Shown here: one piece after another, positions 1 through 64,000 of the stretch
Position numbering within the stretch: position 1 is the first letter of the stretch
Layout of the letters: each line of letters begins with the position of its first letter
Assembly: GCF_001305595.1 (NCBI RefSeq)
Contig: NZ_CP012404.1
Span: 1-64,000 of the forward strand
Length of the DNA stretch: 64,000 bases
From: Azospirillum thiophilum
GTDB lineage: Bacteria > Pseudomonadota > Alphaproteobacteria > Azospirillales > Azospirillaceae
Direction: 5' to 3'
Position numbers and translations under genes: made by a program
Notes under the pieces: generated by a model
The model's input: the letters and a program-made list of their open reading frames with translations, nothing else
Told to the model about the DNA's origin: nothing
The model's database searches: none

Positions 1-754
1 GCTCGAACATCGCATAGGCGGCATCGTCGGCGGTGGCCTTGTAGGGCTTGCCCTTCTCGTCCCAGCGTTCGGGGATGTGGGTGGCGCCCAGGCAGGAGAT
101 GCTCTTCACCGTGCCGAACAGGTTGTCGAGCACATAGCGCCAGTGGCAGATCATGTCGAGGATGATGCCGCCGCCATCCTCCTCGCGGTAGTTCCAGGAC
201 GGGCGCTGCGCCGGCTGCCAGTCGCCCTCGAACACCCAATAGCCGAACTCGCCGCGCACCGACAGCATGCGGCCGAAGAAGCCGCTGTCGCGCAGCATGC
301 GCAGCTTCTCCAGGCCGGGCAGGAACAGCTTGTCCTGTACCGTGCCGTTCTTCACCCCGGCCTCGGCGGCCAGCCGGACGACGCGCAGCGCCTCGTCCAG
401 GTTGGTGGCGATCGGCTTCTCGCAATAGACGTGCTTGCCGGCGCGGATCGCCTTCTCCAGCAGGGTCGGGCGCATCTGGGTGGTGCCGGCGTCGAAGAAG
501 ATGACGTCGTCCGGGTTGTCGAGCGCGGCGTCGAGATTGTCGCTCCAGCGCTCGATGCCGTGGCGGCGGGCCAGCTCCTGCATCTTCTCGGCATTGCGGC
601 CGACGATGATCGGGTCGGGCATGACGCGCGAGCCGTCGGACAGGGTGACGCCGCCCTGGGCGCGGATCGCCAGGATAGAGCGGATCAGGTGCTGGTTCAT
701 GCCCATCCGCCCGGTGACGCCGTGCATGATGAGGCCGAGGCGCTTGGTGCTCAT
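1..754 (-). CDS. Gfo/Idh/MocA-family oxidoreductase (partial, runs off the window start)
   Basis: The frame is open from the ATG at 752-754 down to position 1, giving about 251 codons with no stop. The N-terminus reads [18 protein letters not shown], a Rossmann dinucleotide-binding start, and the middle carries the CEKPIA motif (family EKP lysine), both typical of NAD(P)-dependent Gfo/Idh/MocA sugar or polyol dehydrogenases. The C-terminal part lies outside the window. The start overlaps the stop of the upstream enolase-superfamily gene (ATGA at 751-754), so the two are probably translationally coupled and act on the same imported compound. The substrate cannot be read from the sequence. Confidence 0.85.
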
Positions 755-2127
755 GGGTGGACTCCTTGGAAAAGCGCTGATGTCGGGTTTGAAAGGGGGG
801 ACAGGCCGGACCAGTCGGGATCGCAGGCGTGGGCGAAGCCGGGGCCATGGAGCGATGCGGTCTCCAGCCGGCCGCTGCCGGTGGCGAGCCGGACCGTCCC
901 GCCCCCGTCGCTGTCGGTATCTCGGGTGTAGAAGCCGGGATGGGCGGCGAGGAAGGCGGCTCCCTCCGCCTCGCCGGCGAAGCCGCCGCCATATTGGTGG
1001 CCGTTGCGTTCGGCATGCGGGATGCCGAGGAACGCCACCAGCGCGGTGTCCTGCTGGACCGACAGGCCGGCCTGGCAGGTCAGATCCTCGGCGGAGATGA
1101 AGTGCGGCGGTCCCCAGGCGGCGCAGCGGGCCCGGTTGAGGATCGCCTTGTAGAGGCCCTTGCAGGATTTGGACGACACGCCGCGATAGCCCATCGCGCG
1201 GGCGCGCGGGAAGGCGTCATAGCCGTCGTCGGATTCGTCGATGATCACCGGCACCCGCTCGGCCACCGCGCCCAGAGGCCGGGCCAGCGCCGCCTCCCGC
1301 GCGATCGGCTGCTCCAGATAGGCCAGCGCCCGGCGGAAGCCGGCCAGCTCCGGGGCGGCGTCCATCCGGTCGAGCAGCTCGGCGACATGGCCGGCGTCGC
1401 GATACTGCTCGTTGCCGTCGAGCGTGGCGCGGTAGCCCGGCGCTGCCACCTCCAGCACGGCGGCCAGCTCGCACAGCCGGCCGATGTCGGCGTCGACGTC
1501 GCCGCCCAGCTTGATCTTGAACCAGCGCAGCGCCGAGTGCTCCAGCAGGGCGGGCAACGCGTCCGCAGCGTCGAGCAGGCCGACGGTGTGGCGCAGCTCG
1601 ACCGCCGGCAGCGGGGACAGGCCGTTCAGGAAGCCGTCCAGCCCGAAGCCGGCGAGGTCGGGCGCCAGCCGCGCGTCCAGCCCGGCGGCATTGGCCCCCA
1701 GCCCCTGGAAGGCGTTCAGCCCCAGCACTCGCAGCAGCCCGTCCAGCACCGCCTTGTCGATCTGCGCCGGGCCGAAGGCGGCTGCCAGCTTCGGCTCCAG
1801 CGTTGGCGAGAAGGCGGCGTGATGGCCGAAGGCGGTGTCGAGGCGGCTGTCGGACAGATAGGCGTCGCGCGCCTCGATCAGCGAGCGGCGCAGGCCGTCC
1901 ACCGTGTCGGCCGGGCTGCGGTCGGGCCGCTTGTCGAACCATTTCGGCATCATCATCTCGGCCGCCGCCCCCCAGGCCTCGCGCTGGCCTTCCAGTGCGA
2001 CCAGGGCGCGGACGAAGGATTGCGGGGCTGCCTCCACCGTGACCGCACCGAAGCGGAACGGCTTCACGAAGCGGACGGGCCGCTCATACAGCTCGATGGC
2101 CCGGATGCGGAGACGGGGGGCGGACAT
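751..2127 (-). CDS. Enolase-superfamily (mandelate racemase/muconate lactonizing-like) enzyme
   Basis: A 458-residue protein with enolase-superfamily landmarks: a KxK acid/base motif (K204-I-K206, in FKIKLGGD), metal ligands at D237 (DGNEQ), E272 (EQPI) and D297/E298 (IDESDD), and a downstream SSKSCKG lysine strand. Family members abstract a proton alpha to a carboxylate, so a sugar acid or related carboxylate is likely, but the exact reaction is not evident. The ATG at 2125-2127 ([15 protein letters not shown]) is preferred over an upstream in-frame start because homology begins there. It is fourth in a minus-strand operon after three ABC importer genes and overlaps the oxidoreductase gene by 4 bp. 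Confidence 0.85.
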
Positions 2128-2154
2128 GGGGGGATCTTTCGTGTGGAGATGTGC

Positions 2155-2282
2155 AGTACCCCCACCCTTCCCATGCTGACGCATGGGCCCCTTCCCTCCC
2201 CCGCTGGGCGGGAGAGGGATTGAAGCGTGGAGCGGCGGCAGTCCCCTCCCCCGCCCAGCGGGGGAGGGTCAGGGTGGGGGGC
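2155..2282. repeat. GC-rich long inverted repeat inside an operon
   Basis: Two GC-rich arms (about 2161-2218 and 2245-2280) form an imperfect inverted repeat built on CCCTCCCCCGCTGGGCGGG and its complement. The outer part holds a small hairpin CCCATGC-tgac-GCATGGG. The same layout recurs near 19.9, 23.2, 31.3 and 36.8 kb. Here it fills the gap between the ABC ATPase gene and the enolase-type gene of one operon, so it would be transcribed and may affect mRNA stability or read-through. Confidence 0.8.
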
Positions 2283-2296
2283 TAGCGTGGCGCCGC

Positions 2297-3121
2297 CTAA
2301 TCCAGATGTCCCTGCGCCGCGAAATGCTTGCGGATGGTCTGGGTCAGCTGGATGAAGACCGGGTCGCCCATGACGTCCAGCGTGCGCGGGCGCGGCAGCG
2401 GCACCTCGTAGGTGGCGGCGATGGTGCCGGGACGCTCCGACATCACCATCACCCGGTCGGCCAGGAACACCGCCTCCGGGATGGAGTGGGTGATCAGGAT
2501 CACCGTCTTGCCGGTCTCGTGCTGGATGCGCTGCAGCTCGACATTCATCCGCTCCCGCGTCATGGCGTCGAGCGCGCCGAACGGCTCGTCCATCAGCAGG
2601 ATCTTCGGGTCGTGCACCAGCGCCCGGCACAGGGCGGCGCGCTGCTGCATGCCGCCCGACAGCTGCCAGGGATATTTGTTCTCGAACCCGGTCAGCCCGG
2701 TCATCCCGATCAGCTTGTGGGCACGCTCCAGATAGCGCTCGCGCGGCAGGCGGCGGATTTCCACCGGCAGCATGATGTTGCGCAGCACCGAGCGCCAGGC
2801 CAGCAGGGTCGGGCTCTGGAAGACGATGCCGGTGTCGTCGTGCGGCTCCGTCACCGTGTCGCCTTCGATGCGGATGGTGCCGCTGCTGACCGGCAGCAGG
2901 CCGGCCAGCATCTTCAGCAGGGTGGACTTGCCGCAGCCGGACGGGCCGACCACCACCAGGAACTCGCCCGGCCGCACATCGAAGGTGATGGGGCGGAGCG
3001 ACGGCACCTCGCCGTCGCGGGTGCGGTAGGTCTTGGTCACGCCGTCGATGCGGATCAGCGGCTCGCCGGACAGGCGCTGCGTCGCCGCCTCGCCGACCAG
3101 TTTCAACTGAGGCTGTGCCAT
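2297..3121 (-). CDS. ABC transporter ATP-binding protein (SsuB/TauB/NrtD type)
   Basis: A 274-residue ATPase subunit of an NMT1/SsuA-type importer. It has Walker A (GPSGCGKST), the signature LSGGMQQR, Walker B (ILLMDEPFGALD) and the H-loop ITHS. The ATG at 3119-3121 has a good GAGGAAA ribosome site just upstream, so it is chosen over a start ten codons earlier. It should energise uptake through the permease at 4310-5119 with the binding protein at 3173-4201. Genes of this type import sulfonates, nitrate, thiamine precursors or aromatic acids; the substrate here is unknown. Confidence 0.92.
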   Translation of the reverse strand: MAQPQLKLVGEAATQRLSGEPLIRIDGVTKTYRTRDGEVPSLRPITFDVRPGEFLVVVGPSGCGKSTLLKMLAGLLPVSSGTIRIEGDTVTEPHDDTGIVFQSPTLLAWRSVLRNIMLPVEIRRLPRERYLERAHKLIGMTGLTGFENKYPWQLSGGMQQRAALCRALVHDPKILLMDEPFGALDAMTRERMNVELQRIQHETGKTVILITHSIPEAVFLADRVMVMSERPGTIAATYEVPLPRPRTLDVMGDPVFIQLTQTIRKHFAAQGHLD

Positions 3122-3172
3122 GCTTTCCTCGTCGCTCCGTGCGGGGTCCAAGGTCGGTCCTCTACGCTTGGT

Positions 3173-4201
3173 TCACTTCGCCGCGGCGTTCACGGCCTTG
3201 GCGGCCGGATCGGCCGGCAGGAACTCGCGGGTGTAGAAGCGCTGCGGGTTCTCCTTGGCCGACGCGTCCAGCCCGCCATACTCCACCAGCAGATCGACCG
3301 TCTCCTTCATGTTGGCGTCGGTGACCTGGAAGGGCCGCAGCGTCTCCGTCTCCTTGGTGCGGTAGAGCGGGATGGTCAGCTCGAAGCCTTCCTGGAGTGT
3401 GTCGGGCTTGCCGCCCTTCGGGTTGGCCTTCAGGATGGCGGCGACGGCGTCCTTGGGCGCCTTCTCCGCCTCCTCCACCGCCTTGGTGGTGGCGGCCATG
3501 AAGCGGCGCACCAGGTCGGGGTTGCTCTTCAGCATGTCGGTGTTGGCGATGATGCCGGACGAGACCATGTTGACGCCGTAGTCGGCGAAGCGGATCGGCG
3601 TCACCGACTTGCCGGTGGCGTCCTTGATCTTCATGCTCTGGTCCATGACATAGCCGAGCAGCAGGTCGGCCTGGCCGTTGATGACGGCGTTCAGCTTGGT
3701 CTGGCCGTCGCCCGACACCACCTCGAAGTCACGCTCCTTCAGGCCGGTCTTCTTCAGGAACAGCGGCCAGATCTGGGACATGCTGTCGCCCGGCGTCATG
3801 GCGACGATGCGGTTCTTGATGTCTTCCGGCTTGCGGATGTTCTTGTCGGTGAAGCCCATCACCGACATCGGGCTGGTCTGCAGCAGCACGCCCGGCGAGG
3901 TCACCGGCGCGCCCTTCATCGCCGCCTTGATCATGGTCGGCACGTCGACATAGCCGAAGGTCACGCCCTTGGCGGCGACCAGCTGCGTCGTCACCGCCGA
4001 GCCGCGGCCCTCCTGGATCTCCAGGTCGATGCCCTCGGCTTCGTACAGGCCCTTGTCCTTGCCGTAATAGAAGGGCGCGTGCTCGCCATAGACGTACCAG
4101 TTCAGCATCAGCGTCACCTTGTCGGCGGCCTGCGCCGGCAATGTGGAGACGGCAGTGGAGGCGGCAAAGGCGCAGAGCGCGGCGACGATGGTTTTCTTCA
4201 T
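3173..4201 (-). CDS. ABC transporter substrate-binding protein (NMT1/THI5/SsuA-like)
   Basis: A 342-residue periplasmic protein with a Sec signal peptide (basic MKKTIVAAL start, cleavage after LPAQA near residue 25). The mature protein begins DKVTLMLNWYVYGEHAPFYY, the typical N-terminus of NMT1/THI5-like binding proteins, with GRGSAVTTQLVAAKG forming the ligand-cleft segment. The ATG at 4199-4201 follows a GGGAGGAC ribosome site; a GTG one codon upstream is possible. It delivers the ligand to the adjacent permease. The WYVYGEH variant resembles aromatic or pyrimidine-type binders rather than taurine binders, but specificity cannot be assigned. Confidence 0.9.
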   Translation of the reverse strand: MKKTIVAALCAFAASTAVSTLPAQAADKVTLMLNWYVYGEHAPFYYGKDKGLYEAEGIDLEIQEGRGSAVTTQLVAAKGVTFGYVDVPTMIKAAMKGAPVTSPGVLLQTSPMSVMGFTDKNIRKPEDIKNRIVAMTPGDSMSQIWPLFLKKTGLKERDFEVVSGDGQTKLNAVINGQADLLLGYVMDQSMKIKDATGKSVTPIRFADYGVNMVSSGIIANTDMLKSNPDLVRRFMAATTKAVEEAEKAPKDAVAAILKANPKGGKPDTLQEGFELTIPLYRTKETETLRPFQVTDANMKETVDLLVEYGGLDASAKENPQRFYTREFLPADPAAKAVNAAAK

Positions 4202-4309
4202 CACGACCGGTGTCCTCCCATGGGTGGTGGATCGCCCCGTCGGCCCGGATGCGGCGTCGGGGTTCTTGTCGGTTGCTTGGAGTTGCGAACTCTTGGAGTT
4301 CGAACGGGG

Positions 4310-5119
4310 TCAGTTGGCGAGGCCGGCCTTGTGGCGCTGGCTGGCGTGCCAGGGGATGGCGAAGCGCTCCAGGACATCGATGGCCCAGAACAGCACGACG
4401 CCCATCAGCGCCAGCACGGTCAGGGCCGCGAACATCAGCGGCAGCTCGAAATTGCCGATGGAGCGTTGCAGGACGAAGCCGATGCCGGAGTTGGAGCCGA
4501 CGAACTCGCCGACCACAGCACCCACCACCGCCAGCGTGATCGAGACCTTCAGCCCGGCGAAGATCGCCGGCAGGGCGTGCGGCAGGCTGACCATCTGGAA
4601 GGTCTGGAGGCGCGAGGCCTTCATCGAGCGGGCAAGATCCATCATCTCGCCGTCCACCGACTTGAAGCCCTGCACCGCCGACACGACGACCGGGAAGAAG
4701 CCCAGCAGGAAGGCGGCGATCACCTTCGGCATCAGGCCGAAGCCGAACCACACCACGAACAGCGGCGCGATGGCGACCTTGGGGATCGACTGCGAGAAGA
4801 CCAGCAGCGGGTAGACATAGGCCTCCACCGTGCGCGATCCGGCGATCAGCATGGCGATGGGGATGCCGAACAGCACCGACAGGGCGAAGCCGCCCAGCGT
4901 CGCGGTGAAGGTCGGGACGGATTCGGCCAGCAGGCGCGGCCATTCGTCGATCATCGCCAGCACGACGTCGCCGGGTTTCGGCACCAGATAGGCGGGCACG
5001 CCGAACAGCCGGACCGACAGATCCCACAGGACCAGCAGGATGACCATCAGCAGGATGGGGCGGACCCAATCGGAATTGAGCAGGCGCAGCGCTGCGCCCG
5101 AGCGTGAGCGACGTTCCAT
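4310..5119 (-). CDS. ABC transporter permease (SsuC/BPD_transp_1 family)
   Basis: A 269-residue inner-membrane permease with about six hydrophobic segments and the cytoplasmic EAA-type loop near SMKASRLQTFQMVSLPHALP that docks on the ATPase. A strong GGGAGGAG ribosome site sits 5 bases before the ATG. It is the first gene of the minus-strand operon permease - binding protein - ATPase - enolase-type enzyme - oxidoreductase. A perfect palindrome 50-70 bp upstream is the likely operator. Confidence 0.92.
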   Translation of the reverse strand: MERRSRSGAALRLLNSDWVRPILLMVILLVLWDLSVRLFGVPAYLVPKPGDVVLAMIDEWPRLLAESVPTFTATLGGFALSVLFGIPIAMLIAGSRTVEAYVYPLLVFSQSIPKVAIAPLFVVWFGFGLMPKVIAAFLLGFFPVVVSAVQGFKSVDGEMMDLARSMKASRLQTFQMVSLPHALPAIFAGLKVSITLAVVGAVVGEFVGSNSGIGFVLQRSIGNFELPLMFAALTVLALMGVVLFWAIDVLERFAIPWHASQRHKAGLAN

Positions 5120-5169
5120 GCGTCTCCTCCCGCCGGCGGGCTCGGGCGGCCGAAGAGGCGGCCGCGATG

Positions 5170-5189
5170 TTTTAACCGGCTGGTTAAAA
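5170..5189. promoter_or_regulatory. Perfect palindromic operator upstream of the ABC/enolase operon
   Basis: TTTTAACC and GGTTAAAA face each other across GGCT, a perfect 8-bp inverted repeat. It is AT-rich in a very GC-rich region and lies 51 bp upstream of the permease start. Its size and symmetry fit a dimeric repressor of the TetR, GntR or LacI class. No such regulator is adjacent in the window, so the cognate protein is unknown. Confidence 0.6.
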
Positions 5190-5262
5190 GTACGACCGGC
5201 CCGCCCATGCCGTCAACACAGAAAATAGTTACGGCTGATGATTCGTTGCTTGAACCAGTCGG

Positions 5263-6744
5263 TCACCCCGCGTCGCCCGGCAGCGGGCGGCGCGCCGCGA
5301 TGGCGCGGCGAAGGGCGGCGCGGCTGAGGGCGGCGATGGCGAGGGCGGCGACGATCAGGGCGGCGGCGACGGCGAAGGTGGCCCGCATCCCGGCGGCAAT
5401 CGCCGTGGGCGGCGCCGCGGTGATGTCGACCGCTCCCGACGCCAGCGCGAACAGCGCCCCCATCGCCGACGCGCCGGTGATGAGCCCCAGGTTGCGGGAG
5501 AGGTTGAGCATGCCGGAGACGACGCCGCGCCGGTCCGGCGGGACATCCCGCATGACGGTCGTGTTGTTGGCGGTCTGGAACAGTTGATAGCCCGGCGTCA
5601 GCACGGCGATGGCCGCGATGTAGCCGGCGACGCCGGACAGCGGCGGCAGCACCGACAGGGCCAGCGCGCCGGCCGCCATCGCGGCGAGGCCGGCGATGAC
5701 CATGGCGGACGCGCCGAACCGGTCGACGATGCGGCCGGCGACGACGCCGCCCAGCACGGAGATCATCGGGCCGACCGACATGACCAGCCCGACCAGGGCC
5801 TCGCCCAGCCCGAGCGAGACGGAGAGGTAGAACGGCCCGACCACCAGCGTCGCCATCATCACCGCCGAGACGAGCGCGTTCATGGCAAGGCTGCCGCTCA
5901 GCACCGGGTCGCGGAACGCCGCCGGCCGGATCAGCGGCGACGCCACCGTCGCCTCGACGCGCAGGAAGAGGCCGCCGCCGAGGAGTGCCGCCAGCAGCAG
6001 CACGACGGTGACGCGGTCGAAACGGCCGTGGCCGGCCGTCATGGCCAGGGCATAGGCGGCGAGCGTGCCGGCCAGCAGCAGCGTGCCGACACCGTCGAAC
6101 CGGGGGCGGTCCGCCTTCGGCGCCACGCGGTCGGCCGGCAGGAAACGACGGCCGAGACCGGCGGCCAGCAGGCCGAGGGGGAGGTTGACCAGGAAGATCG
6201 CCTGCCAGCCGAACCCGCCGACCAGGACGCCGCCCAGCGACGGGCCGAGCGCGGTGCCGACCGCCGACATCGTGCCGAGCAGCCCCATGGCGCTGCCGAT
6301 CCGGTCCTTGGGAACCGTCTCGCCGACGAACGCCATGGCCAGCGCCATCATGACGGCGGCCCCCAGTCCCTGCGCCGCCCGGGCGGCGGTCAGCAGTTGA
6401 AGCGACGGCGCGACGCCGCACAGGGCCGAGGCCGCGGTGAACAGGATCAGCCCGCCCAGCAGCAGCCGGCGGCGGCCCACGATGTCGCCCAGCCGTCCGA
6501 CGCTGACGATCAGGGTGGTGATGGCGAGCAGATAGGCGAGGACGACCCACTGAACCTGCTGGAACGAGGCGGTGAAGGCCGTGGCCAGGGCCGGCAGGGC
6601 GATGTTGGCGCTGCTGGTGCTGAGCGAGGACAGCAACAGGCACAGGGACAGGCAGGCGAGCGCCCCCAGGATCGGCGTTGGAGGCGTCGATGCGCCCTCG
6701 GCCCTGGCCCCGGTCTTCGTCCCGGCAATCGGTGATGTCGTCAT
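5263..6744 (-). CDS. MFS drug/H+ antiporter, 14-helix DHA2 type
   Basis: A 493-residue, strongly hydrophobic protein of the size and pattern of DHA2 (EmrB/QacA-like) exporters. The motif-A region reads VGRLGDIVGRRRLLLGG (about residues 82-98), and motif-C-like GTALGPSLGGVLV follows. It is likely an inner-membrane proton-driven efflux pump for toxic compounds; the substrate is unknown. It is divergently transcribed from a LysR-type regulator starting at 6891, the usual arrangement for a regulator and its efflux target. The first ATG (MTTSPIAG) is used; its ribosome site is only moderate. Confidence 0.9.
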   Translation of the reverse strand: MTTSPIAGTKTGARAEGASTPPTPILGALACLSLCLLLSSLSTSSANIALPALATAFTASFQQVQWVVLAYLLAITTLIVSVGRLGDIVGRRRLLLGGLILFTAASALCGVAPSLQLLTAARAAQGLGAAVMMALAMAFVGETVPKDRIGSAMGLLGTMSAVGTALGPSLGGVLVGGFGWQAIFLVNLPLGLLAAGLGRRFLPADRVAPKADRPRFDGVGTLLLAGTLAAYALAMTAGHGRFDRVTVVLLLAALLGGGLFLRVEATVASPLIRPAAFRDPVLSGSLAMNALVSAVMMATLVVGPFYLSVSLGLGEALVGLVMSVGPMISVLGGVVAGRIVDRFGASAMVIAGLAAMAAGALALSVLPPLSGVAGYIAAIAVLTPGYQLFQTANNTTVMRDVPPDRRGVVSGMLNLSRNLGLITGASAMGALFALASGAVDITAAPPTAIAAGMRATFAVAAALIVAALAIAALSRAALRRAIAARRPLPGDAG

Positions 6745-6829
6745 GGGCTGTGTTCCCTGCTGGCTTCGGTTCGGTCGAAACGGTCGGGAACGCTAGCTTC
6801 TTGCCGGAGATGGCGGAACGCGCATGGTT

Positions 6830-6846
6830 CGCACTGTATTCGTGCG
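6830..6846. promoter_or_regulatory. Inverted repeat between divergent MFS and LysR genes
   Basis: CGCAC-tgtattc-GTGCG forms a 5-bp inverted repeat around an AT-rich centre in the divergent intergenic region. LysR-type proteins bind short dyads of this kind (T-N11-A class), so it may be the site through which the 6891 regulator acts on itself and on the exporter. Only its position and symmetry support this. Confidence 0.4.
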
Positions 6847-6890
6847 CTTGACGCCATGGCCGGACGGGCGGTTCATGCTATGGTCGGTCC

Positions 6891-7847
6891 ATGGCGCACC
6901 CCGATTTCAACCTGCTGATCACGCTGGACGTGCTGCTCGCCGAAGGCAGCGTCGCGCGGGCCGCCCGTCGGCTGCGGCTCAGCCCGTCGGCGATGAGCCG
7001 CGCGCTGGCGCGGCTGCGGGAGGTGACCGGCGATCCGTTGCTGGTCCGGGCCGGACGCGGCCTGGTTCCGACGCCGAGGGCGCTGGACCTGCGCGGGCGC
7101 GTCGGCCCGCTCGTGCAGGAGGTGGCGGCCGTGCTGCGGCCGGCGGAGACGCTCGACCTGACACGGCTGGAGCGGACCTTCACGCTGCGGAACCGGGAGG
7201 GCTTCGTCGAGAATTTCGGACCGGCTCTGATCGCGCGCGTCGGCGAACAGGCGCCGGGCGTGCAGCTCCGCTTCGTGCCGAAGCCGGAGCGCGACAGCGC
7301 GGCATTGCGCGACGGCCTCGTCGACCTGGAAACCGGCGTCGTCGGCGACGCCACCGGGCCGGAGTTGCGGGCGCAGGCGCTGTTCCGCGACCGCTTCGTC
7401 GGCGTCGTCCGGCCGGGACATCCATTGTGCGGGGCCGCGGTCACGCCGGCGCTCTATGCGGCCGGCCGGCACATCCTCGTCTCCCGCCGCGGGTTCGACC
7501 GCGGGCCGATCGACGATGCGCTGGCCGCGACCGGGCTGACGCGCGAGATCGTGACGGTGGTCGGCGGGTTTTCGGAAGCCCTGGCCCTGGCGCGCGCCTC
7601 CGACCTGATCGCCAGCGTTCCCGAGCGCTACACCGGGAACCTGCGCGCCGGACTGCACAGCTTCCCGCTTCCGCTCGTCCTGCCGGAGGTCACCATCTCG
7701 CTGCTGTGGCACCCCCGGCTGGACGCCGATCCGGCGCATCGCTGGCTGCGTTGCTGCGTGCGGGAGGTGTGCGCCGACCCGCCGCCATCCGACCCGCCGC
7801 CGACCGGGCCCTCTAGATCGGATCGCGTAAAATCGGCATCGATTTGA
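6891..7847 (+). CDS. LysR-family transcriptional regulator
   Basis: A 318-residue LysR protein. The winged helix-turn-helix is residues 1-62 (FNLLITLDVLLAEGSVARAA ... LSPSAMSRALARLRE), with an effector domain following. The FVENFGPALIARV segment is like the NodD/NahR/LinR branch of LysR. It is divergent from the MFS exporter at 5263-6744 and probably controls it. Oddity: the last codons, encoding RSDRVKSASI, run into a palindromic intergenic element (7816-7917), so the C-terminal tail appears to be supplied by the repeat. Confidence 0.9.
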   Translation: MAHPDFNLLITLDVLLAEGSVARAARRLRLSPSAMSRALARLREVTGDPLLVRAGRGLVPTPRALDLRGRVGPLVQEVAAVLRPAETLDLTRLERTFTLRNREGFVENFGPALIARVGEQAPGVQLRFVPKPERDSAALRDGLVDLETGVVGDATGPELRAQALFRDRFVGVVRPGHPLCGAAVTPALYAAGRHILVSRRGFDRGPIDDALAATGLTREIVTVVGGFSEALALARASDLIASVPERYTGNLRAGLHSFPLPLVLPEVTISLLWHPRLDADPAHRWLRCCVREVCADPPPSDPPPTGPSRSDRVKSASI

Positions 7848-7917
7848 AGCGTGAATCCGATCGCCAGACATAAGGCTAGAGTTTCGTGCGTTTCATATTA
7901 AACGCACGAAACTCTAG
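7816..7917. repeat. Composite palindromic element between convergent genes
   Basis: The second half is a perfect 18-bp inverted repeat: CTAGAGTTTCGTGCGTTT at 7876-7893, a six-base loop catatt, and the complement at 7900-7917. The first half (about 7816-7864) is an imperfect dyad with GATCGGAT and ATCCGATC ends. It sits between the convergent LysR (ending 7847) and TetR (ending 7921) genes. No U-tract follows the hairpin on either strand, so it is better described as a dispersed palindromic element that may also terminate transcription. Confidence 0.75.
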
Positions 7918-7920
7918 GGC

Positions 7921-8625
7921 TCACGCCCGCAGCGACTGAAGCACCAGTTCCACCATATGGGACAGCCGCTCCTCCTTGGCCGGTTCGGCCAGCAGGTCGC
8001 GGCCGAAGATGACCGACAGGGTGTGGACGTTGGACAGGTAGAAATAGGACAGACCGGCGATGGAGATGTAGAGCTGCACCGCGTCCACCCCGGCCCGGAA
8101 CAGCCCCTGCTCCACCCCGCGCTCCAGCACGTCGGCGATCATCTGCACGAAGGGCGAGTGCATGGACTGGACCTGTCCCGAAGTCTTCAGCAGGTCGGCC
8201 CTGTGCAAATTCTCGATGTTCAATAGGGCCATGAATTCGGGATGGTCGATGAAATACTGCCAGGTGAAGCCGATCAGCCGCGCGATGGCGTCGGGCGGGT
8301 CGAGCGTCTCCAGGCTCAACGTGCGTTCGGTGGCGCGGATGTGGGCATAGGCGTCCTCAAGGACGGCCAGATACAGCTCTTCCTTGTTGCCGACATGGTA
8401 ATAGAGCATCCGCTTGTTGGTGCCGGCCTGCTCGGCGATGCGGTCGACGCGGGCGCCGCCCAGCCCGTGGCGGGCGAACTCCTCGGTCGCGGCGGCCATG
8501 ATGCGGGCGCGGGTGCCCTCCGGGTCGCGGGTGACCTTGGCCGGAGTCGCAGCTTTGTCGGTCGCGGCCTTGTCGGGTGCGGGTGCGGGCGGCACGGGCG
8601 CGGGGGCGTCGGTCAGGCTGTCCAT
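7921..8625 (-). CDS. TetR-family transcriptional regulator
   Basis: A protein of about 234 residues from the ATG at 8623-8625 (MDSLTDAPAPVPP). The TetR DNA-binding domain is GTRARIMAAATEEFARHGLG ... VDRIAEQAGTNKRMLYYHVGNKEELY, and the C-terminal domain resembles TetR_C_6/NicS-type regulators. A low-complexity Pro/Ala/Thr stretch precedes the helix-turn-helix. Upstream in-frame ATGs would add up to 44 residues without family similarity, so the start is uncertain. It is divergent from an aldo/keto reductase gene at 8808, its probable target. Confidence 0.85.
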   Translation of the reverse strand: MDSLTDAPAPVPPAPAPDKAATDKAATPAKVTRDPEGTRARIMAAATEEFARHGLGGARVDRIAEQAGTNKRMLYYHVGNKEELYLAVLEDAYAHIRATERTLSLETLDPPDAIARLIGFTWQYFIDHPEFMALLNIENLHRADLLKTSGQVQSMHSPFVQMIADVLERGVEQGLFRAGVDAVQLYISIAGLSYFYLSNVHTLSVIFGRDLLAEPAKEERLSHMVELVLQSLRA

Positions 8626-8772
8626 CCGGGGAGCCGGCTCCTGCTGTCCGGGTGAGTGAAACGGTCGTCGCCGCATCGTAGAGTGTCGACCGGCGGTTTT
8701 GAAAGGGTGCCGATGGCACAGCCGCCACGGATCGCGCCGGGGATTGCGCATTGCCATGTCGGCGCCCTATGC

Positions 8773-8782
8773 TGATATATCA
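8773..8782. promoter_or_regulatory. AT-rich palindrome in the TetR/AKR divergent promoter
   Basis: TGATATATCA is a perfect 10-bp palindrome in an AT-rich patch (followed by CTTATAAA) 26 bp before the aldo/keto reductase start. It overlaps the place expected for a promoter and could be a TetR operator. Confidence 0.4.
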
Positions 8783-8807
8783 CTTATAAACCCATTGGGA
8801 GATCGCC

Positions 8808-9848
<1,041 letters not shown>

Positions 9849-9877
9849 CGCCCGGTCCGGGCGACCGATGGCGAAAC

Positions 9878-9906
9878 GGGCGTCTGGACCTGTCGTCCAG
9901 GCGCCC
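9878..9906. terminator. Hairpin between convergent gpr and ArsR genes
   Basis: GGGCGTCTGGAC and GTCCAGGCGCCC pair across a five-base loop, a 12-bp stem with one G-T wobble. It lies 30 bp after the aldo/keto reductase stop and before the convergent ArsR gene. There is no U-run, so termination is plausible but not certain. Confidence 0.45.
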
Positions 9907-9966
9907 ACCGACCCAATCGGCCCTCCCGAACCCCTTCCACGGCGGGACGTGCCCCCGAAAACCCGC

Positions 9967-10680
9967 CTAGCCGGCGATCCTGATGCCGAACGCGTCGTGG
10001 AGCGCCGCTCGTCCCGTCACCGTGACAGTCACCGCACGCGACCCCTCGATCCGGCGAATCCAGCCCCGCTCGAACGCGTGGGCGCACAGCGCCGCCCCCA
10101 GGCGGCCGGCGAGGTGGGGCCGGCGCTCACTCCAGTCCAGGCATGGGCGGCAGCCCGCCCGCCCCTTCCCCGCCCGGCCGGATGGGTCGGGAAGAGCGAT
10201 GCCGATCCTCTCCATCAGCGCCAGCCCGGCCGGGGTCACGATGCCGGCATCCTGCTCGATCTCGACGGCGCCCATGGCGACCAGGGCGTCCGCGATCTCG
10301 ACCGCCACCCGGCCGGCGAGATGGTCGTAACAGGTCCGCGCCAGCCGCAACGACTGGTCGGCCGGGCCGACCCTCGGCCGCCGGGCCGGGCCGCACCCGC
10401 CCCCACCGCCGGCGACCTGCATCACCCCCTCGATCATCAGCGCGACCTCCCGGTTGGCGAGCCGGTGATACCGGTGGCGCCCCTGCCGTTCGACCGCCAC
10501 CAGACCGGCGTCGACCAGCCTCGTCAGATGGCCGCTGGCGGTCTGCGGGGTGATCGCCGCCACCCGCGCCAGCTCCGCCGCCGTCAGGGCGCGCCCGTCC
10601 ATCAATGCCGACAGCATGGCCGCCCGCGCCGGCTCCCCGACCGCGGCGGCCACCTCGGCAATCCTGTTGGCTGTGACCAT
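9967..10680 (-). CDS. ArsR-family winged-helix regulator with C-terminal extension
   Basis: A 237-residue protein from the ATG at 10678-10680, which follows a strong GGGAGG site. The N-terminal 90 residues are an ArsR-type winged helix (VGEPARAAMLSALMDGRALTAAELA ... SGHLTRLVDAGLV ... GRHRYHRLA). ArsR proteins are normally about 100 residues; here about 140 more follow, with a CGPARRP loop and C-terminal cysteines (CRPCLDW). It is divergent from the MFS gene at 10806 and probably represses it. Whether the cysteines sense a metal, thiol or organic ligand is not clear. Confidence 0.85.
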   Translation of the reverse strand: MVTANRIAEVAAAVGEPARAAMLSALMDGRALTAAELARVAAITPQTASGHLTRLVDAGLVAVERQGRHRYHRLANREVALMIEGVMQVAGGGGGCGPARRPRVGPADQSLRLARTCYDHLAGRVAVEIADALVAMGAVEIEQDAGIVTPAGLALMERIGIALPDPSGRAGKGRAGCRPCLDWSERRPHLAGRLGAALCAHAFERGWIRRIEGSRAVTVTVTGRAALHDAFGIRIAG

Positions 10681-10805
10681 GCCTCGACCTCCCTTTCCGC
10701 CGCAGCATAGCCGATCGCGGCCGGACGATCCTTCGGTCCCGGCCGTACCATCGCGACGCCGCGCAGGGCGATAACCGGGTCTTTCCACGATGGAGACCCT
10801 CCCCG

Positions 10806-12080
10806 ATGACCGGCCCCGCGACAGCAATTCCAGGCACACGCCCCTTCTTCGGCCCGACCGTCGTCGCCGCGACCTTCGTCATGGCGGCGTTCGGCTGGGG
10901 CGTCGGCTTCTACGGACCGTCGATCTACCTCCATGCCGTGGTTGCCCGGACCGGCTGGCCGGTCACGCTGGTTTCGACGGCGGTGACCGTGCATTTCCTG
11001 TTCGGCGCCCTGGTGATCGCCACTCTTCCCCGGATGTACCGGTCGTTCGGCGTGCCCCGCGTGACCATGCTCGGCGCGCTGCTCCTCGCCTGCGGGGTCG
11101 CCGGCTGGGCCGGTGCCGCCACGCCCGGGCAGCTCTTCGCGGCGGCGCTGGCCAGCGGGGCGGGATGGGTGACGATGGGGGCCGCCGCCGTCAATGCCAT
11201 CGTCTCGCCCTGGTTCGTCCGCACCCGGCCCTCGGCCCTGGGCATGGCCTACAACGGCGCCAGCATCGGCGGGGTGGTCTTCTCGCCGCTGTGGACGGTC
11301 CTGATCTCCACCGTCGGTTTCCTCACGGCGGCGGTCGCCGTCGGCGGCGTCATGGTGGCGGTGGTCTCGCTGCTGGCGCTGCTGGTGTTCGCCCGGACGC
11401 CCGAAGGCCTCGGCCAGCGCCCCGACGGCGCCGGCGCCGACCCGTCGCATGCCCCGGCCGGCCCGCCCGGCCCGGCGGATGTCCGGCCGCTCCCCGGCGG
11501 GAGCCTGTGGCGCAGCCGCCGCTTCGTCACCCTCGCCGCCGCCATGGCGCTGGGGCTGTTCGCGCAGATCGGCCTGCTCGCCCATCTGTTCTCGCTGCTG
11601 GCCCCGGCCGTCGGCGAGGCGGCTGCCGGCCTGGCGATGGGCGGCGCGACCGCGGCGGCGGTGGCTGGCCGCAGCGTCGCCGGCCGCATGATCGGGCCTG
11701 CGACCGACCGCCGCCTCGTCGCCTGCGCCAGCTATGCGGTCCAGGCGGTCGGCTCGCTGGTCCTGCTCTCCGCCGATGGCGGGCCGTGGGCGTGGGTGAC
11801 GGGGATCCTGGTGTTCGGGTTCGGCATCGGCAACGCCACCTCCCTGCCGCCCTTGATCGCCCAGGCGGAGTTCGTCCGGGAAGACGTGGCGCGGGCGGTT
11901 CCGATGGCCGTCGCCGTCGGGCAGGCCACTTATGCCTTCGCCCCGGCGCTCTTCGGCCTGTTGCGCCACGATCCCGGCCCGGCGCCGGAAACCGGCGCGT
12001 CCCTGTTCCTGCTGGCCGCCGTGGTGCAGGGCTGCGCCGTCGCCTGCCTGGCATGGGGCCGGCGCAGACCCAATGCCTGA
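10806..12080 (+). CDS. MFS transporter
   Basis: A 424-residue 12-helix major-facilitator protein (FFGPTVVAATFVMAAFGWGVGFYGPSI at the N-terminus). It resembles the oxalate/formate-antiporter-like or NNP-like 'MFS_1' group rather than classical drug exporters. It is divergent from the ArsR-family regulator with 125 bp between starts, so it is probably under its control. The stop codon lies inside the first unit of a 13-bp tandem repeat. The substrate is unknown. Confidence 0.88.
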   Translation: MTGPATAIPGTRPFFGPTVVAATFVMAAFGWGVGFYGPSIYLHAVVARTGWPVTLVSTAVTVHFLFGALVIATLPRMYRSFGVPRVTMLGALLLACGVAGWAGAATPGQLFAAALASGAGWVTMGAAAVNAIVSPWFVRTRPSALGMAYNGASIGGVVFSPLWTVLISTVGFLTAAVAVGGVMVAVVSLLALLVFARTPEGLGQRPDGAGADPSHAPAGPPGPADVRPLPGGSLWRSRRFVTLAAAMALGLFAQIGLLAHLFSLLAPAVGEAAAGLAMGGATAAAVAGRSVAGRMIGPATDRRLVACASYAVQAVGSLVLLSADGGPWAWVTGILVFGFGIGNATSLPPLIAQAEFVREDVARAVPMAVAVGQATYAFAPALFGLLRHDPGPAPETGASLFLLAAVVQGCAVACLAWGRRRPNA

Positions 12081-12127
12081 TCCGTGCGCCTGATCCGCGC
12101 GCCTGATCCGCGCGCCTGATCCACGAC
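12076..12127. repeat. Four 13-bp tandem repeats over the MFS stop codon
   Basis: Four consecutive 13-bp units based on CCTGATCCGCGCG begin at 12076, 12089, 12102 and 12115; the first has one base change and the last is more diverged. The TGA stop of the MFS gene lies in the first unit, so unit gain or loss would not change the protein. Slippage or unequal recombination is the likely origin. Confidence 0.85.
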
Positions 12128-12282
12128 CCAGGGTCGCGGCCTGTGCTGCGGTGCAGCGCCCCAGGGCGAATGTCTGTGGAGACACCGGCCGACCCGATGC
12201 TTATAGTGCGCTCTCGCTCCGGGGCAGGAATCCTCCCTTCCGGGGCGGGGGTGTTGCCGCAGAACGGCGAAGCGGAACGGAC

Positions 12283-13365
12283 ATGCACAGCCACGAAGAC
12301 GTCTTCGACACGCCGGATACACGGCAGCCGACGATCCTGTCGGTGTACAATCAGAAGGGTGGCGTCGGCAAGACGACCACCTCGGTGAATCTTGCGCTGG
12401 CGCTGGCCGCCATGGGCAAGAGCGTCGTTCTGATCGATTTCGATCCGCAGAGCAGCGCCACCAGCAACTTCCTGCTGCGCGACAAGGCGAAGGTCGGCAT
12501 CAACGACCTGCTGCGGCAGGAGACCTTCGTCGAGGACGCCATCTCCCCGACCGCCTTCGACGGGCTGTCGATGATCGTCGGCGCGCGCAAGCTCTATTCG
12601 CTGGAACATGCACTGGATTCCCGCGGCGGATCCCAGCGCGGCCTGCGCAAGGCGCTGCATTTCTCGCACAACCCGCCGGACTTCGTCGTCATCGACTGCC
12701 CGCCGGCGCTGGGCCATCTGGCCGCCGGCGCGCTGGCCGCCTCCGACCGGCTGGTCGTGCCGGTGTTCCCCGGCCGCTACGCGCTGGACGGGCTGAAGCG
12801 GACCCTGTCGGTGGTGGAGCATATCCAGAACGGGCTGAATCCCAGCCTGTCGCTCGCCGGCATCCTGATGCTGTCGATCACCAACGACGAGATCGGGCGG
12901 GAATCGCTCACCCAGCTGCGCGCCGAATATCCGGACCAGATGTTCCGCACCGCTTTCCCCTATGACGTCGACGTGGTGAAGGCAACCTACCGCCGGATGC
13001 CCGCGGCGATCTTCAGCCCGGAGGGCAGGACCACCGCCCGCTTCGCCGCGCTGGCCTGGGAAATCCTGCACGGCCGCGGCGCCGCGCCCACCGACGCGCA
13101 GCTGAAGCCCGCGCTGGACCGCATCCGCTCCTGGCACGAGGCCACCGACGCGTCCTACAGCAGCCGGGGCACCTCCTCCTCCCCCGCCGACGAGGGCGAG
13201 GAGACCTATGGCGGCACCGGCTCCCGTCCGGCGGCGGCAGGGGCCAAGCCGCGGCCGGCCCGCACGCTGATCGCCGGGCTCGCCGGGCTGGTGGTCGGCT
13301 TCGCGCTTGGCGCCGTCCTGGGACAGCCGATCATCGGCAAGGTGCTGGCGGGCCTGGGCGGCTGA
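12283..13365 (+). CDS. ParA/MinD-like ATPase with a C-terminal transmembrane helix
   Basis: A 360-residue P-loop ATPase. The deviant Walker A KGGVGKTT is at residues 25-32, followed by LIDFDPQSSAT (A') and VVIDCPPALG (Walker B), as in ParA/Soj. ParA proteins are usually 210-270 residues; here about 100 more follow, ending with a Ser/Pro-rich linker and a hydrophobic segment (TLIAGLAGLVVGFALGAVLG, near 326-345). No parB or parS partner is next to it, which argues for a positioning ATPase of a membrane or polar system rather than DNA partition. The ATG at 12283 is chosen because conserved sequence begins soon after. It is convergent with the histidine kinase. Confidence 0.88.
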   Translation: MHSHEDVFDTPDTRQPTILSVYNQKGGVGKTTTSVNLALALAAMGKSVVLIDFDPQSSATSNFLLRDKAKVGINDLLRQETFVEDAISPTAFDGLSMIVGARKLYSLEHALDSRGGSQRGLRKALHFSHNPPDFVVIDCPPALGHLAAGALAASDRLVVPVFPGRYALDGLKRTLSVVEHIQNGLNPSLSLAGILMLSITNDEIGRESLTQLRAEYPDQMFRTAFPYDVDVVKATYRRMPAAIFSPEGRTTARFAALAWEILHGRGAAPTDAQLKPALDRIRSWHEATDASYSSRGTSSSPADEGEETYGGTGSRPAAAGAKPRPARTLIAGLAGLVVGFALGAVLGQPIIGKVLAGLGG

Positions 13366-13383
13366 ACGTCAGGCGGCCGGACC

Positions 13384-15999
13384 TCACTCCGCCGCCTCCA
13401 GCATCTCCGCGACCGCGTTGCGCAGTTCGTGCGCGGCGATCGGCTTGTGGAGCAGCGCGTGGCCGCCCTCCCGGACCTCGATCAGCCGCTCCGGCGCGGT
13501 GTCGCCGGTGATGATGGTCGCGGGCACCGGCGCGTCGAGGCGCTCGTACACGGCGCGGATCGCATCCAGTCCGGTCTCTCCGCCGCGCAGGCGGTAGTCG
13601 GCCAGGATCGCGTTCGGCCATTCCCCGCTTTCGACATGGCGGACGGCGTCTTCGACGGAGCCGGCCGTCAGCACCCGGTACCCCCAGCCCTCCAGCATCG
13701 CCTGCAGGCCCATGCGGATCAGGGGCTCGTCGTCGATGATCAGGATCAGGCCGGGCGGAGTGCCGGCGGGGGCATGAGGGTCCGGCCATCCGGAAACCGG
13801 CATTCGGCCGGCCGCCATCGGCACCTCGACGCAGAAGGCGGATCCCCGCCCCGGCACCGAGCGGATGGTGATGTCGTGACCGAGCAGCCGGGCAACGCGC
13901 CGCACCACGGCCAGACCGAGCCCCAGCCCCTTGCCGCGGTCGCGTTCCGGATTGCCGAGCTGGAAGAACTCCTCGAAGATCTCCTCGTGCTTGCCGGCGT
14001 CGATGCCGATGCCGGTGTCGACCACCTCGATGCGCAATCGCCCGCCATGCCGCCGGCATCCGATCAGCACGCCGCCGCGCTCGGTATAGCGCAGCGCGTT
14101 CTCGACGAAGTTGCGCAGGATGCGCTCCAGCAGGGCCGGGTCGCTGCGGACCGTGGCTTCGCTGTGGACGATGCGCAGGCGCAGCCCCTTGGCCGCGGCC
14201 TGGAGTTGGTATTCGGCGCCGAGCCGCTCGAGATGCGGCCCGACCGCCATGCCCGTCGGCTGGGGGACGATCAGTCCGGCATCGAGCCTCGACACGTCGA
14301 GCAGGCTGTCGAGCAGCATCCGCAGCCCGCCCATCGCCTCGCCCATGGAGTCCAGCAGCGGCGACGCCGGATGCCCGTCGAGGCGCCCCTTGAGCGCCGC
14401 CTGGAACAGCATCATGGCCTGGACGGGCTGGCGCAGATCGTGGCTGGCGGCGGCGAGGAACTTTGACTTGGCGATGTTGGCCCGGTCGGCCTCGGCTTTC
14501 GACGCGCGCAGGGCATCCTCGCCGCGCCTGCGTTCGGTGATGTCGCGCATCAGGCCGGTGAAGAGACGGCGCCCGCCGGAGCTCCACCCGGCAAGCGCCA
14601 GTTCGATCGGGAAGGTCGAGCCGTCCTTGCGCAGCCCGGCCAGTTCGCAGCCGGCACCGACGGTCCGCCACTCGCCGGCCTGCCGGCAGGTCGCAAGGCA
14701 GCTGTCGAAGGCGGCGAGATACGGCTTGGGTATCAGCATCGTCACGGCCTGCCCGGCCGCCTCCTCTTCCCGATGGCCGAAGATGCGTTCGGCCGCCGGG
14801 TTGAAGGAGTGGATGACGCCCCCCTCGTCGAAGACCACCATGGCGTCCACCGCGGTCTGCACGATGGCCCGATAACGCGCCTCGCTTTCGGCCAATGCCG
14901 CTTCGCGCCGCAGGATGAGGCCCGCCGCGTCCCGGATCGCGCCGCCGGCCGCGTCGATCTCGACGACGCCCCCGGCTTCGGCCGCGGGCAGGCGGCCCGC
15001 TCCCAGCGCCTCCGCCGCCTGGGCGAGTTGCGCGACCGGGCGGGTCAGGCGGCGTCCGAGGACGATGGCGGCACCGATGCCGATCAGGAAAAGGACGAGT
15101 CCGCCGCCGGTGAAGAGCAGGAGCGTCTGGCGCGCGGGCTCGGCCATCAGTGCCTGGGGAACGCTCGTGACGGCCACCCAGCCGGAGGTCCGGGACCGGC
15201 TGAAGGCCTGGAACGCGGGCACATCCTCCAGATTGATCGCCCGGTGGATTCCGTCGCGCACCTCGCGCATTCCGCTCCACAGCGTGTCGGGGAGCTGTTT
15301 GCCGACAAACTGTCCGGCCAGATGCGACCGGGCGATGACGGTGCCGTCCTGGTCGATCACCCCGGCCCGCCAGCCGGGCGGAATGCGGTCGGGGGAGACG
15401 ATGGCCTGAAGCCGCTCCGGGGACAGGGTCAGGCTCAGGAGGAAACGGACAGCCCCGTCGCGGATCACCGGTGTGACCACGATCAACAGCGGTGCCCGCG
15501 TCACGCCGCCGATGATCAGGCCGGAGACCTGCGACGTCCGCTTCTCGACCGCCAGCCGGTCGGCCTCGAAGCCGCTGTTCACCGGCAGGGCCGTCCCCCA
15601 GGGAACCCGGCTGTTGACGAGCTGCCGGTTCTCCAGGTCGCGCAGGACGACGTTGGTGCCGAGACGGTCGCGCACCTCGACGGCCCGCTGGTGGAAGGTG
15701 GCGAAATCGTCCTTCGCCAGGCTCTCGGAGGTCGCCAGAACCTCGGCGGAGGCGATGAGGCGGGCAACCTCGCGGTCCACATCCTCGGCCAGCTGGCGCG
15801 CCCGGTCGCGCACCTGCCGTTCCGTCTGCCCGGCCTGGGTGTTGGTGTTCCAGGCCAGCAGGGCGGCGGAGAAGAGGACAAGCGGCACCGCCACGGCCGT
15901 CACCAGCAGGATCAGCCAGGTCCGCATCCGGAGCGACCGCGACGACAGCTTGGGGGGCCGCAGGTCCGGCAGGGTATGCGTCGTCGGGCCCATGGCCAT
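13384..15999 (-). CDS. Hybrid sensor histidine kinase (Cache-like sensor, HAMP, PAS, HisKA, HATPase, REC)
   Basis: An 871-residue membrane kinase. In order: TM1 (about 27-50), a periplasmic Cache-type sensor (about 51-285), TM2 (about 288-310), HAMP, PAS (about 375-495), HisKA with phospho-acceptor His520 in AASHDLRQPVQ, HATPase_c (NFVENALRY N-box, DTGIGI and GKGLGLGL G-boxes), and a C-terminal REC domain with Asp801 (ILADYRL). The SHDLRQP form is typical of the FixL/NahK-like hybrid family. It is divergent from the KaiC-like/REC pair at 16361-18230, so a phosphorelay to the small regulator is plausible (inference). Two in-frame ATGs at 15999 and 15993 are equivalent. Confidence 0.9.
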   Translation of the reverse strand: MAMGPTTHTLPDLRPPKLSSRSLRMRTWLILLVTAVAVPLVLFSAALLAWNTNTQAGQTERQVRDRARQLAEDVDREVARLIASAEVLATSESLAKDDFATFHQRAVEVRDRLGTNVVLRDLENRQLVNSRVPWGTALPVNSGFEADRLAVEKRTSQVSGLIIGGVTRAPLLIVVTPVIRDGAVRFLLSLTLSPERLQAIVSPDRIPPGWRAGVIDQDGTVIARSHLAGQFVGKQLPDTLWSGMREVRDGIHRAINLEDVPAFQAFSRSRTSGWVAVTSVPQALMAEPARQTLLLFTGGGLVLFLIGIGAAIVLGRRLTRPVAQLAQAAEALGAGRLPAAEAGGVVEIDAAGGAIRDAAGLILRREAALAESEARYRAIVQTAVDAMVVFDEGGVIHSFNPAAERIFGHREEEAAGQAVTMLIPKPYLAAFDSCLATCRQAGEWRTVGAGCELAGLRKDGSTFPIELALAGWSSGGRRLFTGLMRDITERRRGEDALRASKAEADRANIAKSKFLAAASHDLRQPVQAMMLFQAALKGRLDGHPASPLLDSMGEAMGGLRMLLDSLLDVSRLDAGLIVPQPTGMAVGPHLERLGAEYQLQAAAKGLRLRIVHSEATVRSDPALLERILRNFVENALRYTERGGVLIGCRRHGGRLRIEVVDTGIGIDAGKHEEIFEEFFQLGNPERDRGKGLGLGLAVVRRVARLLGHDITIRSVPGRGSAFCVEVPMAAGRMPVSGWPDPHAPAGTPPGLILIIDDEPLIRMGLQAMLEGWGYRVLTAGSVEDAVRHVESGEWPNAILADYRLRGGETGLDAIRAVYERLDAPVPATIITGDTAPERLIEVREGGHALLHKPIAAHELRNAVAEMLEAAE

Positions 16000-16360
16000 T
16001 CAGATGTGATCCTATGTCAGGTCCGCGGAGCATATCGTTGCGCATATTGATTGTGCAATCCGACCGTCTTCACATCCACTAATAGGCAATTCGGATAGGA
16101 TGGCGGCATCCGGGCGATGCGGGGGCGATGCGGGCGGAATTCGGGGCGCGCCGACGCGCGATGCCCGCCCCAAGGCTCACTTGACAATTTTTACGGGTGA
16201 CTGGAGACTCGGCGGCCGGAAGCTCCCATGCTGGCGGCACCGGTCAAGGACCGGTCGCTGCCGGCGGATTCGTGCCCGCGAAGCCAGGCGGGCGGACATC
16301 CGCGCCGGCGATTGAGGCGACGGCTCCCGATGGGGCACCATCGAAAGCTGCTGGTATTGG
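16000..16360. other. Divergent intergenic region between the kinase and KaiC-like genes
   Basis: 361 bp without a convincing gene. Near the kinase side it is AT-rich (about 16025-16100), with a near-dyad TTGCGCA...TGTGCAA. A TTGACA hexamer at 16181-16186 could be a -35 box for the KaiC-like gene, but no good -10 lies 17 bp downstream. The rest is GC-rich and featureless. Confidence 0.5.
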
Positions 16361-17821
16361 ATGTCGGAAATGGTCGAGCAGAGCATGATGGAACGGATTT
16401 CCACTGGCATACCCGGTCTGGACCGGGTTCTTCAGGGCGGCCTTCCGGTCGGCTCGGTGTTCATCGTGCAAGGATCGCCGGGCGTCGGAAAGACGGTGAT
16501 GGCCAACCAGATCTGCTTTCGCCACGCCTCCGGCGGGGGACGCTCGGTCTATGTGACCCTGCTGGCCGAAAGCCATGACCGCCTGCTCAAGCATCTCAGC
16601 CCGATGGAGTTCTATCAGAGCGAGCATGTCCCGTCGTCGATTTATTACGTGAGTTGCTTCGACAAGCTCATGCGCGACGGGCTTCCCGGCGTCCTGGAGT
16701 TCCTGGTTTCCGAAGCCAAGTCCCGCAAGGCGTCGCTGCTCGTGCTCGACGGCCTGTTCGTTCTGGAGGAAACGGCCCGATCGGCCTGCGAGTTCCGCAA
16801 GTTCATCAACGATCTGGCGATGCTCGCCAACCTGCTCGGATGCACGGTCCTGCTGCTGACCAACAGCGCGCGGCAATCGTCCAATCCGGAATACACCATG
16901 GTGGACGGCTGGATCGAACTGGCGGCGCGGTGCAAGGATACCCGCTCCTACCGCACGCTGACCGTGCACAAGGTCAGGGGCAGCGACTTCATCGCCGGCC
17001 AGCACATGTTCACGATCTCGAAGGCCGGCCTCACGGTGCTGCCGCGGTTCGAAAGCGTGCTGGCGGGTACGTCCTGGTCCGATGCCGGAACCGGGCGTCT
17101 CGGGACCGGCGTTGACGACCTCGACAGGATGCTGGACGGCGGGCTGCCCTGCGGCTCCGCCACCCTGATGCTGGGGCCGACCGGCATCGGCAAGACCACG
17201 CTCGGCCTGCATTTCATCTCGCAATGCACGCCGTCGGAGCCCGGCCTGATCTTCGGCTTCTACGAGAATGCCGCCAGGCTGAAGCGCAGGGCGCAGAATT
17301 ACGGGATCGACCTCGACGGGCTGATGGCATCCGGCGCGGTGGAGATGATCTGGCGCCCGCCCACGGAAAACCTGCTGGATCAACTGGGTTACGAACTTCT
17401 GGACAGGGTCCGGCAGCGCAAGGTGGCGCGCCTGTTCGTCGACGGGGTCGACGCCTTCGCGCACTCGGTCATCTTCCAGGAACGCCTGCCATCGTTCCTC
17501 ACCGCGCTGACCGGCACCCTGCGTGACGAGGGCGTGACCACCGTCTATTCGATGGAACTGCCGTTCCTGATGGGCGGCGAACACCACATATCGCTGGGCA
17601 GCATTTCCGCGGTCGCGGAAAACATCGTCCTGCTGCGCTATGTCGAACAACAATCCCAGATGCGCCGCACGCTCACGCTGGTCAAGGTGCGCGAGAGCGG
17701 ATTCGACCGGTCGATCCGGGAATATTCCATCACCGACCGGGGCATCCGGATGGGAGGCACCATATCGGGCGCAGCGCCGGCATCTGCCGCAATCGATACC
17801 GCCTCTCCGAACATCCTTTAG
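16361..17821 (+). CDS. KaiC-like double RecA-fold ATPase
   Basis: A 486-residue protein with two tandem KaiC domains. Walker A motifs are GSPGVGKT (38-45) and GPTGIGKT (272-279); each domain starts with the KaiC signature TGIPGLDRVLQGGLP or TGVDDLDRMLDGGLP. The C-terminal half retains the DxxVLLRYVE...R.L.LVKVR pattern. At the cyanobacterial KaiC Ser431-Thr432 phosphosites the sequence is Ser416-Ala417, so only one acceptor is kept. No kaiA or kaiB is nearby. A single-domain response regulator follows after 10 bp and a hybrid kinase is divergent. The role is probably signalling, not a proven clock. Alternative ATGs exist at 16370, 16385 and 16388. Confidence 0.9.
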   Translation: MSEMVEQSMMERISTGIPGLDRVLQGGLPVGSVFIVQGSPGVGKTVMANQICFRHASGGGRSVYVTLLAESHDRLLKHLSPMEFYQSEHVPSSIYYVSCFDKLMRDGLPGVLEFLVSEAKSRKASLLVLDGLFVLEETARSACEFRKFINDLAMLANLLGCTVLLLTNSARQSSNPEYTMVDGWIELAARCKDTRSYRTLTVHKVRGSDFIAGQHMFTISKAGLTVLPRFESVLAGTSWSDAGTGRLGTGVDDLDRMLDGGLPCGSATLMLGPTGIGKTTLGLHFISQCTPSEPGLIFGFYENAARLKRRAQNYGIDLDGLMASGAVEMIWRPPTENLLDQLGYELLDRVRQRKVARLFVDGVDAFAHSVIFQERLPSFLTALTGTLRDEGVTTVYSMELPFLMGGEHHISLGSISAVAENIVLLRYVEQQSQMRRTLTLVKVRESGFDRSIREYSITDRGIRMGGTISGAAPASAAIDTASPNIL

Positions 17822-17831
17822 GCCGCCGACG

Positions 17832-18230
17832 ATGGCAACCTTCTCCGCTCCGCAATCCCGAGGCCACATACTGATCGTCGAGGATGAATCCGGAATCAGG
17901 GCTGCCATGACGCTGGTCCTGGAAATGGAGGGCTTCCAGGTGACGCAGGCGAGCGACGGCCGCCACGGGCTGCATTGCCTGATCGAGGCGGTTCCCGACG
18001 TCGTGCTGTCCGACTATATGATGCCCTACATGAACGGCATCGAGATGATCCGGGAGATCCGGGCGAAACCGGGCTTCCAAAGCTTGCCGATCGTCCTGCT
18101 CACCGCCGCCATTCCGTCCGAACCGGATTTCAGGATCCTCATCGACGCGTTCCTGGAAAAGCCCGTGGAGGTGCCCATCCTGGTCGCCACCCTGCAGCGA
18201 CTGGTCGACCGCAGGCCCTCCAGCAACTGA
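17832..18230 (+). CDS. Single-domain (CheY-like) response regulator
   Basis: A 132-residue REC-only protein. The acidic pair is in LIVEDESG, the phospho-acceptor is Asp61 (LSDYMMPYMNG), a Thr/Ala switch is in VLLTAA, and the conserved Lys is in FLEKPVE. It has no output domain, so it must act through a partner protein. It starts 10 bp after the KaiC-like stop and is surely co-transcribed with it. The likely donor is the divergent hybrid kinase, and the likely target is the KaiC-like ATPase or another phosphotransfer protein. Confidence 0.9.
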   Translation: MATFSAPQSRGHILIVEDESGIRAAMTLVLEMEGFQVTQASDGRHGLHCLIEAVPDVVLSDYMMPYMNGIEMIREIRAKPGFQSLPIVLLTAAIPSEPDFRILIDAFLEKPVEVPILVATLQRLVDRRPSSN

Positions 18231-18339
18231 TACCGGGGCCTCCTGCATTCCTGCACAACCGATGCGCAAAGTTTCGGGTCGATCCACGGGGCCGCTCAGG
18301 TCCACATGGTGACCAACAATCCCGAGGGAGGACAATAGG

Positions 18340-19839
18340 ATGACCACCGAACTTCAGCACCTGATCGGCGGCAAGCCGGTTTCCGGAACGTCCGGCCGGT
18401 TCGCCGACGTCTATTCCCCGATGACCGGCGAGGTGCGCGCCCGCGTGCCGCTGGCCAGCGTGGAGGAGATGCGCGCCGCGGTCGAGAACGCCAAGCAGGC
18501 GCAGCGCGGCTGGGCCGCCACCAACCCGCAGCGCCGCGCCCGCGTGCTGATGCGCTTCCTCGACCTCGTGCAGCGCGACTATGACGAGCTGGCGCTGCTG
18601 CTGTCGCTGGAGCATGGCAAGACCATCATCGACGCCAAGGGCGACATCCAGCGCGGGCTGGAGGTGGTCGAGTTCGCCTGCGGCATCCCGCATCTGCTGA
18701 AGGGCGAGTTCACCGACGGCGCCGGCCCCGGCATCGACATCTATTCGATGCGCCAGCCGCTGGGCGTCGTCGCCGGCATCACGCCGTTCAACTTCCCGGC
18801 GATGATCCCGATGTGGAAGTTCGCCCCGGCCATCGCCTGCGGCAACGCCTTCATCCTGAAGCCGTCGGAGCGCACCCCGGGCGTGCCGGTCAAGCTGGCC
18901 GAGCTGATGCTGGAAGCCGGCCTGCCGCCGGGCATCCTCAACGTCGTCCATGGCGACAAGGTGGCGGTGGACGCCATCCTCGACGACCGCGACATCAAGG
19001 CGGTCGGCTTCGTCGGCTCCACCCCGATCGCCGAATACATCTACAACCGCGGCTGCGCGGCCGGCAAGCGCGTGCAGTGCTTCGGCGGCGCCAAGAACCA
19101 TGCGCTGGTGATGCCCGACGCCGACCTCGACCAGGCGACCGACGCGCTGATCGGCGCCGGCTACGGCGCGGCGGGCGAGCGCTGCATGGCGATCTCGGTC
19201 GTCGTCCCGGTCGGCAAGAAGACCGCCGACGCGCTGATGGAGCGGCTGATCCCGCGGGTGGAAGGCCTGAAGGTCGGCCCCTCGACCGACAGCAGCGCCG
19301 ATTTCGGCCCGCTGGTGACCGCCGAGCATCTGGCCCGGGTGAAGTCCTACGTCGATCTCGGCGTCAAGGAAGGCGCCAAGCTGGCGGTCGACGGCCGCGA
19401 GTTCAGCATGCAGGGCTACGAGAACGGCTTCTACATGGGCGGCTGCCTGTTCGACGAGGTGAAGCCGGACATGCGCATCTACAAGGAGGAGATCTTCGGC
19501 CCGGTCCTCTCCGTCGTCCGTGCCGACTCCTACGAAGAGGCGCTGGCGCTGCCGAACGACCATGAGTACGGCAACGGCGTGGCGATCTTCACCCGCGACG
19601 GCGACGCCGCCCGTGACTTCGCCTCCCGCGTCGACGTCGGCATGGTCGGCATCAACGTGCCGATCCCGGTTCCGCTCGCCTACTACACCTTCGGCGGCTG
19701 GAAGCGTTCGGGCTTCGGCGACCTGAACCAGCACGGCCCCGACGCGGTGCGCTTCTACACCAAGACCAAGACCGTCACCTCGCGCTGGCCCTCGGGCGTC
19801 AAGGACGGCGCCAGCTTCGTCATCCCGACCATGGAGTGA
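18340..19839 (+). CDS. mmsA: CoA-acylating methylmalonate-semialdehyde dehydrogenase
   Basis: A 499-residue aldehyde dehydrogenase of the MmsA type. It has ITPFNFPAMIPMWKFAPA (cofactor site), KPSERTPG, the FVGSTP turn and catalytic Cys282 in GAAGERCMAIS. MmsA converts methylmalonate or malonate semialdehyde with CoA and NAD+ to propionyl- or acetyl-CoA, in valine and inositol breakdown. A GGGAGGACA ribosome site precedes the ATG. It is followed on the same strand by isobutyryl-CoA dehydrogenase and mmsB, which places it in valine catabolism. Confidence 0.95.
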   Translation: MTTELQHLIGGKPVSGTSGRFADVYSPMTGEVRARVPLASVEEMRAAVENAKQAQRGWAATNPQRRARVLMRFLDLVQRDYDELALLLSLEHGKTIIDAKGDIQRGLEVVEFACGIPHLLKGEFTDGAGPGIDIYSMRQPLGVVAGITPFNFPAMIPMWKFAPAIACGNAFILKPSERTPGVPVKLAELMLEAGLPPGILNVVHGDKVAVDAILDDRDIKAVGFVGSTPIAEYIYNRGCAAGKRVQCFGGAKNHALVMPDADLDQATDALIGAGYGAAGERCMAISVVVPVGKKTADALMERLIPRVEGLKVGPSTDSSADFGPLVTAEHLARVKSYVDLGVKEGAKLAVDGREFSMQGYENGFYMGGCLFDEVKPDMRIYKEEIFGPVLSVVRADSYEEALALPNDHEYGNGVAIFTRDGDAARDFASRVDVGMVGINVPIPVPLAYYTFGGWKRSGFGDLNQHGPDAVRFYTKTKTVTSRWPSGVKDGASFVIPTME

Positions 19840-19853
19840 TGGGTCCTTAGCCT

Positions 19854-20002
19854 CCCTCTCCCGCCCCGGGAGAGGGAAGGGGCCCATGCGAAGCATGGGA
19901 AGGGTGAGGGGGACGACAAGGATCGTTGCGCTTATCCTTGGATCACCCCTCACCCTCCCCACCTTACGGTGGGTCCCCTCCCTCTCCCGGGGCGGGAGAG
20001 GG
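19854..20002. repeat. Long GC-rich inverted repeat between mmsA and isobutyryl-CoA dehydrogenase
   Basis: Left arm 19854-19911 and right arm 19946-20002 are nearly complementary over about 57 bases, each starting or ending with CCCTCTCCC...GGGAGAGGG. The left arm carries the hairpin CCCATGC-gaa-GCATGGG; the right arm carries CCCACC-ttac-GGTGGG. The copy at 23.2 kb has different stem bases that still pair. It would be transcribed in the valine operon and ends 18 bp before the next start codon. Confidence 0.9.
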
Positions 20003-20020
20003 CCTTGATTGAGGTGACGC

Positions 20021-21166
20021 ATGTCCTTTGAACTGACCGAAGACCAGGTCGCCATCCGCGACATGGCGTTGTCCTTCGCCCGCGACGAGCTGGCGCCCAA
20101 CGCCGTCGAGTGGGACCAGAAGAAGCATTTCCCCGTCGAAACCCTGCGCGCCGCCGGCGAGCTCGGCATGGGCGGCATCTATGTGGCGGAGGACCATGGC
20201 GGCTCGGCGCTGAGCCGCCTCGACGCCGCAGTGATCTTCGAGGCCTTGAGCCAGGGCTGCCCGACCATCGCCTCCTACATCTCCATCCACAACATGGTGG
20301 CGGGGATGGTGGACAGGTTCGGCACCGACGAGCAGAAGGCCCACTGGCTGCCGAAGCTCTGCCGCATGGAATGGCTCGCCAGCTATTGCCTGACCGAGGC
20401 GAATGCCGGCTCCGACGCCGCGGCGCTGCGCACCCGCGCCGTGCGCGACGGCGACGGCTATGTGCTGAACGGCGCCAAGCAGTTCATCTCCGGCGCCGGC
20501 AGCTCCGAGCTTTACCTCGTCATGGCCCGCACCGGCGAGGACGGCCCCGGCGGCATCAGCGCCTTCCTGGTGCCCAGGGACACGCCCGGCCTGTCCTTCG
20601 GCGCCAACGAGCACAAGATGGGCTGGAACGCCCAGCCGACCCGCGCGGTCATCATGGAGGACGCGCGCGTTCCCGCCTCGGCCCTGCTGGGTCAGGAGGG
20701 GATGGGCTTCAAGTTCGCCATGAAGGGGCTGGACGGCGGCCGGATCAACATCGCCGCCTGTTCGATCGGCGGCGCCCAGGCGGCGCTCGACAAGGCGCTG
20801 ACCTACATGTCCGAGCGCAAGGCCTTCGGCCAGACGCTGGACCGCTTCCAGGCGCTGCAGTTCCGCATCGCCGACATGGCGACCGAGCTGGAGGCCGCCC
20901 GCACCTTCGTCCACCGCGCCGCCTCGGCGCTGGATGCCGGCGCCAAGGATGCGACGCGGCTGTGCGCCATGGCCAAGCGCTTCGCCACCGACACCGGCTT
21001 CGAGGTGGCGAACGACGCCCTGCAACTGTTCGGCGGCTACGGCTATCTCGCCGACTATGGCGTCGAGAAGATCGTCCGCGACCTCCGGGTCCACCAGATC
21101 CTCGAAGGCACCAACGAGGTCATGCGCCTGATCGTCTCGCGCAGCGAGATCGGCCGGATGGCCTGA
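20021..21166 (+). CDS. Isobutyryl-CoA dehydrogenase (acyl-CoA dehydrogenase family)
   Basis: A 381-residue FAD-dependent acyl-CoA dehydrogenase. Signatures are YCLTEANAGSDAAALRT (FAD/substrate loop), ERKAFGQTL and, at the C-terminus, RVHQILEGTNEVMRLIVSR with the catalytic-base glutamate in ILEGTNE, as in the ACAD8/isobutyryl-CoA group. It oxidises isobutyryl-CoA to methacrylyl-CoA. It lies between mmsA and mmsB, which supports the valine assignment over other short-chain substrates. The enoyl-CoA hydratase and hydroxyisobutyryl-CoA hydrolase needed for the next steps are not in this cluster. Confidence 0.92.
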   Translation: MSFELTEDQVAIRDMALSFARDELAPNAVEWDQKKHFPVETLRAAGELGMGGIYVAEDHGGSALSRLDAAVIFEALSQGCPTIASYISIHNMVAGMVDRFGTDEQKAHWLPKLCRMEWLASYCLTEANAGSDAAALRTRAVRDGDGYVLNGAKQFISGAGSSELYLVMARTGEDGPGGISAFLVPRDTPGLSFGANEHKMGWNAQPTRAVIMEDARVPASALLGQEGMGFKFAMKGLDGGRINIAACSIGGAQAALDKALTYMSERKAFGQTLDRFQALQFRIADMATELEAARTFVHRAASALDAGAKDATRLCAMAKRFATDTGFEVANDALQLFGGYGYLADYGVEKIVRDLRVHQILEGTNEVMRLIVSRSEIGRMA

Positions 21167-21183
21167 CCAACACGACCCTTAGT

Positions 21184-21209
21184 CCCCTCTCGCCGGGGGG
21201 GGAGAGGGG
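21184..21209. repeat. Short GC-rich palindrome of the same style
   Basis: CCCCTCTC and GAGAGGGG pair across a ten-base G-rich loop in the 81-bp gap before mmsB. It looks like a single end of the longer intergenic repeat at 19.9 kb. It probably forms an mRNA hairpin in the operon. Confidence 0.6.
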
Positions 21210-21247
21210 GAAGCACCATAAAAACCAAACCAACGGGAGACGCGACG

Positions 21248-22129
21248 ATGGCTGTGATCGGTTTCATCGGCTTGGGCAACATGGGCGGCCCGATGGCCGC
21301 GAACCTCGTGAAGGCGGGGCATCAGGTGGTCGGCTACGATCTGGTGCCGGCGGCGATCGAGGCGGCCGAGGCGGCCGGCGTCACCATCGGCGCCTCCCCC
21401 GCCGCCATCGCCGCCGCGGCCGAGGTGGTCGTCACCATGCTGCCGGGCGGCAAGCATGTGCTGGGCGTCTATGGCGAGATCGCCCCGGTGGCACGGCCGG
21501 GCACCCTGCTGATCGACTGTTCCACCATCGACGTGGACTCGGCCCGCAAGGCGCATGCGCAGGCGGCGGAATACGGCGCGGCCTCGCTGGATGCGCCGGT
21601 GTCGGGCGGCGTCGGCGGCGCCTCGGCCGGCACGCTGACCTTCATGGCCGGCGGCGAGGCCGGGGCCTTCGAGCAGGCCCGCCCGATCCTGGAGGCGATG
21701 GGCAAGAAGATCGTCCATTGCGGCGGGGCCGGTGCCGGACAGGCGGCGAAGATCTGCAACAACATGATCCTCGGCATCTCGATGATCGGCGTCTGCGAGG
21801 CCTTCGTGCTGGCGGAAAAGCTGGGGCTGTCGCATCAGGCGCTGTTCGACGTCTCCTCCACCTCGTCGGGCCAATGCTGGTCGCTGACCAGCTACTGCCC
21901 GGTCCCCGGCCCGGTGCCGGCCAGCCCGGCCAACCGCGACTACCAGCCGGGCTTCGCCGCGGCACTGATGCTGAAGGATCTGAAGCTGGCCCAGGAAGCG
22001 GCGCAGGGCGCCGGCGCCCCCACCCCGCTGGGCGCGGCGGCGGCGCAGCTCTACGCGATGATGAACGCCCAAGGCCAGGGCGGCACCGACTTCTCCGGCA
22101 TCATCCGCATGCTGCGCGGCGAGGGGTAA
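21248..22129 (+). CDS. mmsB: 3-hydroxyisobutyrate dehydrogenase
   Basis: A 293-residue NAD-dependent beta-hydroxyacid dehydrogenase. The Rossmann motif GFIGLGNMGGPMAANL is at the N-terminus, the substrate loop DAPVSGGVGGASAGTL around residue 117, and the catalytic Lys is in GQAAKICNNM. It oxidises 3-hydroxyisobutyrate to methylmalonate semialdehyde, the substrate of MmsA upstream. Third gene of the valine operon. Its stop is one base from the stop of the convergent LysR gene. Confidence 0.95.
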   Translation: MAVIGFIGLGNMGGPMAANLVKAGHQVVGYDLVPAAIEAAEAAGVTIGASPAAIAAAAEVVVTMLPGGKHVLGVYGEIAPVARPGTLLIDCSTIDVDSARKAHAQAAEYGAASLDAPVSGGVGGASAGTLTFMAGGEAGAFEQARPILEAMGKKIVHCGGAGAGQAAKICNNMILGISMIGVCEAFVLAEKLGLSHQALFDVSSTSSGQCWSLTSYCPVPGPVPASPANRDYQPGFAAALMLKDLKLAQEAAQGAGAPTPLGAAAAQLYAMMNAQGQGGTDFSGIIRMLRGEG

Positions 22130-22130
22130 A

Positions 22131-23048
22131 TCAGGGTGTGATCGAACTGGCCGGCGGGGGCAGGAACAGCGCCTGCTCCCGCCGCACCAGGTCGGCGATG
22201 TAGTCGGCGGTCATGGCGATCCGCGCCAGCGAGCGCAGATCCTCATGCACGATCAGCCAGAAGGACCGGGTGATCGTCAGCTCGTCCGGCAGCACCGGCA
22301 CCAGCGCCGGCTCATTCGCCGCGATGAAGGCGGGCAGCATGCACAGTCCCGCCCCGGCCAGCGTCGCCTTCAGCTGGGCGACCAGGCTGCTGCTCTTGAT
22401 CCGCGGCACCACCTCCCCGATCGTCTCGACATAGTCCAGCTCGGGCGCGAAGATCAGGTCGTCGATATAGCCGATGAAGGACTGGCCGCGCAGGTCGGCC
22501 CGGCTGCGGATCGGTGGACGGGCATCCAGATAGGCCGCGGTGCCGTACAGCCCCAGCCGGTAATCGGTCAGCTTGCGGGCGAACAGCCGGCCTTCCTGCG
22601 GGCAGGACAGGCTGATGGCGATATCGGCCTCGCGCTTGGACAGGCTGAAGACGCGCGGCATGGCGACCAGCTGCACCTCCAGCTCGGGATGGCGTTCGCA
22701 CAGGCTCCCGATGCGCGGCGCCAGGAAGCAGCTGCCGAAGCCGTCGGGCGCCCCGATGCGCACCGCACCGGCCAGTGCCAGATCGCCGTCGGCCACCATC
22801 CCCTGCGCCAGCAGGGCGGCGCTTTCCATCACCTCGGCGGTCTGTTTCAGCCGCTCGCCCTGCGCGGTCAGGGTGAAGCCGCTGGGGCGCCGTTCGAACA
22901 GGGTGACGCGCAGCGCCTCCTCCAGCGCCGTGATGCGGCGGCTGACGGTGGTGTGATCGGCACGCAGGCGCTGGGCCGCCGTGGTCAGCGTGCCGGCCCG
23001 GGCCACCGCCAGGAAAAAGCGCAGGTCGTTCCAGTTGAAATCGGCCAT
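22131..23048 (-). CDS. LysR-family transcriptional regulator
   Basis: A 305-residue LysR protein starting at the ATG at 23046-23048 (MADFNWNDLRFFLAVARAGT). The DNA-binding domain is residues 1-60 (LRADHTTVSRRITALEEAL), followed by the effector domain. It resembles the subgroup found beside mmsAB-type valine genes. It is convergent with mmsB (one base apart), so the pair may share terminator function, and it may regulate the operon. In-frame codons upstream of 23048 lack family similarity. Confidence 0.88.
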   Translation of the reverse strand: MADFNWNDLRFFLAVARAGTLTTAAQRLRADHTTVSRRITALEEALRVTLFERRPSGFTLTAQGERLKQTAEVMESAALLAQGMVADGDLALAGAVRIGAPDGFGSCFLAPRIGSLCERHPELEVQLVAMPRVFSLSKREADIAISLSCPQEGRLFARKLTDYRLGLYGTAAYLDARPPIRSRADLRGQSFIGYIDDLIFAPELDYVETIGEVVPRIKSSSLVAQLKATLAGAGLCMLPAFIAANEPALVPVLPDELTITRSFWLIVHEDLRSLARIAMTADYIADLVRREQALFLPPPASSITP

Positions 23049-23488
23049 ATCCGCCGGTCGTGGATGCAACGGGGGCCGAACTGTCCCACCAACCCGCCCG
23101 CCTGACAAGTGCGGCAACCTGCCCCTTGCGACCATGCCGCAGCTGCCGACGGCCCGCCCCCTCCCCCAGGGTGATCGCATTTGGCTCCCTCTCCCGCCCC
23201 GGGAGAGGGAAGGGGCCCGCCGCGAAGCGGTGGGAAGGGTGAGGGGCCAGGCACGAAGCCATGCGGTTCGGGAGTCTTGCCCCACCCCTCACCCTCCCCA
23301 CTTCGTGGGTCCCCTCCCTCTCCCGGGGCGGGAGAGGGCGATTGCTGCCAAATGCGATTGCCCTGCCCCCTTCCCCGACGGAGTACCGCGCCTGACGGCG
23401 GATACCCCCCATTTCATACGGACGATCCTGCCGGCCGGGACGTTTATCTGTTGAGGGGTATGGGTGCGGCGAACGAAAAGGATGGGCA
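23049..23488. other. 440-bp intergenic region holding a long inverted repeat
   Basis: Lies between the LysR start and a small secreted-protein gene. Apart from the inverted repeat at 23174-23358 and a leader before 23489, no gene with plausible family content was seen. Confidence 0.6.
23174..23358. repeat. Long GC-rich inverted repeat with extended outer arms
   Basis: Core arms (23187-23246 and 23285-23338) match the 19.9-kb element. The left hairpin is CCCGCCGC-gaa-GCGGTGGG and the right one CCCAC-ttc-GTGGG. Outside the core an extra perfect 11-bp inverted repeat, ATCGCATTTGG (23174-23184) and CCAAATGCGAT (23348-23358), bounds the element, which is not seen at the other copies. These ends look like terminal inverted repeats of a small non-coding mobile unit, or a recent palindromic duplication. 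Confidence 0.85.
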
Positions 23489-24106
23489 ATGCCGGGAAAC
23501 GGCCGGACGGCGGAGCGGAACGGAGCGGCCTTGGCGATGGCGACGGCATTTGTGAGGGCGGGGCGTGCCATTCTGCTTGTCACCGCCATGCTGTCCGCGG
23601 CGCCGTCCGCCATGGCGGAGCCGATGTTGTTCGCGCCCGACGGCACCGCTCCCCTGCACGCTCCGCCCCCTGCAGCGGCGAAGACCTCCGGCATGCCTCA
23701 GACCGATGCGCTGGATTGCTGGCTGCTGGATCCGGGCGGCCTGGAACGCGCGGCCGACCGCGGCCTGTGCGGCGACGCCTTCGCCCGCGCGCCGGAAACC
23801 GCATCCCTGCCTGCCCCCCTGGCCGCCCCTCTGCCCAATGCCCCACCCGCTTCCGTGATGACGCCGCCGCGCAAGCCGAAGGTACCGGACAGCCGCACCA
23901 GCGCCTCCAGCCGCAGCGGTTCCCATGCCACCGGACGCTCCCCGGCACGCATCGAGCGCGCCGGGGGCGGCAGTGATTTCTTCAGCAATTTCCAGCGGGA
24001 TTTCCGCGCGCTGACCGACCTTCTGGGCAGCGGCCCGTCATCGGGACGCGGCTCATCGGGACGCGGCGACGGCGGGACCGGCTCCCACCTGTCGCATCGC
24101 CGCTGA
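23489..24106 (+). CDS. Small secreted protein of unknown function
   Basis: A 205-residue protein with a hydrophobic N-terminal segment (ILLVTAMLSAAPSAMA) that looks like a signal peptide cleaved near residue 44. The rest is Pro/Ala/Ser-rich and low complexity, with two cysteines (DCWLLD and GLCGDAF) and a C-terminal Ser/Gly tail. No family recognised. An AAGGATG sequence precedes the ATG at 23489; a second in-frame ATG at 23537 would shorten the leader. It is convergent with the DUF3102-like gene. Codon use is like its neighbours, so it is probably real. Confidence 0.6.
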   Translation: MPGNGRTAERNGAALAMATAFVRAGRAILLVTAMLSAAPSAMAEPMLFAPDGTAPLHAPPPAAAKTSGMPQTDALDCWLLDPGGLERAADRGLCGDAFARAPETASLPAPLAAPLPNAPPASVMTPPRKPKVPDSRTSASSRSGSHATGRSPARIERAGGGSDFFSNFQRDFRALTDLLGSGPSSGRGSSGRGDGGTGSHLSHRR

Positions 24107-24108
24107 GG

Positions 24109-24867
24109 TCAGGACGCGCCGTCGCCGGCCTCGGCCCCCACATCGTCCGGCCCGATATCCTCGGCCTCGACATCGATGGTCACGCCGCTGCGGTTGGCGC
24201 GGCCATGGCCATGGTCCGGGTCGATGCCATGGTCGCGCAGCAGCTCGCCGCGGATGTCGGCCATCCTCGCCCCCAGCCGGGCATATTCGGCCAGCAGCTG
24301 CCGGCGCCGGTCGTTCGGCGTCACATCCTTCGGCGGCCGCAGCGAGCGCTTGAAGTCGATCAGCTGCCGGCGGGTCACGTCCGGGCGGACCAGCCCCTCG
24401 GCCTTGGCACGCTCCAGCTCGTCCGGCGTCATGGTGACGATCTGGTAGGCGACGCTCTCCGCCCCCGGCAGCACGTCCAGCGACAGCCGGCCGGTGTCCA
24501 CCGCCTCCGCCACCGCGCGGAAGCGGAAGGCGGTCTCGACCGAGAAGGGCATGTCGCTCTCGATCATCGCCTCGAAATCGCCGTGCGGCAGGATCTCCTT
24601 GGCCCGGTTCAGGTAGCGGCCGATGGACAGGAATTCCTTGCGGCTGCGGTTCCAGTGGTAGCGGATCTCCTGGGCGAATTCCTGCCGGGTGTGGCAGGGC
24701 ACGATGGCGTCGCTGATGTCTGCCGCCCTGCGGTCCGCCTTGGACGGCGCCACCGCCGCCGGGGAGGAGCGGGCGGGCAATGGGGACGCGGCGGCCTGGG
24801 GGACCGGCTGGGGAGCGGCCTTGCCCTGCTCAGCCGCCTTCTTCATGAAGGACTTGACGTTGACCAT
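24109..24867 (-). CDS. DUF3102-like protein, partner of ParA
   Basis: A 252-residue protein. The middle (about residues 60-130: EFAQEIRYHWNRSRKEFLSI, GRYLNRAKEILPHGDFEAMI, PFSVETAFRFR) matches the DUF3102 pattern found in plasmid- and phage-type proteins. Around it are a Pro/Ala/Ser-rich N-terminus and an acidic C-terminus. It starts two bases after the stop of the ParA gene (TGAGCATG), so they are one operon. It takes the place of ParB and may be the DNA-binding or adaptor partner. No helix-turn-helix of ParB type was recognised. Confidence 0.75.
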   Translation of the reverse strand: MVNVKSFMKKAAEQGKAAPQPVPQAAASPLPARSSPAAVAPSKADRRAADISDAIVPCHTRQEFAQEIRYHWNRSRKEFLSIGRYLNRAKEILPHGDFEAMIESDMPFSVETAFRFRAVAEAVDTGRLSLDVLPGAESVAYQIVTMTPDELERAKAEGLVRPDVTRRQLIDFKRSLRPPKDVTPNDRRRQLLAEYARLGARMADIRGELLRDHGIDPDHGHGRANRSGVTIDVEAEDIGPDDVGAEAGDGAS

Positions 24868-24869
24868 GC

Positions 24870-25634
24870 TCAGATCCCCAGCTCGTGCCGGATGAAGTAC
24901 CAGGCGCCCAGGCATTCGTCGGCGCCGTTCACCGCTCCGACATCGACGATGGAACAGCCGATGTCGTCGACCCGGTGCATGTCCTCGATGTCCGGCACCT
25001 CGTGCGGCACCAGCCGGCCGACCCGCCCCAGCTCCAGCTTCGCCTCCCGCAGGCTGACGGACCGGCGCTTGACCCGGTTCAGCAGGAAGGCGGCCGGGCG
25101 GCCATAGTCGCGCAGGAACTCCATCCAGGGAATGACGCTCATCTTGTCGAAGCGGCCGACCCCGGTCGGCACCAGCACCAGGTCGGCGCGGCGCAGCAGG
25201 ATCTTGGTCGCTTCCGGATACAGCTCCACCGACGGCGGGGTATCGACGAAGACGATGTCGTAGCGGGTCGGGTCGATCTGGGCCAGCGCCTCGTCGATGG
25301 CCTCCAGCGTGCCTTCGTAATGGTCGATGGCGGCGACGTCGTGCGGGCGGCGCAGCTCGTGCCATTGGCCCAGCGTGCGCTGCGGATCGAAATCCAGCGT
25401 CGCCACCCGCATACCGTCCCTGGCGGCGGCCACCGCGGTGTTCTTGCAGCTGGTCGTCTTGCCGGTGCCGCCCTTGGGCGCGCTGTAGACCACCCAGCGG
25501 GCCGGCCTCTGCGCGACGCACTGTACCGGGCTATCGGCGTTGCGGTCCGCCGGCCGGGCGGGTGATTTACCGGCATCCCTGGCTGTTGACTTGCCCGCAG
25601 ACCGTTTCGTGGCGACGGCGGTCGGATCGGCCAT
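24870..25634 (-). CDS. ParA-family partition ATPase
   Basis: A 254-residue ATPase. Walker A KGGTGKTT is at 54-61, A' is TLDFDPQRTLGQW, and Walker B is VFVDTPPSVEL. The N-terminal 45 residues are basic and Ser/Ala-rich and could bind DNA non-specifically. The ATG at 25632-25634 has an AGGGGG site at ideal distance, so it is preferred over one five codons upstream. The downstream partner is a DUF3102-like protein. Upstream lie two identical palindromes 30 bp apart that may be its operator or centromere. The type resembles plasmid Type Ib/ParA-orphan systems. Confidence 0.88.
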   Translation of the reverse strand: MADPTAVATKRSAGKSTARDAGKSPARPADRNADSPVQCVAQRPARWVVYSAPKGGTGKTTSCKNTAVAAARDGMRVATLDFDPQRTLGQWHELRRPHDVAAIDHYEGTLEAIDEALAQIDPTRYDIVFVDTPPSVELYPEATKILLRRADLVLVPTGVGRFDKMSVIPWMEFLRDYGRPAAFLLNRVKRRSVSLREAKLELGRVGRLVPHEVPDIEDMHRVDDIGCSIVDVGAVNGADECLGAWYFIRHELGI

Positions 25635-25746
25635 CTGTTCCCCCTGCATCGCGTGACGGCCTTCTTCTTAGCGGATCGGCCGGCGCGTCGAAAGGGCAAA
25701 GGCGGGACCTGAACCATGGAAATAGACGGTCTCTGTACCAAAGACC

Positions 25747-25790
25747 CGTTACCGGTAACGCCTTCCAGGCCAAATCCGTTACCGGTAACG
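25747..25790. promoter_or_regulatory. Twin 14-bp palindromes, exactly 30 bp apart
   Basis: CGTTACCGGTAACG occurs at 25747-25760 and again at 25777-25790. Each is a perfect palindrome, and both share an 18-base context (CC before, CCT after). The 30-bp period is nearly three helical turns, so two dimers would bind the same face. They lie in the 332-bp gap between parA (113 bp upstream of its start) and the divergent exoprotein gene. Candidate ParA-system centromere or operator; also possibly an exoprotein operator. Confidence 0.7.
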
Positions 25791-25830
25791 CCTGCGGTTC
25801 AGACACGCGTGTTTCGGCCCTGTTGCCGTG

Positions 25831-25864
25831 CGGAAACATTCCGTCACCACTTTCGATGTTTCCG
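25831..25864. promoter_or_regulatory. 9-bp inverted repeat upstream of the exoprotein gene
   Basis: CGGAAACAT (25831-25839) and ATGTTTCCG (25856-25864) are perfect inverted copies with a 16-base spacer; a third ATGTTTCG half-site is at 25886-25893. They lie about 100 bp before the exoprotein start and could bind its regulator. The half-sites recall, but do not equal, chromosomal parS halves. Confidence 0.45.
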
Positions 25865-25966
25865 TACAAGCCGCTGATCGCTAAAATGTTTCGCACTCCA
25901 GGAATTCGGACAGGGTATTGCCTTCCCGCAAGCTTGCGCGGGCATCTCCAGGGGATTGGATCGGTA

Positions 25967-28900
25967 ATGCGGGGATCGGGTGTGAGCGGCGTTGCGGGGA
26001 GCGGAACCAGCGGGATCGGGCACAGGCTGGCATTGCGCCGCAGCACGGCACTGGCGGGGGCGGCCCGGCTGGCGATCCTGGCGGCGGCCCTGTCGACGGC
26101 CGCCGCCCTGCCCGCCCCGGCGCTCGCCAATCCCGAAGGCGGCGTGGTGACCGAAGGCTCGGCGACGATCCAGCCCGGCGGCCCCGGCCGGCTCGACATC
26201 ATCCAATCGACGTCGAAGGCGGTGATCGACTGGCGGCGCTTCGGCATCCGCGAGGGCGAGCACACCGATTTCCGGCAGCCGGACGCAGGCTCCATCACGC
26301 TGAACCGCGTGGTGGGCTCCGACCCCTCGGCGATCATGGGCCGGCTGACCGCCAACGGACAGGTCTGGCTGGTCAACCCGAACGGCATCCTGTTCGGGCC
26401 GAACGCCCGCGTCGATGTCGGCGGGCTGATCGCCACCACCCACGACATCCGCAACGACGACTTCATGGCCGGCCGCTACCGCTTCGAAGGCCGCGCCGGC
26501 TCGACCGCGACGGTGGAGAATGACGGCGCCATCACGGTGGCAGAGGCCGGGCTGGCGGCGCTGGTGGCCCCCGGCGTCTCCAACCGCGGCACCATCCAGG
26601 CGCGGCTCGGCGAGGTGACGCTGGCCTCCGGCCGGCGCTTCGTCGTCGACCTGTTCGGCGACCAGAAGATCAATCTGGCGCTGGACGCCAAGACCGATGC
26701 GCGCCCGATCGGTGCCGACGGCAAGCCGGTCGACGCGCTGGTCGAGAACAAGGGCTCGATCTTCGCCGACGGTGGCCGGGTCCAGATGACCGCATCGGCG
26801 GCCAAGGGGCTGGTCGACCGCGTCGTCAACATGTCCGGCACCGTCCAGGCCCGCCGGGTCGAGCAGCAGGGCGGCGACATCGTCCTGCTGGGCGACGGCG
26901 GCGACGTCGAGGTATCGGGCACGCTGGATGCCGACGGGCTGGGCGCCGGCCAGACCGGCGGCAGCGTCACGGTGTCGGGCGACCGCACCGGCCTGACCGC
27001 GACGGCCCGGGTCAAGGCGTCGGGCGCCGCCGGGGGCGGGGAGGTGCTGATCGGCGGCGACGTGCAGGGCGGCAAGGCATCGGCGGCGACGCTGGCCGGC
27101 TACAACATCCGCCCGGCGCGCAAGCCGGTGCCGCCGTCCGCCGTCACCGTGGTGGCTGAGGGCGCCTCGATCACCGCCGACGCCACGCAGGGCGGGACCG
27201 GCGGCAAGGTGGTGGTGTGGGCCGACGAACGCACCCGCTTCGACGGGACGATCTCCGCCCGCGGCGGGGCGGCGGGCGGAGACGGCGGCTTCGTCGAGAC
27301 ATCCGGCAAGCTGTCCCTGCAGGTGCGCGGCAGCGTCGATGCCCGGGCGGCAGGGGCGGGCAGGGCCGGATCCTGGCTGCTCGACCCGACCGACATCACG
27401 GTGGAATCGACCGGCAGCGACACGCTGGGCGGCGGGCTATACGACGTCTCGACCGGCACCGGCAGCATCTCCGCCACCACGATCGAAACCGCGCTGAATG
27501 CCGGAACCAGCGTCACGTTGCTGACCAGCAGCAGCGGGACGGACGACGGCGACATCACCGTCAACGAGGCCATCGGGAAGTCGGCCGGCGGCGACGCCAC
27601 CCTGACGCTGAAGGCCGACCGCAACATCATCATCAACGAGAGCATCGGGTCGACCGCCGGCGCGCTGAACCTCACCCTGAATGCCGGGGCCTATACCGGC
27701 GACGGCATGGTTCGCATCAACGGCAACTCGGGCAAGACGGTGACCATCGCCACCAACGGCGGCAGCTTCATCGTCGGCGGCGGTGCCGATCCGGCGACGA
27801 CCGCCACCACCGGCCTGTCCGGCCGCTATTCGCCGGTGGCCGTGAGCGAGCGGACCGGCGTCGAGTTCCGCTATGCCACCGTCACCACCGGAGCCGGCGC
27901 CATCGTCGTCAACGGTGCGGGCGGCGAGAATGACGGCGGCGAGAACCACGGCATCGCGCTTTATGACAGCCGGCTGGAGACGACGGCCGGCTCGATCACC
28001 CTGAACGGGGAGGGCGGCAACGGCATCTATTCCGGCAACAATGTCGGCGTCCTGCTGTCCGCCTCGACGCTGCAGACCGCAGGCGGCGTCGTCCATGTCA
28101 CCGGCAGGGAGGGCGGGGGCGAGAGCAGCGACGGCCTGGATGCCGTCCGGATGGTCGACGGCTCCGCCATCGCCGTGCTCGGCAACGGGGCGATCTCGAT
28201 CAGGGCCGGCAGCGGATCGGACGGCGACATCCTGCTGACCGGCGCCGACATCCGCACCGAAGCGGCACCGATCACCATCGAATCCGCCGGTTCACTGGTG
28301 CTGGACGACGGCACCGCCCTGCAGTCCTCCGGCGACGTCACCCTCAAGGCGGCGGCGGACGTCAGTCTGTCGGACAGCGACGTGACGACCGACGGCTCGC
28401 CGGTGACGATCGTCGGCAACAGCAGCGGACAGTACCAAGGGTCGATCATTCTGATCGGCAGCGGCATCGCCACCTCGGGCGGTGCGATCACGCTGGGCGG
28501 CGGCAGCGACCCCACGCAACATGCAACGAAGGGCGGCAGGAGCAGCGCGGCCGGCGTGACGATCGAGGCCAGCACGCTCGAGTCCGGCGGCGGTCTCATC
28601 GCGATCCGGGGCGAGGGCTCCGACTATGACGACCAGGGGCACGGCGTATCCATCACCGGCGCCTCTCGCATCGATGCCGGCACCGGGACCATCGCCATCA
28701 TCGGCAAGGCGGTGTCCTCCTATGGCTGGAATGCCGGCGTGTCCATCGCAAGCACCGCCGACGGCAGCCCGACCATCCGCTCCACCTCGTCCTCGGCGGA
28801 CACCATCAGGATCGTGGGCGACGCCACCGCCACGACCGCCGACGAGGCGTGGGGCGTGAAGCTCCACGGCACCGCCACGATCAGTTCGGTCGGCGGCATC

Positions 28901-31204
28901 GCGATCACCGGCAGGGCCGGTTCCTCGGCCGTCACCTCCGAGGTTGCCGGCATCGGGCTGGACGCCGATACCGGAGCGATCCGGATCGGGTCGAGCGGCG
29001 GTCAGGTGACGACGCAGGGGACAGCCGGGACCGGCCAGATCGCGACCAGCCTCTACAGCAACGGCGACGTGGTGATCAGCAGCGCGCCGGTGTCTCCGCC
29101 CCCTCCGCCGCCGCCACCACCTCCGCCGCCGCCGCCCCCGGTAACGCCTGTGACACCGGTGACACCGGTGACGCCCGTGACCCCGGTGTCACCGCCTCCA
29201 CCTCCACCCCCTCCTCCTCCTCCTCCTCCTCCTCCCCCTCCGCCGCCGCCGCCGGTTCCGGTTCCGGACACCCCGACGACGGAGCCGACCACGGGAACGG
29301 AGACTGGCGGCACCGGAACGGGCGAAACGGACAGCGGCGGCACCGTCACGACCCCAACCACCACCAGCCCGTCCGCCGCAAGCGTGGCGAGCGCCGCGAA
29401 CGTGCAGACGGCGCTTCAGACGGTGGCCCAGATCGCGACCGTCACCGCCACGGGATCGACCGCCGGCACGGCCGACAGCGGCACCGCCGGAACCACCGGC
29501 TCCGACACCGGCACCAGCGGTTCGGGCGATGCCGCATCCGGAAGCGGCACCGCCGGCACCAGCCCGCAGACGTTCCTGGCGGCGCTGGAACAGCAGGCGG
29601 CGGGGCAGGGCACCCAGGAGGCCGGCGGTCAAACCTCCGGCGGCAGCCCCACCTCGCCGCCGCCCGCGCCGCCACCCGAACCGGCGACGGTCGTGCTGGC
29701 ATCGGGCCGCAGCGTCACCTTCAGCCCGGCGGCGACGGCGGCCTATGCCTCCGGCGCCACCCTGTCGCAGCCGGGACCGCAGCTGCTCGCCTCGCCGCAG
29801 GTCCAGGCGGCGGCGGGAAGCCTGATCCAGGCGGCCGGCAGCGGCGGCATGGTCCAGGCGGTGACGGCGCTGGCGACCGGCGGCCTGTCGCTGGCCGAAC
29901 AGCGGGCGACGCTGGCCAGCGTCCCCGTCGCCACCCTGATCGGCGGCCTGACCGGCAGCGCCGACCCGGTGGCGGCCAGTGTCGGCACCATCCTGCAGGG
30001 CACCGCATCCGGCGCAGCCGGCGGCTACGCCCAGGTGCGGGCGGCGGTCACCCAGGCCAACCTGCCGCCCGAAGTGGCGCGCACCTATCTCGCCATGGTG
30101 CAGCGGGTGGAGCGCGAGCAGCGGACGCAGACCCTGTCCGGCGCGCTCCGCCAGCTGGTCGCCGACCCGTCGTCGGCGGACATGTTCGGCCGGCCGGGCG
30201 CGTCCTCCGCCCTGCCCAGCCTGCGGCAGGCGCGCGGCGGCCGCACCCGCGGCGGCACCATGACCCTGCGCGGCATCGTCGCCGACAGCGCCAACCTGGC
30301 GGAAGCACGGGTGAACGGCCGCTGGGTCTTCATCGACGAACAGGGCCAGTTCCGCACCAGCATCCCGGTGGAGCCGGGAGCCACCGAAGCCACCCTGACC
30401 ATGACGGACGAGACCGGGGCGACCACCGAGCAGCGCATCAGCATCGACGCCGCCGCGACGGCGCCCGATCCGGCTGCCCCGCCGAAGCCGCGCAAGATCG
30501 CGCTGATGATCGCGGTCGACAGCTACCGCGACGGCGCCATTCCGGCCCTGGCGACGCCGGACGCCGACATCAAGGCGGTCGGCCAAGCGCTGAACGACCA
30601 TCTCGGCTACGAGACGCGGGTGCTGCGCAACCCGACCAAGGCGCAGATCGGCGAGGCCCTGCGCAAGCTCGGCCGCGAGGTCGGCGAGCAGGATCAGGTG
30701 ATGGTCTATTATGCCGGCCACGGCTATGAGCTGGCGGAGACCGGGACCGGCTATTGGCTGCCGGCCGATGCCGAGACGACCAGCGCCCGCAACTGGGTGT
30801 CGAACAACGACATCGGCCGCTTCCTCAGCCGGATGCCGGCCAAGCATGTGATGGTGGTGTCCGACAGCTGCTATTCCGGCGCCTTCACCAAGGAGCAGAA
30901 GGTCGACGCCACCCGCCTCGCCAGCGGGGAGGAGATGCGCCAGCGCCGCTCCGTCATGGCGCTGTCGTCGGGCGGCGACGAGCCGGTGGCCGACGGCGAC
31001 GTGAACTCCCCCTTCGCCACGGCGCTGATGAAGCGGGTGCAGGCCCTGCCCAGGGACAGCAACGGCTACGCGCTGTACCAGACCGTCCGCGAGGACGTGA
31101 CCCGGGACGCCCCGCAGACCCCGCAATATGGCGTGATCCGCACCGCCGGCTATGACGAGGGCGGCGACTTCCTGCTGGACCTGCCGGACCGGGCGATGAA
31201 CTGA
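25967..31204 (+). CDS. Two-partner-secretion exoprotein with C-terminal caspase domain
   Basis: A 1,745-residue protein. Residues 1-54 are an extended signal peptide ending PAPALA. Residues about 55-250 are a filamentous-haemagglutinin (TpsA) secretion domain, with VNPNGILFGPNARVDVGG. Next is a long Gly/Thr/Ser-rich beta-helix region to about 1040, a poly-proline hinge (1044-1100), and a Ser/Thr/Gly-Ala region. The C-terminus (about 1505-1745) is a caspase fold with catalytic His1585 (YYAGHGYE) and Cys1635 (SDSCYSG). No TpsB outer-membrane partner gene is nearby. The ATG at 25967 is inferred from the signal peptide. It is probably surface-displayed or secreted, with a peptidase role by family; targets are unknown. 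Confidence 0.88.
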   Translation: MRGSGVSGVAGSGTSGIGHRLALRRSTALAGAARLAILAAALSTAAALPAPALANPEGGVVTEGSATIQPGGPGRLDIIQSTSKAVIDWRRFGIREGEHTDFRQPDAGSITLNRVVGSDPSAIMGRLTANGQVWLVNPNGILFGPNARVDVGGLIATTHDIRNDDFMAGRYRFEGRAGSTATVENDGAITVAEAGLAALVAPGVSNRGTIQARLGEVTLASGRRFVVDLFGDQKINLALDAKTDARPIGADGKPVDALVENKGSIFADGGRVQMTASAAKGLVDRVVNMSGTVQARRVEQQGGDIVLLGDGGDVEVSGTLDADGLGAGQTGGSVTVSGDRTGLTATARVKASGAAGGGEVLIGGDVQGGKASAATLAGYNIRPARKPVPPSAVTVVAEGASITADATQGGTGGKVVVWADERTRFDGTISARGGAAGGDGGFVETSGKLSLQVRGSVDARAAGAGRAGSWLLDPTDITVESTGSDTLGGGLYDVSTGTGSISATTIETALNAGTSVTLLTSSSGTDDGDITVNEAIGKSAGGDATLTLKADRNIIINESIGSTAGALNLTLNAGAYTGDGMVRINGNSGKTVTIATNGGSFIVGGGADPATTATTGLSGRYSPVAVSERTGVEFRYATVTTGAGAIVVNGAGGENDGGENHGIALYDSRLETTAGSITLNGEGGNGIYSGNNVGVLLSASTLQTAGGVVHVTGREGGGESSDGLDAVRMVDGSAIAVLGNGAISIRAGSGSDGDILLTGADIRTEAAPITIESAGSLVLDDGTALQSSGDVTLKAAADVSLSDSDVTTDGSPVTIVGNSSGQYQGSIILIGSGIATSGGAITLGGGSDPTQHATKGGRSSAAGVTIEASTLESGGGLIAIRGEGSDYDDQGHGVSITGASRIDAGTGTIAIIGKAVSSYGWNAGVSIASTADGSPTIRSTSSSADTIRIVGDATATTADEAWGVKLHGTATISSVGGIAITGRAGSSAVTSEVAGIGLDADTGAIRIGSSGGQVTTQGTAGTGQIATSLYSNGDVVISSAPVSPPPPPPPPPPPPPPPVTPVTPVTPVTPVTPVSPPPPPPPPPPPPPPPPPPPPPVPVPDTPTTEPTTGTETGGTGTGETDSGGTVTTPTTTSPSAASVASAANVQTALQTVAQIATVTATGSTAGTADSGTAGTTGSDTGTSGSGDAASGSGTAGTSPQTFLAALEQQAAGQGTQEAGGQTSGGSPTSPPPAPPPEPATVVLASGRSVTFSPAATAAYASGATLSQPGPQLLASPQVQAAAGSLIQAAGSGGMVQAVTALATGGLSLAEQRATLASVPVATLIGGLTGSADPVAASVGTILQGTASGAAGGYAQVRAAVTQANLPPEVARTYLAMVQRVEREQRTQTLSGALRQLVADPSSADMFGRPGASSALPSLRQARGGRTRGGTMTLRGIVADSANLAEARVNGRWVFIDEQGQFRTSIPVEPGATEATLTMTDETGATTEQRISIDAAATAPDPAAPPKPRKIALMIAVDSYRDGAIPALATPDADIKAVGQALNDHLGYETRVLRNPTKAQIGEALRKLGREVGEQDQVMVYYAGHGYELAETGTGYWLPADAETTSARNWVSNNDIGRFLSRMPAKHVMVVSDSCYSGAFTKEQKVDATRLASGEEMRQRRSVMALSSGGDEPVADGDVNSPFATALMKRVQALPRDSNGYALYQTVREDVTRDAPQTPQYGVIRTAGYDEGGDFLLDLPDRAMN
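29096..29266 (+). repeat. Poly-proline and VTP-repeat hinge coding region
   Basis: Encodes two long proline runs around a five-fold VTP repeat (residues about 1044-1100 of the exoprotein). At DNA level it is a near pure CCN microsatellite. Likely a rigid spacer between the beta-helix and the caspase half, and prone to length change. Confidence 0.9.
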
Positions 31205-31225
31205 GCGGAGCGGGGGAGGGGGAGT

Positions 31226-31376
31226 TGCTGCGGCGGATGCCCCCTCCCTAACCCTCCCCCGCCAGGGCGGGAGAGGGGACTGCCGCCGCTTTGCCGATCC
31301 ACGTCGCGCCGACAAGCATCCTGCCCCCTCTCCCGCCCAGCGGGGGAGGGATGGGGAGGGGGCATCCGCCGCAGCA
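31226..31376. repeat. Long inverted repeat with perfect 23-bp ends
   Basis: The outer ends 31226-31248 and 31354-31376 are perfect 23-bp inverted copies beginning TGCTGCGGCGGATGC. Inside are GC-rich arms like those of the 2.2-kb element (CCGCCAGGGCGGGAGAGGGG and complement). It fills the gap between the exoprotein stop and the hmgA promoter and could act as a terminator structure. Confidence 0.9.
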
Positions 31377-31409
31377 CCCACCGCATCCACCCCCCAATTT
31401 TCCCTGGCG

Positions 31410-31431
31410 TATAGTTTCAAAAGAAACTATA
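31410..31431. promoter_or_regulatory. Perfect palindromic operator upstream of hmgA
   Basis: TATAGTTTC and GAAACTATA are perfect 9-bp inverted repeats separated by aaaa. It lies 71 bp before the hmgA start in an otherwise GC-rich region. Size and symmetry fit a MarR-type dimer, the class that controls homogentisate genes in several alphaproteobacteria (inference). No such regulator is adjacent. Confidence 0.65.
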
Positions 31432-31501
31432 TGAGCGGCAAATGGTCGCGGCCCGCCGGCCGCCCCGCATCGCCCACCCACCGGCCATGGGAGCTGACCG
31501 C

Positions 31502-32806
31502 ATGACGTCCCCCGCCTTCACCTACCAGTCCGGCTTCGGCAACGAATTCGCGACGGAGGCGCTGCCCGGCGCGCTGCCGGCCGGCCGGAACTCGCCGCAG
31601 CGTCCGCCCTACGGCCTCTATGCCGAACAGATCAGCGGCACCGCCTTCACCGCCCCCCGCGCGCACAATCGCCGCTCCTGGCTGTACCGCATCCGCCCGG
31701 CGGTGATGCACGAGCCGTTCCACCCGCTCGGGTCCGGCCTGCTGACCAACCGCTTCGACGAGCTGCCGGCCCCGCCGACCCAGCTGCGCTGGAACCCGCC
31801 GCCGATGCCCGACGAACCGACCGACTTCGTCGCCGGCCTCGTCACCATGGGCGGCAACGGCGGCCCCTCGGCGCAGACCGGCTGCGGCATCCATCTCTAT
31901 GCCGCCAACCGGTCGATGGAAGGCCGCTTCTTCTACGACGCCGACGGCGAACTGCTGATCGTGCCGCAGCAGGGCCGGCTGCGCCTGTTCACCGAGCTGG
32001 GCGCCATCGAGGTCGAACCGCAGGAGGTCGCGCTGGTGCCGCGCGGCCTGCGCTTCCGGGTCGAGCTGCCGGACGGGACGGCGCGCGGCTATGTCTGCGA
32101 GAATTTCGGCGCCCCCTTCCGCCTGCCGGACCTCGGCCCCATCGGCTCCAACGGGCTGGCCAACCCGCGCGACTTCCTCACCCCCGTCGCCCGCTACGAG
32201 GACATCGACGGCGATTTCGAGCTGGTGGCGAAGTTCGACGGCCATCTGTGGAGCGCCCGCATCGGCCATTCGCCGCTGGACGTGGTGGCGTGGCACGGCA
32301 ACCACGCGCCCTGCAAATACGACCTGCGCCGCTTCAACACCATCGGCTCGATCAGCTTCGACCATCCCGACCCGTCGATCTTCCTGGTGTTGCAATCGCC
32401 CAGCGACACGCCCGGCGTCGACAGCATCGACTTCGTCGTCTTCCCGCCGCGCTGGCTGGTGCAGGAGGACAGCTTCCGGCCGCCCTGGTTCCACCGCAAC
32501 GTCGCCAGCGAGTTCATGGGCCTGATCCATGGCGTCTACGACGCCAAGGAGGAGGGGTTCCTGCCCGGCGGCGCGTCCTTGCACAATTGCATGAGCGGCC
32601 ACGGGCCGGATGCCGAGACCTTCGCCAAGGCGACCGCCGCCGACACCTCTCGGCCGCAGCGGATCGCCGACACCATGGCCTTCATGATCGAGACCCGCGC
32701 CGTCATCCGCCCGACGCGCCACGCACTGGAAACCGCCGAGCTTCAGCACGATTATCACCGCTGCTGGCAGGGGCTGGCGAAGCGCTTCGATCCGACCCGG
32801 CCTTGA
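31502..32806 (+). CDS. hmgA: Homogentisate 1,2-dioxygenase
   Basis: A 434-residue Fe(II) ring-cleaving dioxygenase. Strongly conserved blocks are [19 protein letters not shown] at the N-terminus, [28 protein letters not shown] and [11 protein letters not shown], which include the iron-binding His and Glu residues. It opens homogentisate to maleylacetoacetate in tyrosine and phenylalanine breakdown. The ATG at 31502 (MTSPAFTYQ) has a GGGAG site; a start five codons earlier is possible. Maleylacetoacetate isomerase and fumarylacetoacetase are not adjacent, so the pathway is split here. A palindromic operator precedes it. Confidence 0.96.
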
Positions 32807-32932
32807 GCCGGGGCGGGGAGCCGCCGCCGGCCGCCGTCCCCCGGTCATGTGACGTTTTGTCTCGACGGCACGCGCGCGGCCTTCCACACTGCGCCCGTGC
32901 CGATCCTTGGGACAGGCAGGGGGAGGGGGCCG

Positions 32933-33469
32933 ATGAAGACCGACGATGGCGGGACCGGTGCGGAGGGCAGGGGCGACGCCCGTTCGCTGCTCGACCGGAT
33001 GATCGACCGGCTGACGGTGCAGCGCGACGCGCTGGCCTGGGCGGAGCGTGCCGTCGCCGGCCGCGACGGCTTGGTGCTGGAGGTGGGCTTGGGCAAGGGC
33101 CGCACCTTCGACCATCTGCGCCACCTGTTCCCGCCACGCGACATCCTGGTCTTCGACATGTGGGTCCGCGTGCCGCCGGAGCTGACCCCGGACGGCGACC
33201 GGCTGTTCGTCGGCGACTTCCAGGCGACCATGCCGGCGGCGGCGGAGCACTTCGGCCGCTGCGCCCGGCTGGCCCATGCCGATTTCGGCAGCACCGACCG
33301 CGGCCATGACGCAAGGCAGGCGGCATGGCTGGCGCCGCTGATCGACGCGCTGATGCTGCCCGGCGGCATCGTCCTGTCCGACCGCCCGCTGGAGCGGCCC
33401 GGCTGGACCCGGCTCGACCTGCCGGCCGACGAGCGCTGGACCTACCATGCCTGGCGGGTGGAGGGCTGA
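32933..33469 (+). CDS. Small SAM-dependent methyltransferase-like protein
   Basis: A 178-residue protein with a class-I methyltransferase motif I (VLEVGLGKGRTFDHLR, residues about 43-58) and an acidic strand end (VFDMWV). It matches the short Methyltransf_17-type group, which is half the size of typical methyltransferases and whose substrate is not known to me. The ATG at 32933 follows a GGGGGAGGGGG site. It is 126 bp after hmgA, so co-transcription is possible but not shown. Confidence 0.75.
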   Translation: MKTDDGGTGAEGRGDARSLLDRMIDRLTVQRDALAWAERAVAGRDGLVLEVGLGKGRTFDHLRHLFPPRDILVFDMWVRVPPELTPDGDRLFVGDFQATMPAAAEHFGRCARLAHADFGSTDRGHDARQAAWLAPLIDALMLPGGIVLSDRPLERPGWTRLDLPADERWTYHAWRVEG

Positions 33470-33579
33470 CCGGCCGTGACCGCCGCACTGGCAAACGGCA
33501 GCCCCCAAGCCAATCTTCCTTGCCGCGCAATTTCGCCCGTCGAGGCGGCCCGCTCCGGCCGCGATGCTGAAGGCCATTG

Positions 33580-36500
33580 ATGGATCGCAATATTTTTCAG
33601 TTCATTTGGAAATACAGCGGCCGCCAGCAGGTCCTGCTCGCCCTGTTGACGATCGCCTCCTTCCCGGTGCTCTACGCCTCGCTGGAACTGCCGAAGATCA
33701 TCGTCAACCAGGCGCTGTCCGACCCCCAGCCCGAACGCACCATCCTGGGCGTCGCCATGGGGCCGGTGACCTATCTGCTGGTGCTGTGCTGCGGCTTCCT
33801 GGCGCTGGTGCTGGCCAACGGCGCCTTCAAGATGCGCATCAACACCTTCAAGGGGGTGGTGGGGGAACGGCAGGTTCGGCGCCTGCGATTCATGCTGCTG
33901 GACCGCATGCTGCGCTTCCCGCTGCCCCACTTCTCCAAAGTCAGCCAGGGCGAGTTGATCTCCACCGTCGCGGCGGAGACGGAACCGCTGGCCGGCTTCA
34001 TCGGCGACGCCTTCGCCCAGCCGCTCTACCAGGGCGGCACGATGCTGACGATCCTGCTGTTCCTGTTCATCCAGCAGCCGACCATCGGGCTGGTGTCGAT
34101 CGCCCTCATCCCGGTGCAGGCCTACATCATCCCGAAACTCCAGATCAAGGTGAAGATGCTGGGGAAGGACCGGGTGCGCAAGGTCCGTCAACTGTCCGAG
34201 CGAATCGGCGAAAGCGTCGAGAACATCCGCGAGGTCCGGGTCAACGGCACCATCCGCTACGTCCTGGCCGATTTCTCGCGGTATCTCGGCAGCATCTACT
34301 GGATCAGGCTCGAAATCTACAAGCGCAAGTATTTCGTCAAGTTCCTCAACAACTTCATCAACCAGATAACGCCCTTTTTCCTGTTCTCCATCGGCGGCTA
34401 TCTGGTGTTGCAGGGCGACCTGACCATCGGCGCGCTGGTCGCCGCCCTGTCGGCCTTCAAGGATCTGACGGCGCCCTGGAAGGAGCTGCTCGACTATTAC
34501 CAGAACATGATCGACGCCCAGATCAAGTACGAGCAGATCTCCGACCAGTTCTCGCCCCCCTTCCTGTTCGACTGGGCCGCGCCGACGCCCGCCACCCCGC
34601 CCGACCTCAAGGCGCCGCTGCGGCTGGAGGCGGTGACCTGGGCCAACGAGTATGGCGACCGCATGCTGCACCGGCTGTCGCTGGAGGTGCCGCCGGGCGC
34701 GCTGGTCGGCATCGCCGGCACCAACGCCCTGGCGCTCCGCCGTCTGGCCGAGCTGCTGGTGCGGCTGTCGCCGCCGACCTCCGGCCGGATCGTCATCGGC
34801 GACCAGCCGCTGGACGCCATTCCGCTGGAACTGCTGGGCCGCCGCATGGCCTATGCCAGCCCGGAGCCGCGCATGTTCACCGGCAGCATGATGCAGAACA
34901 TCACCTACGGCCTGCGCCACCGCCCGCCGCCCGACGATCCGGAAACGATGACCCCCGCCCGCCGGCGCGAGATCGAGGAGGCCGAGGCGTCGGGCAATTC
35001 CGTCGACAGCATGGACGGGATCTGGACCGATTTCGCCATGGTCGGCGCCACCGACTGGGCGAGCATGCGCCCCTGGTTCATGCAATGCCTGGCGGCGACC
35101 GGCGGCGAGGCCGCGGTCTACCAGCGCGGCCTGCGCGAGGTGTTCGACCCCGAAGATTACCCCTTCGTCGCCCAGCCGCTGCTGCGCGCCCGCCACTGGC
35201 TGCGGGACGCGATCGCCGAACGCGGGCTGGACACGCTGCTGGCCCGGTTCGAGCGCGACCGCTTCAACCCCTATGCCAGCCTGGCGGAGAACATGCTGTT
35301 CGGCCTGCCGGACGGCAGGCGGCTGACCGTCGCCCGCATGGTCGCCGACCCCACCATCCGCGCCCTGATGGAGGCGCACGGGCTGTGGGACAGCGCGGTG
35401 CGCATCGGCCGCCGCTTCGCCATGCGGGTGGTCGGCGTCTATCGCGACAGCGCCGACGGCGACGTCATGATCATGCGCTATCCGCACATCGACGACGCCC
35501 TGTTCGAGGAGCTGGTGGAGGCGGTCACCCGCCTGAAGCGCCGCGGCGAACGGCCGCAACGCCTCCACCAGGAGGCCGACACGCTGCTGTTCGCCACCAT
35601 GTTCCTGATGATCGTGCCCAAGCGCGACGGCATGGACTTCGCACCCCCGCCGGAACGCGAGACGATCATGACGATCCGCCGCCGCCTGCTGGCGGACATG
35701 CCGCAGGAGCTGCGCGGCAAGGTCGCCATCTTCGACCCGGATCTCTACCACCCGCGCCTGAACGTGATGGACAATCTGCTGTTCGGCCGCATCACCACCG
35801 AGGATCCGCGGTCGATCACCCAGCTCCGTTCCCTGGTGGACGAGGCGCTGGAGCGGACCGACTCGCGGGCCTTCGTGCTGATCCTGGTGACGCTGGGCGA
35901 GGTCGGCATCGGCGGCTCGCTGCTGCCGATCAGCGTGCGGCAGCGGTTGCAGCTGGTCCGCGGGCTGACGAAGAAGCCCGACATCTTCGTGATCTACCAG
36001 GCGCTGAACAGCTACGATCCGGACGAACGGCTGCGCATCTTCCTGCGCATGAAGGAGCTTCTGCCGGCGATGACCCTGATCGTGCTGGAGGAGCGCATCG
36101 CCGACCACCCGGCCTTCGACGCGCTCTACGACCTGGAGGACGGCCGGCTGGTGCCGCGCGGCCAACGGCGTGCCGACATGGACGAGGACACCATGCCCGG
36201 CGAGACCGAGGACACCGACGAGCCGGCGCTGCGCCTGCTGTCGCGCTCCTCCGTCTTCTCCGACCTGCCGGAAGCGATGCTGCGCCGGATGCTGGCGGCG
36301 TCGGAATGGCGCACCGTTTCGGCCGGCGACTTCATCTACCGCAGCGGCGACCAGTCGGAATTCGTCTTCGTCCTGGCGGACGGCGAGGCGGAACTGGTCC
36401 GCCTGATGCCGGACAACCAGCCGCCGCTGCACATCGCCTACATCAAGCCGCCGGAGGTGATCGGCGAGCTGGAGCTGCTGGCCGGGGTGCGGCGCTTCTC

Positions 36501-36780
36501 GACGATCCGGGCGCGCACCGACCTGCGCCTGCTGCGGCTCGACGGGGCGACCATCCAGCGCCTGCTGCCGTCGGTTCCCGACCTGCCGATGCGGGTCATC
36601 CAGCAGATCGGCAAGCGCCTGACCAGCGAGGCGCCGGCGGGCTCGGCGCCGGCCACTCCGGCCCCCGTCCTGCAGGCCAAAACCGCCGAAAGCAATCGAT
36701 CCGAAATGGAAGCACGATGGGATGGTCGCGATGGGGCAGGGGCATCATTCATCCCCTCTCCCCCCCGGGGAGAGGGTTAG
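33580..36780 (+). CDS. ABC-exporter-like protein with degenerate ATPase and cyclic-nucleotide-binding domain
   Basis: A 1,066-residue protein. Residues about 1-310 are an ABC-exporter membrane domain with several helices. An ABC-like domain follows, but the P-loop is GTNALALRR (380-388, Leu386 in place of the Lys), the signature LSGGQ is PISVR (783-787), Walker B Asp-Glu is Tyr806-Gln807, and the H-loop His is Glu837. About 300 extra residues separate P-loop and signature. Residues about 915-1025 are a cNMP-binding domain with GELELLAGVRRFSTIRA. It cannot hydrolyse ATP in the usual way. ATG at 33580 follows TTG. The stop is in a repeat element. Confidence 0.85.
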   Translation: MDRNIFQFIWKYSGRQQVLLALLTIASFPVLYASLELPKIIVNQALSDPQPERTILGVAMGPVTYLLVLCCGFLALVLANGAFKMRINTFKGVVGERQVRRLRFMLLDRMLRFPLPHFSKVSQGELISTVAAETEPLAGFIGDAFAQPLYQGGTMLTILLFLFIQQPTIGLVSIALIPVQAYIIPKLQIKVKMLGKDRVRKVRQLSERIGESVENIREVRVNGTIRYVLADFSRYLGSIYWIRLEIYKRKYFVKFLNNFINQITPFFLFSIGGYLVLQGDLTIGALVAALSAFKDLTAPWKELLDYYQNMIDAQIKYEQISDQFSPPFLFDWAAPTPATPPDLKAPLRLEAVTWANEYGDRMLHRLSLEVPPGALVGIAGTNALALRRLAELLVRLSPPTSGRIVIGDQPLDAIPLELLGRRMAYASPEPRMFTGSMMQNITYGLRHRPPPDDPETMTPARRREIEEAEASGNSVDSMDGIWTDFAMVGATDWASMRPWFMQCLAATGGEAAVYQRGLREVFDPEDYPFVAQPLLRARHWLRDAIAERGLDTLLARFERDRFNPYASLAENMLFGLPDGRRLTVARMVADPTIRALMEAHGLWDSAVRIGRRFAMRVVGVYRDSADGDVMIMRYPHIDDALFEELVEAVTRLKRRGERPQRLHQEADTLLFATMFLMIVPKRDGMDFAPPPERETIMTIRRRLLADMPQELRGKVAIFDPDLYHPRLNVMDNLLFGRITTEDPRSITQLRSLVDEALERTDSRAFVLILVTLGEVGIGGSLLPISVRQRLQLVRGLTKKPDIFVIYQALNSYDPDERLRIFLRMKELLPAMTLIVLEERIADHPAFDALYDLEDGRLVPRGQRRADMDEDTMPGETEDTDEPALRLLSRSSVFSDLPEAMLRRMLAASEWRTVSAGDFIYRSGDQSEFVFVLADGEAELVRLMPDNQPPLHIAYIKPPEVIGELELLAGVRRFSTIRARTDLRLLRLDGATIQRLLPSVPDLPMRVIQQIGKRLTSEAPAGSAPATPAPVLQAKTAESNRSEMEARWDGRDGAGASFIPSPPRGEG

Positions 36781-36928
36781 GGTGAGGGGTATGCGTGGCG
36801 TGGCCGCCCCGAGAATCCTCGCCGTGCGTCCCCCTCACCCCGCCCCTCTCCCCGCTTTCGGCGGACCGGAGGTCCGCCTGTCGCGTCAGCGCAAACGTCG
36901 TTTGCGCGTGAGCGGGGGGGAGAGGGGG
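36753..36928. repeat. GC-rich repeat providing the 3' end of the upstream gene
   Basis: Arms near 36753-36798 and 36831-36928 carry CCCCTCTCCCC...GGGGAGAGGG and complement. It also contains two perfect hairpins, GCGGACC-gga-GGTCCGC (36861-36877) and GCGCAAAC-gtc-GTTTGCGC (36889-36907). The last codons and TAG stop (36778-36780) of the ABC-like gene lie in the left arm. It ends 47 bp before the importer ATPase gene. Confidence 0.8.
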
Positions 36929-36975
36929 TTTGGGCAATGGTCATGCCGATACGCCGTCGGCCTGGAGACACCAAG

Positions 36976-38745
36976 ATGCTGAAGGTGGAGGATCTGTCGA
37001 TCCGGTTCCGCAACGCCCCGGGCGGCCGGCCGGTGGTGGACGGCGTCGGCTTCTCGGTCGGGGCGGGGCAGAGCATCGCGCTGGTCGGCGAATCCGGTTC
37101 GGGCAAGACGCTGACCTGCCGCAGCATCCTCGGCATCCTGCCCCGCGGGGCGGAGGTGTGTGGCGGCTCCATCCGCTTCGGCCGGGGGGAGGATGCCGCC
37201 GACCTGCTGCGGCTGTCCCGCGCCGGCCTGCGCGACATCCGCGGCAGCCGCATCTCGATGATCTTCCAGGAACCGATGAGCGCGCTGTCGCCGCTGCACA
37301 CCATCGGCGACCAGACGATGGAGGTGCTGCGGCTGCACGGCCACTGCACCCGCGCCGCCGCCCGCGAGCGCTGCCTCGCCATGTTCGAGCGGGTGGGCTT
37401 CCCCGATCCCGGCCGCGCCTTCCGTTCCTACCCGTTCCAGCTGTCGGGCGGCCTGCGCCAGCGGGCGATGATCGCCATGGCGATGGTGGCCCGGCCGCAG
37501 CTGCTGATCGCCGACGAGCCGACCACCGCGCTCGACGTCACGCTCCAGGCCCAGGTTCTGCAACTGATCAAGGCGCTCCAGGCCGAGACCGGCATGGCGG
37601 TGCTGCTGGTCACCCATGACCTGGGGGTGGTCGCCAACATGGCCGACGCGGTGGTGGTGATGCGCGCCGGCCGGGTGATGGAATCGGGATGTTGCGCCGA
37701 CGTGCTGGGCCGGCCGCTGCACGGCTACACCCGCAAGCTGATGGCCGCCGCCCCCTCGATCCCCGAGATGGTCTGCCCGCTTCCCGACGACGGCCCGCCC
37801 GACGCCATCCTGGAATTCCACGGCGTCGCCAAGACCTACGAGCGCGGCGCGGCGCGGGTGCGGGCGCTGGACGGGATCGACCTGTCGGTCCGCCGGGGCG
37901 AGACGCTGGCCATCGTCGGAGAGTCAGGATCAGGCAAGACGACGCTGGCCCGGCTCGCCATGCTGGCGGAGCGGCCCGATCCCGGCGGCCGCCTGCTGTT
38001 CCGGGCATCCGCCGGGGAACCGCCGCTCGACCTGCTCTCCGCCGCCGGGGCGGAGCTGACCGCCTACCGCCGCCGGGCCCAGATGGTGTTCCAGGATCCC
38101 TATGCCTCCCTCAGCCCGCGCATGAGCGTCGGCGAGATCATCGCCGAGCCGCTGGCGATCCACGGCGTCTGCGACCGCGGCGAGCGGAAGCGGCGGGTGC
38201 GGGCGCTGATGGAACAGGTCGGGCTCGACCCCGCCTGTGCCAGCCGCTACCCGCATGCCTTTTCCGGCGGCCAGCGCCAGCGCATCGGCATCGCCCGCGC
38301 GCTGGCGCTGGAGCCGCGGCTGCTGATCTGCGACGAGCCGACCTCGGCGCTCGACGTGTCGGTGCAGGCGCAGGTGCTCGACCTGCTGGAATCGATCAAG
38401 CGGCGGCTCGGCCTCAGCCTGCTGTTCATCTCGCATGATCTGGCGGTGGTGGCGCGGCTGGCCGACCGGGTCGCGGTGATGCGGGCCGGCCGGGTGATGG
38501 AGCAGGCGCCGCCCGCCATCCTGTTCTCCGCCCCGCTGCACCCCTACACCCGCGCGCTGATCGCCGCCTCGCCGGAGCCGGACGTCGACCGCCCGATCGA
38601 CATCGCCACCGTCGCGCTCGGCGCCGGCGCCCCCGACCTGTGGCCCGAGCCGTTCCGCACCTCCCCCGGCGGTGCCCCGCCCCCCCTGGTCGAGACGGCG
38701 CCCGGCCATTTCGTCCGGGGCCATCTGACGAGGCGGGCGGCATGA
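36976..38745 (+). CDS. Dipeptide/oligopeptide-type ABC ATPase, two fused ATPase domains
   Basis: A 589-residue protein with two complete ABC modules, as in YejF/DppDF fusions. First half: [18 protein letters not shown] and [11 protein letters not shown]. Second half: [22 protein letters not shown] and [11 protein letters not shown]. Each module ends in the oligopeptide-type C-terminal region that follows HPYT-like YTRKLM or YTRALI. It is the ATPase of a four-gene importer. The ATG at 36976 follows a GGAGA site. The stop overlaps the next gene by 4 bp. Confidence 0.93.
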
Positions 38746-40679
38746 GACGCCTCCTCCTCCTGCTCCTGCTCCTCGCCCTTGCCACCCCCGCCGCCGCCTT
38801 CACCCCGCAGGAGCCGGCGCTGCTGCGCGACCAGGTGATCTACGGCCTGCTGCCGCCGGTCCGCCAGCGCATGCCGGACGAGCCGCTGATCGTCGATCTC
38901 GCCGCCAAGGGGCGCGAGTTCGGCCGCTCCGGCGGCTGGATCCGCAGCTTCATCACCCAGCGGCGCAACAGCCGCATCGCCGTGCTCTACGGCTATGCCC
39001 GGCTGGTCGGCTACGACCGGAACCGCGAGCTGGTGCCCGACATCCTGAAGGATGTGACGGTGGTGGACGGGCGCGACTTCACGCTCACCCTGCGCGCCGG
39101 CCACCGCTGGTCCGACGGCGCCCCCTTCACCAGCGACGACATCCGCTACTGGTGGGAGGACATCGCCAACGACCCCATGCTGTCGCCCTCGGGTCCGCCG
39201 CGCTTCATGCTGGTCGACGGCAAGCCGCCGGAGGTCAGCTTTCCCGACGCGGTCACCGCCCGCTTCCGCTGGCAGGAGCCCAACCCCTTCTTCCTGCCCA
39301 CGCTGGCCGCAGCCCGGCCGCCCTTCATCTACCGCCCGGCCCATTACCTGAAGCGCTTCCACGCCCGCTACACCGCGGAGGCGGAGCTGGCGCCGCTGCT
39401 GGCCAAATACAAGGTCCGCAACTGGGCGGCCCTGCACAACGCCCGCGACGACATGTTCCGGATGGAGAACCCGGAGGAGCCGACGCTCCAGCCCTGGATG
39501 GCGCTGTCGAAGGGCACCGGCAACCATCTGCTGTTCCAGCGCAACCCCTACTACCACCGCTTCGACGCGCGCGGCATGCAGCTGCCCTACGCCGACGGGC
39601 TCGACATCACGGTGATGGGCGGCGGGCTGATCCCGGCGCAGGTCGCCACCGGCAAGGCCGACCTCCAGGCCGAGGGGCTGACCTTCTCGCAGGTGCCGGT
39701 CCTGGTGGCGGGGGAGGGCGGCGGCAACTACCGCACCCTGCTGTGGCCGGAGGGCAAGGCGGCGGAGATCGCCCTCTACCCCAACCTGAACTACAACGAC
39801 CCGGTCTGGCGCGCCCTGCTGCGCGACGTGCGCTTCCGCCGCGCCCTGTCGATGGCCATCGACCGCCGGATCGTCAACCGCTCGCTCTTCTTCGGGCTGG
39901 CCTATGAGAGCGGCGTCGACGTGCTTCCCGTCAGCCCGCTCTACAAGCCGGAGCGCCGGGGGGTGTGGACCGGCTACGACCCGAAGCAGGCGTCAGCCCT
40001 GCTGGATGCCATCGGGCTGACGCGCAAGCGCGGCGAGCTGTACCGCGACCTGCCGGACGGCCGCCCGCTGGAGGTGATCGTCGAGACGGCGGGCGAGAAG
40101 CCGGAGGTGGCGGACGCCCTCCAGATCATCGCCGAGACCTGGCGCGACATCGGCGTCCGGCTGCTGGTGCGCACGGTCGACCGCGACGTGCTGCGCAACC
40201 GCGTCTATGCCGGCCAGACGATGATGGCGGTGTGGGGCGGCTGGGACAACGGCGTGCCCGACTCCCACAGCAGCCCGGAGGAGCTGGCCCCGATGACCCA
40301 GGAGAATTTCAGCTGGCCGAAATGGGGGCAGTATTACCAGACCTCCGGCAGCGCCGGCGAACCCATCGACCTGCCGATCGCCCAGGAGCTGATGGATCTG
40401 GCCCGGCGCTGGCGCCGCACCACCGACGAGACCGAGCGGCGCGCCCTGTGGTCGGCGCTGCTCGACATCCACGCCGACCAGATCTTCGCCATCGGCGTGG
40501 TGTCGAAGACGCCGCAGCCGATCGCGGTGGCCGACCGGCTGCTGAACGTGCCGGACAAGGGGCTGTGGCTGTGGGATCCCGGCGCCTATCTCGGCATCTA
40601 CCGGCCCGACGAGTTCTATTTCGCCGACGCCCGCCCGGCCGATCCGGAGCCGGCCGGTGTCCACCGGCGGGAGGACTGA
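38742..40679 (+). CDS. ABC transporter substrate-binding protein, family 5
   Basis: A 645-residue periplasmic binding protein with a short Leu-rich signal peptide ([19 protein letters not shown]). The family-5 hallmark is seen in DFTLTLRAGHRWSDGAPFTS DD, a typical oligopeptide/nickel/oligosaccharide binder. It is about 100 residues longer than OppA/DppA. ATGA overlap with the ATPase gene at 38742-38745. It serves the two permeases that follow. The ligand is unknown; large family-5 binders include both peptide and oligosaccharide types. Confidence 0.92.
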   Translation: MRRLLLLLLLLALATPAAAFTPQEPALLRDQVIYGLLPPVRQRMPDEPLIVDLAAKGREFGRSGGWIRSFITQRRNSRIAVLYGYARLVGYDRNRELVPDILKDVTVVDGRDFTLTLRAGHRWSDGAPFTSDDIRYWWEDIANDPMLSPSGPPRFMLVDGKPPEVSFPDAVTARFRWQEPNPFFLPTLAAARPPFIYRPAHYLKRFHARYTAEAELAPLLAKYKVRNWAALHNARDDMFRMENPEEPTLQPWMALSKGTGNHLLFQRNPYYHRFDARGMQLPYADGLDITVMGGGLIPAQVATGKADLQAEGLTFSQVPVLVAGEGGGNYRTLLWPEGKAAEIALYPNLNYNDPVWRALLRDVRFRRALSMAIDRRIVNRSLFFGLAYESGVDVLPVSPLYKPERRGVWTGYDPKQASALLDAIGLTRKRGELYRDLPDGRPLEVIVETAGEKPEVADALQIIAETWRDIGVRLLVRTVDRDVLRNRVYAGQTMMAVWGGWDNGVPDSHSSPEELAPMTQENFSWPKWGQYYQTSGSAGEPIDLPIAQELMDLARRWRRTTDETERRALWSALLDIHADQIFAIGVVSKTPQPIAVADRLLNVPDKGLWLWDPGAYLGIYRPDEFYFADARPADPEPAGVHRRED

Positions 40680-40685
40680 CCGCCC

Positions 40686-41717
40686 ATGCTGCGCTTCATC
40701 CTGCACCGCCTGCTGGTGATGGTGCCGACGCTGGCCGTGGTGTCGATGCTGATCTTCACCGTCATCAACCTGCCGCCCGGCGACTATCTGTCCAACCAGA
40801 TCGCCGAGCTGCGCGCCACCGGCCAGGAGGCCGGGCTGGCCAAGGCGGAGTTCCTGCGCCGCGAATATGCGCTGGACCGGCCGCTGCCCGAACAATATCT
40901 GGTCTGGGTCGGCCTCTGGCCGGGGCCGAACGGCTTCAACGGCCTGCTGCAGGGCGATCTCGGCTGGTCGTTCGAGTTCAACCGGCCGGTGGCCGAGGTG
41001 GTGGGCGAAACCCTGTGGTTCACCGTCATCCTCAACCTCGCCGCCGTGCTGTTCGTCTATCTGGTGTCCTTCCCGCTTGGATCGCTGGCGGCGATCCGCG
41101 CCAACAGCTGGGTCGATTACCTCGCCGCCACCATCGGCTATATCGGGCTGGCGACCCCAAATTTCCTGCTGGCGCTGATCCTGCTCTATTACGGCCAGAA
41201 ATGGCTCGGCCTGCCGATCGGCGGGCTGATGGATGCCCAGTACGAGGACCAGCCGATGAGCTGGGCCAAGATCGGCTCGGTGCTGGAACACCTGATCGTG
41301 CCGACCATCGTCATCGGCCTGTCCGGCACCGCCGCGATGGTGCGCCGCCTGCGCGCCAACCTGCTGGACGAGCTCGGCAAGCCCTATGTCGTCACCGCCA
41401 AGGCCAAGGGCGTGCCGCCGCTGCGCCGGCTGGCGCGCTATCCGCTGCGCATGGCGCTGAACCCCTTCGTCTCCGACATCGGCTCGCTGCTGCCGTCGCT
41501 GGTGTCGGGATCGGTGCTGATCTCGGTGGTGCTGAGTTTGCCGACCATCGGGCCGGCGCTGCTGGAGGCGCTGCGGGCGCAGGACATCTTCCTGTCGGGC
41601 TTCATCCTGATGTTCATCTCGCTTCTCGTGCTGGTCGGCATGCTGATCTCCGACATCGCGCTCGCCCTGCTCGACCCCCGCATCCGGCTCGGCAAGGGAA
41701 GGAAGGCGCGGTCATGA
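40686..41717 (+). CDS. ABC transporter permease (DppB/OppB type)
   Basis: A 343-residue permease beginning MLRFILHRLLVMVPTLAVVS, the usual DppB N-terminus. It has about six transmembrane segments and the EAA-like loop YVVTAKAKGVPPLRRLARYP. It lies six bases after the binding-protein stop and overlaps the next permease by 4 bp (ATGA at 41714-41717). It forms one half of the membrane channel. Confidence 0.93.
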   Translation: MLRFILHRLLVMVPTLAVVSMLIFTVINLPPGDYLSNQIAELRATGQEAGLAKAEFLRREYALDRPLPEQYLVWVGLWPGPNGFNGLLQGDLGWSFEFNRPVAEVVGETLWFTVILNLAAVLFVYLVSFPLGSLAAIRANSWVDYLAATIGYIGLATPNFLLALILLYYGQKWLGLPIGGLMDAQYEDQPMSWAKIGSVLEHLIVPTIVIGLSGTAAMVRRLRANLLDELGKPYVVTAKAKGVPPLRRLARYPLRMALNPFVSDIGSLLPSLVSGSVLISVVLSLPTIGPALLEALRAQDIFLSGFILMFISLLVLVGMLISDIALALLDPRIRLGKGRKARS

Positions 41718-41758
41718 AAGGCACCGGCATGAAGGACCCGGGCATGAAGGACGCGGGC
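41714..41758 (+). repeat. 15-bp tandem repeat creating three in-frame ATGs
   Basis: Three consecutive 15-bp units at 41714, 41729 and 41744 each begin ATGAA(A/G)G and encode MKxxG. All three ATGs are in frame with the permease, so unit loss would keep the frame while moving the start relative to the ribosome site. Confidence 0.85.
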
Positions 41759-42916
41759 ACGGGCGGCGGCTGGACCCATTACGTCGACAGCCGGCCCTAT
41801 CCCGACCCGGAACGGCCGGACGGGCCGGCGACCCGCTTCGACGCGCAGGCCTCCGCCGGGCGGCTGATGCTGCGGCGCTTCCTGCGCCACCGGCTGGCGG
41901 TGCTGGCCGCGCTGTTCCTCGGCCTTTCCTATCTCAGCCTGCCCTTCGTCGACTTCCTCGCCCCCTACGGCGCCAACGAACGCGACGTCGAGCATCTCTA
42001 TGCCCCGCCGCAGGGGGTCCACCTGTTCCACGAGGGCCGCTTCGTCGGCCCCTTCGTCTATCCGACCACCGGCCGGCCCGACCTGAAGGAGTATCGCTGG
42101 CGCTACGAGGTCGACGACAGCCGGCCGATGCCGCTGGAGTTCTTCTGCCAGGGCGCCCCCTACCGTTTCCTGGGGCTGGTGGAGGCGCGGATGCGGCTGG
42201 TCTGCCCGCCGGAGGGGGCGACCCTGCACCTGCTGGGCACCGACCGGCTGGGCCGGGACATGCTGTCGCGCCTCGCCATCGGGGCGCAGCTGTCGCTGAC
42301 CGTCGGGCTTCTGGGCATCGCCGTGTCCTTCGTCATCGGCATCACGCTGGGCGGGATGGCGGGCTATTTCGGCGGCTGGATCGATGCCGGGGTGCAGCGC
42401 CTGTCGGAGATCCTGAAATCCCTGCCGGAGCTGCCGCTGTGGCTGGCGCTGTCGGCCGCGGTGCCGGCGCAATGGAGCCCGGTGACGGTGTTCCTGTGCA
42501 TCTCCGTCATCCTCGGGCTGCTCGACTGGCCGTCGCTGGCCCGCGCGGTGCGCTCGCGCTTCCTGGCTCTGCGCGAGGAGGATTTCGTCATGGCGGCGGA
42601 GCTGATGGGCGCCAGCCCGGCGCGGATCATCCGCCGCCACCTGCTGCCCAACTTCGCCAGCCACCTGCTGGCCAGCGCCACCCTGTCGATCCCGGCGATG
42701 ATCCTGGGCGAGACGGCGCTGTCCTTCCTCGGGCTCGGCCTGCGCCCGCCGGCGACCAGCTGGGGGGTGATGCTGAACGACGCCCAGAACCTGATGGCGG
42801 TGGAAACCTATCCCTGGGTGTCATTGCCGATGCTCCCGGTGATCCTCGTCGTATTGTCCTTCAACTTCTTCGGCGACGGGCTGCGTGATGCGCTGGATCC
42901 CTATCATGGCGATTGA
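41714..42916 (+). CDS. ABC transporter permease (DppC/OppC type)
   Basis: A 400-residue permease of DppC type. It has a long first periplasmic loop (about residues 80-175) before GTDRLGRDMLSRL, the conserved DppC motif, and an EAA loop FVMAAELMGASPARIIRRHL. It is about 100 residues longer than typical DppC because of that loop. The N-terminus has three in-frame ATGs from a 15-bp tandem repeat (MKGTGMKDPGMKDAG). The first is chosen because of its GGAAGG site and the ATGA overlap. Last gene of the importer operon. Confidence 0.92.
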   Translation: MKGTGMKDPGMKDAGTGGGWTHYVDSRPYPDPERPDGPATRFDAQASAGRLMLRRFLRHRLAVLAALFLGLSYLSLPFVDFLAPYGANERDVEHLYAPPQGVHLFHEGRFVGPFVYPTTGRPDLKEYRWRYEVDDSRPMPLEFFCQGAPYRFLGLVEARMRLVCPPEGATLHLLGTDRLGRDMLSRLAIGAQLSLTVGLLGIAVSFVIGITLGGMAGYFGGWIDAGVQRLSEILKSLPELPLWLALSAAVPAQWSPVTVFLCISVILGLLDWPSLARAVRSRFLALREEDFVMAAELMGASPARIIRRHLLPNFASHLLASATLSIPAMILGETALSFLGLGLRPPATSWGVMLNDAQNLMAVETYPWVSLPMLPVILVVLSFNFFGDGLRDALDPYHGD

Positions 42917-43044
42917 AAGCGGGGCGGGGGGACGGCGGGGGCGGCGCGGGCCGGACACCGCATCTATGCAAAAAGGCATAGGTGGTTTGCTAAGGCTCGG
43001 CCGGAAGTCGGCTTGATGCGCAGCACAATCCATGTGAGGGGTTC

Positions 43045-43080
43045 TGTCCAGGCTGGAGCACTGCCGCCGGTGCCTGGACA
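43045..43080. other. Inverted repeat upstream of the glycosyltransferase operon
   Basis: TGTCCAGGC (43045-43053) and GCCTGGACA (43072-43080) are perfect 9-bp inverted repeats with an 18-base spacer, in the 268-bp gap before the glycosyltransferase operon. A second small dyad CTATGC...GCATAG is at 42964-42981. They may be regulatory or terminator structures; no gene was seen in this gap. Confidence 0.5.
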
Positions 43081-43184
43081 AGCCCCGCAACCACCAGGGC
43101 CGAGCCGGTCCTCAGACGAACGCAGCGATTTGTTCTGCAACGGATTTTCGGTTCCGAAGCATAGCTGAAGCGGAGTGTCCGAGC

Positions 43185-44492
43185 ATGCACCAGCCACAGC
43201 CCCCCCTTCGGTCCATCCATCCCGACCGGACGCCGCCGCGCATCCTGCTCTACAGCCACGACACCTTCGGGCTGGGGCATCTGCGGCGGTCGCGGACGAT
43301 CGCCCAGGCCCTGGTCTCGGCCTTTCCCGACGCCTCGGCACTGATCCTGACGGGATCCCCCGTCGCCGGCCGCTTCGATTTTCCGGAGCGGGTCGACCAT
43401 GTCCGGCTGCCGGGCGTGGTCAAGACGCAGGATGGCGGCTACACCGCGCGCAACCTGGGACTGCCGATCGAGGAGACCACCGGCATCCGGGCGGAGATCA
43501 TCCGGGCGACGGCCCGCGCCTTCCGCCCGACGCTCGCCATCGTCGACAAGGAACCGACCGGCCTGCACGGCGAGTTCCTGCCGGCGCTGGAGGAGATGCG
43601 GGCGGCCGGCGACACCCGCATCGTGCTCGGCCTGCGCGACGTGCTGGACGCGCCCGAAGCGCTCCAGCCGGAATGGGAGCGCAAGGAGGCGATGGCCGCC
43701 GTCGACCGCTATTACGACCAGCTGTGGATCTACGGCCTGCCGCAGATCTACCGCCCGCTCGACGGGCTGGACCTGCCGCCGGAGATCGCCGGCCGGGTGC
43801 GCTACACCGGCTATCTGCGGCGCGAGCCGACGGAGGGCACCGCCGGCCGGGCCGGGGATCACTCCGTGGGGGAACCTTATGTGCTGGTGACGCCCGGCGG
43901 CGGCGGCGACGGCGCCGCCCTGGTGGATTGGACCATCGCCGCCTACGAGGCCGATCCCGGCCTGGGGCCCCGCGCCCTGATCGTCTACGGCCCCTTCCTG
44001 GAGGATTCCCGCCGCAGGGAGTTCGCCCGCCGGATCCGCCGGCTGAAGGGGCGGGTCGAGGCGCTGGATTTCCATTCCCGCATGGAAAACCTCTATGCCG
44101 GCGCGGTCGGCGTGGTGGCGATGGGCGGCTACAACACCTTCTGCGAGATCCTGTCCTTCGACAAGCCGTCGGTGCTTGCCCCGCGCACCCGCCCGCGGCT
44201 GGAGCAACGCATCCGCGCCGAGGCGGCGGAGGCGCTGGGCCTGCTCCGCACGCTGGACAGCGACCGCGACGGCGCCGACCCGCTGGCGATGGCCGCCGCC
44301 ATCCGCGCGCTGCCCGGACAGCCGCCGCCGACGGCCAGCCCGCTGCCCGGACTGCTCGGCGGACTGGACCGCATCGTCGCGCTGACGCGCGAGCTGCTGG
44401 GCGCCGATGCCGCGGACGAGGCCGCCTGCGTGACGCCGATCCGCCGGGCCGCGGCCAGCCTCTCCCGCGCGGGCCTGGGCAGCCGCGCATGA
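43185..44492 (+). CDS. MurG-like (GT28-type) glycosyltransferase
   Basis: A 435-residue GT-B fold protein. The N-terminus RILLYSHDTFGLGHLRRSRT is the GT28/MGDG-synthase-like Gly-His motif, and VLVTPGGGGDGAALV begins the C-terminal domain. The nucleotide-sugar site is near AVGVVAMGGYNTFCEILSF (GGYNT motif typical of the group). It is likely cytoplasmic or membrane-associated and transfers a sugar to an unknown acceptor. First gene of a six-gene operon; the stop overlaps the next start (ATGA at 44489-44492). Confidence 0.85.
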   Translation: MHQPQPPLRSIHPDRTPPRILLYSHDTFGLGHLRRSRTIAQALVSAFPDASALILTGSPVAGRFDFPERVDHVRLPGVVKTQDGGYTARNLGLPIEETTGIRAEIIRATARAFRPTLAIVDKEPTGLHGEFLPALEEMRAAGDTRIVLGLRDVLDAPEALQPEWERKEAMAAVDRYYDQLWIYGLPQIYRPLDGLDLPPEIAGRVRYTGYLRREPTEGTAGRAGDHSVGEPYVLVTPGGGGDGAALVDWTIAAYEADPGLGPRALIVYGPFLEDSRRREFARRIRRLKGRVEALDFHSRMENLYAGAVGVVAMGGYNTFCEILSFDKPSVLAPRTRPRLEQRIRAEAAEALGLLRTLDSDRDGADPLAMAAAIRALPGQPPPTASPLPGLLGGLDRIVALTRELLGADAADEAACVTPIRRAAASLSRAGLGSRA

Positions 44493-45766
44493 TGCCGGGA
44501 CAGGGAACGGACGGACGGTTATCCGGGTCGCCGCTGGCCGTCGTGGTGAAGGGATACCCCCGCCTGTCGGAGACCTTCATCGCCCAGGAGCTTCTCGCCT
44601 TCCAGGAACGCGGGATCGATCTGGCGATCTGGTCGCTGCGCCATCCGACCGACACCCGCCGCCACGCCCTGCACGACCGCATCACCGCCCCGGTCCATTA
44701 CCTGCCGGAATATCTGCGCGACGAGCCGCGGCGGGTGCTGCGCGCGCTCGGCCTGCTGGTCCGCCGCCATCCGGCCCGCCTCGGGCGGACGGCGCTCACG
44801 TGGCTGCGCGACCTGATGCGCGACCGCAGCGCCAACCGGGTGCGCCGCTTCGGGCAGGCGCTGGTCCTGGCGGCGGAGCTGCCGGCCGGCACCCCGTTCA
44901 TCTACGCCCATTTCCTGCACACGCCGGCCTCGGTCGGGCGCTATGCCGCGGCGATCCGCGGCATCGGCTGGGGCTTCTCCGCCCATGCCAAGGACATCTG
45001 GACCACGCCGGAGTGGGAGAAGCGCGAGAAGCTGGCCGACGCCCGCTTCGGCGCCACCTGCACCGCGGTCGGGGCGGCCCATCTGCGCGGGCTGGCGGCG
45101 GAGCCGGGGCGCATCGACCTCGTCTATCACGGCCTCGACCTCGGCCGCTTCCCGGCCCCGCCCGACCGGACGGCCGCAGCAGTGCCGCAGGACGGCACCG
45201 CCCCCGACCGCGCGGTGGAAATCCTGTCGGTCGGCCGGCTGGTGGAGAAGAAGGGCTACGACCGGCTGCTCGACGCGCTGGCGATGCTGCCGGACGGCCT
45301 GCACTGGCGGCTGGTCCATATCGGCTCGGGCGACCTCAAGCAGGCCCTGCGCGCCCAGGCCGAACGGCTGGGGCTGACGGAGCGCATCGACTGGCGCGGC
45401 TCGCAGGACCAGGCGGCGGTGATCGCGGCGCTGCGGCGGGCCGACCTGTTCGTGCTGACCAGCGTGGTGGCCGGCGACGGCGACCGCGACGGGCTGCCCA
45501 ACGTGCTGATGGAGGCGGCGAGCCAGCGCCTCGCCATCCTGTCGACCGCGGTGGCGGCGATCCCCGAATTCATCGCCGACGGCGTGCACGGCCTGCTGAC
45601 CGACGGCAGCCCGCCCGCCGTCGCCGCCGGCCTCGAACGGCTGGCCGCCGACCCGGCGCTGCGCCGGCGCCTGGGCGACGCCGCCTATGACCGGCTGCGC
45701 GCCGAATTCGGCATGACCGCCGGCATCGACCGTCTGGTCCGCCGGCTGGAGGAGGCCGCGGCGTGA
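44489..45766 (+). CDS. GT4-family glycosyltransferase
   Basis: A 425-residue GT-B glycosyltransferase. The C-terminal Glycos_transf_1 domain includes ILSVGRLVEKKGYDRLLDAL and the E-x7-E region near DRDGLPNVLMEAASQRLAIL. The N-terminus is VVVKGYPRLSETFIAQELLAF, a start typical of colanic-acid/exopolysaccharide transferases (WcaL/AmsK-like). It overlaps the genes on both sides by 4 bp. Two adjacent ATGs (44489, 44492) are possible. It is predicted to add a sugar to a lipid-linked or other glycan. Confidence 0.9.
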   Translation: MMPGQGTDGRLSGSPLAVVVKGYPRLSETFIAQELLAFQERGIDLAIWSLRHPTDTRRHALHDRITAPVHYLPEYLRDEPRRVLRALGLLVRRHPARLGRTALTWLRDLMRDRSANRVRRFGQALVLAAELPAGTPFIYAHFLHTPASVGRYAAAIRGIGWGFSAHAKDIWTTPEWEKREKLADARFGATCTAVGAAHLRGLAAEPGRIDLVYHGLDLGRFPAPPDRTAAAVPQDGTAPDRAVEILSVGRLVEKKGYDRLLDALAMLPDGLHWRLVHIGSGDLKQALRAQAERLGLTERIDWRGSQDQAAVIAALRRADLFVLTSVVAGDGDRDGLPNVLMEAASQRLAILSTAVAAIPEFIADGVHGLLTDGSPPAVAAGLERLAADPALRRRLGDAAYDRLRAEFGMTAGIDRLVRRLEEAAA

Positions 45767-46899
45767 CCGGTTCCCCTCAGTCCTCCATCGCCTCCCCCGT
45801 CGCCTTCTATGCCCCGCTGAAGCCGATCGACCATCCGGTTCCCTCCGGCGACCGCCAGATGGCGCGGCTGCTCCTGCGCGCGCTGGAGCGGGCGGGCGCC
45901 GCCGTGGAGGTCGCGAGCGGCCTGCGCGTCTATGACGGCACCGGCGACGCGGTGATCCAGGCCAGCCTGAAGGTCGCCGCCGGGGTCGAACGCGACCGGC
46001 TGCGGGCGCTCTATGCCGCCGATCCGGCGCGGCGCCCGGCGCTGTGGCTCAGCTACCATGTCTATTACAAGGCGCCCGACCTGATCGGGCCGGCGATGGC
46101 GCGCACGCTCGGCATCCCCTATGTGGTGGTGGAGGCGACCCGCGCCCGCAAGCGGCTGACCGGCCCCTGGGCCGGCTTCGCCGCCGCCGCCGAGGCGGCC
46201 GTCGAGGCGGCCGACCTCGTGCTCTGCGTCAGCGCCCGCGACCGCCGGGCGGTGGAGGACTACGCCCCTCCCGGCCAGCGCGTGGCGATGCTGCCCCCCT
46301 TCCTCGACCTGCCCGCCGCGGTTCCCTCCGATCCGCCGCCGCAGCCCCGGCCCGCGCGCCTGCTGACCGTCGCCATGATGCGGCCGGGCGACAAGCTGGC
46401 CTCCTACCGGCTGCTGGCGAGCGCGCTCGCCCGGCTGGCCGACCTGCCCTGGACCCTCGACATCGTCGGCGACGGCGCCGCGGCGTGGGAGGTGGCGGCG
46501 CTGTTCGCCCCCTTCGGCGAGCGGGTGCGCCGCCACGGCGCCTGTCCGCCCGACGGGCTGGCCGGGCATTACCGCGCCGCCGACCTGATGCTGTGGCCCG
46601 GCCTGAACGAGGCCTTCGGCATGGTCTATCTGGAGGCGCAGGCCCATGGCGTCCCGGTGGTCGCGGTCGACGGCCCCGGCCCCGCCACCGTCATCCGCGA
46701 CGGCATCGGCGGACGGCTGACCGGCCCGGCGCCGGAGGCGTATGCCGCGGCGGTGGCCGACCTGCTGGCCGACCCGGCAACCCTGTCGACGCTGCGCGGT
46801 ACGGCCCGCGCCTATGTCGAGGCGCATCACGGCCTGGGCACGGCGGCGGAGCGGCTGCGCGCCCTGCTGTCCGGCCTGACGGTCGCGGCCGCAGCATGA
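45763..46899 (+). CDS. Glycosyltransferase (GT4-like)
   Basis: A 378-residue protein starting with GTG inside a GTGA overlap at 45763-45766. The C-terminal half has the GT4 pattern: LLTVAMMRPGDKLASYRLL, LDIVGDG, ADLMLWPGLNEAFGMVYLEA with two conserved Glu, and HGVPVVAVDGPGPATV. The N-terminal half begins VAFYAPLKPIDHPVPSGDRQMARLL, a start seen in a set of uncharacterised proteobacterial glycosyltransferases. It is the third transferase of the cluster. Substrate unknown. Confidence 0.85.
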   Translation: MTGSPQSSIASPVAFYAPLKPIDHPVPSGDRQMARLLLRALERAGAAVEVASGLRVYDGTGDAVIQASLKVAAGVERDRLRALYAADPARRPALWLSYHVYYKAPDLIGPAMARTLGIPYVVVEATRARKRLTGPWAGFAAAAEAAVEAADLVLCVSARDRRAVEDYAPPGQRVAMLPPFLDLPAAVPSDPPPQPRPARLLTVAMMRPGDKLASYRLLASALARLADLPWTLDIVGDGAAAWEVAALFAPFGERVRRHGACPPDGLAGHYRAADLMLWPGLNEAFGMVYLEAQAHGVPVVAVDGPGPATVIRDGIGGRLTGPAPEAYAAAVADLLADPATLSTLRGTARAYVEAHHGLGTAAERLRALLSGLTVAAAA

Positions 46900-47522
46900 T
46901 CCGGCTGGCCTTCCTGCGCCATGGCGTCACCGGCTGGAACCGGGAAGGGCGCATCCAGGGCCGCACCGACATCCCGCTCGACGCGGAGGGCCGCGACCGT
47001 CTCGACCGCCTCGCCCTGCCGGAGGCGTGGCGCGACGCCGTCCTCCATGCCAGCCCGCTGTCGCGCGCGGTGGAGACGGCGCGGCGGCTCGGCGGCGGAC
47101 GCCCGGTGCGCACCGACGCCCGGCTGATCGAGATGGATTGGGGCGCCTGGGAGGGCCGGCACGGCGCCGCGCTGCGCGCCGATCCGGCCAGCGGCTACCG
47201 CGACATCGAGCAATGGGGCTGGGACTTCCGCCCGCCCGGCGGCGAGAGCCCGGCCGACCTGCGCGACCGCCTGACCGGCTGGCTGAAGGAGCTGGCGAGC
47301 GAGCGGGCCGGGGAGGGGGCAGGGGAGGGGGCCGGCGCGCATCTGGTCGTCAGCCATATCGGCGTGATGCGGGTGGCGCTGGCGCTCGCCTGGAGCTGGG
47401 ACTTCCGCGGCCCGCCGCCGGTGCCGGTCAAGCGCGAGCGGCTGTATGCGATGACGCTCGCCGCCGACGGCACCCTGCGGCCGGCCGGCGAGCGGACCGG
47501 GGAACGCCTGCCATGCCTCTGA
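46896..47522 (+). CDS. Histidine phosphatase (phosphoglycerate-mutase-like)
   Basis: A 208-residue protein of the histidine phosphatase superfamily. The catalytic RHG motif is in LAFLRHGVTGWNREGRIQGR; the second His is in LVVSHIGVMR, and Glu is in LIEMDWGAWEG. It overlaps the previous gene by 4 bp and the next by 10 bp. Set between glycosyltransferases, it may remove a phosphate from a sugar or glycan intermediate. There is no sign it is a glycolytic mutase. Confidence 0.9.
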   Translation: MIRLAFLRHGVTGWNREGRIQGRTDIPLDAEGRDRLDRLALPEAWRDAVLHASPLSRAVETARRLGGGRPVRTDARLIEMDWGAWEGRHGAALRADPASGYRDIEQWGWDFRPPGGESPADLRDRLTGWLKELASERAGEGAGEGAGAHLVVSHIGVMRVALALAWSWDFRGPPPVPVKRERLYAMTLAADGTLRPAGERTGERLPCL

Positions 47523-48715
47523 TGCCCGCACGTCTCATGCCCAATCGTCTCATGCCCAATCGTCTCATGATCGTCGTCACCCATCTGCTGGGCACCGGCC
47601 ATCTCAGCCGCGCGCTCGCGCTGGCCGAGGCCTTCGCCGGTCGCGGCTGGAGCGTCGACGTCGTCAGCGGCGGACGCCCGGCCCCCCATCTCGGCAGCGG
47701 GGGGGCGACCCTGCACCAGCTGCCACCGCTGGCGAGCGACGGGGCCGACTTCGCCACGCTGCTCGCGGCCGACGGCAGCCCGGCCGATGCCGGCACCTTC
47801 GCGGCGCGGCGGGCGATGCTGACCGGCCTGTTCGACCGGCTGCGTCCCGACGTGCTGATCACCGAACTGTTCCCCTTCGGCCGCCGCGCGCTCGCCGCCG
47901 AGTTCGACGCCCTGCTGGAGCGCGCCCGCGCGCAAACCCGCCCGCCGCTCACATTGGCGTCGGTGCGCGACATCCTGGCTCCGCCCTCCAAGCCGGCGCG
48001 GGTGGCGGAGACGGAAGGGCGGCTGGCGCGCTTCTACGACGGGGTGCTGGTCCATTCCGACCCCGCCGTCGTGCCGCTGGAGGACAGCTGGCCGCTGACC
48101 CCGGCGATGCGGCCGCTGCTGCGCTACACCGGCTTCGTCGTCCCGCCGCCGCCGGCAGCGGACGGCGGCACGGACGGGCAGGGCGAGATCCTGGTCACTG
48201 CCGGCGGCGGGCCGGTCGGCCGCCCGCTGTTCGAGGCCGCCGCCCGCTGCGCCGCCTCCGGCGCGCTTCCCCATCGCTGGCGCCTGCTGGTGGCGAAGGA
48301 CGATTGGGCGGGTGACGGGGCGCCGGCCGCCCGGCTGCGCGCGATGGCGCCGCCCGGCCGGCTGGTGGTGGAGCCGGTGCGTCCCGACTTCCGCGCCCTG
48401 CTGGGCCGCGCCGCCGCCGCGGTCGGGCGCTGCGGCTACAACACCGCGCTCGACTGCCTCACCGTCGGCGTCCCCAGCGTCTTCTGTCCCTTCGAGGACG
48501 GCAAGGAGGTCGAACAGACCATGCGCGCCGCCATCCTGGCCCGCCGCCCCGGCATCGCCATGCTGCGCGAGGCGGAGCTGACGCCCGACAGCCTCGCCCG
48601 CGCCCTGGCCTCCGTCCTCGGCCGGCGCATCCCGCCGCTCGATCCGGCGTCGCTGGCCGGCGCGGCGCGCAGCGTCGGGATCGTCGAAACCCTGCTGGCG
48701 GAGAAACGCCGATGA
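47513..48715 (+). CDS. Second MurG-like (GT28-type) glycosyltransferase
   Basis: A 400-residue GT-B protein. The core starts IVVTHLLGTGHLSRALALAE, and the C-terminal domain begins ILVTAGGGPVGRPLFEAA with RCGYNTALDCL as the nucleotide-sugar loop, similar to the first gene of the cluster. Four or five in-frame ATGs occur in the first 19 codons because of a 15-bp repeat; the conserved part begins at the ATG at 47567. The start at 47513 is used because of a GGGGAA site. The stop overlaps the next gene (ATGA at 48712-48715). Confidence 0.85.
   Translation: MPLMPARLMPNRLMPNRLMIVVTHLLGTGHLSRALALAEAFAGRGWSVDVVSGGRPAPHLGSGGATLHQLPPLASDGADFATLLAADGSPADAGTFAARRAMLTGLFDRLRPDVLITELFPFGRRALAAEFDALLERARAQTRPPLTLASVRDILAPPSKPARVAETEGRLARFYDGVLVHSDPAVVPLEDSWPLTPAMRPLLRYTGFVVPPPPAADGGTDGQGEILVTAGGGPVGRPLFEAAARCAASGALPHRWRLLVAKDDWAGDGAPAARLRAMAPPGRLVVEPVRPDFRALLGRAAAAVGRCGYNTALDCLTVGVPSVFCPFEDGKEVEQTMRAAILARRPGIAMLREAELTPDSLARALASVLGRRIPPLDPASLAGAARSVGIVETLLAEKRR
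47531..47569 (+). repeat. 15-bp tandem repeat spanning alternative start codons
   Basis: CGTCTCATGCCCAAT occurs at 47531-47545 and 47546-47560, with a partial third copy to 47569. Each copy contains an in-frame ATG, giving MPNRL-type repeats at the protein N-terminus. It is similar in size and effect to the repeat at 41714. Confidence 0.9.
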
Positions 48716-49506
48716 CCGGTTGGAGCGAGAACGGCTGGAGCGCGGTCGAGGACGAGCTGGCGCGCTGGAGCGGCCTCGGCCGGCGCTGCGCGCTGTGGCT
48801 GCGCGACGACGACGCGGTTGCCGCCGGGCCGGCGCTCGACCGGCTGCTGTCCCGCACGGCCGGGGCCGGCATCCCGCTCGGCCTCGCCGTCATCCCGGCC
48901 GATGCGCAGCCGTCGCTGGCCGGGGCGCTGGCCGGGGCGCTGGCCGGCAGCATGCACGTCACCCCGCTGGTCCATGGCTGGTCCCATGCCGACCATGCCG
49001 CTCCCGGCGCCAAGAAGTGCGAGTTCGGCCCCGAACGCCCCGCCGCGGTCCGCCGGGACGACGCCGAACGCGGCCTGCACGCCTTGCGCGCCCTGTTCGG
49101 CGAGCGGCTGCTGCCGCTGTTCGTGCCGCCCTGGAACCGCATGGCCGCCGACATGCCCGCCCTGCTGGCCGCCGCCGGCTATCATGCCGTGTCGGGCTTC
49201 GGCCCGGCGCCGCGCCGGCGCGACGGCCTCGCCTGGGTCAACACCCACCTGGATCTGATCGACTGGCGCGGCGGCCGCTCGGCGGTGGCGCCGGACGCGC
49301 TGCTCGCCGGCCTGCTGCGCGAGCTGCGCGACAGGCGGGAGGGCCGGCGGGACGCGCTGCGCGACCCGGACGAGCCCATCGGCCTGCTGAGCCATCACCG
49401 CGTCCACGATGCGGCGATCTGGGATCTGCTGGACCGCCTGCTCGACCGTCTCGCCGGCCATTCGGCCTTGGTCTGGCCGTCCATCGCCGACCTCTCCCGG
49501 ACCTGA
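48712..49506 (+). CDS. Polysaccharide deacetylase-like protein
   Basis: A 264-residue protein with NodB-like motifs: CALWLRDDDAVAAGP (catalytic Asp/metal Asp) and VHGWSHADH (metal His pair), then FVPPWNRMAADM (motif 3, P-W-N-R). This matches carbohydrate-esterase-4-like proteins found in exopolysaccharide clusters. No signal peptide is seen, so it may act in the cytoplasm on a lipid-linked intermediate. Last of six genes linked by overlapping stops and starts. Confidence 0.85.
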   Translation: MTGWSENGWSAVEDELARWSGLGRRCALWLRDDDAVAAGPALDRLLSRTAGAGIPLGLAVIPADAQPSLAGALAGALAGSMHVTPLVHGWSHADHAAPGAKKCEFGPERPAAVRRDDAERGLHALRALFGERLLPLFVPPWNRMAADMPALLAAAGYHAVSGFGPAPRRRDGLAWVNTHLDLIDWRGGRSAVAPDALLAGLLRELRDRREGRRDALRDPDEPIGLLSHHRVHDAAIWDLLDRLLDRLAGHSALVWPSIADLSRT

Positions 49507-49544
49507 TCGGGGAATCGGGGAGCAGCGGACCCCTGCGGCGACGA

Positions 49545-50450
49545 TCAAGCCGCCGCGGTCGTTGAAGCGGCGAATTTCCTGGCAAGGTCAATGAATGCCT
49601 TGAACGCGGCGGACGAGTGTCGCCGGCTGGGATAGTAGAGGCAAAGCTGTTCCAGTGGCGGAGTCCAGTCTTCGAGGATGCGAACCAGGCGGCCGGCGGC
49701 AAGGTCGCCTTGAACGTCGGACTCCATGAAGAATCCGATCCCCACATCCTCCAGCACCGCCATGCGGGCGAGGCTGGCCTCGTCCAGGGTGATCGGGCCG
49801 TCCACGTCGATCTGGACCGGCTGTCCACCCTTCTCGAACTGCCAGCGGAAAAGCGCTCCATTGGGCAGCCTTACGCGGATGCACGGATGGGAAAGCAGGT
49901 CGGAGGGCGATCTCGGCCGGTCCCTGGTCCGGAAATAGCCCGGTGATGCAACCACCGCATACCGGCGGCGCGGACCGAGCTGCACCGCGATCATGTCGCT
50001 GGGGACGAGGTCCGCGGTGCGGATGCCGAGATCGAAGCCGTCCGCGACGATGTCGACGAGCCGGCCCTCGGTGACGAGGTCGACATGGACCTGCGGATAG
50101 AGCCGCAGGAACTGGAGCAGGAGCGGAAGGATCTCACGCGCGGCCGCGGCAAAGCCATTGATGCGCAAGACGCCCGATGGCGTGTCCTGCTGCGACCGGG
50201 CGGTTTCCATCGCCTCATGGATGTCCTGGAGCGCCGGGCCGATTCTGTCCACGAACTGCCGCCCGGCGTCGGTCAGGGAGACGCTGCGGGTCGTGCGATT
50301 GAACAGGCGGACCCCAAGCTCCCGCTCCAGCTTGCCGATCGCGTTGCTGAGCGCCGTGGTCGACATGCCGAGTTCCAGCGCAGCCGCGCGGAAGGATCCA
50401 CGGCGCATGATGGCGACCACCGAATCCAGCTCGATCAATCCATTGCGCAT
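49545..50450 (-). CDS. LysR-family transcriptional regulator
   Basis: A 301-residue LysR protein. The N-terminal helix-turn-helix is [39 protein letters not shown]. The effector domain has [19 protein letters not shown], typical of the large subgroup with PA0477/DmlR-like members. It is convergent with the polysaccharide deacetylase and divergent from the small SnoaL-like gene at 50603, which may be its target. Confidence 0.88.
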
Positions 50451-50602
50451 GATTGTCCCGATTGTCGTGACGGTACATCCCGGTTTATCCCGGTTATGCC
50501 GATACGGGTCCAGTCGTAATCTGTCAGGACATCAGGTCGGGATGGACGGCGCCACAGCTTCGGAAGGCTCTTGGTGCCGTCTTCTCCGGACAGGGCCGAA
50601 AG

Positions 50603-50950
50603 ATGACGACGGAGATGACCATGACCATCGAACTGCCCGGTGCGATTGCCGGCTATTTCGCTGCCGACGCAACCAGGGATGCCGACCGCGTTGCCCGGTG
50701 TTTCACCCGGGACGCCGTGGTGAGGGATGAAGGAAAGACACATCGCGGGCGCGACGCCATCCGGTCATGGAAGGCGGACACCTCGACCGCCTACAGCTAC
50801 ACCGTCGCCCCCTTCGCCATCGCGACCGAGGGCGGCCGAACGGTGGTGACAAGCCGCCTGGAAGGCAATTTCCCGGGCAGCCCCACGAACCTGCGCTATT
50901 TCTTCGTCCTGGATGGCGACGGGATCGCCGGGCTGGAGATCGTTCCATGA
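50603..50950 (+). CDS. SnoaL-like (NTF2-fold) small protein
   Basis: A 115-residue protein of the SnoaL-like/NTF2 fold: [40 protein letters not shown] and an [14 protein letters not shown] strand. Members bind small hydrophobic ligands or act as isomerases or cyclases; here the function is unknown. The ATG at 50603 is used; starts at 50615 or 50621 are also possible. It is divergent from the LysR gene at 50450 and convergent with the MarR gene. Confidence 0.8.
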
Positions 50951-50975
50951 CCGGAGTCGATCGGCAGGAGGCCAA

Positions 50976-51449
50976 TCAATGTGCGTCGGGTGACGTCCAG
51001 CCGCCGATATGCGCGTAAACGGCATCCCGCAGCTGCGCGATCTCGCGGTTGAGCTTCCCCAAGGCGGCGGGCGACGCCCCCGAGGCGAGGAGCAAGGTAT
51101 CGCCCAGGCAACCCGCCCTGGAGCGCAGGGCCACCCCCTTGGCCGTCAGCGACACGATCACCTGCCTCTCGTTGGCCGGGTTGCGCGTGCGATGGATCAG
51201 TTCCGCAGCCTCGAGGCGTTTGAGCAGAGGCGTCAGCGTGCTGGATTCAAGCGCAAGCTGCTGGGCGATGTTCCCGACCGTCTGTCCGTCTTCCCGCCAC
51301 AGGATGTTGAGCACGAGATATTGCGGATAGGTGAGGCCTAGGGCGTCCAGCAGCGGCTTGTAGGCCCGCTGGATGGCGATGCCGGCCGAGTAGATCGCGA
51401 AGCAGAGCTGCTCCTCCAGCGGTACCGGCGGCTTGTCCACATCCGACAT
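50976..51449 (-). CDS. OhrR-type MarR-family regulator
   Basis: A 157-residue MarR protein. The N-terminal LEEQLCFAIYSAGIAIQRAY carries the reactive Cys of OhrR (LCFALY motif), followed by the winged helix TVGNIAQQLALESSTLTPLL. A second Cys is in RAGCLGDTLL, so a two-Cys organic-peroxide sensor is plausible. A strong AAGGGAGC site precedes the ATG. It is divergent from an alpha/beta hydrolase gene, with palindromic boxes in between. Classical OhrR regulates ohr; here the target is different. Confidence 0.88.
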   Translation of the reverse strand: MSDVDKPPVPLEEQLCFAIYSAGIAIQRAYKPLLDALGLTYPQYLVLNILWREDGQTVGNIAQQLALESSTLTPLLKRLEAAELIHRTRNPANERQVIVSLTAKGVALRSRAGCLGDTLLLASGASPAALGKLNREIAQLRDAVYAHIGGWTSPDAH

Positions 51450-51486
51450 GGGTTGCTCCCTTCGCAGTGCATCTTCCGCTGACATA

Positions 51487-51548
51487 TATCGCGATAAATT
51501 TTCCTGGACAAGAGAGCGCGCCAAGGATACAAACGATTATCGCGATAA
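51487..51548. promoter_or_regulatory. Two TATCGCGATA palindromes in the MarR/hydrolase divergent promoter
   Basis: TATCGCGATA is at 51487-51496 and in the longer perfect palindrome TTATCGCGATAA at 51537-51548, with a further half-site GTTATCGCAA at 51551-51560. The two full sites are 51 bp apart and flank both promoters. Likely operators of the OhrR-type regulator, controlling itself and the hydrolase. Confidence 0.7.
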
Positions 51549-51576
51549 CAGTTATCGCAATTGAATGGAGGAAAAC

Positions 51577-52371
51577 ATGAAGACCATGCTTCAGGCCCTG
51601 ATCCTGGCCGCTTCGGTCGTCACCCTGCCGCCGTCGGTCTCGCAGGCGCAGCCGACCGGCCAGCACGTCGATCGGGCGGCTGTCAGGAATGTCGTCCTTG
51701 TCCATGGCGCCTTTGCCGACGGATCGGGATGGCGGAAGGTCCATGAGGATCTGACCAACCGCGGATACCGGGTCACGATCGTCCAGAATCCGCTCACCTC
51801 CCTCGCGGACGATGTGGCGGCCACACGGCGCGCGCTCGACAGGCAGGATGGTCCCGCCGTCCTGGTCGGCCACAGCTGGGGCGGCACCGTCATCACCGAA
51901 GCCGGTCTCCATCCCAAGGTGCGTGGGCTGGTCTATGTGTCCGCCCTGTCGCCCGACGCCGGCGAGACCACGGCGCAGCAATATGACGGCTATACGACAC
52001 CGCCCGAATTCGTCATCGAGAAGAGCGAGGACGGCTTCGGCTTCATCAAGCCCGACAATTTCGCCGCCGGCTTCGCGGCGGATGCGACGAAGGCCGACGT
52101 CGATTTCCTGAAGGCGTCGCAGGTTCCGATCAATCTGGCGAGCTTCGGCGTGAAGCTCCAGCATGCCGCCTGGCGGACCAGGCCCAGCTGGGCGGTGATC
52201 GCGACGGAGGACAAGGCGTTCGATCAGCGGATGCTCCAGGACATGGCGAAGCGCATCGGCGCGAAGGTCACGAACGTCCCGGCCAGCCATGCCGTCTACT
52301 TCACGCAGTCAGAGGTGGTCGCGACGGTGATCGACGAGGCGGCCCAACAGTCGGGCGCGGTCTCGCCGTAG
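51577..52371 (+). CDS. Secreted alpha/beta hydrolase
   Basis: A 264-residue alpha/beta hydrolase with a signal peptide (ALILAASVVTLPPSVSQAQ). The oxyanion region is LVHGAFADGSGWR; the nucleophile elbow is GHSWGG with Ser, then an acid near EDKAF and His in ASHAVY. It resembles the EstC/salicylate-esterase-like group. The ATG at 51577 is chosen because GGAGG sits five bases upstream; a start four codons earlier is possible. It is divergent from the MarR regulator, so peroxide- or phenolic-inducible expression is likely. Confidence 0.88.
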   Translation: MKTMLQALILAASVVTLPPSVSQAQPTGQHVDRAAVRNVVLVHGAFADGSGWRKVHEDLTNRGYRVTIVQNPLTSLADDVAATRRALDRQDGPAVLVGHSWGGTVITEAGLHPKVRGLVYVSALSPDAGETTAQQYDGYTTPPEFVIEKSEDGFGFIKPDNFAAGFAADATKADVDFLKASQVPINLASFGVKLQHAAWRTRPSWAVIATEDKAFDQRMLQDMAKRIGAKVTNVPASHAVYFTQSEVVATVIDEAAQQSGAVSP

Positions 52372-52419
52372 GCACCGGCTTCGTCGGACCGTTCTCTCTG
52401 CCTGCCAAAGGGTCCATGC

Positions 52420-52595
52420 GATGAATCGTTCCGCCCCGGCTGCCGCGTGCTCCTCATCGAAGCGGGCGGCAGCGGCGGGGATGAGGCGGTGCCGAATCCG
52501 GCATCATGGCCCACGACTCTCGGCAGTCGGCGCAACCGGGAAGTCCAGGCCGAACCGAACCCGCATCCGGGCGGCCGCGCGCTTCCCGGGGGAGG
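52420..52595 (+). pseudogene. Remnant of a GMC-family oxidoreductase
   Basis: In one frame the DNA reads GCRVLLIEAGGSGGDEAVPN, then PASWPTTLGS and QAEPNPHPGGRALP, as in the N-terminal FAD-binding region of GMC (choline dehydrogenase-like) oxidoreductases. The first Rossmann part is missing and the sequence stops near 52595, just before the LysR gene end. Only about 55 residues of a 530-residue family remain. A deletion or rearrangement relic; not a functional gene. Confidence 0.65.
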
Positions 52596-52603
52596 GGGGA
52601 CGA

Positions 52604-53506
52604 TCAGGCCTCCCCATCCGCCAGTCCCGCCAGCCCGGCCAGCAGATGCTCGATGAAGGACCGGACCTTCGGCGAGACGTGGCGGGTCGCGGGATAGACG
52701 GCATGGATGGCCTCGTCCGTCAGCTCCTGCGCGGTCAGCACCGGCACCAGCCGGCCCGCCTTGATGTCGTCCTCGACGATGAAGTCGCCCAGCCGCACCA
52801 GCCCCAGCCCGCCGACGGCGGCATGCCGCAGCATCCACAGATTGTCGGCCTGGAAGCTGCCGTTGGGGCGCAGGGTTTCGCGGACGCCGTCGACCAGGAA
52901 CTCCCATTCCGGCCGGCCGCTGCCGGTCATCAGCGTCAGGCAGTCGTGGCGGGCGAGGTCGGCCGGCACCTGCGGCGTGCCGTGGCGCTCCAGATAGCCG
53001 GGGCTCGCCACCACCCGGCGCCGCATCGACCGCAGCCGCCGGGCGATCAGCGACGAATCGGCCAGCCGGCCGATGCGGACCGCCAGATCGAAGCCTTCGT
53101 CCACCAGCCGGACGTTGCGGTCGCTCAGGCTCGCCTCCAGCGTGACGCCGGGATACCGCTTCAGGTAGGAGGGCAGCAGCGGCGCCACCAGCATCTGGCC
53201 GAACATCACCGGCAAGGTGATGCGCAACGTCCCGCGCGGCTCCTCGTTCATTTCGGTCAGCGCCTGTTCCGCCTCGTCCAGCGCCGCCAGGATGGCGCGG
53301 GCGCGCAGGCAGAAGGTAGCGCCGGCATCGGTCAGCGCGACCCGCCGCGTCGTCCGCGCCAGCAGGCGCGTGCCCAGCCGGTTCTCCATCTGCGCGATGC
53401 GCCGGCTGATCGCCGAGGCCGACAGCCCAAGCCGTTCCGCCGCCGCCGACAGGCTGCCGCCGTCCACCACCTCCACCAGCACCGTCAGGTCGTCCAGCCG
53501 GTCCAT
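52604..53506 (-). CDS. LysR-family transcriptional regulator
   Basis: A 300-residue LysR protein of the large CrgA-like subgroup (LTVLVEVVDGGSLSAAAERL, SASAISRRIAQMENRLGTRL, effector GFDLAVRIGRLADSSLIAR). The ATG at 53504-53506 follows GAGGGGAAG. It is divergent from a peroxiredoxin gene, 134 bp away, with a TTGCA-N5-TGCAA site in between. A role in redox or metal stress control of the genes to the right is a fair inference. Confidence 0.9.
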   Translation of the reverse strand: MDRLDDLTVLVEVVDGGSLSAAAERLGLSASAISRRIAQMENRLGTRLLARTTRRVALTDAGATFCLRARAILAALDEAEQALTEMNEEPRGTLRITLPVMFGQMLVAPLLPSYLKRYPGVTLEASLSDRNVRLVDEGFDLAVRIGRLADSSLIARRLRSMRRRVVASPGYLERHGTPQVPADLARHDCLTLMTGSGRPEWEFLVDGVRETLRPNGSFQADNLWMLRHAAVGGLGLVRLGDFIVEDDIKAGRLVPVLTAQELTDEAIHAVYPATRHVSPKVRSFIEHLLAGLAGLADGEA

Positions 53507-53540
53507 TCTTCCCCTCCGCCGGTTATCGCCGGGCATATTC

Positions 53541-53555
53541 TTGCATTTCTTGCAA
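53541..53555. promoter_or_regulatory. LysR-type dyad between the LysR and peroxiredoxin genes
   Basis: TTGCA-ttttct region: TTGCA at 53541-53545 and TGCAA at 53551-53555 are perfect inverted copies with five bases between. This matches the general LysR T-N11-A box and lies midway between the divergent starts. Confidence 0.5.
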
Positions 53556-53639
53556 AGATCTTGTGCGCACACCCCCATGTTTTGCAAGCCCGCTCTCCGA
53601 CAGGATGGCCTTGCTGAACAAGCCGACGGGAAATGCGAG

Positions 53640-54305
53640 ATGCGCCTGCAACGACAACTCCGCAACATTCGTGCGCAGGCCGGAAAGGTCGTGTCGCCGG
53701 ACGCGGTGGCGATGCTGGACCGGGTCGTCGCCGACCTGAAGGCGCGCGGGGCGGAACTGGGGGCGCTGCGCCCCGGATTGCAGGCCCCCGACTTCGCGCT
53801 GCCCGACCAGCAGGGCCGCACCGTCTCGCTGTACGAGACGCTGGCGCGCGGGCCGGTGGTGCTGCTGTTCTACCGCGGCGAATGGTGTCCCTATTGTTGC
53901 GCACAGCTCAGGGCCATGCAGCTGGCGCTGCCGCAACTGACCGCCGCCGGCGCGCGGCTGGTCGCGGTGTCGCCGGAGCTGCCGGACCACAGCCTGTCGA
54001 TGGCGGAGCGCAACGCGCTCGACTTCGACATCCTGTCCGACCGCGGGGCGATGGTGGCGCGCAGCTACGGCCTCGTCTACCGGGTGCCGGACGACATGCG
54101 GGACTTCTATCGCGACCGCGGCGTCGATCTCGGCATCCGGCACGGCTGCCCGCCCGGACAGCCCTGGCATCTCTCCATTCCGGCGACCTACCTGCTGGCG
54201 CCCAGCGGCATCGTGCGCTTCGCCAGCATCGACGCCGACTACACCCAACGCCCGGAGCCGCAGTCGCTCGTCGACCTGCTGCACGACCGCGTCCCGGCGC
54301 ACTAG
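53640..54305 (+). CDS. Peroxiredoxin-like (AhpC/TSA) protein
   Basis: A 221-residue thioredoxin-fold protein. After a 50-residue helical N-terminus come APDFALPDQQGRTVSLYETL and LLFYRGEWCPYCCAQLRAM, with a CPYC peroxidatic/redox motif. It belongs to the 'peroxiredoxin-like' AhpC/TSA group rather than classical 2-Cys AhpC. Likely reduces peroxides in the cytoplasm. The ATG at 53640 is inferred from the alignment pattern. It lies 60 bp before bufA and may be co-transcribed with the bufferin operon. Confidence 0.88.
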   Translation: MRLQRQLRNIRAQAGKVVSPDAVAMLDRVVADLKARGAELGALRPGLQAPDFALPDQQGRTVSLYETLARGPVVLLFYRGEWCPYCCAQLRAMQLALPQLTAAGARLVAVSPELPDHSLSMAERNALDFDILSDRGAMVARSYGLVYRVPDDMRDFYRDRGVDLGIRHGCPPGQPWHLSIPATYLLAPSGIVRFASIDADYTQRPEPQSLVDLLHDRVPAH

Positions 54306-54365
54306 CGCCGGACCTCATGGCGCAACAGCGCCGAACACCCACCCGACAGAGAGGATCGTCGACCC

Positions 54366-54665
54366 ATGACCGCCACGCGCACCAAGACCCTGGCCCTGCT
54401 CCCCGTCGCCGGCGCGCTTGCCGGCGCCCTGACCCTGCTGGCCGGCCCGGCCGCGGCGCAGCAGGCCAACATGGAGAAGTGCTACGGCATCTCCAAGGCC
54501 GGCGAGAACGGCTGCGCCCACGCCAAGGGCCTGCATTCCTGCGCCGGCAACACCAGCCTGACCTATGACGGCGGCGACTGGAAGCTGGTCAAGGCCGGCA
54601 CCTGCGCCGCGGAGAACGGCCAGCTGAAGCCGTTCGAGGGCGCCAACCCGAAGAAGAAGGCCTGA
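54366..54665 (+). CDS. bufA1: Bufferin precursor peptide BufA1 (DUF2282)
   Basis: A 99-residue precursor with a signal peptide (residues 1-31, ending GPAAA). The mature part has four cysteines, Cys39, Cys50, Cys59 and Cys80, in the DUF2282 pattern EKCYGISKAGENGC, HSCAGN and GTCA. Bufferins are exported RiPPs whose cysteines are modified by the MNIO enzyme BufB with BufC, producing copper-binding peptides that protect the periplasm. It sits directly before bufB, bufC and a DoxX gene, the standard order. The C-terminus ends in lysines, NPKKKA. Confidence 0.92.
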   Translation: MTATRTKTLALLPVAGALAGALTLLAGPAAAQQANMEKCYGISKAGENGCAHAKGLHSCAGNTSLTYDGGDWKLVKAGTCAAENGQLKPFEGANPKKKA

Positions 54666-54669
54666 CGCC

Positions 54670-55641
54670 ATGGCCGCGACGACGCCTCCCCCTGCTGCGG
54701 CCCGCGCCGCCGGCCCCGTCCTGGACCGGGCAACTCCGGCTCCGGTCGCGGTTCCGGCCCCGGTTCCGGCCCCGGTTCCGGCCGCGGCCGGCATCGGCCT
54801 GCGCGAGCCGCATCGGGAGGCGTTCGTCGCGGCCGGCCTTCCCGCCCCCTGGGTGGAGATCCATTCGGAAAACTACCTGGTGCCGGGCGGCCCCCGGCTG
54901 GCCGGGATCGAGCGGGTGCGCCGCGACCGGCCGATCGGCTGCCACGGCGTCGGCCTGTCGCTGGGCAGTGCCGGCGGGCTGGATCCGGACCATCTTCTGC
55001 GGCTGCGCGCCCTCTATGCCCGGCTGGAACCGGGGCTGGTCTCCGAACATCTCTCCTGGAGCATCGGGGCAAGTACCGGCCCAGGCGCCAAGGGGGATGC
55101 CTATCTGAACGACCTGCTGCCGCTGCCCTACAGCGAGGAGTGCCTGGACCGGGTCTGCCGCAACCTCGACCATGCCCAGGACGCGCTGGGCCACCGCATC
55201 CTGGTGGAGAACCCGTCGGCCTACCTCGCCTTCGCCGGCAGCGTGATTCCCGAAGCCGAATTCCTGGCGGAGCTGGTGACCCGCACCGGCTGCGGCCTGC
55301 TGCTCGACATCAACAACCTCTATGTCTCGTCGGTCAATCTTGGTTTCGACCGGGCCGGCTGGCTGGACGCCATCCCCGCCGACGCGGTGGGCGAATACCA
55401 TCTCGCCGGCCATGCCCGCCTGACCGTCGGCGGCGAGGAGCTGCTGATCGACGACCATGGCAGCGCCGTCGGCGACGCCGTCATGGCGCTGTTCGCCGTG
55501 GCGCTGGACCGGATCGGTCCGCGCCCGACGCTGATCGAGTGGGACACCGACCTGCCGGAGCTGGACGGGCTGCTGGCCGAGGCGGCACGGGCGCAGCGGC
55601 TGCTCGACCCCGCGGTGCGGAGCGGCCGTCATGCCCACTGA
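54670..55641 (+). CDS. bufB1: Bufferin maturase BufB, DUF692/MNIO enzyme
   Basis: A 323-residue multinuclear non-haem iron oxidase (DUF692). Visible metal-ligand regions: CHGVGLSLGS, LVSEHLSWS, VENPSAY, LDINNLYVS, YHLAGH, LIDDHG and EWDTDLPEL, all with the expected His/Asp/Glu residues. It modifies the cysteines of BufA to thiooxazole-type groups. The N-terminus (about 1-38) has an extra Pro/Ala-rich tail coded by a 12-bp tandem repeat (GGTTCCGGCCCC at 54750-54785). It starts four bases after the bufA stop. Confidence 0.93.
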   Translation: MAATTPPPAAARAAGPVLDRATPAPVAVPAPVPAPVPAAAGIGLREPHREAFVAAGLPAPWVEIHSENYLVPGGPRLAGIERVRRDRPIGCHGVGLSLGSAGGLDPDHLLRLRALYARLEPGLVSEHLSWSIGASTGPGAKGDAYLNDLLPLPYSEECLDRVCRNLDHAQDALGHRILVENPSAYLAFAGSVIPEAEFLAELVTRTGCGLLLDINNLYVSSVNLGFDRAGWLDAIPADAVGEYHLAGHARLTVGGEELLIDDHGSAVGDAVMALFAVALDRIGPRPTLIEWDTDLPELDGLLAEAARAQRLLDPAVRSGRHAH

Positions 55642-56497
55642 GACGCAGGCCACGCTGGCCACGCTGCAACGGGACTTCACCGCCTTCCTGCTGCGGGGCG
55701 ACCCGGCCGTCGCCGGCGCCCTGCGCCCGGACCTGCCGCCGGGCCGGCTCGCGGTCTACCGCAACACCGTGGTCGGGTCGCTGGCCGACGTGCTGGGCAA
55801 TGCCCATCCCGCCGCGCGGCGCGCCGTCGGTTGCGACCGCTTCACCGCGCTGGCCACCCGCTTCGTCCTGGAGCATCCGCCGCGGCAACCGATGCTGTGG
55901 AGCTACGGCGGCGGCTTCGCCGACTGGCTGGAGCGGAGGGGAGGGGAGGGCGCGCCGCCCTGGCTGCCCGACCTCGCCCGGCTGGACTGGGCGATGCACG
56001 AGGCGCTGTTCGCCGCCGATGCCGAACCGCTCGATCCCGGCCGTCTCGCCGCGGTCCCGCCCGAACGGGCCGGGGCGCTGCGGCTGATGCCGCACCCGTC
56101 GGTCCGCCTGCTGCGCTCGGACTGGACCGTCCATGCGCTGTGGCGGGACGAGGCCGCGGTTGCCCGGACCGAACCGGAGGCGGTGCTGGTCGGCCGGACC
56201 GACGGCGAGGTGCGCTGCGCCCGGCTTTCGGCCGAAGACGGCGTGCTGGCCGCGCACCTCCTGTCCGGCGCCACCCTGGACGAGGCGCTTGCCGAAGCAG
56301 CATCGGCGGCCGGGGAGATGGCGGCCGGGGAGATGGCGGCCGGGGAGATGGCGGACGGAGAAATGCCGGACGGCGAGGAGGCCGCCACCGGCCTCCAGTC
56401 CCTGCTGGCGCTGCTGCTGCACAACCGATTGCTGGCCGGCTTCGCTCTCGACCACGGGAGCCCGGATGCCGGGCCGGCCGGAGGAGACGAGCCATGA
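55631..56497 (+). CDS. bufC1: BufC, DUF2063 partner of the MNIO enzyme
   Basis: A 288-residue DUF2063 protein that overlaps bufB by 11 bp. The N-terminal region [12 protein letters not shown] ... [20 protein letters not shown] is the family DNA-binding-like domain that helps deliver the precursor to BufB. The C-terminal part contains an AAGEM repeat coded by four 15-bp units (56306-56365), which is not part of the family core. The stop overlaps the DoxX start (ATGA at 56494-56497). Function by family: recognition of BufA. Confidence 0.9.
56306..56365 (+). repeat. 15-bp tandem repeats in bufC
   Basis: GCGGCCGGGGAGATG is repeated at 56306, 56321 and 56336, and a diverged unit follows at 56351. 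It codes for a repeating AAGEM segment. Unit changes keep the frame, so length variation between strains is expected. Confidence 0.9.
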
Positions 56498-57015
56498 TGT
56501 CCCTGCCGCCCACCCGGCCCGCTGCTCCACCCTCCGGGCCGGCCGCCGCATGGCCCACGCCGGCCCTGCATGCCGCCCTGCATGCCGGCGGACGGATCGC
56601 CGGCTGGCTCGAGCGCCATGCCGCCCCGCTGCTCGACCTCGCGGTCCGGCTGGCGATGGCGCCGATCTTCTTCCGCTCGGGCCTCCAGAAGATCGGCGAC
56701 TGGCCGTCGACGCTCTTTCTGTTCCAGGAGGAATACCGGGTGCCGGTCCTGCCCGCCGACATCGCCGCGCTGCTGGCCACGGCAACCGAGCTGACCATGC
56801 CGGTGCTGCTGGTGCTCGGGCTGGCGACCCGGCTGGCGGCGCTGCCGCTGCTGGCGATGGCGATGGTGATCCAGTTCGTGCTCGGCGCGCAGAATCCGGC
56901 CTTCAACAATCCGCAACATTACTTCTGGATGCTCCTGCTCGCCGGCCTGGTCGTCCGCGGCGGCGGCCGGCTGTCGCTCGACCATTGGATCCATCGCAAG
57001 GGAGGCGGCCTGTGA
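56494..57015 (+). CDS. DoxX-family membrane protein of the bufferin operon
   Basis: A 173-residue membrane protein. About four hydrophobic helices start at [18 protein letters not shown], the DoxX signature. DoxX-like proteins are the usual fourth member (BufD) of bufferin operons, where they may help redox steps or export. A Pro/Ala-rich 45-residue N-terminus precedes the core. A GGAGGAGA site lies upstream. The stop overlaps the chemoreceptor start (GTGA at 57012-57015). Confidence 0.88.
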
Positions 57016-58775
57016 CCCCATCCGTTTCGACCGCCGCCGGGCACCGGCAGCCCGCCCGGCCAGCCGGGCAACAGCAGACCGCCCGGCCAGCCGGGCACCG
57101 GCAGATCGCCCGGCTCGGCTGGCTGCTGTCCGCCGGCCTCATCGCCGTGCTGCTGCTGGTGCTGGCGGTCAGCGTCGTCACCGTGCGCGGGATCGCCCAG
57201 GTCGACGAGCGCTGGAACGCCTACGACCTCGGCGCCGCCGCCAAGGCGGACGCGCTGTCCGACCTGCGCGGCGCGCTCGGCTTCGGCGGGGTGATCCACC
57301 GCTTCGGCGATTTCCTGCTGACCGGCGACCCGGCCCGCGCCGCCGAGGTGCGGCAGAGCCTGCGCTCGGCCTCGGCCAACCTCGACGTCTACCGCTATGC
57401 CGGCGACCTGACCCAGGCGGAAGGCGCTGCGCTCGACACCGTCGCCGCGACGCTGGTGCAGGTGGAGGCCAAGCTGTCGGGAGCGGAAAAGGCGCTGGCC
57501 GCCCATGTGCCGCTCGACCGGCTGGCCCGCGACGCGGCGCTCGACACCGCACCGGCGGTCGCCGCCATGCGGACGCTGAACGGCGAGCTGACGCGCGGCC
57601 GGGCCGCTCTGGGCGAGGCCAACCGCGACGGCATCGCCGCGCTGAACCTCACCGTGCTGAGCGGCGGCGGGGTGGCGCTGGCGCTGCTGCTGACCATCGC
57701 CGGCCTGTTCCTCTGGTTCACCCATCACCGCATCGTCCGCCCGCTGGCCCGGCTGGCCGCGGCGATGCAGCGGCTTGCCGGCGGCGACCTGGAGGGGGAG
57801 GTGCCGCTGGCCGGCCGCCGCGACGAGATCGGCGCCATGGCCGGCACCGTCCAGGTGTTCCGCGACGGGCTGGTGCAGCTGCGCGCGGCGGGCGAGCGCG
57901 AGCGCGCCGAGGCCGAGCGCGACCGCCGCCGCCAGGAGGAGCTGGAGCGCGGCCTGCGCGCCTTCGAGACGGAGATCGGCACGCTGGCCGGGGCGCTGAC
58001 CGGACGGGCCGGCACCCTGCGGCGGACGGGGGAGACGCTGGCGCAGTCCTCCGGCCGGACCATCGCCGGCACGCAGGAGGTGTCCGCCGCCGCCGCCCGC
58101 ACCGCCGACACCGTCCAGGCCGTCGCCGCCGCGACCGAGGAGCTGTCGGCCTCGATCGCCGCGATCGGCCAGCGGGTGCATGGCTCGGTCGACATGGCGA
58201 CGACCGCCGCCGGGCAGGCCGAACGCTCGTCCGCCACCGTCGCCAGCCTGGCGGAGGCGGTGCAACGGATCGGCGAGGTGGTCGGGCTGATCAACGCCAT
58301 CGCCAGCCAGACCAACCTCCTGGCGCTGAACGCCACCATCGAGGCGGCAAGGGCGGGGGAGGCCGGCAAGGGCTTCGCCGTGGTGGCGCAGGAGGTCAAG
58401 AATCTCGCCAGCCAGACGGCGAAGGCGACCGAGGACATCACCGGCCAGATCGAGACGATCCGCAGCGCCACCGACGGCGCGGTCGGCGCCATCCAGGGGA
58501 TCGGCGGCAGCCTGGAGCAGGTCTGCCGCATCGCCCGCGAGATCGCCGACGCCGTCACCCAGCAGGACGCGGCGACGCGCGAGATCGCCCGCAACATCCA
58601 GGAGACGGCCGGCACCGCCGGTGCGGTCAGCGTCGCCATCGCCGAGGTGGCGCAGGCCGCCGAACAGGCCGGCACGGTTGCGGACGGCATGCTTGCCGCG
58701 GCACAATCGCTGGGCGGCGAGACGCAGCGGCTGGAGGCCGCGACGCACCGCCTCTCGGACACCCTGCGGGGGTGA
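57012..58775 (+). CDS. Methyl-accepting chemotaxis protein
   Basis: A 587-residue chemoreceptor starting with GTG in a GTGA overlap with the DoxX gene. TM1 is about residues 34-58, the periplasmic sensor about 59-212, TM2 about 214-238, then HAMP, and the MA signalling domain with the hairpin tip [20 protein letters not shown] and [16 protein letters not shown]. Its sensor is homologous to that of the next gene (see findings). The N-terminus has an imperfect repeat based on RQPARPAG. The sequence does not name the ligand; position after bufABC suggests copper or redox stress (inference). Confidence 0.92.
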
Positions 58776-58791
58776 GGAAGGAAACGGCAGC

Positions 58792-61569
58792 GTGACCGAT
58801 ATCACCAGGGACGACGCCATCGCGGCCGTGGCCGGACCCCCGTCGTCCAGTTCGCCGCCCGCCACTTCACCGCACGCCGCGCTCCCAGATGCGCATGGGC
58901 CGTCCGGCAGGCAGGAGGGGCGTCCGCAGGCCCCTCCGGAGTCGCGTCCGGCAGCGCGGGGCCGGCGCTTCAACCTGACCATCGCGCGGTCGTCGCTGCT
59001 GCTGACGACGGCGCTGGTGGTCTGTCTGGTGGTGATGCTGGCGGTCGGTGTCCAGCTGGTGCGCGGCATGGAGTCGGTGGCCGACGGCTGGCGCGACTAT
59101 GATCTCCAGGCCGCCACCCGGTCCGACGCCCTGTCGGAGGTCCGCGGGCATCTCGGTCTCGGCGGCGTCATCGACCGGTTCCAGGAGGGCCGTGCCGCCA
59201 CCGATCCCGCGGTACGGGCGGAGCTGGAGCGGTCGCTGGATCTCGCCCGCGCCAACCTGGGCATCTACCGCGACATCGCCACGCCGACGGAGGACGAGGC
59301 GAAGGCGATCGCCGCCATCGCCGCCTTCCTCGACGCCATCGAGGTGCAGCTCACCGATCCGGCAGGCGCCATCTCCGCCGAGGCCTTCGACGCCTGCCGC
59401 CGCGACGCGGTCAAGGGGCTGGCCGCGCTCAACAGCCATCTCAGCCTGCAGCGCGCCCGGCTGACCGCCGCCAACCTGACGGGAATCGAACAGCTTCAGC
59501 GGATGATGACGATGGGCGGCGGCATCATCGGCGTGCTGGTGCTCGGGCTGGCGGGGGCGGCGGTGTGGTTCACCCGCAGCCGCATCCTCCGTCCGCTCGG
59601 CCGGCTGATGGAGGATGCCCGCCGGCTGGCCCGCCGCGACCTCGACCATCCGTTCCTGTGGACCCGGCATGACGAGCTGGGGCTGCTCGGCCGCAGCCTG
59701 GAAGGCAGCCGGGCGGCCTTGCGCAACCTGTTCTTCGCCATCGAGGAGAAGTCCCGCCGCCTGGGCGAGAGCGAGCGCCGCTATGCCATGGCCGCCGCCG
59801 CCGCCAATGACGGGCTGTGGGACTGGAATGTCCTCACCGATTCGCTGTACCTGTCGCCCCGGCTGCGCCGGATGCTGCATCTGCCGGAGGGCGGCGCGGA
59901 CGATCCGGAGGATGCGCCGCCGCCAGCGCCGGGATTCGATCTGGACACCGAACTGGGGCCGGGCGTGGCCCCCTGCCTGGAGCCGCTGCTGGCGCGCATC
60001 CATCCCGACGACCGCCGCGCCTTCCTCGCCGCCCTGCGCCAGGGCGAACGGGGGGCCGACGGCACCGTCTTCGAGATCGAGTTCCGGGTGCCCCCGCCCC
60101 CGCAGCAGCAGAGCGGCGAGCAAATGGCATCGCCGGGCGGCGAAGAAGCCTGGATCCATCTGCGCGGCATCGTCGCCCGCGGGACGGACGGCCGGCTGGT
60201 CCGGCTGGCCGGCTCGGCCGCCGACGTCAGCGACCGCAAGGACTACGAGGCGCGGCTGGTCCATCAGGCCACCCATGATTTCCTGACCGGCCTGCCCAAC
60301 CGCGCCTTCCTGGTGCGCTGGCTGCATGACCGCCAGTCGGAGGAGCAGCCGGAGAAGCGGGCCGGGCTGGCGCTGCTGTTCCTCGACCTCGACGGCTTCA
60401 AGACGATCAACGACAGCCTGGGCCATGCGGTCGGCGACATGGTGCTGATCGCCACGGCCGACCGCATCTCGGCCTTGCTGGCCCCCGGGGAGTTCGTCGC
60501 CCGGCTGGGCGGCGACGAGTTCGTCCTGACGGTTCCGGCCGGGCAGGAGGAGGCGATGGCCCGCGCGCAGGCGCTGGAGGCCGCCTTCCAGCGCCCGCTC
60601 TGCGTCGGCGGCATGGAATTGCGGGTCGGGCTCAGCATCGGGCTGGCGGTGGATGACGGGACCGGCGGCGATCCCGACCGGCTGTTGCGGGACGCCGACA
60701 TCGCGCTCTATCGCGCCAAGGAACGCGGCAGGCGCCAGACCGTCCTGTTCGACGCCTCCCTGCGCGAGGCGATCCTGATCCGCAACCGCCTGCAGCAGGA
60801 TCTGGTGCGGTCGATCGACGACGGCGACATCTTCCTGGTCTACCAGCCGATCGTCACGCTGCCCGAAGGGCGTCTGGTCGGGTTCGAGGCGCTGGTGCGC
60901 TGGCGCCATCCCGACCTCGGCCCGATCAGTCCGGCGCAATTCATCCCCATCGCCGAGGAAACCGGCCAGATCCTGCCGCTCGGCCGGCATGTGCTGGAAC
61001 AGGCGGTGGCGCAGCTCGGCCGCTGGCGGGCGGCGGCGGGCGGCGGCGGGCTGACCGTCAACGTCAACCTGTCGGCCCGCCAGATGTGGGACGAGCGTCA
61101 TATCGAGGAGTTGCTGGCCATGCTGGCCGACGGCCGGGCGGCCGGGCTGAAGATCGAGGTGACGGAGAGCATGACCGTCACCGACCATGACCAGGCCCGC
61201 GCCACGCTGGAGCGCTTCCATGCGCTGGGGGTGCAGCTGTGCATGGATGATTTCGGCACCGGCTATTCCTCGCTGTCGCATCTCAGCCGGCTGCCCTTCG
61301 ACGTGCTGAAGATCGACAAGAGCTTCATCAGCGCGCTGGGCGGCGATCCGCGGCAGGAATCGCTGCTGCGCGGCATCGTCGAGCTGGCCCACACCATCGG
61401 CCTGGACGTGGTGGCCGAGGGGGTGGAGACCGAGGCCGAGCGGGCGGTCGTCACCCGCATCGGCTGCGACTATGCGCAGGGCTACCTGTTCGCCCGCCCC
61501 TTGTCGGTCGCCGATGCCGACGCGCTGCTGGCCCGGCAGGCACAGCAAGGGGCCGGCCCGCTCCCGTGA
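58792..61569 (+). CDS. GGDEF-EAL cyclic-di-GMP protein with the same sensor
   Basis: A 925-residue membrane protein starting at GTG 58792. TM1 is about 62-85, the sensor about 86-240, TM2 about 243-265, then a HAMP-like region, PAS/PAC (about 325-485), GGDEF (residues 573-577 intact) and EAL (699-701 intact, with DDFGTGYSSL). Both cyclase and phosphodiesterase motifs look usable; no RxxD I-site was seen just before GGDEF. The sensor resembles that of the chemoreceptor 16 bp upstream. Cytoplasmic output is c-di-GMP turnover. Confidence 0.93.
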   Translation: MTDITRDDAIAAVAGPPSSSSPPATSPHAALPDAHGPSGRQEGRPQAPPESRPAARGRRFNLTIARSSLLLTTALVVCLVVMLAVGVQLVRGMESVADGWRDYDLQAATRSDALSEVRGHLGLGGVIDRFQEGRAATDPAVRAELERSLDLARANLGIYRDIATPTEDEAKAIAAIAAFLDAIEVQLTDPAGAISAEAFDACRRDAVKGLAALNSHLSLQRARLTAANLTGIEQLQRMMTMGGGIIGVLVLGLAGAAVWFTRSRILRPLGRLMEDARRLARRDLDHPFLWTRHDELGLLGRSLEGSRAALRNLFFAIEEKSRRLGESERRYAMAAAAANDGLWDWNVLTDSLYLSPRLRRMLHLPEGGADDPEDAPPPAPGFDLDTELGPGVAPCLEPLLARIHPDDRRAFLAALRQGERGADGTVFEIEFRVPPPPQQQSGEQMASPGGEEAWIHLRGIVARGTDGRLVRLAGSAADVSDRKDYEARLVHQATHDFLTGLPNRAFLVRWLHDRQSEEQPEKRAGLALLFLDLDGFKTINDSLGHAVGDMVLIATADRISALLAPGEFVARLGGDEFVLTVPAGQEEAMARAQALEAAFQRPLCVGGMELRVGLSIGLAVDDGTGGDPDRLLRDADIALYRAKERGRRQTVLFDASLREAILIRNRLQQDLVRSIDDGDIFLVYQPIVTLPEGRLVGFEALVRWRHPDLGPISPAQFIPIAEETGQILPLGRHVLEQAVAQLGRWRAAAGGGGLTVNVNLSARQMWDERHIEELLAMLADGRAAGLKIEVTESMTVTDHDQARATLERFHALGVQLCMDDFGTGYSSLSHLSRLPFDVLKIDKSFISALGGDPRQESLLRGIVELAHTIGLDVVAEGVETEAERAVVTRIGCDYAQGYLFARPLSVADADALLARQAQQGAGPLP

Positions 61570-61578
61570 GGTGCGGAC

Positions 61579-61614
61579 CGGCCCCGTTGCCGGCCCCGTT
61601 GCCGGCCCCGTTGC
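61579..61614. repeat. Three 12-bp tandem repeats after the GGDEF-EAL gene
   Basis: CGGCCCCGTTGC is repeated exactly at 61579, 61591 and 61603. The array lies in the gap between the convergent GGDEF-EAL and glycoside hydrolase genes. No hairpin terminator was recognised there. Confidence 0.85.
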
Positions 61615-61641
61615 CGGTTATCGTGCGCGGACTGCGGCGCG

Positions 61642-64000
61642 TTACGCCGCGAGGTCGAGGATCGTCCCGGTGGCGGTGCCGATCTGGGTGTTGTCGTGGC
61701 TCAGGTGCAGCAGGAAGGTCTCGGTGCCTTCGGTGGCGCCGTCGCCGGTGATGTGGACGCTGACCGTCTTGCTCGTCTCGCCCGGCTGGAAGGTCAGGCT
61801 GCCGCTGGCGGCGGCATAGTCCGACCCGGCCTTGGCGGTGCCGTCCGCGGTGGCGTAGTCGATGGTGGTGGCGGTGGTCACCGCGTTCGCCAGCTGGACG
61901 GTGAAGACCGCCTGATCGCTGCCCGCCACCGTGCCGGAACTGCCGGAGCCGGCGGCCAGACCGGCCTTGATGACGTTCATCTTGGTCGGGTCGACGGTCT
62001 TGTAATCGTCCTGCAGCAGGCCGCCGACGTCACCCGATTCCGGCGTCCAGGCCCAATAGGTCCAGCTCATGCCCTGCTGGCCGGCGGCGATGTCGCTGGT
62101 GCCGTCCAGGTTCCAGTCGCCGTTCATGTACTTGATCAGCGCGTTGCCCCAGCTCTGTTCGGCGCTGCTGGTCATGTGGCCGCCGAACTCGCCCAGCAGG
62201 ACGGGGGCGATGTTGTTCTTGTAGATGTAGCCCCACATGCTGTCGTACTGGGCCGGCAGGTTGTTCGGGAAGTTCGCGTCCTGCAGCCAGGAGAAGTCGA
62301 AGACGCTCTGGCCGTAGGCGTGCGGCGAATAGACCAGCTTGTTGGGCACGTCGAACTCGACCGGGTTGTCCTTCACGCCGGCCAGCGTGCTGCTCCACTC
62401 CGTGCCCTCGACCAGCATCAGCCAGTCCTTGTTGACCGACTGGATGGCGTTGCCGATGCGCTCGGCCGCCGCGGCCCAGTCGGTGGCCTGGTTGCCGTCG
62501 CCCCAGGTGGCGCTGACGCTCGGCTCGTTGTGCAGGTCGGCGCCGATCACCGCGTCGTTGCCGGCATAGCGCTTGGCCAGCGTCTGCCAATGGTCGATCA
62601 CCGTCGATTCCGGGTTCTTGTCGGTGTACCACAGCCCGTGCTCGTTGGTGCCGGCGCCGCCGTCGTTGCGGTGGTGGTCGAGGATCACCTTCATCCCGGT
62701 CTTGCCGGCATAGTCGATGACCTTGTCGTAGACCTCCAGCCGGGTCAGCCCCTTCAGGTCCGGATTCTTGGAATAGTCGATGCCGTTGGTGACGGCGTCG
62801 CTCTCGAACATGTCGTCCGACCAGGTCAGGCGGATGACGTTGAAGCCCAGCTCCTTCATGCTGTCGACATGGTTCTGGTAGCTGTCGGCCCACAGGCCGG
62901 AGGGCACATAGTTGTAGCCCTCGCCGCCGAACCAGTTCACGCCGGTCAGCCGGACATTGTTGCCGCTCTCGTCGACGATCTGGTTCCCTTCGGTGTGCAG
63001 GAAGCCGTTGATCGAGCCGCTGCTCTGGACCATGCCGGGATCGGACACGGTGATGTTGCCGACGGTGACGGCCGGGGTGCTGCCGCCGGTGGAGCCGCCG
63101 CTGGTGCCGCTGCCGGCATTGTCCGGCGTGCCGCCGGCGGGGGTGTCGGCGGGGGTGTCGGGCGTGCCGCCGCCGCTGTTGCCGGTCGAGGCATCGAAAT
63201 GGCCGGCATCCAGCCTGGCGGTCAGCGTGGCGTTCCAGTAGAGATCGGTGGTCGCGCCGATGTCGGTGCCGGTGTCGTCGCGGTGGACCGACATGGCGGC
63301 GTCGGTCGCCGCCACGCTCTTGCCGTCGACGGCGACGCTGTGGACATAGAGGTTGCGGTCGGCGCCGTCGACGATGGCGTCGTTGTCGTACTTCACCTGC
63401 ACCGAATGGGCGGCGCCCTGGGTCAGGCTGGTGGCGAAGCTGAAATCCTTGGCGTCGGTGCTGGTGGCGGTGCCTTCGCCGATCTGCTTGCCGTCGACCA
63501 GGACGGTGAAGTGCGCGCCCTCGCCGCCGGCCGCGTTGGCGGCGGCGTTCACGGTGATGACGTTCTGCGCGGTCCCGGCGGCCGGAGCGGCGGGCGCGGC
63601 CGGCGCGGCGGCGGGAGTGGTGGCCACGGCGTAATAGTCGGCCGGTGTGCCGAAGGTCAGCGCACCGTCCCACCACATGCCTTCCTGCCCGGCCTGGGTC
63701 GGCGCCGGGGCGGCATCGTCATGGCGTTCATAGATGGCGTCGGTCGGCACCAGCCTGTGGCCGTTCACCTCGATCGACTGGACATAGAGATCGCGGTTGG
63801 CGCTGTTCACCGTGTCATTGTCGAAGACGACCTGGATCCTGTGCGCCGTGTTCGCCGCGAGGTCGGCGGTGAAGCCGTAGGCCTTCGAGGTGGCGCTGTC
63901 CGCATCGGCCGTCCCGATCTCCTGCCCATCCACCAGCAGCTTGAAATTCGGCGCGACGCCGTCCTGGGACTGGCCGTAGGCGTTGACGACGATCCTGCTC
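61642..64000 (-). CDS. Secreted GH5 glycoside hydrolase with two CBM60-like modules and Calx-beta (partial)
   Basis: Open at the window end; 786 codons are visible. From the N-terminal side: two homologous modules (each with a LLVDGQEIG or VLVDGKQIG strand and a VxFDNDTVN or VKYDNDAIV metal-site loop, then NRDLYVQSI or NRNLYVHSV) resembling xylan-binding CBM60; a Gly/Thr-rich linker; a GH5 catalytic domain with acid Glu in LHNEPS (codon 62524-62526) and nucleophile Glu in LLGEFGG (codon 62188-62190); and a Calx-beta domain ending DLAA. It is likely a secreted endoglucanase or related enzyme for plant polysaccharide. The Calx-beta end suggests Ca2+ binding. The signal peptide is outside the window. 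Confidence 0.92.
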   Translation of the reverse strand, partial: SRIVVNAYGQSQDGVAPNFKLLVDGQEIGTADADSATSKAYGFTADLAANTAHRIQVVFDNDTVNSANRDLYVQSIEVNGHRLVPTDAIYERHDDAAPAPTQAGQEGMWWDGALTFGTPADYYAVATTPAAAPAAPAAPAAGTAQNVITVNAAANAAGGEGAHFTVLVDGKQIGEGTATSTDAKDFSFATSLTQGAAHSVQVKYDNDAIVDGADRNLYVHSVAVDGKSVAATDAAMSVHRDDTGTDIGATTDLYWNATLTARLDAGHFDASTGNSGGGTPDTPADTPAGGTPDNAGSGTSGGSTGGSTPAVTVGNITVSDPGMVQSSGSINGFLHTEGNQIVDESGNNVRLTGVNWFGGEGYNYVPSGLWADSYQNHVDSMKELGFNVIRLTWSDDMFESDAVTNGIDYSKNPDLKGLTRLEVYDKVIDYAGKTGMKVILDHHRNDGGAGTNEHGLWYTDKNPESTVIDHWQTLAKRYAGNDAVIGADLHNEPSVSATWGDGNQATDWAAAAERIGNAIQSVNKDWLMLVEGTEWSSTLAGVKDNPVEFDVPNKLVYSPHAYGQSVFDFSWLQDANFPNNLPAQYDSMWGYIYKNNIAPVLLGEFGGHMTSSAEQSWGNALIKYMNGDWNLDGTSDIAAGQQGMSWTYWAWTPESGDVGGLLQDDYKTVDPTKMNVIKAGLAAGSGSSGTVAGSDQAVFTVQLANAVTTATTIDYATADGTAKAGSDYAAASGSLTFQPGETSKTVSVHITGDGATEGTETFLLHLSHDNTQIGTATGTILDLAA

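Follow-up and report, generated by a model that had tools for sequence, protein, structure and literature searches.

A bufferin gene row in Azospirillum thiophilum runs into genes for a chemoreceptor and a GGDEF-EAL protein whose periplasmic parts are two copies of one duplicated sensor; no other copy was found in the genome. Across Azospirillum the whole row behaves as a discrete block, conserved together at differing genomic sites. Bufferins are a widespread, recently described family of modified copper-binding peptides, and Azospirillum is a plant-associated genus of soil bacteria living with plant roots; to our knowledge little has been established about the role of bufferins in cell behaviour. 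Our preferred reading, to which we would give an even chance, is that the row is a LysR-linked envelope-stress cassette in which metal buffering and peroxide defence would be coupled to taxis and c-di-GMP through the duplicated sensor.

A bufferin row ending in two receptors

The window (the whole stretch of 64,000 nucleotides that was analysed) holds a unit of eight genes, read from translations and Pfam and NCBIfam models: a LysR gene divergent from peroxiredoxin-bufA-bufB-bufC-doxX-MCP-GGDEF/EAL. The features are as follows.

52604..53506, minus strand: LysR-type regulator, divergent from the operon (LysR_substrate 3.3e-44, HTH_1 9.7e-22); recurs beside the unit
53541..53566, no strand: LysR-box-like conserved block, putative control region in the LysR-peroxiredoxin gap
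53640..54305, plus strand: peroxiredoxin-like protein (AhpC/TSA; AhpC-TSA 2.2e-27); recurs immediately 5' of bufA
54366..54665, plus strand: bufA, bufferin-1-type precursor with four Cys (DUF2282 9.4e-18)
54670..55641, plus strand: bufB, MNIO maturase (MbnB_TglH_ChrH PF05114 9.3e-92; NCBIfam MNIO_BufB)
55631..56497, plus strand: bufC, DUF2063 partner (DUF2063 PF09836 4.8e-23)
56497 (or 56494)..57015, plus strand: doxX (DoxX PF07681 6.9e-15)
57012..58775, plus strand: chemoreceptor MCP with sensor, HAMP and MCP signalling domain (MCPsignal 2.1e-32, HAMP 3.2e-13)
57183..57653, plus strand: chemoreceptor sensor domain, predicted four-helix bundle
58792..61569, plus strand: HAMP, PAS-like, GGDEF-EAL protein (EAL 1.5e-73, GGDEF 1.1e-37, HAMP 8.4e-09)
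59059..59502, plus strand: GGDEF-EAL sensor domain, paralogue of 57183-57653 (41% identity, 2e-24; tree)

Translation bears out the preliminary description in that bufA-bufB-bufC-doxX read unbroken into the chemoreceptor gene (a 4-bp GTGA overlap with doxX) and that the GGDEF-EAL gene starts 16 bp past the chemoreceptor's end; the "fused" operon it spoke of holds as a single gene row and not as a single polypeptide. The LysR and peroxiredoxin genes, absent from that description, are both conserved with the unit, and 60 bp separate the end of the peroxiredoxin-like gene from bufA downstream.

Judged by its domain models, the row would class as a bufferin-1 gene cluster: it has a precursor, a BufB-kind maturase, and DUF2063 and DoxX genes, and its product would be expected to bear thiooxazoles and bind copper. 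The bufA product matches DUF2282, keeps its four Cys across the alignment and has a signal peptide recognisable by eye, and bufB scores 336.5 bits against NCBIfam MNIO_BufB (cut-off 310). The bufC and doxX partners pass the Pfam cut-offs for DUF2063 and DoxX and miss the NCBIfam thresholds for HvfC (69.6, cut-off 142) and HvfX (63, cut-off 80). In the available text on bufferin-1 clusters, including GIG operons, the four core genes, their order and the four-Cys precursor are alike (PMC12452194, PMC5413113); here, in contrast, a peroxiredoxin and a divergent LysR gene lead, and the MCP and GGDEF/EAL genes trail. The accessible part of the bufferin survey mentions genes for sigma factors and NrsF, and describes further conserved genes as extremely rare (PMC12452194).

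The two receptors share their sensor far beyond chance. Aligned, the periplasmic domains are identical at 63 of 155 positions (41%; BLASTP 79.3 bits, E 2e-24), and their local score of 240 compares with no more than 74 for any of 2000 shuffled versions. The chemoreceptor's sensor, searched against its own genome with all 41 candidates scored, recovered its own gene, the adjacent one (1.6e-20) and a single weak further hit (0.028), and a 32-row sensor profile returned the two sensors only (all 111 candidates scored); the full-length chemoreceptor matches at least 77 places in the 7.6-Mb genome (150 of 223 candidates scored). These whole-genome searches rule out the ordinary resemblance of chemoreceptor sensors in adjacent receptors, so that the refuting outcome named at the start, an alignment no better than that of other chemoreceptor sensors, did not occur. 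Alignment, searches and tree agree on one sensor, duplicated, as first proposed. Four of the five motifs originally listed (W-x2-YDL-x-AA, DALS-x2-RG, GGVI-x-RF and ANL-x2-YR) occur in both proteins at equal spacing; the fifth, DPA-x3-AE, is in neither, both having DPA-x2-AE.

Two membrane helices, read from sequence in the chemoreceptor, would enclose the sensor, which is predicted to be a periplasmic four-helix bundle, as in the Tar/Tsr, PcaY, MCP2201 and CHASE3 sensors. HAMP and MCPsignal are above cut-off in the chemoreceptor, and the PAS-like region of the GGDEF-EAL protein falls below it (PAS_3 0.0068). No Pfam sensor model passes its cut-off for either sensor (the best is TarH, 0.14, for one of them), nor does either receptor score above cut-off for the CHASE3 and Pfam 4HB families; in the wider sensor family one of five members exceeds the CHASE3 cut-off.

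Recurrence of the unit and of its parts

The unit is present in at least 13 of the 45 Azospirillum genomes searched, a recurrence that rules out a one-genome accident, and it was not found in the other 32, in searches that scored part of the candidates in many genomes. Both receptors are conserved there with the bufferin genes, so that the preliminary description was right to place them in the row. There are exceptions: one unit (G031) is without the GGDEF/EAL gene, one (G019) has a chemoreceptor frame broken in its assembly, and one is spread over two contigs. Taking the start codon closest to the upstream stop, the 4-bp doxX/MCP overlap is kept in 12 of 13 units, and the MCP-GGDEF/EAL gap is 16-35 bp in the 12 units having both genes.

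DNA similarity between loci begins at the LysR end in 12/12 and stops at the GGDEF/EAL end in 10/12. Beyond these edges, with 2.3-7.9 kb of flank compared, only 3 of 66 pairs have flanks in common over 1 kb. The two sequences that flank the unit in the window are close neighbours in 10 of 12 relatives, with no unit between them; those genomes have it elsewhere (part of the candidates scored). Simple synteny as the cause of conservation is not supported because the flanks differ between loci; the comparison for movement covered this unit alone. The plasmid collection contributed two Azospirillum records only, and the order-level search, here the same as the family-level one, contributed nothing further. 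The family, class and flank searches scored part of the candidates in many genomes, at most 46, 9 and 25 respectively in any one of them, and may therefore have missed some cases.

Outside the full unit, another genus has two genomes in which a GGDEF/EAL gene with this sensor stands behind bufABC. Lone GGDEF/EAL genes with the sensor lie away from bufferin in three genomes (G012, G017 and G043). All 19 genomes whose sensor match is strong have an MNIO gene, versus 26 of 63 others (Fisher 1.2e-6, kinship ignored).

Neighbours at other MNIO loci were sought by tblastn with one query from the window for each gene, a method that may overlook distant members. Directly behind doxX, chemoreceptors with unrelated sensors occur at 4 of 140 such loci, apparently two further recruitments, and none of the 140 showed a GGDEF/EAL gene immediately next to the locus. 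Under a looser criterion (within 4.5 kb of bufB), chemoreceptor matches occur at 5/40 family, 3/60 class and 0/40 phylum loci, and matches to GGDEF or EAL at no more than 2, 1 and 1 of these, respectively. The 60 MNIO places in the family divide into 13 in the unit, 2 in G049 and G050, 40 fetched and 5 left out; the phylum loci are the 40 obtained of 80 chosen.

What the paired sensors may report

The preliminary description suggested, from gene position, that the shared sensor ties copper buffering to the choice between motility and biofilm. The conservation of both receptors in the bufferin row upholds one half of this; the sensor's own answer to copper fares less well, since no His or Cys is invariant over 32 aligned sensors and a related genus has the receptor pair without bufferin. 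Within subfamilies there are candidates: His at one position in 14/14 MCP sensors, Met at another in 13/14, and Met at column 4 in 15/18 GGDEF-EAL sensors. Acidic residues could also serve as metal ligands. A link of the sensors to copper stays putative. Two known proteins offer partial likenesses. McpR of Caulobacter crescentus, in the part of the report available, is a chemoreceptor connected both with copper stress and with oxidants; it is cytoplasmic, however, and uses Cys75 and His99 (PMC10579534), whereas the window's sensor is predicted to be periplasmic, belongs to a bufferin row and has in common with its twin no Cys or His that is invariant. PA14_37690 resembles the window's GGDEF-EAL protein in lying in the membrane and in having a copper-linked sensor in the periplasm, in its case a copper-binding CHASE4 domain (PMC13277305, accessible portion). 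CHASE4 spans about 220-260 residues versus about 150 in the window's sensor, with its predicted four-helix-bundle fold, and the window protein has bufferin and chemoreceptor partners, neither of which is mentioned for PA14_37690 in that portion (PMC13277305).

A tentative alternative, to which we give clearly less weight than to the cassette, is that the signalling half belongs to a LysR-peroxiredoxin redox response into which bufferin was later inserted; the sensors would then respond to oxidants or products of redox chemistry, with copper relevant only as a source of oxidants. Genome G057 (related genus; locus L083) fits this, having LysR-peroxiredoxin-MCP-GGDEF/EAL with its bufferin elsewhere in the genome, although this arrangement may equal bufferin loss. 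So does the gap alignment, with a conserved block between LysR and peroxiredoxin and none between peroxiredoxin and bufA, and so does Caulobacter copper taxis, reported in the available text to depend on reactive oxygen species (PMC10579534). Yet in G050, where bufABC-GGDEF/EAL occurs, neither LysR nor peroxiredoxin gave a match, and the other chemoreceptors adjoining doxX stand in bufferin rows without a peroxiredoxin match directly beside them. The LysR-box-like pattern itself, defined after viewing the alignment, matches 12/13 Azospirillum loci, is one base off in G022 and is absent in G049 and G057. Over 52500-61800, a scan confined to the sigma-70 consensus gave 0 promoters (0.1 expected), and the 3 terminator-like sites, two of them inside doxX, are at chance level (2.0 expected).

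More doubtful is a reading in which both sensors would take a small organic ligand, such as an acid or amine released by roots, the unit being a niche-entry kit and copper buffering a separate need. No invariant His or Cys marks a shared metal site, the genus is plant-associated, and domains that bind aspartate, serine, aromatic acids, citrate or D-amino acids are among the sensor's structural neighbours. However, Z values between helical bundles may reflect a common arrangement only, the comparison was one of overall structure, and the unit is without catabolic or transport genes. Foldseek with the sensor gave no match at E <=0.001 (best 8.8e-3, 4k0d), and PDB sequence searches returned nothing meaningful with the sensor profile (best 0.014, prefoldin) or a distant family member (best 0.16). 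Finally, we think it improbable that the receptor genes only hitch-hike, tied to the bufferin genes by a common promoter and a mobile stretch of DNA and by no joint function: lone GGDEF/EAL genes and bufferin-free receptor pairs exist, one mobile block can carry operons together and most bufferin loci are without such receptor genes, but the doxX/MCP overlap persists in 12 of 13 species, the second genus repeats the GGDEF/EAL gene behind bufABC, and elsewhere different chemoreceptors have been placed behind doxX.

In the envelope-stress cassette that we prefer, the block would be transcribed from the LysR-peroxiredoxin gap, and BufB and BufC would mature the bufferin peptide, which would be exported and bind copper in the periplasm while the peroxiredoxin handles the accompanying oxidants. 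The twin periplasmic sensors would read a single signal tied to metal or redox stress, most likely a consequence of that stress rather than the copper ion at a site common to both. That metal-loaded or oxidised periplasmic BufA is itself the ligand of both receptors is a long shot; if so, a copper-buffering ribosomal peptide would double as an internal signal steering swimming and settling. With such a cassette, copper buffering would belong to a behavioural programme, for which the genes offer a ready genetic test system, and the twin receptors would form a natural pair for learning how a single sensor domain can serve two outputs.

On the output side, the chemoreceptor would feed the signal into the chemotaxis kinase, for swimming away or towards, and the GGDEF/EAL protein would pass it to c-di-GMP turnover, for settling or leaving. 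By its signature motifs the latter is a probable c-di-GMP enzyme: GGDEF, EAL, DDFGTGYS, KIDKSF-type and QGY motifs are intact in 15/15 GGDEF-EAL proteins, and AEGVE is found in 8 of the 15, AEGIE in 6 and GEGIE in G057.

Gene row and sensor pair in the window

The preliminary description placed an unbroken row, bufA-bufB-bufC-doxX, directly ahead of a chemoreceptor (MCP) gene and a GGDEF-EAL gene. Translation and Pfam/NCBIfam searches bear this out: the genes lie at the claimed positions with the expected domains, bufA to doxX overlap or nearly touch, doxX and the MCP gene have the 4 bp GTGA in common, and the GGDEF-EAL gene starts 16 bp downstream of the MCP gene. Two genes absent from that description also recur alongside the unit in other loci:

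52604-53506, LysR gene, divergent from the row (domain scan)
53640-54305, peroxiredoxin-like gene upstream of bufA (AhpC-TSA, 2.2e-27)

The translation of bufC contains a short in-frame repeat, AAGEM three times and then ADGEMPDGE (window 56305-56380).

The two receptors were also said to share one sensor. When aligned, their predicted periplasmic domains are 41% identical over nearly the whole length (score 240, against a maximum of 74 among 2000 shuffled copies). Four of the five motifs proposed for the pair occur as quoted; the fifth, given as DPA-x3-AE, is correctly DPA-x2-AE. The pair is special within its genome (7.6 Mb, 8 contigs) and is not a case of ordinary chemoreceptor resemblance: the full-length receptor matches at least 77 places, mostly through its HAMP and signalling parts only, while a search with just the sensor recovers, besides itself, its neighbour and a single weak match (E 0.028), and a profile of 32 sensors finds the two window sensors only.

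Conservation and relocation of the unit

The family search covered 82 genomes (45 Azospirillum). The sensor is present in at least 21 (part of the candidates was scored in many genomes) and strong, with E below 1e-30, in 19. An MNIO gene (the maturase type to which bufB belongs) occurs somewhere in all 19 strong-sensor genomes vs 26 of the 63 others (Fisher 1.2e-6, relatedness not corrected). The unit adjoins such a gene in 13 Azospirillum genomes and is whole on one contig in 10; in the remainder it is split over two contigs (genome G021), lacks the GGDEF/EAL gene (G031) or has an MCP frame broken in the assembly (G019). At the G019 locus (L090:8257-8996, minus strand), a 35-residue stretch in another frame matches the EAL domain at 91% and lies between two signalling-domain pieces of the MCP; it may stem from recombination or an assembly fault. 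When each gene is read from the start codon closest to the upstream stop, 12 of 13 units show a 4-bp doxX/MCP overlap (the exception, G036, has a 2-bp gap), and 16-35 bp separate the MCP and GGDEF/EAL genes in all 12 units with both. GGDEF and EAL signature motifs are present in 15 of 15 proteins (AEGVE in 8, AEGIE in 6, GEGIE in 1).

At the DNA level, similarity to the window sets in at the 3′ end of LysR (52594-52635) in all 12 Azospirillum loci compared and stops at the 3′ end of the GGDEF/EAL gene (61530-61543) in 10, the exceptions being G031, where this gene is absent, and G021, where the contig ends. Flank of more than 1 kb is common to just 3 of 66 pairs of these loci (2.3-7.9 kb of flank compared). 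The window's left flank (~47000-49490) and right flank (from ~61640) occur on a single contig in 10 of 12 relatives, with 0.09-9.1 kb between them (93 bp in G026, 660 bp in G019 and 862 bp in G025, to name three); the relative's own unit is on another contig in nine of these and 1.2 Mb away in G036. A flank search that scored part of the candidates did not find the two flanks together in G024 and G031. Since these relatives have the flanks near each other without the unit and carry it elsewhere, the whole unit has moved, through transfer or rearrangement. Outside the unit, ~3 kb separates the left flank from the unit's LysR; this stretch encodes a further LysR protein and an alpha/beta hydrolase. 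The hydrolase region (50399-52588) is 77-90% identical to G026:C2:539747-541850, which is on the same contig as G026's own cassette, ~0.26 Mb away. Window 8804-9848, 44 kb from the window's cassette, is 87% identical to DNA adjoining the G024 cassette (locus L089, from 1908), possibly as a shared mobile element.

Other arrangements occur. Two genomes of another genus, G049 and G050, have bufABC followed by a GGDEF/EAL gene with the window-type sensor and no MCP; G049 also carries LysR, peroxiredoxin and doxX, none of which tblastn found at the G050 locus. In G049 two more DoxX-like matches follow the GGDEF/EAL gene (L081:9712-10419, plus strand). A third genus (G057) has LysR-peroxiredoxin-MCP-GGDEF/EAL with the bufferin genes absent there and an MNIO gene on another contig. 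Three Azospirillum genomes (G012, G017, G043) have a lone GGDEF/EAL gene with the window-type sensor and, close to it, a match to part of LysR (38% across 116 residues).

The unit is a real, conserved variant of the bufferin cluster, and these searches turned up no earlier description of it. The main text of an MNIO survey is silent on chemotaxis, methyl-accepting proteins, GGDEF and di-GMP (PMC12452194). The accessible part of an Azospirillum GGDEF/EAL survey is silent on methyl-accepting proteins and genomic context, its sole mention of copper concerning an MHYT domain (PMC5845226). No open-access paper was found that pairs bufferin with methyl-accepting or bufferins with di-GMP; one paper, on an outer-membrane channel, mentions bufferins and chemotaxis once each (PMC12509749).

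Sensor family, fold and constraint

In a tree of 41 sensors, the 18 from GGDEF-EAL proteins form one clade (100/100) and nine outgroup members stand apart (100/100). Support is weak both for the grouping of 13 of the 14 MCP sensors (82/61) and for the position of the G057 MCP sensor next to the GGDEF-EAL clade (83/72). The simplest reading of the tree would be that the two receptor types parted once, long ago. The wider family, with the pattern GYGG-x-IH-x-FKN, is scattered over at least 27 of 385 genomes of the class (few candidates scored in each), and one of five members scanned exceeded the CHASE3 cut-off. Its members (L087, L088, L099, L103-L127) often have two tandem copies per receptor and are largely without a Pfam model.

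The AlphaFold model of the sensor is a four-helix bundle (pLDDT 89.9) with 4k0d as its best Foldseek match (E 8.8e-3). VIA-align Z is 12-14 against chemoreceptor and kinase sensors; designed bundles score as well, so the claim is limited to fold class. Invariant residues across 32 sensors include W11, Y14, D15, D23, R29, G33, G35 and G36, and no His or Cys; one His is invariant among the 14 MCP sensors only. Between the window and its Azospirillum orthologues, the MCP is 77-87% identical in the sensor and 80-85% in the signalling domain; the GGDEF-EAL protein is 62-78% identical in the sensor, 75-82% in GGDEF and 76-85% in EAL, but only 39-53% in its PAS-like part, which argues that the periplasmic input is under constraint.

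Transcription, taxis and a possible copper link

Alignment of the loci reveals a conserved, LysR-box-like block of ~26 bases in the LysR-peroxiredoxin gap. The pattern, written after the alignment, matches 12 of 13 Azospirillum loci and differs from the 13th at a single base; it was not found in G049 or G057. The peroxiredoxin-bufA gap (30-84 bp) has no comparable conserved block in the alignment as judged by eye. Scanning window 52500-61800 found no sigma-70 consensus, and terminator-like sites there are at chance level. A single operon from peroxiredoxin onward is the likely reading: the row would be transcribed jointly, probably under the control of LysR.

Chemoreceptors are rare in other bufferin loci. 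The comparison covered 140 other MNIO loci: 40 of the remaining 45 in the family, plus 60 drawn from the class and 40 from the phylum, with bufA recognised in 39, 43 and 15, respectively. A chemoreceptor lies directly 3′ of doxX in four, and tblastn with single window queries, which can miss distant members, found a GGDEF or EAL gene there in none. Three of the four are a second Azospirillum type, with a different chemoreceptor and a 4-bp doxX/MCP overlap:

L161:4859-6972, minus strand, second-type bufferin row in G043
L163:4296-6409, minus strand, second-type bufferin row in G017
L169:8986-11174, plus strand, second-type bufferin row in G012

Two of the three rows have a LysR match upstream on the same strand. 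The second-type sensor, taken as a single sequence from one member, gave no sign of relationship to the window sensor (hhalign probability 0.4%). In G244, from another family of the class (L230:9110-11543, plus strand), the chemoreceptor starts 13 bp after doxX and has a longer, different N-terminal part; its sensor does not match the window-sensor profile (1.0%) and gave no alignment with the second Azospirillum type. Receptors with different sensors apparently came to lie behind doxX on three separate occasions; this speaks for a connection between bufferins and taxis, albeit one that is rarely used.

A link from copper to behaviour is plausible. The bufferin peptide would bind copper, and both receptors may read one stress-linked signal. 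Copper is a possible direct ligand of the sensors, although the residues common to both lend this no support. A redox consequence would be no less likely a signal, because a peroxiredoxin is present and copper taxis in Caulobacter is reported, in the accessible part of that study, to depend on reactive oxygen species (PMC10579534). Related ideas appear in the accessible parts of papers on McpR in the same Caulobacter copper taxis (PMC10579534), the action of CsoR on CheA in Pseudomonas putida (PMC11978298) and a CHASE4 GGDEF-EAL protein that binds copper (PMC13277305).
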